From a virus: a stretch of DNA of 29,880 bases. The translations under genes were made by a program, and so were the position numbers. Every line of letters starts with the position of its first letter. The first letter of the stretch is position 1. This document shows, piece after piece, positions 1-29,880 of the stretch. The stretch is from the IMG/VR virus record IMGVR_UViG_3300040808_000595, positions 1 to 29,880 of that record; one strand, written 5' to 3'. The notes beneath the pieces were generated by a model. That model saw only the letters and a list, made by a program, of their open reading frames with translations, did no database searches and was not told the origin of the DNA.

Positions 1-664
1 TCATCTCATATTCGTACAGAACTTTGTCTGTCAAAAAGTATTTTACGTCACTGTTATACAAATCGCAGGCAGCTATAATATCATCACAGGCTTTTATATC
101 CTCTAGGTATGAAAAGTTCGTAGCTGCGAACTGACTTAAAATTAAAAATCTATTGAATGGTATCACGCTATTAATGGCTTCTCTAAGCGCACCCATAGCT
201 ACAATGTTTCTTTTGGAAGGTTCGATTGCTCCGTATTCAAAGAACAATCCATCTTCAATAATGTTTTCCCAAGTATTGACATTCCCGTCATATACCATAG
301 GATTATGCCTTTGTCCGAGTACATCTATCTCAGGATTTTCTTCGAGTAAACCCTTAATGTGTTCCAGAGCACCAGGAGCGAGATTGTCGTCTCCGTCGAT
401 AGGAACTAGATGTGTATGTGGGCTCATGGCAAATAAATCTATGACAGAGTTCTTACCTCTGCCAGGTAAGCCGTTGCTGGACGTAATGAAGAATTCAACA
501 TTATGTTTCTCAGCAACGGCTCTAGCGATTGGGATATAATCTTCATCAAGTGTATTGCACACAACGAAGGCGTCAAAGTATTCCTGCTTTGGTCCCAAAC
601 TTTCAATGCAACGTTCTAAACGTTCGGCATCTCGGTTTGTTAATATCCCAACGAAAAGTTTCAT
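1..664 (-). CDS. GT-A family glycosyltransferase (partial, runs off left edge)
   Basis: My reading of the minus strand from ATG at 664 gives 221 codons with no stop before the window edge, so the C-terminus is missing. The N-terminus (MKLFVGILTNRDAERLERCI) looks like a GT2-type nucleotide-sugar-binding start. A DxD-type metal site is visible at residues 90-93 (IDGDDNL), where GT-A enzymes bind Mn2+ and the UDP-sugar phosphates. The likely role is transfer of a sugar onto phage DNA, a virion protein or host surface glycan; the acceptor cannot be read from sequence. The start overlaps the stop of the upstream 60-aa gene in an ATGA, suggesting coupled translation. The family call is moderately firm; the substrate is unknown. 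Confidence 0.72.
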   Translation of the reverse strand, partial: MKLFVGILTNRDAERLERCIESLGPKQEYFDAFVVCNTLDEDYIPIARAVAEKHNVEFFITSSNGLPGRGKNSVIDLFAMSPHTHLVPIDGDDNLAPGALEHIKGLLEENPEIDVLGQRHNPMVYDGNVNTWENIIEDGLFFEYGAIEPSKRNIVAMGALREAINSVIPFNRFLILSQFAATNFSYLEDIKACDDIIAACDLYNSDVKYFLTDKVLYEYEM

Positions 665-843
665 ACAGTATCTAATGCTTCCAGTAGATCCCTGTAATGA
701 GCTACTTTTCCTAGCTCTTCTTCAATTGCTTCTGCCCAGCCAGTATGTTCTGGGATTGAAGTCTTACTGTCCATCATTACACGGACGTTCAGGGCATGAC
801 GATCCCTCGCCGCAATAAAATAATTTCTTAAGATGTCTTCCAT
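661..843 (-). CDS. Hypothetical 60-aa protein
   Basis: A short acidic protein I do not recognise. It is probably helical (for example the stretch AEAIEEELGKVAHYRDLLEAL). There is no signal peptide, membrane segment or Cys motif. I accept it as a gene because the ATG is preceded by a good ribosome-binding site (AGGAAGAG, about 2-3 bases before ATG), and its TGA overlaps the ATG of the following glycosyltransferase as ATGA. That is the tight coupling seen throughout this genome. It lies directly after the tRNA gene in transcription order. A small partner of the glycosyltransferase is possible, but nothing in the sequence proves it. Confidence 0.6.
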   Translation of the reverse strand: MEDILRNYFIAARDRHALNVRVMMDSKTSIPEHTGWAEAIEEELGKVAHYRDLLEALDTV

Positions 844-861
844 AATCTCTTCCTGTTAAAG

Positions 862-937
862 TGGTGCCGGCACCATGAATCGAACACGGGACCTGAGGTT
901 TACAAAACCCCTGCTCTACCTGCTGAGCTATACCGGC
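862..937 (-). tRNA. tRNA-Thr (anticodon UGU)
   Basis: The minus strand folds as a full 76-nt cloverleaf. The acceptor stem is GCCGGTA pairing with TGCCGGC; the D stem is GCTC/GAGC; the anticodon stem is GGGGT/ACCTC with loop TTTGTAA, giving anticodon TGT. The T arm is CCGTG-TTCGATT-CATGG. The 3' end carries discriminator A and an encoded CCA. It would read ACA (and other ACN by wobble) threonine codons. Phages of this type often carry tRNAs that supplement host pools for their AT-rich codons. It sits inside a transcribed gene string between the HTH gene and the 60-aa gene, so it is probably processed from a longer transcript. Confidence 0.96.
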
Positions 938-1011
938 GGTACTTTATATATAAAATCTGTGAGCAGTTTTTTAGGGCCATGCTCAGGGCACCACATAACG
1001 AAAAGCGCGTC

Positions 1012-1272
1012 TTATTTAAAGATTGTTGCGCCTGCTGCTGTATATGCTGCAGCGATCATTGCTCGGCTTGGGGTACCGAGGCGGTAGACAGTTTTACCTG
1101 TCTTTGTGACATTCGTGTATACAGGGAAACCTGCTTCACGAAGTTCTGCCACACGGGCTCCGACTGATTTGATGCCAAACATTTTAACTGCTTGTGCTTC
1201 AGACAGAGATTGTCCGCTAGTTAGAAAGTTAAGAACTTTCTTAGTTTGAGTTGTGTTAACTGACTTAGTCAT
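1012..1272 (-). CDS. Small helix-turn-helix protein
   Basis: An 86-aa protein. Residues about 8-55 read as a winged-helix/HTH unit of the phage type: a first helix (TKKVLNFL), a turn helix (SLSEAQAVKMFG) and a recognition-like helix (SVGARVAELREAGF). A beta-hairpin wing follows (PVYTNVTKTGKTVYRL). The family probably binds nucleic acid, so a transcription regulator is likely. Its translation start has GGAG followed by an AT-rich spacer ending TATATTATG, like gene 45. It lies 6 bases after the upstream 109-aa gene and shares that gene's promoter (1640-1668). Its operator is not known. Confidence 0.7.
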   Translation of the reverse strand: MTKSVNTTQTKKVLNFLTSGQSLSEAQAVKMFGIKSVGARVAELREAGFPVYTNVTKTGKTVYRLGTPSRAMIAAAYTAAGATIFK

Positions 1273-1278
1273 AATATA

Positions 1279-1608
1279 TTATTCTCCAATATTTGATTTA
1301 ACAACGGTTACACTTTCAGCACCCTCAACCTTCGGAGCGGTATTAACCACCCGTTGGGTTTTAGGTACATTCCTAAACACGACTTTCAAAAGAGCATCTT
1401 TTGTTTCTGCATCCGGAATATTGCTATTCTGGAGTACATACTGAGCTGCTTCCTTTTTAGTCATGGCTGACGGTAACTCCACAAAATAATGTGATGAGTT
1501 ATCCTTCAACTTCTTGATGCGAGATACCATATCGTTACCGAACCGGGCTTTACAAGTCCCGTTCGACATTACGCTGTATCCTGCAAATTTAAATGTTTGG
1601 TTTGACAT
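1279..1608 (-). CDS. Hypothetical 109-aa protein
   Basis: I do not recognise the family. The protein is soluble, with a mixed basic N-terminal half (GNDMVSRIKKLKDNSSHYFVEL), a central helical stretch (KKEAAQYVLQNSNIPDAETKDALLK) and a low-complexity, Val/Thr-rich C-terminus. No Cys motif, membrane segment or signal peptide is present. The start is supported by AGAGGAAAAATTATG, a strong ribosome-binding site that also closely resembles the RegA-regulated initiation region of T4 gene 44. A near-consensus sigma-70-type promoter lies 32 bases upstream of the start, making this the first gene of a unit that continues into the HTH gene and tRNA. Confidence 0.65.
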   Translation of the reverse strand: MSNQTFKFAGYSVMSNGTCKARFGNDMVSRIKKLKDNSSHYFVELPSAMTKKEAAQYVLQNSNIPDAETKDALLKVVFRNVPKTQRVVNTAPKVEGAESVTVVKSNIGE

Positions 1609-1639
1609 AATTTTTCCTCTTTCTCAATTTAATGTAACT

Positions 1640-1668
1640 ATTATACTACCGTTCGTTTCTAAAGTCAA
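1640..1668 (-). promoter_or_regulatory. Sigma-70-type promoter for the 109-aa/HTH/tRNA unit
   Basis: On the minus strand, TTGACT (1668-1663) and TATAAT (1645-1640) are separated by exactly 17 bases. The -10 ends 32 bases before the ATG of the 109-aa gene. It is one of eight sites of the same design in the window, each in front of a gene group, which makes chance unlikely. Confidence 0.85.
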
Positions 1669-1697
1669 GCACTTTCTGACCAAAACGTGAAATCTTT

Positions 1698-2213
1698 TTA
1701 GGCGACTGCCGCTTCTTTACAGGCGAACCAGTCGCTTAGGAAGTCTTGACTCCATCCGCGATGTCCATCTTCCATAAGATACATACACTTATAGTCGATT
1801 CGCTCCTGGCTAGGGCCCATTAGGAAGCTCTCGGTTTTTTCTACGATCTCTCGTCTCATATAACCGAATTCGTCATTCTTTTGAATGCGAGTACCACGGA
1901 ACCTCTTAATCAGGGCGTCGTACTCGATAAAGGTAGGTGTCTCCCACTCTTCGATATGATCCTCGAGTTTGAAGTCAATATCGTCGATGAGATCGGAGTG
2001 AATAATGATCTCTTCCCAAGATTCGTTGCGAACCTCGATTAGTGATTCTAGCTTAGCCCAGAAGTCCTTACAGCCCGACTGCTCTACAGTCACGCCTTCC
2101 ATAATGAAGGTATCGCCGCCCTTGAACTTCCAATACTGCGGACACTCGCCCTTGCCGTCCCAATCATGGGCGCCATAGTTCTCACGGGTTTGTGTCTGTA
2201 TTACGATTTTCAT
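1698..2213 (-). CDS. Conserved-looking 171-aa protein of unknown function
   Basis: The N-terminus MKIVIQTQTRENYGAHDWDG is followed by KGECPQYWKFKGGDTF, a compact aromatic-rich block that I believe recurs in marine T4-like phages, although I cannot name a domain. The middle is acidic (IIIHSDLIDDIDFKLEDHIEEW). The C-terminus is rich in Trp (RGWSQDFLSDWFACKEAA). There is no membrane segment. It is a monocistronic unit with its own strong promoter at 2248-2276. That promoter shares a 17-bp block with the promoters of the MoxR ATPase and the VWA protein, so it may be co-regulated with them. The acidic character and early-type promoter would fit a host-takeover or DNA-mimic-like role, but that is a guess. 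Confidence 0.75.
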   Translation of the reverse strand: MKIVIQTQTRENYGAHDWDGKGECPQYWKFKGGDTFIMEGVTVEQSGCKDFWAKLESLIEVRNESWEEIIIHSDLIDDIDFKLEDHIEEWETPTFIEYDALIKRFRGTRIQKNDEFGYMRREIVEKTESFLMGPSQERIDYKCMYLMEDGHRGWSQDFLSDWFACKEAAVA

Positions 2214-2236
2214 GCTCTAAACTCCAATTTCTTCAG

Positions 2237-2253
2237 TTTATACAAGTATTATA
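2237..2253 (-). promoter_or_regulatory. 17-bp shared element, copy 1
   Basis: The minus-strand block TATAATACTTGTATAAA covers the -10 hexamer and the start region. It contains the inverted pair ATAC-TT-GTAT. It is identical to copies at 21779-21795 and 24816-24832, and its position fits an operator or a strong discriminator element. Confidence 0.7.
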
Positions 2254-2276
2254 CAGGGTATTTTACCAAATGTCAA
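2248..2276 (-). promoter_or_regulatory. Sigma-70-type promoter for the 171-aa gene
   Basis: TTGACA (2276-2271), a 17-base spacer and TATAAT (2253-2248) on the minus strand form a perfect consensus promoter. A/T-tract DNA lies upstream of the -35 (2283-2306), resembling an UP element. It shares an 18-bp tract with the MoxR promoter region. Confidence 0.88.
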
Positions 2277-2303
2277 GCATTATTTTGACTTTTTTTCACT
2301 TTT

Positions 2304-3659
2304 TTAGAAGTTTTTGGGTACATCTTCGGGTTTGAGTACGTTATACGGGACTAGATTAGGGGATTTGGCGCCATCTCGCCAGAAATTTCCGTTCGTATGT
2401 AGGTCCATATCACTGATATAGTCCTTTTCATTCAATGAGTTACAGTAAGCACTAAAGTCCACAAACCAATCGTCATATTTATCCTTATAGGCCTGATAAT
2501 CCACTCTATTTTGCGCTATAAGGGTACGTTTATTGCGTAACTGTATAGCATTACACTCTTCGACAACCTGGTTATAGGAGCTCTCAGGGAGGGCACAGAT
2601 ACGCTCTACTTCAGCCACGATAGCGTCTAATCGCTCTGCGGGGTCGTATATTGTGTCATATGTTTCGTCTATCCAAGGTGAGAATGATTCGTATCCGCAT
2701 AGTTTTAGCTCTTCTAGAAACCCTGGGGTAGTATGTACTAGGTGAGGAGTCTCTGCCATAATAGCTTTGTAGAACTTCTCCGTAGCGAATGAGGGTGAGA
2801 ACTCGTGTACCTTGAGCTTACCCTCATTGTGCAAGATCTGGGCGTGATTGTAGTTCTTGTAGGGTAGGTAGTGTGACTCTACGACAATGTGGAAGTCTGC
2901 TGAGGCAATTGCTCTAGGGACTATTGGCCCAAACTTACTAAGTCTGCCTGTTTTAAAGTGGCTGGTCTCGTTGATCTCATAGGGGATACCAGTGATCCAA
3001 CTCTCACAAGCAGGCTTGCCATATCCCATTTCCCTAGCCATGTCCAGAAGAGTTTGAATGGGATACCTAAAGTAATTTCCATCAAAGCCATTTTCATATG
3101 GGTTTAGATTGTGAAACGAGTATGAGAAGTGTTTGAGTAGATCCTTATCTACGAGTTTTAGGTATAGCTCGAACCTGTCCTCGTTAAAGTTTCTGCTAAG
3201 TATATTGAATTTAGTTCGTTCTGTTAATTCAGAGGTATCAACATTCTTACATCTAACCTGCAAAGGACTATATAGAATAAATTCAATGTCTGGCATATCA
3301 GAAAATATTCTTTGACAGAACTTTCTGAACATCTGATCTTTAACCACGAATACTATCTTGTTACCAGGTATCTGCCACTCTTTTATCCTGCGTCTAAAGT
3401 CTCGAACAACTGGTAGATTAAAATAGTCATCGCAGAAATTAATTAACAGTCTTACATTAGGTTTGTTTTTTAAATGGATTAGATGCGGGTCATCCAAATT
3501 ATTGAAAAGATCTACGAAAGGATAAGACCTCATTGCTTGATCTAATCTGTCAAACAATAGAACAGCGTTGTCGTCTTCTAATGCCTTGTTCCAAGGTAGA
3601 ACAGGACCGTAAAGATAGATATCCTCTTTTTTAATCCTGTGGTAAAAATTTGTTGGCAT
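2304..3659 (-). CDS. Glycosyltransferase-like protein (GT-B/fucosyltransferase-like C-terminus)
   Basis: A 451-aa soluble protein. Around residues 255-345 it reads SADFHIVVESHY, then FATEKFYKAIMAETPHLV, then LKLCGYESF and WIDETYD. This succession (E-S-x-Y, then T-E-K-x-x-K-A, then a conserved W-I-D-E) is the nucleotide-sugar-binding pattern of GT10-type fucosyltransferases and related enzymes. The N-terminal half is not recognisable to me but has the alternating strand/helix look of a Rossmann-like acceptor domain. It starts 3 bases after the stop of the 2OG oxygenase gene, so the two are probably co-translated. A role in glycosylating a virion or host surface component is inferred; the sugar is unknown. 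A related hypothetical protein family without activity cannot be excluded. Confidence 0.65.
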   Translation of the reverse strand: MPTNFYHRIKKEDIYLYGPVLPWNKALEDDNAVLLFDRLDQAMRSYPFVDLFNNLDDPHLIHLKNKPNVRLLINFCDDYFNLPVVRDFRRRIKEWQIPGNKIVFVVKDQMFRKFCQRIFSDMPDIEFILYSPLQVRCKNVDTSELTERTKFNILSRNFNEDRFELYLKLVDKDLLKHFSYSFHNLNPYENGFDGNYFRYPIQTLLDMAREMGYGKPACESWITGIPYEINETSHFKTGRLSKFGPIVPRAIASADFHIVVESHYLPYKNYNHAQILHNEGKLKVHEFSPSFATEKFYKAIMAETPHLVHTTPGFLEELKLCGYESFSPWIDETYDTIYDPAERLDAIVAEVERICALPESSYNQVVEECNAIQLRNKRTLIAQNRVDYQAYKDKYDDWFVDFSAYCNSLNEKDYISDMDLHTNGNFWRDGAKSPNLVPYNVLKPEDVPKNF

Positions 3660-3662
3660 AAC

Positions 3663-4400
3663 CTACTTCCTGGTTGGGATATCGAATGGTTCGTTAGATT
3701 CTTTGTCGTACCAATATAAACTCCTATGAGGTCTATCCTCTGTTTTATAATCGGCATCACTATAGTAATAGAATAATCTAAATGTTGTCCTATGTACACC
3801 TGCAGGACATTTCAGTGGCTCTGGATATCCGTGGAATCCTCGGTTACTGTAATTCCATATTACTGCGCTATTAAATAGGCAAGGAAATTCTTTTACTTTA
3901 TTTTCTTTTTGATTGTCCCAGAACTCTAATGCTCCGCCCCATTCAGGATCCCAATCGGGTGTGAGGTAAACAATTAATGACTGAGCTCTGTGTAATTTGA
4001 ATTGGTCGTTCCAGTTAAAATCAGAATGTACTTGCAAGGAATCATTGGTCCAACTTTTAGAATACCCACCACCTACAATAAACGGATCGCCTATAGATCC
4101 TTCAGTTCCGGTTATTCTATTTAACCAGTCTATACCTAATGAACTGTGCATAGCGTTTACAAATTCTGTTGCAACAGGTAAGTGTTCTAACTTATTACAC
4201 TCTTGCATATGACTTCCCTTGCGATCAAAGGTAGTCCACAGGTGTTCGGGCGTGTTTTTTGCCTCGGCAAACATTTTCCTTGCGATCATATCTGGAAGGA
4301 AATCGTTTAAGTAGACGTGAGGTACTGGAACTTCTGTTTGGTAATTGCTTTTGTATTGCTCAGGCGAGAACTTCTCTCTGATATAACGTATGCTTTCCAA
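3663..4400 (-). CDS. 2-oxoglutarate/Fe(II)-dependent oxygenase
   Basis: A 245-aa protein with a complete 2OG-Fe(II) facial triad. H125 and D127 lie in QVHSDFNW, H190 lies in NRGFHGYP, and a 2-oxoglutarate-binding Arg lies in GVHRTTFRLF (R204/R208). The core LIVYLTPDWDPEWGGALEFWD is the expected double-stranded beta-helix segment of prolyl-hydroxylase-like enzymes. Members hydroxylate protein side chains or small molecules; the target is unknown. The start is TTG at 4400, immediately after the TAA of the EF-hand gene, with GGGAAG about 6 bases upstream; no ATG is better placed. It is one of three proteins of this fold in the window, alongside 15069-15680 (intact) and 20026-20559 (degenerate). 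Confidence 0.85.
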   Translation of the reverse strand: MESIRYIREKFSPEQYKSNYQTEVPVPHVYLNDFLPDMIARKMFAEAKNTPEHLWTTFDRKGSHMQECNKLEHLPVATEFVNAMHSSLGIDWLNRITGTEGSIGDPFIVGGGYSKSWTNDSLQVHSDFNWNDQFKLHRAQSLIVYLTPDWDPEWGGALEFWDNQKENKVKEFPCLFNSAVIWNYSNRGFHGYPEPLKCPAGVHRTTFRLFYYYSDADYKTEDRPHRSLYWYDKESNEPFDIPTRK

Positions 4401-4721
4401 TTACTTCTTCCCAAGTGCCTGCGCCCCAAAGAATGCGGCTACAATACCTGCGACTGCTACAAAATATGTAGCTGCCATGTCGCCTAAGATTTGACTTGCT
4501 GAGTCTAGGCCTATGAGGACTGCGAGAACAACAGCAAAAGGATAAAGCAACATACCACCTAGTGCGAACCACGCCATTTTACGTTGGGCATCTCGCATCG
4601 CATCTTCATCTTCTAGGCGCTTACGTTTAAACTCCATATACATTTCATGCTCTGCTCTACTGACTTTTCCGTCACCATTGCTATCTGCTTCATGGAAAGC
4701 GGTTTTATTTTCTTCAGACAT
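4401..4721 (-). CDS. EF-hand protein with two membrane helices
   Basis: A 106-aa protein. Residues 13-24 (DSNGDGKVSRAE) form a canonical EF-hand Ca2+ loop with D13, N15, D17, S21 and E24 in the ligand positions. A charged helical linker follows (EFKRKRLEDEDAMRDAQRK). Two hydrophobic segments, about 49-71 and 82-102, read as transmembrane helices, and the C-terminus is Lys-rich. There is no cleavable signal peptide. It therefore looks like a cytosolic Ca2+-sensing domain on a small inner-membrane hairpin. The size and two-helix layout overlap with holins and antiholins, but I see no family signature that proves this. A T4-type late promoter motif lies 50 bases upstream. The stop is directly followed by the TTG start of the 2OG oxygenase. 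Confidence 0.8.
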   Translation of the reverse strand: MSEENKTAFHEADSNGDGKVSRAEHEMYMEFKRKRLEDEDAMRDAQRKMAWFALGGMLLYPFAVVLAVLIGLDSASQILGDMAATYFVAVAGIVAAFFGAQALGKK

Positions 4722-4729
4722 TATGCCTC

Positions 4730-5476
4730 CTATTTTGCATACTTGCTAATATGTGATATTAACTCCTCTTTATTTATATCACCTACAATGTCTGCAAAAG
4801 GAATATATCCGATAGCTAACCTAGGGTCGTGAAATTGGTAAGGCATTTTGTCTGCCATTCGATGCCATGCTGGCTTAGCTACTCTCTGTAGCCAATCCTT
4901 TTCCATATCTTTTGTAATAGGATCTCCCAAGTGCATAAAGAATGTAGCCCTTGCCCATATTTGTGGTTGAATCTGAGAACGTTTTATATTCCAGTCTTTT
5001 GTATTTACAATCTCTGCAAAGTGTTTACCTACATGAGCATAGGCAAGATATAGTGTTCCTAACTTTCTTTGAACTGTAAACTTTGGAAATGCTTCGGTTG
5101 GAATTCTATATGTTTTTTCTCCGTCGGTGTATCCCCATCTAGGAGGGGCACCAGTCTCTAATAATTCTATCTGATGAATGAGGTTGTTGATGTCGTCCCA
5201 AATTAATTTATCTTCACGATTGGCAGTGTTTACTTGTATAGCAAATTGATTGTGCAAGCCATTGAAATCAAAGTCTTCTCGATTGCCAAAGTTTCTTTGT
5301 AAATTAAAATGTGCTGCCTTATCCCACAAATCGTTTAGAAGTTTTTCTCTATCTTGTTCTAACCAAAAATATTCCCTAGAATATCTAACTTCTTGTTCTA
5401 AGAACCGTGCGTGATTTTGTGAGAATTTGTCTGCGTGTACAGCAAAGTCTAAATCGTTAAAACTTAATATCATCAT
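4730..5476 (-). CDS. Hypothetical 248-aa protein after the gp41 helicase
   Basis: A soluble, mostly helical protein rich in aromatic and charged residues (for example REYFWLEQDREKLLNDLWDKA and KDWLQRVAKPAWHRM). I recognise no domain, and it does not resemble T4 gp61 primase: no zinc finger or TOPRIM motif is visible. I chose the ATG pair at 5476/5473 because AAAGGGTGG lies just upstream. A longer reading beginning at 5530 would start deep inside the helicase gene without that site. It overlaps the helicase end by about 20 bases, so translation is probably coupled. Position next to gp41 suggests a replication-related or accessory role, which remains inference. Confidence 0.7.
   Translation of the reverse strand: MMILSFNDLDFAVHADKFSQNHARFLEQEVRYSREYFWLEQDREKLLNDLWDKAAHFNLQRNFGNREDFDFNGLHNQFAIQVNTANREDKLIWDDINNLIHQIELLETGAPPRWGYTDGEKTYRIPTEAFPKFTVQRKLGTLYLAYAHVGKHFAEIVNTKDWNIKRSQIQPQIWARATFFMHLGDPITKDMEKDWLQRVAKPAWHRMADKMPYQFHDPRLAIGYIPFADIVGDINKEELISHISKYAK
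4771..4778 (-). promoter_or_regulatory. Putative T4-type late promoter
   Basis: TATAAATA on the minus strand, 50 bases upstream of the EF-hand membrane protein start. It is identical to the T4 late -10 element recognised by gp55. It lies within the 3' end of the previous gene, so chance occurrence is possible. Confidence 0.45.
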
Positions 5477-6839
5477 ATCCACCCTTTTGCAATTTAAATG
5501 AGGCACCATACTGTGGAGTCTGTTCAGCACCCGAGTCTTGTAAGTCGGCTTGTGGATTTTCTAAATCAAACAATTTCATTCTCGCTCTATCTACACCAAC
5601 CATAAATCTTTTGTTCTTAGTAGGATCAGCATAACGATTCTTCAACTGTTTAACCATCAATTGTCCTAACTGTTCTATCTCTTCTGTACTTATAAGAGCA
5701 AACATCAAGTCTGCTGTAGCAGGCAAACCAAATGATTCTGAGGTATCCGTCAATTCAACGTCACTGTTTCCATAACCACCTCGAGTTGTCTGTGTCGCTG
5801 ACATAATAGGAAGATCAAACTCTACTGCCAAGCCACGTAGCTCTTCTGCAATACTCTTAATAATTGTATAGCTGTTCGCGGCATTGCCAGGACGGAATCG
5901 AGAACTACCACAAATGTTTAGATAGTCAATAAAGATAATGTCAGGAGCAAAGTTACGCTTGAGTCTAAGTTCATTCAACAATGCTTTAAAATGTCCGGCG
6001 TGTGCCGATGCTGTAGGATATTCTTTAACAATTAACTTACCATTAATTTTTTTATTAATTTTAGAAATCCTATCGTCGAACATACTCTTAGGCATATCCT
6101 TCAAATCCTGAATAGGAATGTTCATTAAGTTCGCATCAATACGTTCTGCAATTCTTTCCTCGGACATTTCAAGTGTAATGTACAAAACATTTTTGCCTGT
6201 GCTAATAGCGCCTGCTGCCATATGACACATAAACAAAGACTTACCTACACCTGTACCTGCAAGTGCTATGTTCAATGTTTTATTTGCTAGTCCGCCTTCA
6301 GTAATCTTGTTAAACATCTCCAAGTCAAAGGGCATCTTCTCTTCTAGTCTGTGATAAAATTCAAAACGCTGATCTGCGTTCTCAATATAATCGTGTCCTA
6401 CGTTATTGTCGAACCCAACTGCAAGAGCGTCTGACAATATACTAGGTAATGCATCTGTACTGTACTGCTGATTCTTACCATCAATAATCTGAATCGAATC
6501 CATAATAGCATTGTAGAGTGCCTTGTCCTTACAGAATTTTTCTGTTTCTTCAACCAACCATTTAGTATCTAGTTCTTTATCTTCTACATTGTTGAGGAAC
6601 TCATTTATCTCTTTGTCCTCAATCTCAGACACACGTCTATCATCTTGACAGGCAATAACGATTGCCTCTTTACTAGGGCAAGCATTATACTTCTCAGCAT
6701 ACTCCCAAATTTTAAGATAGATTGTACGTTCTGCAGAGTCGTTGAAATATTCACTTTTCAAAAAAGGAATAACTTTCCTAAGATATTCCTCATCATAAAA
6801 TAATTTTGTAAGTATAATTCTTTCGACTCTATTTTCCAT
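5457..6839 (-). CDS. 41: Replicative DNA helicase, T4 gp41-like (DnaB family)
   Basis: A 460-aa protein with a DnaB/gp41 layout. The N-terminal helical domain spans about residues 1-150, and a RecA-like motor follows. The Walker A motif is GTGVGKS at 195-201. ITLEMSEERIAERID follows as expected for the family. A Walker B-type strand is IIFIDYLNI, and the sensor segment is SATQTTRGGYG. In T4, gp41 forms a hexamer that unwinds DNA 5' to 3' at the fork with gp61 primase. The ATG overlaps the TGA of the upstream SDR gene (TGATG), so the two are coupled. No gp61 primase or gp59 loader gene is seen in the window. Full length, all motifs intact. Confidence 0.95.
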   Translation of the reverse strand: MENRVERIILTKLFYDEEYLRKVIPFLKSEYFNDSAERTIYLKIWEYAEKYNACPSKEAIVIACQDDRRVSEIEDKEINEFLNNVEDKELDTKWLVEETEKFCKDKALYNAIMDSIQIIDGKNQQYSTDALPSILSDALAVGFDNNVGHDYIENADQRFEFYHRLEEKMPFDLEMFNKITEGGLANKTLNIALAGTGVGKSLFMCHMAAGAISTGKNVLYITLEMSEERIAERIDANLMNIPIQDLKDMPKSMFDDRISKINKKINGKLIVKEYPTASAHAGHFKALLNELRLKRNFAPDIIFIDYLNICGSSRFRPGNAANSYTIIKSIAEELRGLAVEFDLPIMSATQTTRGGYGNSDVELTDTSESFGLPATADLMFALISTEEIEQLGQLMVKQLKNRYADPTKNKRFMVGVDRARMKLFDLENPQADLQDSGAEQTPQYGASFKLQKGGYDDIKF

Positions 6840-7453
6840 CAGCTAAGTTCCAAGTTGTAAACGAATAAACCGTCTCGGTTAAAGTAGTTATCCATTGTGA
6901 ATAAAATAGCATTATATATTACTTCAGGATCAAATGCAACATCTTTTAGTCCTGTTTGGTTAAGTGTTCTACCGGCTTTAATAGGACCAAACTTAATATT
7001 GCATATTTGTTTATCTAGGCAAAAATTGTTAACGTTGCCTTTAGTTCTTCGGTATTCTCTTTCATCGTCGTCTAAGAATATATTTTTAGTTGCTAACAAC
7101 TCGTCAGAATATTGATCGATTGTTCCACCTATGTTAATTAACATTACCCTGTCATTACCTGTAGGCCACATCTTAAGAGTATGCCAGTCTGAATAATGGT
7201 TGCCATACAAGTCCATTAACATATGCATCTGGGCATCGTCCCATGCCGAAAAGTTATAAGCGTTGTTAATTATAACATCACACTCTTTAGACTTTTCTAC
7301 AATAGACTGCCTGTCTTCTGCATTTGAAATATCGTATCCTAGACTTTTAGAGAATCCAATAACATCGTTACCTAACTCCTGTAAGTTTTCAAATACAAGT
7401 TTACCAAGTCCTTGTGTATGTCCAATGACTGCTATCTTTTTACCCGTGATCAT
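6839..7453 (-). CDS. SDR-fold NAD(P)-binding protein
   Basis: A 204-aa protein. The N-terminus IAVIGHTQGLGKLVFENL contains the GxxxGxG dinucleotide-binding turn (GHTQGLG) of short-chain dehydrogenases. DVIINNAYNF corresponds to the NNAG segment, LINIGG to the catalytic Ser strand region, and YRRTK fits the YxxxK active-site pattern. It is a little shorter than classical 250-aa SDRs. The substrate is unknown; oxidoreduction or epimerisation of a sugar or small molecule is likely. The start has GGAG seven bases before ATG. The gene overlaps the radical SAM gene by 14 bases and gene 41 by one, so the string metzincin/radical SAM/SDR/gp41 is translated as one block. Confidence 0.75.
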   Translation of the reverse strand: MITGKKIAVIGHTQGLGKLVFENLQELGNDVIGFSKSLGYDISNAEDRQSIVEKSKECDVIINNAYNFSAWDDAQMHMLMDLYGNHYSDWHTLKMWPTGNDRVMLINIGGTIDQYSDELLATKNIFLDDDEREYRRTKGNVNNFCLDKQICNIKFGPIKAGRTLNQTGLKDVAFDPEVIYNAILFTMDNYFNRDGLFVYNLELS

Positions 7454-8321
7454 ATATAATCTCCTTAATTTTTATTTCGTTGGGTCTCATCTGACGATGA
7501 GGAACATCAACTCCTGTATTAAATCCTAAGCAGACTCGGCATGCTTGGATATTTGTTTCCGACTCCATCATATTTTTAATCAATTCACCTGTGTTTTCTT
7601 GGTGAAGTGGAATTGCATCTTTGCTAAAATCAAAGGGAGGTTCTATTCCGCTCTGTTCATATAACTTTGCCTTAACATAAGTCATTGGACATCTGTAAAA
7701 GTGTCCGCCGTATATTGCAACTGCGCTATCCTTCAACCAACATTTTTTCCAAATGTCTAAGGCTTCTTCTTCTGTATTTAATGTGTCTTTATGGTGCATC
7801 ACTTTGAAATGCCCATTTACAATGTTAACCTCAGCACCCTTTGCTACAATATCTCTTTGGTATCCTACTAGGGTTTTAACAACTTCCATGTCTGTTAAAA
7901 CTCTAAGATGTAGTTTAGGATATATTTTTTGATACCCTTCAATCTTTTTAATTATTTTATCATAGTTTATATTTGTATCTCGGTATATGCTGAGATTAAT
8001 TGCATCTAAATTTTTCCAAAATTCTTCAGGCTGAGACAACAGGTTTATACCATTAGTAATGATACAGTTCATTTTAGCCAGGCCAATCTCTTTAGGGTAT
8101 TTTAAAAACTCGACAATCTCTGGGTGTAGTGTACACTCGCCACCGGTGAACCTGGCTATGTCTAGTTCATAATACTTATTTAGAGCATCGCAATCCTTTT
8201 TAAATTGCTCTAAAGATTCAAACTCTGGTTTTAGATATGGACTTGCCATAGAACAATTAAGGCACTTCAGGTTGCAATGCAACACTGGGTACATTTCAAT
8301 ATAGTTCTTTTTATACTTCAC
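7440..8321 (-). CDS. Radical SAM enzyme with SPASM-like C-terminal cysteines
   Basis: A 293-aa protein. C16-x3-C20-x2-C23 (CNLKCLNC) is the [4Fe-4S] site that cleaves S-adenosylmethionine, and FTGGECTLHP (59-68) is the GGE SAM-binding motif. C194, C211, C261 and C264 form a set (KKCW, YRCPM, CRVC) that could hold an auxiliary cluster as in SPASM/twitch domains. Such enzymes modify peptides, sugars or cofactors by radical chemistry. The start is GTG at 8321, overlapping the TAG of the metalloprotease gene as TAGTG, with GGAG 5 bases upstream. An internal ATG at residue 10 would still keep all motifs. The substrate cannot be read from sequence, but the protease and SDR neighbours are suggestive. 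Confidence 0.9.
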   Translation of the reverse strand: MKYKKNYIEMYPVLHCNLKCLNCSMASPYLKPEFESLEQFKKDCDALNKYYELDIARFTGGECTLHPEIVEFLKYPKEIGLAKMNCIITNGINLLSQPEEFWKNLDAINLSIYRDTNINYDKIIKKIEGYQKIYPKLHLRVLTDMEVVKTLVGYQRDIVAKGAEVNIVNGHFKVMHHKDTLNTEEEALDIWKKCWLKDSAVAIYGGHFYRCPMTYVKAKLYEQSGIEPPFDFSKDAIPLHQENTGELIKNMMESETNIQACRVCLGFNTGVDVPHRQMRPNEIKIKEIIYDHG

Positions 8322-9199
8322 TAACGCTCCATAACAGAATTCAGTAATCTATCAAACTGCTTTGATGGGTCGCCACCATATGAAGTTTCATTATTAAAAA
8401 CAGGATAATTGTATGGACCATATTTTTCATATGTTAATGAGACACTTGGCGCCGCGGCATTAATTGCCATTGAGGCCCTATGTTCTGAGTCACCATATTC
8501 CACACCGTCTACTGTAAGCCAAAAATCGGAGTAATAGTTTACTCTATTTTTAGCGTAGGACATAATTGTTCCTGTATTATTTGATGCCTCGTAACCTGCC
8601 CCGACTTTAAAAGTGGGCTCTTCGTCTATAGTATGAGCCAATCCTAATTGATGTCCAATCTCATGTGCAAAGATATATTCAGTAGAAGTTTCTTGTTCAG
8701 GATCTATGGTTGCAATGTCATTCTTGCTATAACAAGCAGTCATGCCCGCCGTCATACCTTCTCCTATCCATCGCCAACCTGCACCGCATACTTCCCAGTC
8801 TTGTTTATTATCCAACATAACATGAACCATGTCTGCTTCGTATTTGTCTACAAGCCAAGCCTTTTCATAAAAGGGTGAGTATTGATACCAGTCTTTTAAA
8901 TCATAAGCAAGTGTGATGTTACCCAAGTTGTCATATGTATTTTCAATATCAACAGGCTCTACGAATGCGGCTTCCATGTGAATTTGGACTCCGTTAATTT
9001 TGAAGATTTTATTCAACTGCCTAATATAACCAAACACTCTACGCCTGTCCATACGTTCATCTACAAACACACCTAATCGTATTGTGTTGACTCCTGGGCG
9101 ATACACCATATCAATGTTAGCGAGATTTGATTCTACACCATGACACGTTTCATAGTTTACTACATTACATTCAATGTAGTCTGCTTCTACATAGTCCAT
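8321..9199 (-). CDS. Metzincin-type zinc metalloprotease
   Basis: A 292-aa protein. The zinc site is HEIGHQLGLAH (H179, E180, H183, H189), the full HExxHxxGxxH metzincin signature. The downstream Met-turn is GTIMSYA, with M213 at the expected distance. VCGAGWRW (137-144) resembles the segment ahead of the active site in reprolysin-like enzymes. There is no signal peptide or membrane segment, so it acts in the cytoplasm or is packaged in the virion. Its cysteines (C11, C19, C138, C156) might include a propeptide-type Cys switch, but this is not provable here. It is not the T4 prohead protease type. It is coupled to the radical SAM gene by a one-base overlap. A role in processing a protein modified by its neighbour is an inference. 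Confidence 0.88.
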   Translation of the reverse strand: MDYVEADYIECNVVNYETCHGVESNLANIDMVYRPGVNTIRLGVFVDERMDRRRVFGYIRQLNKIFKINGVQIHMEAAFVEPVDIENTYDNLGNITLAYDLKDWYQYSPFYEKAWLVDKYEADMVHVMLDNKQDWEVCGAGWRWIGEGMTAGMTACYSKNDIATIDPEQETSTEYIFAHEIGHQLGLAHTIDEEPTFKVGAGYEASNNTGTIMSYAKNRVNYYSDFWLTVDGVEYGDSEHRASMAINAAAPSVSLTYEKYGPYNYPVFNNETSYGGDPSKQFDRLLNSVMER

Positions 9200-9208
9200 A
9201 TAATATCC

Positions 9209-9397
9209 TTAACGAACGTCTTCTGCTATAAATTCTTCACGAACTACTTCCACACAAACTTCACAAAGATATAACTCTTCGACGTCTGTGTGAAAGCATA
9301 ATGCTCGATCTCCTTCCCAAATAGGAACTGAACAGCGATCGCAGGAGCCTTTAGACTTCTTCGTAGATTTGTTCAATATCTTCTGCAGAAATTTCAT
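9209..9397 (-). CDS. Small zinc-ribbon protein, 62 aa
   Basis: A basic N-terminus (MKFLQKILNKSTKKSKGS) precedes CDRC and, after 22 residues, CEVC, the spacing of a four-cysteine zinc ribbon; a fifth Cys lies between them. It probably binds nucleic acid or protein. The reading frame overlaps the last 47 bases of uvsX. The first ATG has only a weak ribosome-binding site, so an internal TTG preceded by AGAAGAT is an alternative start that would not affect the ribbon. It precedes the metzincin gene by 9 bases. The function is unknown; linkage to UvsX hints at recombination or transcription. Confidence 0.65.
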   Translation of the reverse strand: MKFLQKILNKSTKKSKGSCDRCSVPIWEGDRALCFHTDVEELYLCEVCVEVVREEFIAEDVR

Positions 9398-10424
9398 CTT
9401 GCATTATACCTGCTTCGCTTGAAATAATATACCTGTTTTCAATCCACTTAATAAAAGTAGGATCTGATAATACTGGCAACCAGAACTCTTTAGTGTAAGT
9501 ATCTTTAGATCTATATTTGCCTTCGATAACTTCACCTGTAGTCTTATCCACTTTCTGATACCAGCCGTTGCTAGGCTTGATAACGTGTCCTGATTCTATT
9601 GCCATGTCAATTAGGCCTGACCACTTGCTAATACCACCTTCAAAGGATACTTCAACAGGGATCTTAGACTTCTCTCTAACAAACCTAGACTTCTCGACAT
9701 TAATTACAAAGTCATAACCTGATACATCTGTTCCTGTTTTCTGCTGACGTCTGCCAATGATAAAGATATTGTCTGCGGAGTAATACACACCTGTTCCACC
9801 TGATACGATGTCTTTAGGGAACAAACCAATCTCTTTATAAGTGTGGTTAATAACTACTGCTGGAATATCTTTAATTGTAAAGTGAGGAGTAACCATACGG
9901 AACAAGGACTTCATTTGTTTTGCCCTTGTCATATCAGCTACACTCTTTCCATCTAGTGCGTCATCTACTTCTTTCTTTGACGCTAAGTTACCAATGGAAT
10001 CTACAATAATCATAACATGATCGCCACGTTCAATACCATTCAACTGTTGCATAAAGTCATGCTTCAATTGTTCAACATCAGTAATAGGAGTATGAACTAC
10101 TCTGTCTGTATCAATACCAAATGTTTCAAAGTATGCCTGAGGTGCACCAAATTCTGAATCGTAAAAAAGAATAATGCCATCATCATATTTGTTTAGATAG
10201 GACTTAGCCAACAACATAGCAAACGCTGTTTTAAAGTGTTTACTAGGGCCTGCGAATACTGTTAGTCCGGGAGTTAATCCACCGTCTAACCTACCGCTTA
10301 GTGCCACGTTTAACGCAGGCACCGAAGTCTGAATTAAATCCTTTTTGCCAAAGAATTTAGAGTTTGTTAACTGCGACGTTTCCTTAATCGTCGAGTTTTT
10401 TTGTAGCTTTTCTAGTAAGCTCAT
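9351..10424 (-). CDS. uvsX: UvsX recombinase (RecA-like)
   Basis: A 357-aa RecA-family strand-exchange protein. The Walker A variant GPSKHFKT is characteristic of phage UvsX. The Walker B region is VMIIVDSIGNL, followed by MTRAKQMKSLFRM and VVINHTYKEIG. In T4, UvsX drives recombination-dependent replication with UvsY, gp32 and gp41. I set the start at 10424 (MSLLEKLQ) because AGGAGGTG, a near-perfect ribosome-binding site, lies 5 bases upstream. The ten extra codons further up lack such a site. The start overlaps the end of the UDP-glucose dehydrogenase homologue by 41 bases. A promoter inside that gene (10480-10509) can transcribe uvsX separately. Confidence 0.95.
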   Translation of the reverse strand: MSLLEKLQKNSTIKETSQLTNSKFFGKKDLIQTSVPALNVALSGRLDGGLTPGLTVFAGPSKHFKTAFAMLLAKSYLNKYDDGIILFYDSEFGAPQAYFETFGIDTDRVVHTPITDVEQLKHDFMQQLNGIERGDHVMIIVDSIGNLASKKEVDDALDGKSVADMTRAKQMKSLFRMVTPHFTIKDIPAVVINHTYKEIGLFPKDIVSGGTGVYYSADNIFIIGRRQQKTGTDVSGYDFVINVEKSRFVREKSKIPVEVSFEGGISKWSGLIDMAIESGHVIKPSNGWYQKVDKTTGEVIEGKYRSKDTYTKEFWLPVLSDPTFIKWIENRYIISSEAGIMQDEISAEDIEQIYEEV

Positions 10425-11181
10425 AGTTACACCTCCTAATAGTGTTTTGTTCAAGTGCAGTTTCTAATATATTATATGTATTGTAACACATACTTGCCAT
10501 GTGTGTCAAGTCCTTAGGGAAACAAGTTCCCCCAAAACCAGGCATTCCATCAGGACCAGGTGCCTGCCAATGAGTACCACCCGTCCAAGGATCAAGTTGT
10601 AATAGTGTTCCTATTTCTTTGTAGTCAATTTCCATGCGATCACACATTTCTTTGTATTCATTCGCAAGTGCTACCCTCATTGCTAGTGCTGAGTTTCTTG
10701 CTAACTTAAAAAAGCTAGCCTCCTTCGGTGTCAACATTGTTACAATTTTTAGCAAGTCAAACATTGAAACAAACTCGTACATTTTGTTCACATTATATGA
10801 ACCACCAACACAACCAATAATAAAGGGCAACGTAGAATCATCTACATCTTCTTTCCAGGATCGTTCACGTAGAAACTCTGGCATGATGATTGCATCTTTA
10901 AACAAATCAACTTGATCGGGTCCTATAGTAGAGCGAATGATAATATCACCTGTGTTCTTTTCTTTATATTCATTGAACACCTGTTGTAATAGTGAAATGT
11001 CTAATTCTCTGCCTTTATTTGGTGTAGGTACACAAAGGAAAGTATAATCAAAATCCGTTTCCTCACATAGCATACCTAAGGCAGGATCTTGAATGAAAAT
11101 ATTTTCTTTACCTACAACCCTTTGTAGCAAGTACTCTGTTGCCTTTCCTACAAAACCATAACCTACAATTAAAAATCTCAT
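10384..11181 (-). CDS. Short UDP-glucose/GDP-mannose dehydrogenase homologue
   Basis: A 265-aa protein. GYGFVGKA is the N-terminal NAD-binding turn, CVPTP and MPEFLRE are family landmarks, and GGTCFPKD contains the catalytic Cys of nucleotide-sugar dehydrogenases. Cellular enzymes are about 390-450 aa; this one stops soon after the catalytic motif and lacks the C-terminal UDP-binding domain. The end is clean and overlaps uvsX, so this looks like an evolved short form rather than a fresh truncation. It may oxidise a nucleotide sugar (for example UDP-glucose to UDP-glucuronate) or use a different substrate. The ATG overlaps the TGA of gene 43 (ATGA). It fits with the glycosyltransferase-like genes at the left end as a surface-sugar set. 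Confidence 0.85.
   Translation of the reverse strand: MRFLIVGYGFVGKATEYLLQRVVGKENIFIQDPALGMLCEETDFDYTFLCVPTPNKGRELDISLLQQVFNEYKEKNTGDIIIRSTIGPDQVDLFKDAIIMPEFLRERSWKEDVDDSTLPFIIGCVGGSYNVNKMYEFVSMFDLLKIVTMLTPKEASFFKLARNSALAMRVALANEYKEMCDRMEIDYKEIGTLLQLDPWTGGTHWQAPGPDGMPGFGGTCFPKDLTHMASMCYNTYNILETALEQNTIRRCNYELTRKATKKLDD
10480..10509 (-). promoter_or_regulatory. Sigma-70-type promoter inside the dehydrogenase gene, upstream of uvsX
   Basis: TTGACA (10509-10504) and TACAAT (10485-10480) are separated by 18 bases on the minus strand and sit 56 bases before the uvsX start. It is slightly weaker than the other seven sites and lies in coding sequence, so confidence is lower. Confidence 0.6.
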
Positions 11182-13679
11182 GCGAATAAATCCTCCAATG
11201 ATGCTTGTTCTTCTGTGTTCCAGCCCAATGACTTTACAATTGTGTCCATTGGCTCTAGGAATGCTTTGGAGAACATCAAGTCATAATCAACATACTTGTG
11301 AACGTCAAACTCTGGAGGCAATTTTGTTACAAATGCTATGGTGTTTTCTCTAATGGTATTCGGTTCCTTTAGATATATAAATTTAATCTTGTCCCCTTCT
11401 TGTACCTCCTCATATTTAGAAGTTACATTTTTCTGAGCAAGATGATAATTATATAGTAGAGCACCTCGAACGTGCATCGGTGTGCCCTTAGAATAAATAT
11501 CAGATACGCTACGATACTTTGCTAAGTTGTTACACCCACGTGGAAATGCTATCTCCTCGGGAGTTAAAGTATTAAAATGTTTCTTAGCGTTCTCAATAAA
11601 ACTCTGTACTGTCTTTTCGTCTGAGTTCAAGCACAACCTAACTGCCTCTTTCAAACTATCTCGAACAGGAGCAGGAGTGGATGAGCGAACAATCTCAAGT
11701 CCCATAACCTTCAAGTCGGGTGGGTCATACCTAACACCCTCGTTGTCGTAAACATTCATAGCGTATCGCTTCTTCGCAATCCAAACACACTTGTCTGCAA
11801 TTGCCTCACGTTTAAAGAATATCTTTTGTTCGAAGGCATTTGTATACTTAGCAAGTTTATCCATTGCCCTAGCGATACAAGGTTCAATCTGATCTGTACC
11901 AACTTTATCTAGAATGTCTACAATTTTATCTTTAGGCTTATCTGCATAATACATCTCAACCAATTTGTTTAGAGTAATGTAACAGGAGTCTGTATCAGAA
12001 TAAAAACTGTATGTCACTTCGCCATTAGTACCACACACCTTGTTCAAGAACACGTCTAGTGCCTTAGCAGTATCCTGAATAATGTATTGTCCGGATAATG
12101 TAATACCTTCTGCAATCCTATCATCATAGTATCTAAAGTATTCGTTAGCCATGGCACCATAAAGACTGTTTAACTGAATCTTTCTAGCCATCTGAAAATT
12201 ATTGTATTTAGCAATCTCTGCTTTGTAAACATCTGCACCTGTGTCTTGATACTTCTGTTTTGCCTGAAGCATAAGTTTTTTATACTTTTGCCTATCATCA
12301 AAAAACTTCTGTACAATCTCAGGAAAGTATCCTTTTTTGTCTCGGGTAAAACAATACCCATTAGAAGCCATTGCGTAGTTTTTATCTTTGAGTTTGTCTA
12401 AGTCATATCCTTTAGTTAACAAGTCCTTAACCTGTACGTCAAATGTATAACCATCTACGATTGTCTCAGGAGACATATTGTACTGCATAATAATCGAAGG
12501 GTACAGTGACGTCGCATCAAAAGAGGCAACCCATTCATAAGAACCAGGAACAGGCTCTTGTACATAAGCACCAGCAATGTTCCTTGCTGGACGTTTGCCT
12601 CGAGAATTAATTACAACATTCTGATCGTGTAGGTGATTGTACAACAAACAGTCCCACAATTTTACAGGAGAGAATACGTCTTGGTAATTACACTTGGCAT
12701 CGTATGCCATTGTCATACAAAGTTCAATCAACTTCATCTTGTTTTCTAATTCGTCTACAAGAACAGTATCAATAATATTATATTCAACAAATAAGTTCCA
12801 GTCATTCTCATAGAACTGTTGGAATGTATCGTGTGGATTTTCTAGTTTCTTATGGCCTAGTTCTGTTTCTGCAATGAAGTCTAGTTTGTAGGATTCCCTA
12901 GTAACGTAAGTGAACTTCCTGTACAAGTCTAAGTAGTCTAATTGAGCCACACCTGTAATATCATATTTAGGAATCTCACGTCCAAAGGAATTAATAGTTT
13001 TCTTAGCAACTAACTGAAAGGGACTAAATGCTTTCTTCTGTTCGTCGCCTAGTGTACGTTCAACCCTAGCAACAAGATAAGGAATATCGAACATCTCACT
13101 ATTCCAACCTGTAATTACATCAGGGCAATTAACTTGCCACCAATTTAAGAAGTTGTTAAGTAAGGCGCGTTCATCAGAACAGTTCACGTAATCAACATTT
13201 AGATGTTCTGTATGCTCTGTAGGAGTATAGGAACCTGTGCCAAATGTTGTTATTGCTTTTGTTCTAGCATTTTGTAAGGTGATTAGAAGGACACGTTCAA
13301 TAGGATTGTTTACATCTGGAAACCCATTCTCAGAAGTTGTCTCAATATCTATAGAATATATTTCAACATTTTCTAAATCCCATTCTACTGTGCCGGGATA
13401 TTTTTCTGTGAGGTATTGATAACCCCACTGATCTTGTCCGAAGATAGGAAAGTTTGCTACGTCTTTGTAGCGATTAACAAACTCTGTTGCTTCCTTATTT
13501 GTCTCGAACTTAATAGGAGAAACTGCTTCTCCAAACATACTTTTATATTCACTGGGCTTGTCAGACTTGACAAACATCGTAGGCTTAAAGTCGTGCCTTG
13601 CTGTAAAGCGTTGTCCATTTTTAACACCTCGGACAAGGATTTTGTTGCCGTAGTGCTTGGCATAAGTGTAAAAGTTCAT
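11178..13679 (-). CDS. 43: DNA polymerase, T4 gp43-like (family B)
   Basis: An 833-aa replicative polymerase. Exonuclease motifs: YSIDIETTS (Exo I), TGWNSEMFDIPYL (Exo II) and the Exo III region before VDELENKMK. Polymerase motifs: DATSLYPSI (motif A), KIQLNSLYGAMAN (motif B) and YSDTDS (motif C). All are intact, so both proofreading and synthesis should work. The C-terminus ASLEDLFA resembles a clamp-binding tail for gp45. I chose ATG 13679 because GGGAG lies about 7 bases upstream; four further codons upstream have no such site. The gene follows its own promoter at 13705-13733. In T4 it is repressed by its own product and lies next to regA; here four genes separate them. Confidence 0.97.
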   Translation of the reverse strand: MNFYTYAKHYGNKILVRGVKNGQRFTARHDFKPTMFVKSDKPSEYKSMFGEAVSPIKFETNKEATEFVNRYKDVANFPIFGQDQWGYQYLTEKYPGTVEWDLENVEIYSIDIETTSENGFPDVNNPIERVLLITLQNARTKAITTFGTGSYTPTEHTEHLNVDYVNCSDERALLNNFLNWWQVNCPDVITGWNSEMFDIPYLVARVERTLGDEQKKAFSPFQLVAKKTINSFGREIPKYDITGVAQLDYLDLYRKFTYVTRESYKLDFIAETELGHKKLENPHDTFQQFYENDWNLFVEYNIIDTVLVDELENKMKLIELCMTMAYDAKCNYQDVFSPVKLWDCLLYNHLHDQNVVINSRGKRPARNIAGAYVQEPVPGSYEWVASFDATSLYPSIIMQYNMSPETIVDGYTFDVQVKDLLTKGYDLDKLKDKNYAMASNGYCFTRDKKGYFPEIVQKFFDDRQKYKKLMLQAKQKYQDTGADVYKAEIAKYNNFQMARKIQLNSLYGAMANEYFRYYDDRIAEGITLSGQYIIQDTAKALDVFLNKVCGTNGEVTYSFYSDTDSCYITLNKLVEMYYADKPKDKIVDILDKVGTDQIEPCIARAMDKLAKYTNAFEQKIFFKREAIADKCVWIAKKRYAMNVYDNEGVRYDPPDLKVMGLEIVRSSTPAPVRDSLKEAVRLCLNSDEKTVQSFIENAKKHFNTLTPEEIAFPRGCNNLAKYRSVSDIYSKGTPMHVRGALLYNYHLAQKNVTSKYEEVQEGDKIKFIYLKEPNTIRENTIAFVTKLPPEFDVHKYVDYDLMFSKAFLEPMDTIVKSLGWNTEEQASLEDLFA

Positions 13680-13704
13680 AGAGACTCCCATTCAAGTTAA
13701 ACAT

Positions 13705-13733
13705 ATTATATTATAAGACTATGGAAAAGTCAA
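13705..13733 (-). promoter_or_regulatory. Sigma-70-type promoter for gene 43
   Basis: TTGACT (13733-13728), a 17-base spacer and TATAAT (13710-13705) on the minus strand, 26 bases before the gene 43 start. A second overlapping TATAAT (13715-13710) has a 12-base spacing and is less suitable. Confidence 0.85.
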
Positions 13734-13736
13734 GAA

Positions 13737-14159
13737 CTATTTTGCCAAAAACTCCTTAACAAGAGCCCTATTGGCTATATGTTTTTCGGCAATTAGTTCT
13801 TTAGATTGCCCTGTGTATTGGACGGCATGATGATCTCTAACAAGCATAGCGTTTAGACTGTTTTGTCTATCTTCAACCCCATCATATATGATGAAGTCCC
13901 CGAGAACTCTACCAAATTTCCCTGACTTGTCTTTATGGGTTCGTAGTATAGCACCATTGGACAGTGCTGCCTCGACATACTCCTTTGCCAATATTCCGTA
14001 CTTTTTTTCAACGAGATCACGGGTTCTACTTTCCGGGGTGTCGACGCCGTATAGCCTAACCCTTTCATTACGGATCCATATACCGAATCCCAAGTCGATA
14101 TCCACATCTACGGTGTCTCCATCTACTACTCTTCGGATGTCACAGTTATATTCGTACAT
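13737..14159 (-). CDS. Thermonuclease (staphylococcal nuclease family)
   Basis: A 140-aa protein of SNase fold. VVDGDTVDVDIDL carries the Ca2+-binding aspartates, RVRLYGVDTPE contains the catalytic Arg and acidic residue, and GKFGRVLGD contains the second catalytic Arg. The length matches a single SNase domain without a signal peptide, so it acts inside the cell. Enzymes of this family cut DNA and RNA; degradation of host DNA to feed replication is a plausible use but is not shown. It starts 2 bases after the stop of the Sm-like gene, with AGGGG as ribosome-binding site. Its stop is just upstream of the gene 43 promoter. Confidence 0.93.
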   Translation of the reverse strand: MYEYNCDIRRVVDGDTVDVDIDLGFGIWIRNERVRLYGVDTPESRTRDLVEKKYGILAKEYVEAALSNGAILRTHKDKSGKFGRVLGDFIIYDGVEDRQNSLNAMLVRDHHAVQYTGQSKELIAEKHIANRALVKEFLAK

Positions 14160-14161
14160 GA

Positions 14162-14491
14162 CTACCCCTTGAGTATTTTTTGTTCTTTAGTAATAATGCC
14201 TGCGTGTTTAGGCATATTGTGAATTCTTCGATATTCAGCCTCGAGCTCGTCTTCAGGATCATATACTGAGACAATATGAGAAGGCATCACGGGAACCTGC
14301 TTGTCTTTAGCGAAGGGTGCGTAAGGAGCTAGTCCAATACCAAATTCGTCAGGGTTATTTTCTTTTGGCATCATCATAATGAGAGCCGGTTTGTTCATTG
14401 TAATTAGCTTACTGCCATTGTATTCAACTTCACTGACATCACTAATAACATCTTCGCCTGAACTTAGCTTAATGATTTGTATATTAGACAT
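14162..14491 (-). CDS. Sm/Hfq-like small protein (putative)
   Basis: A 109-aa protein. The N-terminus IQIIKLSSGEDVISDVSEV followed by LITMNKPALIMMMP has the L-x-x-G-E ... x-x-x-x-N-P-A pattern of an Sm-like beta barrel, which I associate with small conserved proteins of marine T4-like phages. The C-terminal 40 residues (YDPEDELEAEYRRIHNMPKHAG) look helical. If the fold is right it may bind RNA or a protein partner. The start is supported by AAGGAATAAATTATG, which also resembles a RegA-type target. It is followed by the thermonuclease gene after 2 bases. A strong hairpin lies directly upstream, so its own promoter is unclear. Confidence 0.6.
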   Translation of the reverse strand: MSNIQIIKLSSGEDVISDVSEVEYNGSKLITMNKPALIMMMPKENNPDEFGIGLAPYAPFAKDKQVPVMPSHIVSVYDPEDELEAEYRRIHNMPKHAGIITKEQKILKG

Positions 14492-14516
14492 AATTTATTC
14501 CTTAATAATATATAGT

Positions 14517-14543
14517 GGTTGAGGGGGGAGACCCCCCTCAACC
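14517..14543 (-). terminator. Strong GC-rich hairpin after hsp20
   Basis: A perfect 12-bp stem (GGTTGAGGGGGG with its complement) closes a 3-base loop, 13 bases after the hsp20 stop. It would end the hsp20 transcript. The minus-strand tail is AT-rich but not a clean U-run, whereas the plus-strand tail is GTTTTGTT, so it may also block antisense transcription. Confidence 0.8.
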
Positions 14544-14556
14544 GTTTTGTTACGAG

Positions 14557-15006
14557 TTATTTAATTTTAATTTCCTGAGGTTTTTTCTCATCAGGAATAA
14601 CTCTTTGTAGTTCAATCACCAACATCCCATTAGTAAACTCGCCACCTACTACCTTAACTTCTTCTGCCAAGGCAAAAGTTCTTGTAAAGTTTCTCGCACC
14701 AATGCCCTTGTGATAGTATTCTTTCTCATCAGGACCTCTGTCCTGAACACCTTGGATAACTAGTTTGTTACCTTTAGGAACAAGATTGACATTAAATTCT
14801 TCTTTACGGAAACCCGCTGCTGCGATTTCAATTGAGAACTTGTCTTCTTCTGGGTGGTTAATAATGTTATAGGGAGGATAGTTATTAGCAATCTCTGAAA
14901 CGTTCTTCAGGTTTTCTAATACTCCATCGAACCCTATTGTAAATGGACTAATTCTATTAAAAATCTCGTCCACGTGTGATGTGTTGAATCTATAATCTGC
15001 TACCAT
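14557..15006 (-). CDS. Small heat-shock protein (Hsp20/alpha-crystallin)
   Basis: A 149-aa protein. YPPYNIINHPEEDKFSIEIAAAGF starts the alpha-crystallin domain, which continues through LVIQGV. YYHKGIGARNFTRTF and LAEEVKVVGGEFTNGMLVIEL are the IbpA-type signature. The C-terminal tail KKPQEIKIK contains the I-x-I oligomerisation motif. It is an ATP-independent holdase that keeps unfolding proteins soluble; T4-like cyanophages commonly carry one in this same regA-43 interval. A TATAAATA late-type motif lies 60 bases upstream, and a strong hairpin follows the stop, so it can be a separate late transcript, perhaps for virion protein folding. Confidence 0.95.
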   Translation of the reverse strand: MVADYRFNTSHVDEIFNRISPFTIGFDGVLENLKNVSEIANNYPPYNIINHPEEDKFSIEIAAAGFRKEEFNVNLVPKGNKLVIQGVQDRGPDEKEYYHKGIGARNFTRTFALAEEVKVVGGEFTNGMLVIELQRVIPDEKKPQEIKIK

Positions 15007-15065
15007 ATTTTTCTCCTTAAATTAAGCAAGTTAAAATTCGGATACCCTTACGGCGTACCCGTTAC

Positions 15066-15073
15066 TATTTATA
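15066..15073 (-). promoter_or_regulatory. Putative T4-type late promoter for hsp20
   Basis: TATAAATA on the minus strand, 60 bases before the hsp20 ATG, at the end of the previous gene. The distance leaves room for a normal leader. Together with the hairpin at 14517-14543 it delimits a one-gene unit. Confidence 0.65.
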
Positions 15074-15680
15074 CAGTTTCTTCCTCTGCCTCAGATTTTT
15101 CTGCAGGTTTTGGATAAGTTGTATCTCGGTACCACACATTAGCCGCCCACTTCTCTCCCATGCCTACAGGCTCTCCGCCATGTAATGCTAATGGATGCTG
15201 AATTTTTGTGCCTGGGAATACTGTGCTGAAAATAACTAGCCTACCTTTCATAGCATCTACTCTTTTATGTAGTGCAGGAAAAGATGTGCCACCACCAGAT
15301 ATGGGTGTGTTCAAATATAACAGAGCAGTCATAACTCTTTGTGAGCCCTGTTTCTCTACTTCCTCTGGTTGGAATGTATCGTGGTGTGGTTTATATTCTT
15401 GAGTAGCGCCATAGTTAATAACCTGTATGGCTTCTGCTTGAGATGTGCTAATGAGTAGCTTACTTTCAAGTCTTTTGTATACGTTATCTACAAAATCACT
15501 AGAGCGCCGATGCAACCAAGCATTAGAGCTAGTTCGGTGTTCTGAAACGTGGGAATTACCAGACGATCCTACTTTGGATCTATCTAAACTATCTTTGGAT
15601 AACTCTATAATCTTATCGCATTCATAATTAGATAAAAAGTCATCCTCATAATATAAAAGAGGATTCAAATTCAATAGCAT
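15069..15680 (-). CDS. Prolyl-4-hydroxylase-like 2OG-Fe(II) oxygenase
   Basis: A 203-aa protein. YKPHHDTF supplies the Fe ligands H99 and D101; H167 (ALHGGEPV) is the distal Fe ligand; K177 in GEKWAANVWYR is the 2-oxoglutarate-binding Lys typical of prolyl 4-hydroxylases. The YLNTPISGGGTSFPAL segment is the expected core. It should hydroxylate a protein or peptide side chain; the target is unknown, and tail or structural proteins are candidates. It lies between RegA and Hsp20. The catalytic residues are all present, in contrast to the homologue at 20026-20559. Confidence 0.92.
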   Translation of the reverse strand: MLLNLNPLLYYEDDFLSNYECDKIIELSKDSLDRSKVGSSGNSHVSEHRTSSNAWLHRRSSDFVDNVYKRLESKLLISTSQAEAIQVINYGATQEYKPHHDTFQPEEVEKQGSQRVMTALLYLNTPISGGGTSFPALHKRVDAMKGRLVIFSTVFPGTKIQHPLALHGGEPVGMGEKWAANVWYRDTTYPKPAEKSEAEEETV

Positions 15681-15689
15681 AATTTTTAG

Positions 15690-16109
15690 TTATCGTTTTT
15701 TCCCAATGTTGTATTTAGGAACTAAGTTCCAGTCGTTCTTTTCTTTAAAAGATATAATCTTAATCTGCGACAGAGGTGCAAGATCTTCTTCTGTAAGTGG
15801 CTGAATGATTGTTACCAATCCCCAATCTGATAGAAGTTTTGTAATGCTGTTTCGTCTCTGTAGATCGTTCTCTGTTAAGTCCGCTTCTTTTCCGTCTAGT
15901 GCAAAAAGCTCTTTGAAGTGGGTAATAAAGTATCTACCTTGCTTATGTAAAATATGGCAAGACTGATATAAAATATTTTCTTTACGAGAAGCAACGCCGA
16001 TTCGTGAAAGTGTCTCACGAACTTTTAGAAAATCGTCTGGTTGACTTAGAAGGATTTCCATAGGTTTATATCCTGGGAAATCAATGTCAAAAAAATTGTC
16101 GTCGTTCAT
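15690..16109 (-). CDS. regA: RegA translational repressor
   Basis: A 139-aa protein matching T4 RegA in position (directly after gp62) and in residues: the N-terminal IDFPGYKPMEILLSQPDDFLKVRETLSRIG and the central RRNSITKLLSDWGLVTI. RegA binds AU-rich translation initiation regions of early mRNAs and blocks ribosome loading. Slightly longer than T4 RegA (122 aa). Its own start region is poor in ribosome-binding signal (CAGGCAAATGCGAAATG), which would suit autoregulation. A TATAAATA motif is 49 bases upstream. Several genes here have matching AU-rich starts (gp45, MoxR, the 58-aa gene, the HTH gene). Confidence 0.92.
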   Translation of the reverse strand: MNDDNFFDIDFPGYKPMEILLSQPDDFLKVRETLSRIGVASRKENILYQSCHILHKQGRYFITHFKELFALDGKEADLTENDLQRRNSITKLLSDWGLVTIIQPLTEEDLAPLSQIKIISFKEKNDWNLVPKYNIGKKR

Positions 16110-16157
16110 TTCGCATTTGCCTGTAATAATGTATCCATAACATATTGTGGATAAACT

Positions 16158-16165
16158 TATTTATA
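16158..16165 (-). promoter_or_regulatory. Putative late-type promoter before regA
   Basis: TATAAATA on the minus strand, overlapping the end of gene 62 and 49 bases before the regA start. Spacing is right, but late expression of RegA would be unexpected, so chance or a dual use is possible. Confidence 0.4.
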
Positions 16166-16616
16166 CTTTCCCACCTTTAGACGCTATGTTGTATTCTTTG
16201 ATACTTTCTATGTCTTCAGGAGATAAGATGCGAAGTGCTTCTTTTGCTTTGTTGTAACTATATTTAAAAAAGGTTTGGATTGCCTGCAGGTTTTCTTCTT
16301 CTGCTTTAATCCATTTGTTGTATCTCTTAGATTTGCGGATAACTCCCTTGAGGAATTCATACTGCATTTTATTATCTGTATGAGGACGACAATTCATTTC
16401 GTTAGCGGCGATTGCTGTATCAGCACCAAAGCCTAGCGACCTGTTAACGATAAATGCGTTGTACTGATTCTCGGACCAGTCATCTACAATTAAGTTGTCT
16501 TTGTTAAATGTAATACTGTTCGAAAAATCAAAAGGAGATATCTTTGTTAACTTCTCAACAAATTCATTCTCGTCAATTGATTCTACGGGCGGGCCTAGTT
16601 CTTCTAAAAAACTCAT
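16161..16616 (-). CDS. 62: Clamp loader small subunit, gp62-like
   Basis: A 151-aa protein between gp44 and RegA, as in T4. The sequence NRSLGFGADTAIAANEMNCRPH followed by a helical C-terminal half rich in Lys (KGVIRKSKRYNKWIKAEEE) matches what I know of phage gp62. It has no nucleotide-binding motif. In T4, one gp62 joins four gp44 subunits to open the gp45 clamp and load it on primer ends. It is a little shorter than T4 gp62 (187 aa). The start region has only a weak ribosome-binding site but an AU-rich ATTTATATTATG, possibly a RegA target. Confidence 0.88.
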   Translation of the reverse strand: MSFLEELGPPVESIDENEFVEKLTKISPFDFSNSITFNKDNLIVDDWSENQYNAFIVNRSLGFGADTAIAANEMNCRPHTDNKMQYEFLKGVIRKSKRYNKWIKAEEENLQAIQTFFKYSYNKAKEALRILSPEDIESIKEYNIASKGGKV

Positions 16617-16631
16617 AATATAAATTTACCT

Positions 16632-16859
16632 TCAATTCCAAATGATCCTTGTGGATCTCTTTATAACAAATATGGCAATAATCTCTTGTTGCACCACTTC
16701 AAGGACTCTGTCGTCATCATAAGCGTGTGTCCAAGAATAAAGACCGTTTTTGTGTTCGAGGTCTTTAACCCACAATTCGTGAGTATAACCGTTCCTGTAT
16801 ACCAACCTTATCTTTTCTAATTCCTCGGTGTGAGGGAATTTAATTTTAAAATGAAGCAT
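16632..16859 (-). CDS. Hypothetical 75-aa protein between clamp-loader genes
   Basis: A small protein of likely beta structure (MLHFKIKFPHTEELEKIRLV, then GYTHELWVKDLEH, then VLEVVQQEIIAIFVIKR). There is no recognisable domain. It starts after AGAGAGG, and its stop is 15 bases before the start of gene 62. It splits the otherwise contiguous 44-62 pair. Conserved position would suggest a link with the clamp loader, but the sequence itself gives no function. A TATAAATA at 16876-16883 is too close to its ATG to serve as a promoter with a normal leader. Confidence 0.65.
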   Translation of the reverse strand: MLHFKIKFPHTEELEKIRLVYRNGYTHELWVKDLEHKNGLYSWTHAYDDDRVLEVVQQEIIAIFVIKRSTRIIWN

Positions 16860-16886
16860 ATAACCTCTCTGCTATTATTTATAAAA

Positions 16887-17831
16887 TTATTTAAATTCAA
16901 CATTAGCCATGATCTCTGTGAGACATGCTGTAAGGTTAATCTCCTGGTCAGCCACGAATGCTGCTTTGTATTGATAGTCTGCAATGAGCAAAACCATTTG
17001 AGGAACGGATTTAATCTCAGGAAGTAATGAGTCAAAGATGTAACGGAAAATTCCTTGTGGATCTGTGTCCACATTGTTAGCAACCCACTGTCGCATCTTC
17101 TTCCAATCTTTGCCACGTAAAGAGTTAATCAACTCCTTAGTGTTTACTTCTGCAATGTTGCTGAGGATACCTTCGTCGATTATACCTGCCACAGAGTATC
17201 GCTGTAGTTCATTAATAACACGGCGATAGTCTGGGAAGTATTTAATTAGAAGTTCTGCTAAGACGTTTTCCTTAAACTCTACACCCTCATTGTTTAGGAT
17301 AACTTTCATACGATCCATGAACTTTGCTGCTAGCTTTGGTTTGTTACCATTGCCAGTTTTAAATTCAATAACCGTTGTCCTAGAATGTAAGGGAGAGATA
17401 ATTCGGTTCTTGTAGTTACAAGTAAAAATGAACCTACAATTCTCAGAGAATGTTTCAATAAAAGCACGTAAGGCAGGCTGTACTGAATCTTTATTCAAGT
17501 AGTCTGCTTCGTCAAGTATTACTACCTTAGTCTTACCCTCGAAACTAACTGCACTCGCGAACTGTTTAATTTTAGTCCTAAGTGTATCAATCTGACGACC
17601 CTCGTCCGAACCATTAATAATAATGTAGTCCGCACCAAGTTCTTCACACAGGGCTCTAGCTACTGTAGTCTTACCTGTACCTGCTGTTCCGCATAGTAAC
17701 AGGTTAGGAACTTCTCCTTGTTTTAAGAACTGCGAAAAAGTATTTTTTGTGTCCTCGGGGAGAACACATTCTTCAATTGTTCTCGGACGATACTTTTCCA
17801 CCCATAAGAATTTTTCTTGCACATTTTCCAT
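16887..17831 (-). CDS. 44: Clamp loader large subunit, gp44-like AAA+ ATPase
   Basis: A 314-aa protein. FLWVEKYRPRTIEECVLP is the classical clamp-loader N-terminus. GTAGTGKTT is Walker A, VVILDEADYL is Walker B (DEAD-type), and FTCNYKNRI is sensor 1. In the family the protein loads the gp45 clamp using ATP, together with gp62. The start is supported by AAGGTGAG 5 bases before ATG. Instead of following gene 45 directly, as in T4, it is separated from it by a 58-aa gene and a peroxiredoxin. Confidence 0.97.
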   Translation of the reverse strand: MENVQEKFLWVEKYRPRTIEECVLPEDTKNTFSQFLKQGEVPNLLLCGTAGTGKTTVARALCEELGADYIIINGSDEGRQIDTLRTKIKQFASAVSFEGKTKVVILDEADYLNKDSVQPALRAFIETFSENCRFIFTCNYKNRIISPLHSRTTVIEFKTGNGNKPKLAAKFMDRMKVILNNEGVEFKENVLAELLIKYFPDYRRVINELQRYSVAGIIDEGILSNIAEVNTKELINSLRGKDWKKMRQWVANNVDTDPQGIFRYIFDSLLPEIKSVPQMVLLIADYQYKAAFVADQEINLTACLTEIMANVEFK

Positions 17832-17862
17832 AACTCACCTTAACCATAATATAATAAATAAT

Positions 17863-18468
17863 TTAAGAACCGAAACGTTCTTTAATATCGGCGCTGTCAT
17901 CTAAGACTAGCTCGATATGTTTTCCCTCAGGCTCTACTGTGGCTTCGTCGTCGCCTGTAATAAAGTCATCGCCTCTGAGGAAGGCCAACACATTTTCAGG
18001 GGTAGAGATTTCATAAGGATCGTCGGCTGTATTGTGTCCGAATCCTTTCTCAATAAACCCTTGTTCAATCTCGCCATCGTTTACAACCATAGCGTATCTC
18101 CAAGAGCGTAGTCCAAATGTTACATGATCCTTTGCTACAGACATACCTAGACGATTAGTAAAAGCTACAGAACCATCTGGAATTGCCTTAACATTTTTAA
18201 TGTCTAGACTTTCGAACCATGCGTTCATTACGAACGAATCATTTACAGATAAGCAATAAACTTCATCAATGCCATTCTCAATGAACTCGTTATAACGAAT
18301 ATCAAACCCTGGGAGTTGGAAGTTAGAACACGTAGGAGTAAAGGCACCAGGCAGTGCGAATAAAACTACTCGCTTGCCTGAAAATACATCTTCACTCCTC
18401 AGAGTTTGCCATTCATTGTCAACTCTAGTTTGCCATTCAACGGCAGGAACTGCGGAAGAGAAAAACAT
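17863..18468 (-). CDS. Peroxiredoxin (Prx5-like, AhpC/TSA family)
   Basis: A 201-aa protein. LPGAFTPTCSNFQLPGFD contains the P-x-x-x-T-x-x-C active site with peroxidatic C47. LGLRSWRYAMVVNDGEIEQ holds the catalytic Arg, and VYCLSVNDSFVMNAW is typical of the Prx5 group. It should reduce H2O2 and organic peroxides using a thiol donor. Some bacterial Prx5 proteins are fused to glutaredoxin; here the protein ends in an acidic tail with no glutaredoxin domain, but a separate glutaredoxin is encoded at 28808-29047. Its ATG overlaps the TAA of the 58-aa gene (TAATG). Its place inside the clamp/clamp-loader operon implies early expression. Confidence 0.9.
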   Translation of the reverse strand: MFFSSAVPAVEWQTRVDNEWQTLRSEDVFSGKRVVLFALPGAFTPTCSNFQLPGFDIRYNEFIENGIDEVYCLSVNDSFVMNAWFESLDIKNVKAIPDGSVAFTNRLGMSVAKDHVTFGLRSWRYAMVVNDGEIEQGFIEKGFGHNTADDPYEISTPENVLAFLRGDDFITGDDEATVEPEGKHIELVLDDSADIKERFGS

Positions 18469-18644
18469 TATTCGTCACCTTCTTCAAATGGATCTAATTC
18501 ACCTTTAAGGATTTTCCTCATCATAGATAATGCGGCACCGTCTCTGTTAAAAATGTATTCAACATTCTCGCCATTTTTATCTACTTCAAGAATCCACCCG
18601 TTTGAGGCCTGCCTCAAAACAAAAGTCATTTTGTCGTTTTCCAT
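18468..18644 (-). CDS. Small 58-aa protein between gene 45 and peroxiredoxin
   Basis: A minus-strand reading frame starting MENDKMTFVLRQASNGWILE and ending DPFEEGDE, 58 residues. I accept it because TAGGAG sits about 7 bases before its ATG with the same TATATTATG run as gene 45, and because its TAA overlaps the peroxiredoxin ATG (TAATG). The N-terminal half looks like a beta-hairpin (FVLRQASNGWILEVDKNGENVEYIF), the second half a helix with an acidic tail. Short proteins of this look are found next to the clamp gene in marine T4-like phages, as far as I recall. The function is unknown. Confidence 0.7.
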   Translation of the reverse strand: MENDKMTFVLRQASNGWILEVDKNGENVEYIFNRDGAALSMMRKILKGELDPFEEGDE

Positions 18645-18658
18645 AATATACTCCTATA

Positions 18659-19315
18659 TTAGATCTCTGAAGAACGTTCCAAAGCCAACCAGTATTTTAA
18701 ATCGCTACTAGTGGATTGAAGGAACATGAATTTCTTCTGAGATAATGTTACTTTATAGGCTCCAGGGACAACTTTCAAGTTCTCAATCTGTAGTCTACAA
18801 TCAAATTCGACACTAGCGTCTCCAATAACTTGCTTGAAGCTATTCGATTTAGGAGTGCTAGGGTCGCCTACAGTAAGTGTTACCTTACCATCGTTCGTTA
18901 CAACCGAGAGCATAGGCGCTCCAGTAATTGCGGCTGCTTTCATAATCATACCCAAGTCATCTGCAGACAAGTCGAAACTGTAGAAGTCGTCTACTTCAAT
19001 TTGTTTATCAGGGGCGGATACAATAATGTTAGGGTCTGCATAAAAGTATTCAAACTTTGAGCTACCCTTAGATACTGTAATGGATTCGTCTCCAAAAGAT
19101 ACTTCTTGATCTTCCATGAGAGTTAAGAGAGCCAACAATCCATTTAGATCATAGATTGCAAACTCTTTGTCAAAAGTTTCTGATACTTCTGCTCGAGCAA
19201 AGATGTTCTTTCCAGTACTGATAGTAGAAAGAACATTTCCTTGTCGAACTAAAATATTAGAATTGACGGTTGCGAAATTCTTGAGAATGTCAAGAGTTGA
19301 TTTCGATATTTTCAT
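18659..19315 (-). CDS. 45: Sliding clamp, gp45-like
   Basis: A 218-aa protein. MKISKSTLDILKNFATVNSN is the typical clamp N-terminus, and the remainder alternates strands as in the two-domain gp45 monomer (for example FAIYDLNGLLALLTLMED and FEYFYADPNIIV). It forms a trimeric ring tethering gp43 to DNA and, in T4, also activates late transcription with gp55 and gp33. The start at 19315 follows GGAG with a TATATT spacer; four codons further up have no such site. It is preceded by a consensus promoter at 19345-19373 and heads the operon 45/58-aa/peroxiredoxin/44/75-aa/62/regA. Confidence 0.95.
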   Translation of the reverse strand: MKISKSTLDILKNFATVNSNILVRQGNVLSTISTGKNIFARAEVSETFDKEFAIYDLNGLLALLTLMEDQEVSFGDESITVSKGSSKFEYFYADPNIIVSAPDKQIEVDDFYSFDLSADDLGMIMKAAAITGAPMLSVVTNDGKVTLTVGDPSTPKSNSFKQVIGDASVEFDCRLQIENLKVVPGAYKVTLSQKKFMFLQSTSSDLKYWLALERSSEI

Positions 19316-19344
19316 AATATACTCCAATTGTTTTATGTCCGTGT

Positions 19345-19373
19345 ATTATACGGACTTTCATGATAAATGTCAA
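19345..19373 (-). promoter_or_regulatory. Sigma-70-type promoter for the gene 45 operon
   Basis: TTGACA (19373-19368), a 17-base spacer and TATAAT (19350-19345) on the minus strand, 29 bases before the gene 45 start. Perfect match to the consensus in both boxes. Confidence 0.9.
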
Positions 19374-19390
19374 GTACGAGTTGTACCGTT

Positions 19391-19717
19391 TTAGCTAGGG
19401 GTGTGTTCTACACCGTTCACAAAAATTTCAATGGTGACACCGTCAGATTCGCCACGCTGTTTAATATCTTGTAAAATATCTGTACCGCCATTTGCTTCAA
19501 TAGCAGTCAGGTATGTTTGAAAAGTTTCTTGATTTTCTGCGGTGAGAACTGCTTCTGCAACGGTTCCATCTTCATTCACATTGTAAGTCAGATCAATTCC
19601 GTGCGTTGTCAATAGGGAGCGTCTTTCGATATCCCAATCCGCTTGTTCAGCCGTAGCGGTTGGAAAGTCAACCAATACATTAGGGCGGGTGTATTTGTAG
19701 GTTACTACATGAGCCAT
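19391..19717 (-). CDS. Hypothetical 108-aa protein
   Basis: An acidic soluble protein with no recognised domain. The first 20 residues (MAHVVTYKYTRPNVLVDFPT) read as strands, then a helix (EQADWDIERRSLL), then a beta-rich middle and a hydrophilic C-terminus (VTIEIFVNGVEHTPS). The composition and the TATAAATA motif 37 bases upstream would suit a late, possibly virion-associated protein. It ends just before the gene 45 promoter, so it is not part of the clamp operon. Nothing in it points to an enzyme. Confidence 0.65.
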   Translation of the reverse strand: MAHVVTYKYTRPNVLVDFPTATAEQADWDIERRSLLTTHGIDLTYNVNEDGTVAEAVLTAENQETFQTYLTAIEANGGTDILQDIKQRGESDGVTIEIFVNGVEHTPS

Positions 19718-19742
19718 TTTTAATCTCCGATTAGGTTATAAA

Positions 19743-20045
19743 TTACTTACCACTATTTATAAGATTTTTCTTATTGACATCATGGACATGGAGTGCAATT
19801 ATACCGTAGTGGATAACCTTCATCAAGTCCTTTCGCCAATCTTCTTCGGTTCCTTTATTGCCGTACCGTTGGGCATACTTTAAGACATTTCCAATACAAA
19901 AACCCTCACCGTGTCCGCCATCAATGATGAACTCGGTTGCTTGATATTTGTTTTGTGAATAATGCTGACTATAAGTCGCATCAATATAGTCTTTGATTTC
20001 TTTAAGGGCTTCTCCCTCGTTATATTTATACTGCGGCTGCTTCAT
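19743..20045 (-). CDS. DUF3310-like small protein
   Basis: A 100-aa protein. GEGFCIGNVLKYAQRYGNKG followed by DLMKVIHYGIIALH matches the core of the phage DUF3310 family (glycine/asparagine turn, K-Y-x-x-R, then a D-L-x-K-x-x-x-Y helix). These proteins are small helical proteins found in many phages, sometimes annotated as nucleotide kinase-like, without a proven role. The start follows GAGGTTAAAAG and overlaps the upstream gene end by 20 bases. A TATAAATA motif at the gene end probably serves the next gene. Confidence 0.7.
   Translation of the reverse strand: MKQPQYKYNEGEALKEIKDYIDATYSQHYSQNKYQATEFIIDGGHGEGFCIGNVLKYAQRYGNKGTEEDWRKDLMKVIHYGIIALHVHDVNKKNLINSGK
19754..19761 (-). promoter_or_regulatory. 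Putative T4-type late promoter
   Basis: TATAAATA on the minus strand, 37 bases upstream of the 108-aa gene at 19391-19717 and overlapping the end of the DUF3310-like gene. Confidence 0.55.
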
Positions 20046-20559
20046 CTTTTAACCTCAAATAAGTCATTAATATGTATTGGTCCTCGTCCGCGGGGGCAAT
20101 ACTGTATTCATAAAGCCAAGCGTAAGGGAATACCGTTAGATACCCCTGTACCTGCTGTGTCTCTATTCCTGCGTGTTCAAATTTTATGTTACCACCTGAG
20201 ACAGTGTTTAGATGATACATCATTGCTAAGCGTCTCTTAGGGGTTCCATAATTATCAAAGAATACTTTAGCACCCTCTCCCTTTGGTATTTTAGTTACCA
20301 CCACGTGCTCAATCTCAGAACTTCTAAGCCTAAGAGAATTGACTACATACTGTGGTACTAGTGCCGAATAGGACCCAACAGAGGAGAGTATAGGGGCGCT
20401 AAGATTTGTCCTAAATTTACTATCCACATCTGAGAACAATAAGCACCCATTATGTGAATGATGATTTTGTGGATTCTCTTCCATTAACTTAATGGTCTCC
20501 CGGCACAAATCGTCCGGGAGACCTTCGTCAAAGTATTTGATGTAATTAGAAAGTAACAT
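20026..20559 (-). CDS. Degenerate 2OG-oxygenase-fold protein
   Basis: About 177 aa. The order RRLAMMYHLNTVSGGNIKFEHAGI followed by GYLTVFPYAWLYEYSIAP follows the double-stranded beta-helix of 2OG-Fe(II) oxygenases: R-L-x-x-x-Y-x-L-N, then G-G-x-x-x-F, then G-x-x-x-x-F-P. However the HxD motif reads FFD, the distal His position region reads YAWLYEY, and the 2OG-binding basic residue is Gln (DQYILMTYL). Iron binding by the usual triad is therefore unlikely. It may be a structural or regulatory relative. The start is uncertain: ATG at 20559 has AGGTG close by, and ATG at 20571 is an alternative. It overlaps the MoxR gene end. Confidence 0.65.
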   Translation of the reverse strand: MLLSNYIKYFDEGLPDDLCRETIKLMEENPQNHHSHNGCLLFSDVDSKFRTNLSAPILSSVGSYSALVPQYVVNSLRLRSSEIEHVVVTKIPKGEGAKVFFDNYGTPKRRLAMMYHLNTVSGGNIKFEHAGIETQQVQGYLTVFPYAWLYEYSIAPADEDQYILMTYLRLKDEAAAV

Positions 20560-21742
20560 CTTCACCTGCATCAACTACTTCTTCCGTCGCTACTTCTTCA
20601 GTAACTTCGGGTTGTGCCGCAGGGTCGACCTTTGAGTACAAGTCAACAAACGCTGCCTTTGTATCTTCATCGAACCTGTTGACACATAATTGTACAGCCT
20701 TGAGCTTATCACCGAACATCGCGAATGCGTTAACAATGTGTTCAAGCCTACGCGTGCTAACCAACTCGTCAATGGCGCCTTCGAAGTAAGTCTTACGAAT
20801 GACCTCGGACCATGTTACTAGGTGAGTAGCAAACTCTTCGTCTGTACAATTTGCTTTAGCCATTTTATTGAGAACAATCTTTTTCTCAGTGGCTGCTGTA
20901 GGGTATTCCTGCTCTACGGTGATTGCGAATCTCTCCAGGAACGCCTCGTCCAAAAGTTGGGCGCTGATGAACTTTCCGTCATCTGAGCCTTTGCCTTTTG
21001 TATTAGCCGTTGCCACAACCGTGAACCCGGGAGCAGGAATAACAGTCTCGCCGTTCTTCTTGTTAAAGTAAGATTTGCCTTCAAGTATGGCCTGGAGGCA
21101 CATGAGCTTGTTGGATCCTCTGTCTACTTCATCAAGGATAAGTACCGCGCCACGTTTCATGGCGGTGAGGACCGGTCCTTCTCTATAAACGACGTTACCG
21201 TCAACTAGTGTATTTCCACCGATCAAATCGTCTTCGTCGGTTTCAATACTAATATTTACACGAATCGCCTCACGTTTTAGATTCGCACATACTTGTTCAA
21301 CCATCGTAGTCTTACCATTACCTGATAATCCTGAGATGAATATTGGATAGAACATTGGAGACTGAAGAACTTTCTTCAAATCTCGATAGAAGCCAAAGGG
21401 CACAAACGTGCTGTCTTTGACTGGGATTAAATTTTCTATATCCACGTTTAACTTTGCCTGTGTTAGGACCTTGGCTTCAGGAGTCTCGACTACCATCACT
21501 GGAGTCTTTGGAACTACCTGCATCTGAGTCTTTTGGATTGGCGCCATGTTTCCTTGAAACATACTTGCCAAATTGTAAAGTCCTCGAGACACTTTCCAAT
21601 CGTCTTTGTTAACAATCCAGGACGGAAAGGGTTGTCCTAGTTCTTCGGCAGTCTTTAGGATATCAATCCTTTTGAACTGTCCGTTTTGAGTATCCTTTTC
21701 TTTCAATGCCGATACCAACTGCTCTCGTTCTAATGTCATCAT
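20546..21742 (-). CDS. MoxR/CobS-like AAA+ ATPase
   Basis: A 398-aa protein. Walker A is GLSGNGKT (about 138-145), Walker B is VLILDEVDRG, and VVATANTKGKGSDDGKF followed by LDEAFLERF carries sensor 1 and the arginine-finger region. This is the MoxR/CobS group, which remodels protein partners containing a VWA domain. Marine T4-like phages often have this gene, named cobS by homology with cobaltochelatase, though cobalamin work is unproven. A partner VWA protein is encoded two genes upstream at 22550-24793, with a near-identical promoter. I start at 21742 because GAGGAC precedes it; longer readings begin within the promoter's own start region. Confidence 0.92.
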   Translation of the reverse strand: MMTLEREQLVSALKEKDTQNGQFKRIDILKTAEELGQPFPSWIVNKDDWKVSRGLYNLASMFQGNMAPIQKTQMQVVPKTPVMVVETPEAKVLTQAKLNVDIENLIPVKDSTFVPFGFYRDLKKVLQSPMFYPIFISGLSGNGKTTMVEQVCANLKREAIRVNISIETDEDDLIGGNTLVDGNVVYREGPVLTAMKRGAVLILDEVDRGSNKLMCLQAILEGKSYFNKKNGETVIPAPGFTVVATANTKGKGSDDGKFISAQLLDEAFLERFAITVEQEYPTAATEKKIVLNKMAKANCTDEEFATHLVTWSEVIRKTYFEGAIDELVSTRRLEHIVNAFAMFGDKLKAVQLCVNRFDEDTKAAFVDLYSKVDPAAQPEVTEEVATEEVVDAGEDVTF

Positions 21743-21778
21743 AATATAGTCCTCACTATTTTTAAGTTGTTTTTTCAT

Positions 21779-21795
21779 TTTATACAAGTATTATA
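21779..21795 (-). promoter_or_regulatory. 17-bp shared element, copy 2
   Basis: Identical to the blocks at 2237-2253 and 24816-24832, spanning the -10 and start region of the MoxR promoter. See the finding on the three-promoter group. Confidence 0.7.
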
Positions 21796-21818
21796 CAGCC
21801 TATTTTTTCAAAAGTCAA
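21790..21818 (-). promoter_or_regulatory. Sigma-70-type promoter for the MoxR ATPase
   Basis: TTGACT (21818-21813), a 17-base spacer and TATAAT (21795-21790) on the minus strand, 48 bases before the MoxR start. Long A/T tracts upstream of the -35 look like an UP element. Confidence 0.88.
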
Positions 21819-21838
21819 GCAAAAAACGCACTTTTTTT
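21812..21838. repeat. 27-bp promoter-upstream repeat, copy A
   Basis: These 27 bases, covering the -35 box and upstream A/T tract, recur without mismatch at 24849-24875 in front of the VWA gene. The match includes AAAAAACGCAC and a seven-base T run. Confidence 0.85.
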
Positions 21839-21869
21839 CACTTTTTTTCAACTCTTTTGCCATATAATA

Positions 21870-22553
21870 TCAATAACTTAGGCCCTTACCTAACATTCCA
21901 CCCGTTTTATCTTCCGGATATTCCGTCGCAAACTCTAATTGCTCTACCAAACGTTCGTATACCTTAATCTCAGGACGCAAGTAACGGAACAAATCCATTC
22001 TATAATTAGGGTATTCTAGAGCCTCTTCAACTGCTGCTAGAACTTTAGGATCACTTTCGTTTCTTGTTTCAACTTGTGAATAACCCAGCTGGGTTAATAG
22101 TGTGTTCATTTGTTTTAAGTGAACTATCTTACAATTCTCAGGAACTACAAACCTATCTAGCCAGTTTGAGGTATGTACATCTCGCAATCCCCAATTATTA
22201 GAATTATTATGATTGACCTGGAACTTAATGTAATGATCCCAAAAGGAAGGGTCTCTTAAGATCGGCATTGAGACGAGATGGTTATGCAACTCTAGGTTAC
22301 TGAACTTCTCTTTTTCCTGTGGGCCCAACATTAACCTCGAGACAGAGTATGTCCTATTTGATATCAAGCCACTGACATACCTTTCATAAGGGTGTCGGAT
22401 AAGCATCCACTTCTGTTTCTTACCAGGCTCTAAATCTAAGTAAGAACCAGAGTTTATACCCTTGATATATCTTAAGGTTGATGTCCCTACTTTTGGAGCA
22501 GAGATTATGACATTATTTTTATCGTTAAAAATATCCAACGGTTTTGGAATCAT
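21870..22553 (-). CDS. Sulfotransferase family protein
   Basis: A 227-aa protein. IISAPKVGTSTLRYI (residues 16-30) is the 5'-phosphosulfate-binding loop and LIRHPYERYVSGL (51-63) is the 3'-phosphate-binding motif that together bind PAPS in sulfotransferases. It would transfer sulfate to a sugar, lipid or protein; the acceptor is unknown. The ATG overlaps the TGA of the VWA gene (ATGA), so its expression is tied to that gene. There is no membrane anchor, unlike Golgi enzymes. Together with the dehydrogenase and glycosyltransferase-like genes it suggests modification of a carbohydrate on the host surface or virion. Confidence 0.85.
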   Translation of the reverse strand: MIPKPLDIFNDKNNVIISAPKVGTSTLRYIKGINSGSYLDLEPGKKQKWMLIRHPYERYVSGLISNRTYSVSRLMLGPQEKEKFSNLELHNHLVSMPILRDPSFWDHYIKFQVNHNNSNNWGLRDVHTSNWLDRFVVPENCKIVHLKQMNTLLTQLGYSQVETRNESDPKVLAAVEEALEYPNYRMDLFRYLRPEIKVYERLVEQLEFATEYPEDKTGGMLGKGLSY

Positions 22554-24793
22554 GCTACCATATCCATAAACTTGCTTAGGAACACTCGCTTCTGAACCTT
22601 ACCTGAGTTGAACTTCTTAAAGCCTCGGAGTAGGTCGCCCTTCTTGTTAGAGTTAACTTCTAGGACATCTTCATCAATACCTAACTTCTTACCGTTAACT
22701 AGGAAACGAGCATCGTAGCCTACCTGATCTTGAATCATCAAGACACCATCTCGTCTAAAGGTTTTCATGTATTGTCCATCTTCAAAGGAGCACCAGCTAA
22801 AACCGCTATTGTATTGTTGGGTTGATTCAAACTCGTAGGTTACATTTCGAGTTGAGCCACCTTCCATTAAGTAGTAATTGATCGCTGAGGATCCTGTAGT
22901 CAACTTGAACATTTCAACTAGGAGAAGAGTGTTATAATTTCTATCTCTGCCTCGAACGTTTTTGCCGCCACCAACAATCAATTGCTTGTGTCTGAATACG
23001 GTTTTCTCATCGTGTCGTAAACCTTTACTCCAAATACGCTCATCTTCAAACGTTGATTGCTCCCAATACTCCACGCTATCTGTGGCTCCACCATCAGTTA
23101 GGAACAGTGTATTCATTATCTCTACATTGTTAGCCTTGCGGAAGTCTTTCACAATCTGCATTGCCATTATCAAAGTATGGTTGAGATTAGTTCCACCTAG
23201 TTGATAGTTTCTGTTCTCAACCTGCCACCATTCGTTTTCATAACGGTTGTATGATGAACGTTGGTTAAAGTATTCTGCATAACATAACAAGTGCTTCATC
23301 GCAGATTCAGTCTGAGTCTTATTCCATGAACCTGAGAACAAATGACGGAGCATCATGTCTTCTTTTTGTAGGGCAAATTGTCCTGGAATCCTTTGAGTTT
23401 CTACGGCGCCATATTCGCTGCTAGTCGTAAACCCATAAACCTCAAACGGAATATTGACTTTCTTACAAAACAACACCTGAGTCAACAGCTGTTCAATTGT
23501 GCCTGCCATGTTACCAGACATACTGCCTGACATATCAATAAACATACACATACCGTGGTTTTTACCGTTGGGCACAACCGTTGTCTGTTTGAAGAGATCT
23601 TCTGTTATCTTGTAAGCCCAAAGCTTGTCCTCGTTCAACTTACCTGTTTTAGAAATCTTTGCCTTAGACATCTGTGTTGCTTTACGCTTCATCTCGAATT
23701 GCTGAACCATATGATTAACAACCGAGTTATTTTTTGCCTTGAATGTTGAGAGTAGTTCAGTTGCTACCAGCTCTGTATCTTTAGCAGCGTCTGCATAATA
23801 GTCTGGCATAATCTTGAAACTCTTGTTCAAGCCTGTGTACATCTCGCGCGCTGGGACTACATACTTTTTCCAGTCCTTAACCTCAGGGATGTCTATGTAA
23901 ACCGGTGCCAAGCTATCTAAAGCTACCAACTTCTTTTCGTTTTTTCGGAAAGCTTGATCTGTGATTGACATCTCGCCGTCGCTTTCCATAAACTCGTCTA
24001 ACAAGTCCTGGGCAGTTGACTCGCCTTCTTCGGATTCTTCGGATTCTTCTTCATCATCTGAGTCTGAAGAGCTGTTGCCTGATTGATTTGTTTCTTCGGA
24101 TTCTTCTTCGTCATCCTCCTGTTCATCATCTGAGCTAGGAGGAGGGGGAGGAGGAGTATCCATTTCATCGTCGTCTTCGAAGTCCTCGTCTGAGTCTTGA
24201 GGAACATACTGTTGCTGTTCCTTCATTTCTTCGGCTTCTTTTTGAGAGTTGCCATACAACTCTTGAGCTAACTGCTCAACGTCTGCCCATGTCTCAGTTT
24301 TTGCTACACGGTCTACGAATACTTGTTCTTCGTCTGTAAAATTAATGCCTAGGAGAGAACCTACTTTAAAGTGAAGATTGATTCTGTCAATTAGTGGAAG
24401 TTCGTTAACGTCTAAATCCTTAACACCAAAAAAGTCTCGGGCAAAAAGTTCTCGGTAACCACCGTAGAAACTTTTAACTAGTCCAGGATAACGTTCTTTT
24501 ACTTTACGCTCGATACGAGCATCTTCTACAATGTTGAGGAAGCCTTTGAGCTTGGGGTCTTTAGAAACTGAATCGTGCCAGCCTTCCTCAGGAGTCTCTA
24601 AACCGTGTCCGACTTCGTGTCCTACTAAGAGGTCATAAAGATCAGGGGAGATGTCTTTCCATTGGGGGAGGAGGATCTTTCGATTCTTAAGGTCAAATGC
24701 TGCTGTTGGAATGTTGGCGTGTTCTACCTGAACATTCTCCGTCGCTAGCAGTTTTGCTAGTATCGACTTTTGGTTGTTTATTTGTATCGTCAT
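22550..24793 (-). CDS. CobT-like VWA protein with N-terminal HExxH motif
   Basis: A 747-aa protein. Near the N-terminus, HEVGHGLETPEEGWH (H59, E60, H63) is a zincin-type metal motif. A long acidic, low-complexity linker follows at about residues 195-265 (six consecutive prolines, then Asp/Glu/Ser runs). A C-terminal VWA domain has the MIDAS motif DMSGSMSG near residue 420 and the later FLTDGGATD. CobT of cobaltochelatase has a similar acidic linker plus VWA layout; the HExxH part suggests a peptidase instead. VWA proteins usually work with MoxR ATPases, and one is encoded downstream. The start follows GTGAGGACT, the same ribosome site as the MoxR gene. Whether the HExxH domain cleaves protein is unknown. 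Confidence 0.9.
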   Translation of the reverse strand: MTIQINNQKSILAKLLATENVQVEHANIPTAAFDLKNRKILLPQWKDISPDLYDLLVGHEVGHGLETPEEGWHDSVSKDPKLKGFLNIVEDARIERKVKERYPGLVKSFYGGYRELFARDFFGVKDLDVNELPLIDRINLHFKVGSLLGINFTDEEQVFVDRVAKTETWADVEQLAQELYGNSQKEAEEMKEQQQYVPQDSDEDFEDDDEMDTPPPPPPSSDDEQEDDEEESEETNQSGNSSSDSDDEEESEESEEGESTAQDLLDEFMESDGEMSITDQAFRKNEKKLVALDSLAPVYIDIPEVKDWKKYVVPAREMYTGLNKSFKIMPDYYADAAKDTELVATELLSTFKAKNNSVVNHMVQQFEMKRKATQMSKAKISKTGKLNEDKLWAYKITEDLFKQTTVVPNGKNHGMCMFIDMSGSMSGNMAGTIEQLLTQVLFCKKVNIPFEVYGFTTSSEYGAVETQRIPGQFALQKEDMMLRHLFSGSWNKTQTESAMKHLLCYAEYFNQRSSYNRYENEWWQVENRNYQLGGTNLNHTLIMAMQIVKDFRKANNVEIMNTLFLTDGGATDSVEYWEQSTFEDERIWSKGLRHDEKTVFRHKQLIVGGGKNVRGRDRNYNTLLLVEMFKLTTGSSAINYYLMEGGSTRNVTYEFESTQQYNSGFSWCSFEDGQYMKTFRRDGVLMIQDQVGYDARFLVNGKKLGIDEDVLEVNSNKKGDLLRGFKKFNSGKVQKRVFLSKFMDMVA

Positions 24794-24815
24794 TAAAAGT
24801 CCTCACTTTTATTAA

Positions 24816-24832
24816 TTTATACAAGTATTATA
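24816..24832 (-). promoter_or_regulatory. 17-bp shared element, copy 3
   Basis: Identical to the blocks at 2237-2253 and 21779-21795, covering the -10 and start region of the VWA-gene promoter. Confidence 0.7.
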
Positions 24833-24855
24833 AACTCTTTATCTGCAGAAGTCAA
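24827..24855 (-). promoter_or_regulatory. Sigma-70-type promoter for the VWA/sulfotransferase unit
   Basis: TTGACT (24855-24850), a 17-base spacer and TATAAT (24832-24827) on the minus strand, 34 bases before the VWA start. Confidence 0.88.
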
Positions 24856-24875
24856 GCAAAAAACGCACTTTTTTT
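24849..24875. repeat. 27-bp promoter-upstream repeat, copy B
   Basis: Exact copy of 21812-21838; see that entry. The bases on each side differ, so the repeat is bounded at 27 bp. Confidence 0.85.
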
Positions 24876-24896
24876 GAATTCTTTTTCCTTGTTAAA

Positions 24897-26393
24897 TCAG
24901 TAGTTTAGGGCTAAAGTCAACAAATATTCACGTCCGCCGGCAGTATATTGGGGTAAAATCTCGAATTCTCTATCAAAAACGTCCCTAATTTGGAACATTA
25001 CATTGTAGATTCCAAAGTCTTTTCCTATATGTAACTGTGCTGATTTTACATCCTCGAGCGGTGTTTTGTCAACGTCTCGTCGTCCGTTTTGGTATGCTAG
25101 TTTGAACCCGTAGGTATAACCCTTGTAGTCGTCCTCAAACATGATTGCTGTACGAAGTTTAGGGATCCTTGGAAGATCTGAATGTGTGACTGCTATAACT
25201 GTCTTGAATTGTTTGTAGTAGGCTAGTACCTTAATACCCTTGGTACTGTAGGAGCCTGTGTTCACATACTGGTTATTGACATAGTCGTAATCTATACCCT
25301 CGTCAAATTCGTAGGCGAAAGCTGAAAAAATTTTATATCGTACGTCGACACCTTGCCCCTCCTCTGCGTTGAGAAACCGATTTGGTGATACCCAACCGTC
25401 GCCGTTCGTTTCATATAGAGTCGGTCGCCTATAACTATTCCCTACACTAATTGAAAAGTCTGGGGTTCTGACACCTACTTTATATACGAATACATCATCG
25501 TTCTCATATCTTAGTCCTGCATTAAACAAATCATAGGTAAGAAAAGAGTAGACTGATCCAACTGTTAACTTTTCGGCACCATTATCCTCTCTTTCTACGT
25601 TTGATCCAAGTAGTACATAATCGTTGACATACTTACGAGCATCTAAATAGTATCTTTGATTTTTAGAAGAGTAGCTCTCTTCACCGTTTCTCAAAAATGT
25701 TTGTTCGTTTTCTACGAACCCAAGTGTTGCATTTTCGCCTTGTATTGATAACTCGTGCTTCCTACCCTTTTGTTCACAATCGTCAGACTCCCAGCATGAA
25801 TCATAATCGTATTGGTAATCTGTTAAAGCATAATTTAATACACCCGTTTGAAGTCTTAAAACATTGTTATGGTAGTCGTCTTCTTCCTCATTGGTGTTCA
25901 TTACGCTACCATTCGATGCTTGCTTAGATGCTATAGAAAAGTATTTGTCGCCAACTGAAAAATATTTTGAATCACTGCCTGCTTGAGCTATGAAGTGTTT
26001 TCTAAGTTTGTCTGTTATAAAAACAGTGCCTGCTAAACTACCCGAGCCTGTGAGTACACTATTGGGCCCATGAGCAATCATGATCTCTTGGTATTGTTGA
26101 GGTAGATCGTTTGCCCAGTCATACCAACCAGTAGAAGGATCGTTAACGGGTACGCCGTTCCTAAAGACTCTGGTATGTGTAGAACTCTGTCCGCGATCTC
26201 TAAAAGAAGAAAATCCACCAGTACCACCTGGGGTAAAAACCATTGATGGTAAGATGGATTCAATTGTTGAAGTGTTAAGTGCAGGGTCTACTTCTACTTT
26301 GTTAATGGGTTGCCCTACAACAATAACTTCTTCTATCGTCTGTCCGTGTGCAATTGTGCTCATAAGAGCGAAACATAATATAAGGTGTTTCAT
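24897..26393 (-). CDS. TonB-dependent outer-membrane receptor
   Basis: A complete 498-aa protein. Residues 1-17 (MKHLILCFALMSTIAHG) form a Sec signal peptide. IEEVIVVGQ is a TonB box. Residues about 45-130 form the plug domain (FSSFRDRGQSSTHTRVFRNG, then HGPNSVLTGSGSLAGTVFI). SYRRPTLYETNGDGWVSPNR and LNAEEGQGVDVRYK are the barrel landmarks of BtuB-like receptors. The C-terminus IRDVFDREFEILPQYTAGGR ends in YLLTLALNY, a beta-signal for BAM insertion. It is shorter than usual (about 600-700 aa) but unbroken. Such receptors import siderophores, cobalamin or metals using TonB. It starts 3 bases after the His-rich gene stop and lacks a visible ribosome-binding site, so it may rely on coupling. A TonB receptor in a T4-like phage genome is unexpected; phage core genes lie on both sides. 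Confidence 0.93.
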   Translation of the reverse strand: MKHLILCFALMSTIAHGQTIEEVIVVGQPINKVEVDPALNTSTIESILPSMVFTPGGTGGFSSFRDRGQSSTHTRVFRNGVPVNDPSTGWYDWANDLPQQYQEIMIAHGPNSVLTGSGSLAGTVFITDKLRKHFIAQAGSDSKYFSVGDKYFSIASKQASNGSVMNTNEEEDDYHNNVLRLQTGVLNYALTDYQYDYDSCWESDDCEQKGRKHELSIQGENATLGFVENEQTFLRNGEESYSSKNQRYYLDARKYVNDYVLLGSNVEREDNGAEKLTVGSVYSFLTYDLFNAGLRYENDDVFVYKVGVRTPDFSISVGNSYRRPTLYETNGDGWVSPNRFLNAEEGQGVDVRYKIFSAFAYEFDEGIDYDYVNNQYVNTGSYSTKGIKVLAYYKQFKTVIAVTHSDLPRIPKLRTAIMFEDDYKGYTYGFKLAYQNGRRDVDKTPLEDVKSAQLHIGKDFGIYNVMFQIRDVFDREFEILPQYTAGGREYLLTLALNY

Positions 26394-26396
26394 ATT

Positions 26397-26759
26397 TTAT
26401 TTGACGATGATGCGCTCAATAATTTCTACACAGGTTCCATACCCAGATTTTTGATTACTGCAAGGGAAGTGTTTGTTATAGGCATCATAATGATCTCGTG
26501 TCCTATAACGTCTGCGAGTTTGTGTTCGGTTAGGATCAATGATTGTATAAACCTCACCGTTGGGTCCGTATACTGTAATAGGCTGTGGGTGATAATGCCC
26601 GTGTCCATGCCCATGCCCGTGATTACTTTTCTTGTTAATAATTTCTCCAAGAATAATACCACCTACGACACCGCCGATAACGTCCTTTGTATCAGCAGCC
26701 GCAACGGGTGCTGTGTACATGGTGCCTGCGATTAATAATAGTCCAATTAAATATTTCAT
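26397..26759 (-). CDS. Secreted His-rich, glycine-zipper protein
   Basis: A 120-aa protein. A Sec signal peptide covers about residues 1-22 (MKYLIGLLLIAGTMYTAPVAAA). A short glycine-zipper-like stretch follows (VIGGVVGGIILGEII), then alternating His-Gly (HGHGHGHGHYHP), a typical Ni/Zn/Co/Cu-binding run, then an Arg-rich segment. The C-terminal part has two Cys (HFPCSNQKSGYGTC) that could form a periplasmic disulfide. It is likely periplasmic or outer-membrane-associated. It lies between the M15 peptidase and the TonB receptor, with good AGGAGA ribosome binding. Metal buffering or delivery linked to the receptor is plausible, not shown. Confidence 0.8.
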   Translation of the reverse strand: MKYLIGLLLIAGTMYTAPVAAADTKDVIGGVVGGIILGEIINKKSNHGHGHGHGHYHPQPITVYGPNGEVYTIIDPNRTQTRRRYRTRDHYDAYNKHFPCSNQKSGYGTCVEIIERIIVK

Positions 26760-26767
26760 ATTTTCTC

Positions 26768-27229
26768 CTATGAGCTCAGTCCTAAAGTGTACTGAGTTTT
26801 GCCATCAACTCGTGATGCTGTTAATGATTTGCCTCTGTTTCCTTCTGTGTTATACGACACATGAACCCAACCTGAGTCTGGGATACCTGACGTATAGAAC
26901 TCTAAGATTACTTGATCAAAGTCTGTATTTTCCTCAATCCATTTTGCTAAATGATAATTGGGTACACCGGCTACTTCAATATCTGCTGCTTGTCCTTTGC
27001 AATGCTGGGACCTAGAGCTACCGCCTACTGCTTTATTAAGTTCGTCGCCTCGATAACCACTGTTAATGTTAACAGGGCCAAAGTGGTCTCTAACTTTCTG
27101 CAGAACATTCTCACATAATGCGATTGCATTGTCCAAATGTTCTTTGGGCATAGAATTGTCTAAGCCTCGTCTTGTAGCAGTTTGCGACTTTTCAAATTCA
27201 GCTAGAGAAAAGTTTTTAGATAGTTTCAT
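26768..27229 (-). CDS. M15-type peptidoglycan peptidase (putative endolysin)
   Basis: A 153-aa protein. SQHCKGQAADIEV contains the S-x-H-x-x-G-x-A-x-D zinc motif (H76, D83), with R60 in NSGYRGDELN and the third ligand H123 in GWVHVSYN. This is the peptidase M15 (D-Ala-D-Ala carboxypeptidase/L-Ala-D-Glu peptidase-like) fold. It cleaves peptide bonds in cell-wall stems and is a common phage lysis or virion enzyme. There is no signal peptide, so access to the wall would need a holin. Both an early-type promoter (27273-27301) and a late motif (27260-27267) precede it, a dual pattern also known for T4 lysozyme gene e. The receptor and His-rich genes follow in the same unit. Confidence 0.9.
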   Translation of the reverse strand: MKLSKNFSLAEFEKSQTATRRGLDNSMPKEHLDNAIALCENVLQKVRDHFGPVNINSGYRGDELNKAVGGSSRSQHCKGQAADIEVAGVPNYHLAKWIEENTDFDQVILEFYTSGIPDSGWVHVSYNTEGNRGKSLTASRVDGKTQYTLGLSS

Positions 27230-27259
27230 AATCTTACTCCAAAATGTTACTATATCTCT

Positions 27260-27267
27260 TATTTATA
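27260..27267 (-). promoter_or_regulatory. Putative T4-type late promoter for the lysis/receptor unit
   Basis: TATAAATA on the minus strand, 31 bases before the M15 peptidase start and directly downstream of the sigma-70-type promoter. Confidence 0.55.
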
Positions 27268-27272
27268 AAACT

Positions 27273-27301
27273 ATTATAATACCGTTATGATATAATGTCA
27301 A
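27273..27301 (-). promoter_or_regulatory. Sigma-70-type promoter for the M15/His-rich/TonB-receptor unit
   Basis: TTGACA (27301-27296), a 17-base spacer and TATAAT (27278-27273) on the minus strand. The TGA stop of the ClpP-like gene (27300-27298) forms part of the -35 box. Confidence 0.87.
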
Positions 27302-27921
27302 GATGCTTTAGCTTGTTTTGGTACTCTAGGTTTGCGGGGTGCTTTTGTTTTGGGGGCTGGATTTTCTCTAATATCATTACGCTTAGAAAGACGTTTAATC
27401 ACTTCCTTAGAGTCCATCCAATAGTCCTTACCCTCAATAACAGATTCAATCTCTTGGGGAGTCATAAAGTCTGAATAGATATCAGTAAGCAAACGCTTTG
27501 CCCAAGTATGTTCTGCTAGAGCTCTAGAGATCAGTTCATTGCCTTTACCCCAATTACCTGAGGAGTAATTGTGTACCAAGAACTGGGTATGATCTGAAAC
27601 CTCACAAATGTCTGCACTTAGAAAAAGGAATGTTGCGGCACTCATACAAGCACCTTCAATTGATGCAATGATCCTTCCTTTACATTCAGACATAGAACGT
27701 AGAAGTTGGATCGTTGTCATGATATCGCCACCGTAACAATTGATGTGCAATATCACAACATCGTTCTCGGCACAATTTCTAAAACATTGATTCCAATTTA
27801 CATATTCTGATGGCCCTTCAATCGTATCATTTAGATACAAATCAATTACTCTACCAGCAACCCTCTCATAAATGTTTTGGTTGTTGTTATTAATAATGTC
27901 GTCAATTTTAAAGTCGTTCAT
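27298..27921 (-). CDS. ClpP-like serine protease
   Basis: A 207-aa protein. INCYGGDIMTTIQLL is the ClpP oxyanion/strand segment, EGACMSAATFLFL holds the nucleophile S94, LVHNYSSG holds H117, and EGKDYWMDSKE supplies the acidic member (D166 or D170). This completes the Ser-His-Asp triad. The tail is basic and Pro/Lys-rich (APKTKAPRKPRVPKQAKAS), unlike cellular ClpP. No ClpX/ClpA partner is in the window, so it may use the host ATPase or work in head maturation. It overlaps the upstream 125-aa gene by 14 bases and follows it and the deformylase in one string. Confidence 0.9.
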   Translation of the reverse strand: MNDFKIDDIINNNNQNIYERVAGRVIDLYLNDTIEGPSEYVNWNQCFRNCAENDVVILHINCYGGDIMTTIQLLRSMSECKGRIIASIEGACMSAATFLFLSADICEVSDHTQFLVHNYSSGNWGKGNELISRALAEHTWAKRLLTDIYSDFMTPQEIESVIEGKDYWMDSKEVIKRLSKRNDIRENPAPKTKAPRKPRVPKQAKAS

Positions 27922-28285
27922 AGTATCTAGTTACCGCCTTAATTTTCTCGATCTGTTTGTCAATGATAGCCGTTCTATTAGGCCAATGGATATATTCTTT
28001 ATCTGGATTCTTTTGTAAATTAAATAACAACGGTAAAATTAGATCTTCTAACTGTTTTAGTTTGTTAGCCACATCTTGTTCTACAAGTGTTCTGTGTTCA
28101 TTCACCATATCAGAGGAATCTGCATTTAAGATTCTTCCTTCGATGTCTAAAAGTTTTGCCATGACTTCATCTCTAAAGTCTTTGGTTACGTTCGTTACAG
28201 TTTCTGTAACTGATGATTGAGGTACGCTATCGTAATTTGGTTCTTCAACAGCTGTAAACCCAAAGTCAAAATTGTCATCTGACAT
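27908..28285 (-). CDS. Hypothetical 125-aa helical protein
   Basis: An unrecognised protein. The N-terminal 40 residues are acidic and probably disordered (MSDDNFDFGFTAVEEPNYD); the remainder reads as long helices (KDFRDEVMAKLLDIEGRIL, then LVEQDVANKLKQLEDLILPLL). It overlaps the deformylase end by 11 bases and the ClpP-like start by 14, so all three are translated together. A scaffold- or adaptor-like protein for the protease is possible, but only from position. Confidence 0.7.
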   Translation of the reverse strand: MSDDNFDFGFTAVEEPNYDSVPQSSVTETVTNVTKDFRDEVMAKLLDIEGRILNADSSDMVNEHRTLVEQDVANKLKQLEDLILPLLFNLQKNPDKEYIHWPNRTAIIDKQIEKIKAVTRYYERL

Positions 28286-28811
28286 TTCTTACTCCTTTTA
28301 CATTACGCTTAAACCTTTTTACTTTCTTGTCTAAGCCTTTGATTGCTCTGTCTAATTTAAACTTAGACGCTCTCATTGTAAAGTTTTTTCCTAGCATGTG
28401 ATCGTATTCGTGTAGTGCAATACGAGCAGCTAGGCTAGTGTAGGTTTCAATTACTTCCTTACCTTCTACATCAGTATATTGGAAGGTTGCTTCTGAGGGT
28501 CTGCTTAGTGATAACCATAACCCTGGGAAGGATAAACAACCTTCTTTTTCAATACAAGTTTCTTCGCTAACGGAAATTAGAAGAGGATTAAAAAGTGTTC
28601 TTTTAAACTCCTCGCCATGTACCATTGTAAACACTTGCATATCTAAACCAACTTGGTTTGCAGACAATCCAGCACCATTTAACATATTACATTTTTCGTG
28701 TAAAAGTTTAGACACTAGTTCTGCATCGTCTTTTTCGTAGTCGAATCGTGCAGGAGCCTCGTTCAGCCTTTTATCTCCAAATGGGATAAGTTCTAAATCA
28801 CCTAAGTTCAT
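28275..28811 (-). CDS. def: Peptide deformylase
   Basis: A 178-aa protein. GAGLSANQVGL is motif 1 (the usual GxGLAAxQ), EGCLSFPG is motif 2 with metal ligand C92, and HEYDHMLG is motif 3 with H134, E135 and H138. It removes the formyl group from N-terminal Met of new proteins. Marine phages commonly carry short deformylases; this one lacks an extended C-terminal tail beyond a basic helix (DKKVKRFKRNVK). The ATG overlaps the TGA of the glutaredoxin gene (ATGA). Confidence 0.95.
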   Translation of the reverse strand: MNLGDLELIPFGDKRLNEAPARFDYEKDDAELVSKLLHEKCNMLNGAGLSANQVGLDMQVFTMVHGEEFKRTLFNPLLISVSEETCIEKEGCLSFPGLWLSLSRPSEATFQYTDVEGKEVIETYTSLAARIALHEYDHMLGKNFTMRASKFKLDRAIKGLDKKVKRFKRNVKGVRNVR

Positions 28812-29047
28812 AGATTACTCGGATCTAAAAAGTCTTGGAATTCTCTAAAGCCACCGATTGTCTTCTGTTCTTCACCAATGACTATCTGTGGAAAAGTCCT
28901 AGCTCCTGGGAATGACTCTTGGAATGTTTCAAAGGTGTAGTCTGCATCTAACAAAAGGTATTCATAATCAAATCCTTTTTGTTCGCATAAGGCTTTTGCC
29001 GCATCGCAATAGCTACATCTTGTTTTTCCATAAATTGTTACTTTCAT
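28808..29047 (-). CDS. Glutaredoxin
   Basis: A 79-aa protein of single thioredoxin-fold domain. TRCSYCDAA has the C-x-x-C active site (C11, C14), TFPQIVIG the cis-proline, and IGGFREFQDFL the GG motif for glutathione binding. It reduces disulfides, in T4 serving ribonucleotide reductase. It may also recycle the phage peroxiredoxin. Ribosome binding is modest (AGGATAG). The TATAAATA at 29060-29067 is too close to the ATG to be a likely promoter. Confidence 0.93.
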   Translation of the reverse strand: MKVTIYGKTRCSYCDAAKALCEQKGFDYEYLLLDADYTFETFQESFPGARTFPQIVIGEEQKTIGGFREFQDFLDPSNL

Positions 29048-29062
29048 ATTTCTATCCTATAT

Positions 29063-29880
29063 TTATACCATCACCGAGTAATTTTGTTTTTTCTCAAACC
29101 TAATTACACTTCTAAACTTGTCAAACAGTTGATCTCCTTTATGACTTATGACAAATACATTAGTATCGTTTCCTATTGTATTTAGTAGAGTCATAACGTA
29201 GTCTGTTCCGTTATTATCTAGCGAACTATCAAACACTTCATCTAATAGAAGAAGGTTTGTGCTAGCACTGTTCTTCATTTTAGCAATCGTTCGCCAAGTG
29301 AAGATAAGAGCTAAATCAATTCTTTGTTTTTCCCCTTCGCTAAAACTTGCATAACTAAACTTATCTCTGTGTCTAGACTTAATTGTTTCTTTGAATGTTT
29401 CATCTAAATCAAACTGTACAAAGAAGTCCATCGCTGCTAAGTATTTATTAACCAACTTGTTTATAACAGGCAAATATTGGCGGATTATCTTAGTTTTAAT
29501 ACCAGAGTCCTTCAATAGTGCAGAGGCTACATCAAAGTATGTGTTTTCTTCACTTAATACTGAACGCTCTAAATTTTTACTTATAACATTTTTTGCTAAG
29601 GCTTTTAGTGTTGTTTTCTCAGCATCAATGTCCGCAACTTTATTTTCGGTGTCGTTAATTTCTAAATATAATCTTTGTAACACTCTTTGTTCTGTGATGA
29701 TGTCATTATTAATTCTCATGACTTCTTCATTTAACTCTAAATATTTTTCGTATGCCTCATCAACTTCTTTGTATGCCTCGTCTAATTCATTAAGGGCTTG
29801 TTCTAACTTATCAACACTATCTGTTTTTTCAGTAGTTATTCGTTCTTTAAATTCGTGTGGGATTCCTTGTTTACAGGTTG
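29063..29880 (-). CDS. 46: Recombination nuclease subunit gp46 (SbcC/Rad50-like), C-terminal part
   Basis: The reading frame stays open to the right edge, so about 271 C-terminal residues are visible and the N-terminal Walker A half is outside. At the edge, TCKQGIPHEF looks like the end of a CxxC zinc hook. A coiled coil follows, with a repeated DEAYKEVDEAYEKY. FSYASFSEGEKQRIDLALIF is the ABC signature, NLLLLDEVFDSSLD is Walker B with D-loop, and VFVISHKG is the H-loop. With gp47 it forms the Mre11/Rad50-type complex that degrades host DNA and resects ends for recombination. The ATG at 29719 is internal, not the gene start. Confidence 0.93.
   Translation of the reverse strand, partial: TCKQGIPHEFKERITTEKTDSVDKLEQALNELDEAYKEVDEAYEKYLELNEEVMRINNDIITEQRVLQRLYLEINDTENKVADIDAEKTTLKALAKNVISKNLERSVLSEENTYFDVASALLKDSGIKTKIIRQYLPVINKLVNKYLAAMDFFVQFDLDETFKETIKSRHRDKFSYASFSEGEKQRIDLALIFTWRTIAKMKNSASTNLLLLDEVFDSSLDNNGTDYVMTLLNTIGNDTNVFVISHKGDQLFDKFRSVIRFEKKQNYSVMV

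Follow-up and report, generated by a model that had tools for sequence, protein, structure and literature searches.

An invariant DxDxDG loop-helix fused to a membrane hairpin in a putative lysis protein of marine phages

Loop-helix sites of the dockerin and Excalibur type reside mostly in extracellular domains, and a literature search found no paper linking a lysis membrane protein to an EF-hand. Two-TMD lysis proteins that depend on a second membrane protein have a precedent in LysF1a of mycobacteriophage Girr, which is oriented N-in/C-in (PMC13056207). For the T4-like phage Melnitz, the published account names no conventional holin, proposes CsgG as a pinholin and treats a glycoside hydrolase as the sole lysin (PMC9004378). 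The protein family described here, which Melnitz also encodes, combines an N-terminal DxDxDG loop with a predicted inner-membrane hairpin.

The window, that is, the whole 29,880-nucleotide stretch that was analysed, is a portion of a T4-like phage genome, to judge from our reading of its translations and from family matches. The same sources place the minus-strand ORF at 4401-4721 among replication, repair and late genes. This ORF is preceded by a good Shine-Dalgarno sequence, AGGAGG, read directly at 4726-4731 (minus strand). Its translation, MSEENKTAFHEADSNGDGKVSRAEHEMYMEFKRKRLEDEDAMRDAQRKMAWFALGGMLLYPFAVVLAVLIGLDSASQILGDMAATYFVAVAGIVAAFFGAQALGKK, is a 106-aa protein in which a 12-residue calcium loop is followed by a charged helix and two membrane helices. 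The initial annotation had described it in much these terms, and the ORF itself, Pfam, hydropathy and AlphaFold2 bear this out. Megablast of the region against phage records returned no match; a structure search with the protein gave nothing significant in the PDB and matched a single viral predicted model of 84 aa (54% identity), which has no name. The membrane hairpin is encoded at 393 loci among the matches listed, where hundreds of marine phages carry the two-helix protein with an intact loop. Isolates with the gene are Melnitz and HTVC008M (T4-like), CRP-207 and CRP-345 (HMO-2011 type) and CRP-810; in all five it is labelled only as hypothetical.

The protein is probably a late-expressed inner-membrane lysis protein of the holin or holin-partner kind. 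This appears to be the best explanation because, in relatives, the gene is linked to holin and endolysin genes, a genomic context that is new. The matches listed comprise 294 non-identical loci, at which a simple ORF procedure was used to call the genes nearby. A holin is the next gene in 106 of them and an endolysin is one of the next three in 111, compared with means of 0.2 and 9.1 when genes are drawn at random from these loci; any lysis gene is nearby in 138. In about a third, the calcium-loop gene stands directly upstream of holin and endolysin, a proportion that, like the others given here, describes the sample and not nature, since clade sampling follows the queries and the matches listed. 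The spacing to the next holin is typically -4, -1 or 0-6 bases, stop/start overlaps of 4 or 1 bases ranking among the commonest. These downstream holins belong to PF11351 (E 3e-25) or to families named here hol18 and hol50; profile comparison relates hol18 to PF11351 with a probability of 93%, and hol50 more weakly. The linked endolysins are of five types (GH19, M15_4, M15_3, GH108 and GH24), which argues that the linked unit is not one hitch-hiking cassette and that the calcium-loop gene is retained while the enzyme swaps.

In CRP-810, the calcium-loop gene overlaps an annotated holin gene, after which comes a GH108 endolysin. In CRP-345 a spanin-like gene and then an endolysin come after it, and nothing else in this lysis cassette encodes a holin-like protein with two TM segments. 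A tree of 49 representatives has one clade made up almost entirely of lysis-cassette members (18 of 19) and another of T4-like and mixed contexts, lysis-linked members included. Such members fall in both halves of the tree, and its well-supported branches force at least three changes of label. One apparent case was set aside. The CRP-207 gene upstream of the calcium-loop gene, gp73 (L084:3292-3873), is annotated as a 'putative lysozyme'; because PHROGs gives only a weak match, to a tape-measure coiled coil, it was not counted as lysis evidence, and the annotation is probably wrong.

Two other protein families recur upstream of the calcium-loop gene. A tail-anchored one with a single C-terminal membrane helix, starting M-D/I-P-V-x-A/I, is present at 91 of the 294 listed loci. 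It is phrog_32327-like and often encoded two genes upstream (e.g. L087:607-1104 and, in CRP-345, L222:27176-27652). The other, in which an N-terminal membrane helix is combined with a long coiled coil, occurs at 49 loci among the matches listed (e.g. L147:6136-6648), mostly directly upstream and in HMO-2011-type contexts; it resembles an inner-membrane spanin, yet matches none.

At 66 of the 294 listed loci the order is, wholly or partly, gp26, gp51, calcium-loop gene, tape measure, in agreement with HTVC008M, where baseplate hub, gp51 and tape measure are annotated. No lysis gene is near at 65 of these 66 loci, which weighs against the lysis reading. Such an order would suit a membrane-anchored tail or baseplate-hub assembly factor of T4-like phages, working at the inner membrane beside gp51 and the tape measure, with the loop in a structural role. 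This is quite unlikely, as the protein is also conserved in small-genome Roseobacter phages without the tail order, where it lies beside holins and endolysins, and as some T4-like clades, including that of the window, have left the tail operon and gained a late-promoter motif of their own. In L066, a T4-like locus with the tail context, an M15_3 endolysin gene is inserted between gp51 and the calcium-loop gene.

In the window clade, the calcium-loop gene is found amid replication genes and carries its own T4-like late motif. A motif scan locates TATAAATA at 4771-4778 (minus strand), 57 bases upstream of the start, so that the late-type motif reported initially is real; in the clade of L020, 7 of the 11 members carry the exact motif at -27 to -29. 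The window's M15_3 peptidase endolysin (26768-27229, minus strand; PF08291, E 2.4e-22; phrog_894 endolysin, 1.5e-47) has the T4-like late motif in common with the calcium-loop gene, in this case 38 bases upstream (27260-27267, minus strand). This enzyme is a homologue of the L066 endolysin that adjoins the calcium-loop gene; in the window the two genes are 22 kb apart, and the lysis-cassette adjacency is absent.

The late motif also bears on the idea of a superinfection-exclusion or host-takeover protein that resides in the inner membrane and blocks incoming DNA, the loop contributing stability. A small, two-TM protein with a predicted inner-membrane location would fit, and T4 Imm is similar in size and topology. 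We regard this as very unlikely given a motif that denotes late and not early expression, and given that relatives are strongly coupled to genes for holins and endolysins. The superinfection factor put forward by the initial annotation found no specific support and has these same two observations against it.

The window contains eight exact copies of TATAAATA (4771-29067), all on the coding strand; chance would give 3.0 over the two strands. Seven of them precede a gene start by 20-67 bases, and the genes behind the motifs include, among others, those for the calcium-loop protein, Hsp20, the endolysin and a glutaredoxin-like protein. One gene run holds the M15 endolysin, a small secreted His/Gly protein and, at 24897-26393 (minus strand), a protein that appears to have a signal peptide and contains a plug domain of TonB-dependent receptors (PF07715, E 7e-10); this last is a possible receptor decoy or receptor replacement. 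A reprolysin-like zinc metallopeptidase with the motif HEIGHQLGLAH, unusual for a T4-like replication cluster, is encoded at 8321-9199 (minus strand).

The hairpin of the calcium-loop protein was delineated with a simple hydropathy window and an AlphaFold2 model built from 48 sequences (mean pLDDT 80.7). In the model, residues 1-21 are coil; a continuous helix, 22-70, comprises the loop exit helix and the first transmembrane segment, and a short helix, 73-81, leads to the second at 83-105. Hydropathy by itself puts the two segments at about residues 52-70 and 82-100. Hydropathy and model together place transmembrane helix 1 at about residues 50-70 (4512-4574, minus strand), continuous with the loop exit helix. 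Helix 2, supported by conservation as well, spans about residues 82-102 (4416-4478, minus strand); it is rich in small residues and has a conserved A-A-F/Y-F/Y-G end, after which comes a basic C-terminal tail. Mean charge counts across 54 non-redundant members are 3.0 K/R in the 10 residues preceding helix 1, 0.5 K/R and 1.6 D/E in the inter-helix loop, and 2.4 K/R and 0.4 D/E in the C-terminal tail. Under the positive-inside rule this charge distribution predicts an N-in/C-in hairpin with the calcium loop on the cytoplasmic side. The topology prediction that had been proposed at the outset gives, from hydropathy, model and charges together, two TMDs with both ends in.

The window yielded no separate holin: among all its ORFs, hydropathy predicts no second one with two membrane segments, and the PF11351 (GTA_holin_3TM) HMM matches neither the 106-aa protein nor any other part of it. 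Among 12 records searched, PF11351 was found only in CRP-810 and T4 holin t (PF11031) in none. The calcium-loop protein matches no holin family above cut-off, a point against its being a holin. Phage_holin_3_6 (PF07332) scores 15.4 bits on the window protein against a cut-off of 28.4, and gives weak matches in 19 of 53 members at E <= 0.1 (best E 9e-5). Homology of the hairpin to the neighbouring holins was entertained and dropped: P was 6e-5 with seven sequences pooled in one alignment, but 0.008, 0.04 and 0.26 with the families profiled separately, and profile comparison of the hairpin with 45 membrane families reached a best P of 0.0047. In view of the separate-profile values and the latter figure, common descent is not claimed.

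The HTVC008M stretches examined contain no annotated holin. Its annotated proteins of up to 220 aa with two segments are the calcium-loop protein, gp021, and gp167 (67 aa), in a scan that starts after the first 4 kb; their CRP-345 counterparts are the calcium-loop protein, gp02 (56 aa) and the spanin-like protein. As further small two-TM proteins, gp167 and gp02 speak against the holin reading; in CRP-345, sole holin is a candidate role of the calcium-loop protein. HTVC008M gp145 and gp146 (L398:40049-40582), an adjacent single-TM coiled-coil protein and small lipoprotein, look like an unannotated i-spanin/o-spanin pair. Melnitz 77 (L223:42214-42741), a cell wall hydrolase with a match to endolysin phrog_938 (2e-22), comes in addition to the glycoside hydrolase of the published account.

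The proposal that the protein is a holin or antiholin is supported in part: it gains strong indirect support from the holin and endolysin linkage and from the shared late motifs, but a sole-holin role is the less likely one where a GTA-type holin follows. The initial annotation had set a separate, clear holin gene against its proposal. One large clade does have such a gene, of the GTA type and located downstream, which makes a holin partner or antiholin more likely there than a sole holin. In T4-like phages, the window included, in which no other holin is recognised, the calcium-loop protein may be the holin itself.

The predicted calcium-binding loop, DSNGDGKVSRAE, occupies residues 13-24 (4650-4685, minus strand). 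Besides the invariant ligands described below, it is marked by Pfam matches to EF-hand_5 and EF-hand_1, both with E of about 5e-4 and both under the curated cut-off (20 versus 25.9 bits and 19.7 versus 25.4 bits). Relatives were gathered first with the full protein from three lineages and then with the hairpin alone from three more, so that loop-less relatives would have been findable. All 386 listed relatives that are complete over the loop, those retrieved with the hairpin alone included, have the 12-residue EF-type loop with ligands at positions 1, 3, 5 and 12 and glycine at 6; D1, [DN]3, [DN]5, G6, [ILV]8 and E12 are invariant. The hairpin-only queries thus brought to light no loss of ligand residues, the observation that the initial annotation had deemed adverse. 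Of the 393 listed loci, seven are without the pattern, six because they begin at a contig edge and one because a loop residue is ambiguous. Outside the loop, much of the remainder of the N-terminal 40 residues is highly variable across relatives. Among neighbouring non-family genes, which total 902,786 aa, the strict pattern occurs four times, or about 5e-4 expected per 106 aa. The loop is not due to chance, and the invariance of its ligands indicates constraint.

As to the term EF-hand, all ligand positions are there, yet the canonical fold is not. The model has no entering helix before the loop, and in the CRP-810 clade, where the loop begins 4-5 residues past the start codon, none is possible; each protein has one loop and hence no pairing within a chain. 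The arrangement is more accurately named a DxDxDG loop-helix fused to a membrane hairpin than a canonical helix-loop-helix EF-hand. Without an entering helix, a single loop may have low affinity for calcium. Pairing of loops between neighbouring subunits is conceivable, given that loop residue 8 is always hydrophobic.

The invariance could also reflect a lysis protein whose loop is a structural metal site, with calcium or magnesium always bound, that senses nothing. Cytoplasmic magnesium is millimolar, as such a site would have it. However, E12 is invariant in all 386 listed relatives, and EF loops selective for calcium typically have a bidentate glutamate at that position, aspartate favouring magnesium. 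We therefore hold a purely structural site to be unlikely.

Calcium gating of lysis is a more tentative proposal than the lysis role itself, and it draws on three things: a loop that does not vary, its predicted position in the cytoplasm and the seawater calcium gradient. From what was computed, namely the loop with its invariant ligands, the hairpin, the linkage of relatives to lysis cassettes and the late-type promoter motif, the following scheme can be envisaged. With the two membrane helices forming an N-in/C-in hairpin, the DxDxDG loop and its rigid helix would project into the cytoplasm, and the protein would build up metal-free in the inner membrane, cytoplasmic free calcium being low. 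A late membrane leak, or other entry of calcium from seawater (about 10 mM), would bring the ion to the loops. Binding by loops of adjacent subunits would shift their packing and so set or sharpen the moment of hole formation; where a GTA-type holin is encoded directly downstream, the protein would act as its regulator or partner. That calcium entry may help to time lysis is suggested by a loop that is always intact and a gene that often directly precedes lysis genes. It is possible, if doubtful, that this is the first phage holin or antiholin triggered by calcium binding to an EF-type loop.

If such a switch operates, the integrity of the host membrane and external calcium would be coupled to the moment of lysis, and the device would be widespread among marine phages whose genome types are unrelated. 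The timing of viral lysis in the ocean would then be tied to a measurable ion, and holins would have a new mode of sensing. Lysis timing is a question in the phages of SAR11, OM43 and Roseobacter, and the family provides a concrete, conserved lysis candidate in the same genomes.

Comparison with known systems brings out both shared and private features. Like class II holins (S21-type) and LysF1a, the protein is small, with two membrane helices, a predicted N-in/C-in orientation and charged ends, and in relatives its gene adjoins those of an endolysin and a second lysis-cassette membrane protein. Unlike them, it has an invariant N-terminal loop-helix and scores above cut-off with no curated holin model. 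With its GTA_holin_3TM (PF11351) and phrog_2524 neighbours it shares cassette, orientation, often overlapping start and stop codons, and a final membrane helix rich in small residues; these neighbours have an amphipathic N-terminus in place of a calcium loop, and no reliable profile homology to the family. The loop itself, D-x-[DN]-x-[DN]-G-x-[ILV]-x-x-x-E followed by a helix, is like the EF-hand-like DxDxDG sites of dockerin and Excalibur, but is fused to a phage inner-membrane hairpin and is predicted to be cytoplasmic. CsgG, with a proposed pinholin role, occurs in the same phages, Melnitz and HTVC008M, as the calcium-loop protein (PMC9004378). In curli systems, CsgG is an outer-membrane secretion pore, whereas the size and topology of the calcium-loop protein and the gene position of its relatives fit a lysis membrane protein.

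Follow-up and report, generated by a model that had tools for sequence, protein, structure and literature searches.

A family of BtuB-like TonB-dependent receptors encoded by T4-like phages, with a probable role in import

The nearest solved family to the viral receptor described here is BtuB, the cobalamin transporter of E. coli, which likewise has a plug, a 22-strand barrel and a TonB box, and with which the profile match is nearly full length. However, the viral protein is shorter (498 residues including the signal peptide, versus 594 in mature BtuB), about 18% identical, has very short loops L5 and L8 and a signature of its own (a GWYD plug apex and a Cys pair in loop L3), is not enriched at the cobalamin-contact positions, and is encoded by a phage. 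On the viral side, the accessible text on the marine megaphage Mar_Mega_1 reports a putative whole TonB-dependent receptor (TBDR), SusC, proposed to raise uptake in infection (PMC9723777). Among the predicted viral structures of BFVD, three matches reach E 0.001, and the sole named TBDR among the matches listed is ‘TonB-dependent receptor SusC [uncultured marine phage]’ (A0A8D9FQQ5, E 7.8e-14), presumably the Mar_Mega_1 protein. Unlike the present receptor, it is of the SusC type and has 805 amino acids, with 12% identity in a fold alignment. The family phrog_5687 (760 positions, function unassigned in PHROG) matches plug residues 58-142 (E 1.8e-6), which means that a plug of this kind occurs in one or more annotated protein families of phages or prophages, but the match is confined to phrog positions 91-181.

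The accessible part of PMC6302217 mentions ‘TonB-dependent receptors’ in phage genomes from hot springs, and the pelagiphage Polarivirus skadi carries a ‘TonB-dependent receptor protein’ between tail tube and capsid genes, which its authors, in the text available, read as pointing to the receptor used for adsorption (PMC10504331). What the Skadi protein shares with ours is the wording of its annotation. The CsgGF curli pore, an outer-membrane protein of Melnitz and pelagimyophages that is absent from the host, has been proposed as a lysis pore (PMC9004378, accessible text). Like the present receptor, it is an outer-membrane protein in marine T4-like phages, but the two are unrelated. CsgGF is not known to be energised by TonB. 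In the accessible parts of the openly available PMC literature no earlier description of the present viral receptor family was found, and this large viral TBDR family was apparently undescribed before.

By the window we mean the whole stretch of DNA analysed, namely the 29,880 bases of the IMG/VR virus contig IMGVR_UViG_3300040808_000595. Its ORF list contains a complete TBDR gene of 498 amino acids, from ATG to stop, at 24897..26393 on the minus strand, identified by the ORF itself, a Plug match, a structure model and a BtuB fold match. The parts of this gene and, further below, its upstream unit with the promoter-like sites and the CobT-like and CobS-like genes lie on the same strand. A signal peptide (residues 1-17, 26343..26393) was read by eye from an initial MK, a hydrophobic stretch and AHG followed by Q; directly after it comes the TonB-box-like stretch QTIEEVIVVG, in which the alignment places the motif IEEVIVV at residues 20-26 (26316..26336). 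The plug domain, delimited by the Plug match and alignment, spans residues 28-132 (25998..26312), with the apex motif ND..GWYDW at 83-99, and two structure models assign residues 133-498 (24900..25997) to a 22-strand barrel with compact loops L5 and L8 and with Cys200 and Cys206 in loop L3, both of which are invariant in 56 aligned rows. The Plug model PF07715 scores 39.9 bits (cut-off 23.9). The first-pass description of a complete gene with signal peptide, TonB box and plug holds. PF00593, the model for the barrel, gives no match to the window receptor and matches 5 of 36 family members, which we take as poor sensitivity of that model, while Plug matches all 36 at E<=0.01. By its plug, predicted barrel and TonB box, the protein would belong to the TonB-dependent transporters. 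By the curated cut-off of the TonB-B12 equivalog model (TIGR01779; 35.7 bits against 599.7) its sequence does not qualify as a BtuB orthologue.

Structure prediction, which had been suggested as a check of the BtuB-like plug and barrel, agreed with them. Specifically, AlphaFold2 model 2, built on an alignment of 56 rows of viral relatives, has a mean pLDDT of 80.5 and a pTM of 0.80, and shows a plug and 22 barrel strands (counted from the DSSP list) over residues 133-496; model 1, built on 36 rows (pLDDT 67.3), also has 22 strands. The best fold match of model 2 is E. coli BtuB (2gsk), with Z 31.9 and an rmsd of 2.4 A over 460 residues at 18% identity; ranks 1-12 are all B12 receptors and FhuA comes next at Z 27.6. 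For model 1, too, BtuB is first (Z 27.4), and the best 16 Foldseek rows are B12 receptors, with the caveat that BtuB is a small TBDR, to which a small barrel may be matched preferentially. A profile of 36 viral members searched against PDB gave six matches at E<=0.01, all of them BtuB (best E 7e-15), the best spanning profile positions 66-547 of 548. These predictions confirm that the window gene encodes a whole TBDR with a modelled fold like that of BtuB.

The receptor is not confined to the window. A Plug search of 38 virus records gave three matches, namely two further contigs with the window's gene and one with a 530-residue homologue, 38% identical over 515 columns. Scanning IMG/VR with this homologue yielded at least 80 relatives, and with the 36-member alignment 243 relatives among 275 pattern matches; the best 80 of the 243 were analysed further. 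The earlier statement that a T4-like phage carries a whole TonB receptor is confirmed, but the gene is no one-off. The 151 receptor loci include duplicate contigs, the distinct complete proteins numbering 84; at four loci the gene-picking step chose an overlapping ORF over that of the receptor, which leaves 147 scored. Among the 84 distinct complete proteins, a TonB-box-like pattern is found in 78, a plug-apex pattern of the [GS]WYD[FW] type in 81 and the L3 motif in 77. When the genomes of 84,980 prokaryote species were scanned by pattern, the 36-member alignment produced 30 pattern matches and the window protein 36, none of them relatives, and the nearest cellular donor was not found in these two pattern-limited scans. 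Since they require exact short patterns and may miss distant cellular kin, ‘virus-only’ is a provisional description. When four members were compared by tblastn with 50,697 phage records, only enterobacterial BtuB was returned (on Salmonella contigs filed among the phages), the remaining queries giving no match; the window query alone also retrieved enterobacterial BtuB on a Citrobacter plasmid.

Most members share one genomic site: 64 of the 84 lie within two genes of UvsW or its phrog_1250 neighbour, usually in the order gp32, UvsX, UvsY, phrog_1250, often a 373-residue protein, receptor and UvsW. In nine others the neighbour is a nucleosidase gene, with baseplate genes around it on the opposite strand; the endolysin/CobT-like site accounts for three, other places for four, and four are unscored. 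Neighbours are named from PHROG matches (UvsX-like, UvsY-like, ssDNA-binding, DNA helicase, baseplate wedge, hub), and the helicase is called UvsW by our own reading. Receptor and UvsW distances are correlated (Mantel r 0.712, 61 loci, 0 of 999 permutations). UvsW was also scanned for with an alignment from 13 receptor-bearing loci, and the best 80 of at least 596 were kept, some on contigs seen already; among these best 80, a receptor accompanies 10 of the 14 UvsW genes at least 65% identical to the query and 2 of the 50 below 65%, with 16 loci uncounted for too little upstream sequence, though one of these (L245) shows a match. The tracking of UvsW, together with the several sites, points to a gene that is stably kept in a phage clade and has also moved to other sites and to the window's clade. 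In the receptor tree, a quick build whose root is uninformative because BtuB sits on a very long branch, the seven members of the window's clade group together with SH-aLRT 93, which is below the starred level, and long branches meet there. By coincidence, one receptor-bearing contig (L146) also has 29,880 bases; in the part of it that was retrieved, no 25-mer of the window occurs in either orientation.

Chimeric assembly was considered and finds no support. In the contig IMGVR_3300020053_000679 the receptor protein is 97% identical and its gene is flanked on either side by the same neighbours as in the window, and IMGVR_3300040816_000283 has residues 81-498 at 100% and the downstream neighbours before it stops inside the gene; as one contig thus shares both gene borders and another shares one, a chimera is unlikely. 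A sister phage, represented by the four contigs L006-L009, is 49% identical to the window in the CobT-like protein, 75% in gp46 and 70% in Clp, and has the order gp46, glutaredoxin, deformylase, a 123-residue protein, Clp, a 232-residue protein, a lysozyme-like endolysin, a small secreted protein and the CobT-like gene, with the CobS-like gene following in three (L008 ends in the CobT-like gene). At this locus the receptor is absent from all four, with 105 bases between the small protein and the CobT-like gene, and the four records, of which one has 162,417 bases, gave no match to Plug. In L219 and L221, by comparison, a 490-residue receptor stands directly behind the peptidase M15 gene and ahead of the CobT-like gene, the locus being as in the window. 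The receptor is therefore an accessory gene at a known locus, missing there from sister phages. As the first-pass annotation had it, the surroundings are of T4 type: T4-type replication genes are present in the window contig and its DNA polymerase is 48% identical to those of cyanomyoviruses. The phage is called marine from its nearest named phages. The gp23 model (PF07068) matches 4 of 48 records, two with a receptor (G045, G081) and two without (G004, G006), all being fragments, and is not matched in the window fragment or in the UvsW-site contigs searched (fragments of up to 98.6 kb).

Upstream of the receptor, a Gly-zipper, His-rich, secreted-looking protein of 120 amino acids (26397..26759) ends three bases before the receptor start. 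A homologue with 37% identity occupies the equivalent position in L006-L009 (L007 7522-7881); no Pfam match was obtained for the window protein, nor a PHROG match for either. It is possibly a metal-binding or lysis-linked envelope protein. It bears an HGHGHGHGHYH run, and its homologue in L007 adjoins a different endolysin. Preceding it is a peptidase M15 endolysin (26768..27229; PF08291, phrog_894), whose place is taken in L007 by a lysozyme-like protein (7004-7450), an endolysin swap at one locus. The three genes are separated by gaps of 8 and 3 bases. At the head of the unit stand a perfect early (sigma70-type) promoter-like site, TTGACA-17-TATAAT (27273..27301), and a T4-late-type promoter-like octamer, TATAAATA (27260..27267), both also found in L001. 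Downstream of the receptor follows a CobT-like/VWA protein (22550..24793; phrog_459, Pfam CobT_C at E 0.11 only) with a promoter-like site of its own at 24855-24827, and further on a CobS-like AAA protein (20546..21787; phrog_249). A functional link between the receptor and these two genes finds no support, because L006, L007 and L009 have both without it.

Strict sigma70-type sites occur seven times on the coding strand of the window (0.01 expected), each of them 3-44 bases ahead of the start of an ORF, and not at all on the other strand; late-type octamers occur eight times on the coding strand (1.25 expected, at most 5 in 200 simulations) and not at all on the other (1.62 expected). Only the strict consensus is above chance, since a loose promoter scan of 22000-29880 gave 21 sites where 21.5 were expected. 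In L221 neither kind of site lies directly before M15, and the promoter pair is thus one seen in the window and L001. It suggests that the M15-receptor unit would be transcribed both early and late in the window phage. A late, envelope-timed role had been expected from transcription together with M15, but with a perfect sigma70-type site beside TATAAATA a purely late timing is less secure.

Within the family the gene is under constraint, with omega at 0.080-0.305 in 14 of 15 pairs and the fifteenth saturated. Between the window and L001 the receptor has an omega of 0.477, which says little, as it stems from 22 changes (8 synonymous, 14 non-synonymous). With model-1 strands, and with loop sides assigned by alternation rather than from coordinates, entropy is lowest in L3 (0.44 bits), the plug apex 83-99 (0.50), L9 (0.59) and L2 (0.66), against 1.28 bits for strands and 1.62 for periplasmic turns. 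The very short loops of 2-4 residues each are variable (L1 2.12, L4 1.88, L8 1.76 and L5 1.66 bits), which we count against the importer reading. In the 56-row alignment, plug apices have 0.87 bits versus 1.30 for the rest of the plug (p 0.02), and all extracellular loops 1.34 bits versus 1.70 for strands (p 0.001) and 2.38 for periplasmic turns (p 1e-6). Insertions of the long members fall in L5 and L8, loops that are almost nothing in the window receptor. Window residues 83-88 align with BtuB 85-91, beside sites 90 and 93, which the accessible text of PMC8341980 includes in substrate loop SB3. Conserved plug apices and several conserved loops would be the pattern expected of a kept ligand site; neither a decoy nor the titration of TonB would require it.

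Taken as a whole, these results lead us to lean towards the gene encoding a virus-specific TonB-dependent importer. The observations behind this are the complete gene, the predicted fold, the family, selection among relatives, synteny and the promoter-like sites. The host would make the receptor during infection, from the early-type and probably again from the late-type promoter; the signal peptide would export it for insertion in the outer membrane, the TonB box would couple it to host TonB-ExbBD, and it would bring a specific ligand that is scarce outside into the infected cell. The virus-borne receptor is very probably an importer, its ligand a candidate only. A fuller account, for which we see the chances as evenly balanced, is that the TonB-dependent transporters include an old branch found in viruses alone, inherited by T4-like phages with recombination genes and moved between sites, which gives each infected cell a new importer with its own viral ligand site that the host genome does not encode; lytic phages would then feed the factory from outside, with a cobamide, in support of the methionine/SAM supply, as a possible ligand.

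The three uses proposed at first (import, masking and decoys) are inseparable by sequence alone, and the conservation of plug apices and loops favours the import side. It is this conservation that bears on superinfection exclusion, in which the viral receptor would compete with the host's own TBDRs for TonB, or for assembly in the outer membrane, and shut out TonB-dependent phages or bacteriocins, with no need of ligand import. Host TBDRs do serve as phage receptors and an FhuA-blocking lipoprotein is known (title of 8a60); the TonB-box-like motif in 78 of 84 members and the early-type promoter site would also fit. Yet exclusion predicts no special ligand-side constraint, and the plug apices, L2, L3 and L9 are best conserved, so that we regard it as unlikely, if the most serious of the rivals. 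Decoys, that is, receptors shed in debris or vesicles that soak up competing phages or bacteriocins, would suit a compact barrel with little beyond the core fold, but would need no TonB box, which is kept in 78 of 84, and we give them very little credence. A role in the lysis programme, in which the receptor, produced along with the endolysin, would form a pore in the outer membrane or destabilise it, is improbable in our view: although the receptor stands one small gene behind M15 in the window and directly behind it in L219 and L221, a late-type octamer lies upstream and a curli pore of this kind has been proposed in the marine T4-like phage Melnitz (CsgGF; PMC9004378, accessible text), 73 of the 84 members adjoin recombination (64) or baseplate-site (9) genes instead of an endolysin, and a plugged barrel with a TonB box makes a poor pore.

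Import of iron, as siderophore or heme, for a di-iron class I ribonucleotide reductase (RNR) and other iron enzymes is an importer variant that we count apart. The TonB-hemlactrns model (hemoglobin/transferrin/lactoferrin) matches 24 of 36 members at E<=0.001, NrdB is present in 10 of 18 records searched, and the window has one 2OG-Fe(II) oxygenase by PHROG and others by eye. Against this, the B12 model matches 27 of the 36 at better E-values (best 5.7e-17, versus 1.6e-6 for TonB-hemlactrns), all six PDB profile matches are BtuB, and the NrdB-bearing records G004 and G006 have no Plug match; we consider an iron ligand rather unlikely. That the gene is host contamination, a mis-assembly or a decaying hitch-hiker is hardly credible: the window-L001 omega on its 22 changes shows by itself no strong constraint, but other assemblies, 243 viral relatives, phage-gene neighbours and omega of 0.08-0.31 among relatives all speak against it.

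Within the preferred importer reading, a cobamide is the leading candidate ligand, although a tentative one with about half of the weight, and another non-iron ligand has the rest. It leads because the nearest solved family across plug and barrel is BtuB. For the 17 cobalamin-contact positions named in the accessible text of PMC7360065, which also describes the BtuB calcium sites as a cage of aspartates, mean identity is 0.209 against a background of 0.226, with the loop alignment uncertain. Indeed, R497 and N276 map differently in the two alignments, the loop alignment being unstable, and a conserved B12 pocket that looked promising in the first alignment was undone by the larger one of 56 rows. 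As to the five calcium-cage aspartates, which we take to be D179, D193, D195, D230 and D241, D193 is kept in 51 and D195 in all of the 56 rows, and the other three are not; the window receptor has Thr at the D193 position. No B12 riboswitch was found in the window or in eight related loci. B12 import for a B12-dependent RNR was rejected as a general reason: the RNR large subunit (PF02867) is present in 10 of 48 records, the window fragment not among them, and as all ten also carry NrdB, the RNRs are class I; for the three that were typed, the best match was to RNR alpha models, in two cases of class 1a.

A role in SAM supply is possible in view of the gene neighbourhood and of the fact that B12 serves methionine synthase, the methionine step of the SAM cycle being one that can use B12. 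In some members metK, apt and an MTA/SAH-nucleosidase-like gene lie 3-10 genes downstream of the receptor, three in a row in L182, L193, L195, L201, L202, L205 and L212, and at the baseplate site a nucleosidase gene is directly upstream. Among the 147 scored loci, MetK is found in 24 (432 bits, cut-off 309), Apt in 26 (178 bits, cut-off 125) and a PNP-type nucleosidase, below its curated cut-offs, in 30. The row is a possible SAM-salvage module in T4-like phages, or the neighbourhood may simply mark a phage clade. SAM for DNA methylation was discarded as a reason: DNA_methylase matched none of 31 records, and N6_N4_Mtase one, below the cut-off.

Most phage metabolic genes known so far act inside the cell. 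If the importer reading is true, a viral importer family would mean that lytic phages also reshape the uptake of the infected cell, and it could be tested directly whether viruses control the uptake of micronutrients, be it B12, iron or some other ligand; at 498 residues the receptor would also offer a compact model for TonB-dependent transport. The accessible text of PMC10547690 speculates that virioplankton dependent on B12 may raise the uptake of this vitamin in the course of infection.

Several smaller observations concern other genes of the window and its relatives. Between the CobT-like and CobS-like genes lies a 227-residue protein (21870-22553), sulfotransferase-like by eye, for which L007 has no matching ORF at that place; its dN/dS between the window and L001, 0.836, is the second-highest of 17 genes. 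A radical-SAM-like gene stands beside a metalloprotease-like ORF (HExxH by eye) at 7440-8321 and 8321-9199, and L108 has a 644-residue twitch-domain radical SAM protein (13311-15245; NF033640, 262 bits) near its receptor locus. In the same comparison of the window with L001, dS is 0.084 in the clamp-loader gene (16887-17831) and 0.163 in a 108-residue gene (19391-19717), against 0.007-0.041 in the other 15 genes, which may reflect recombination between close phage strains.
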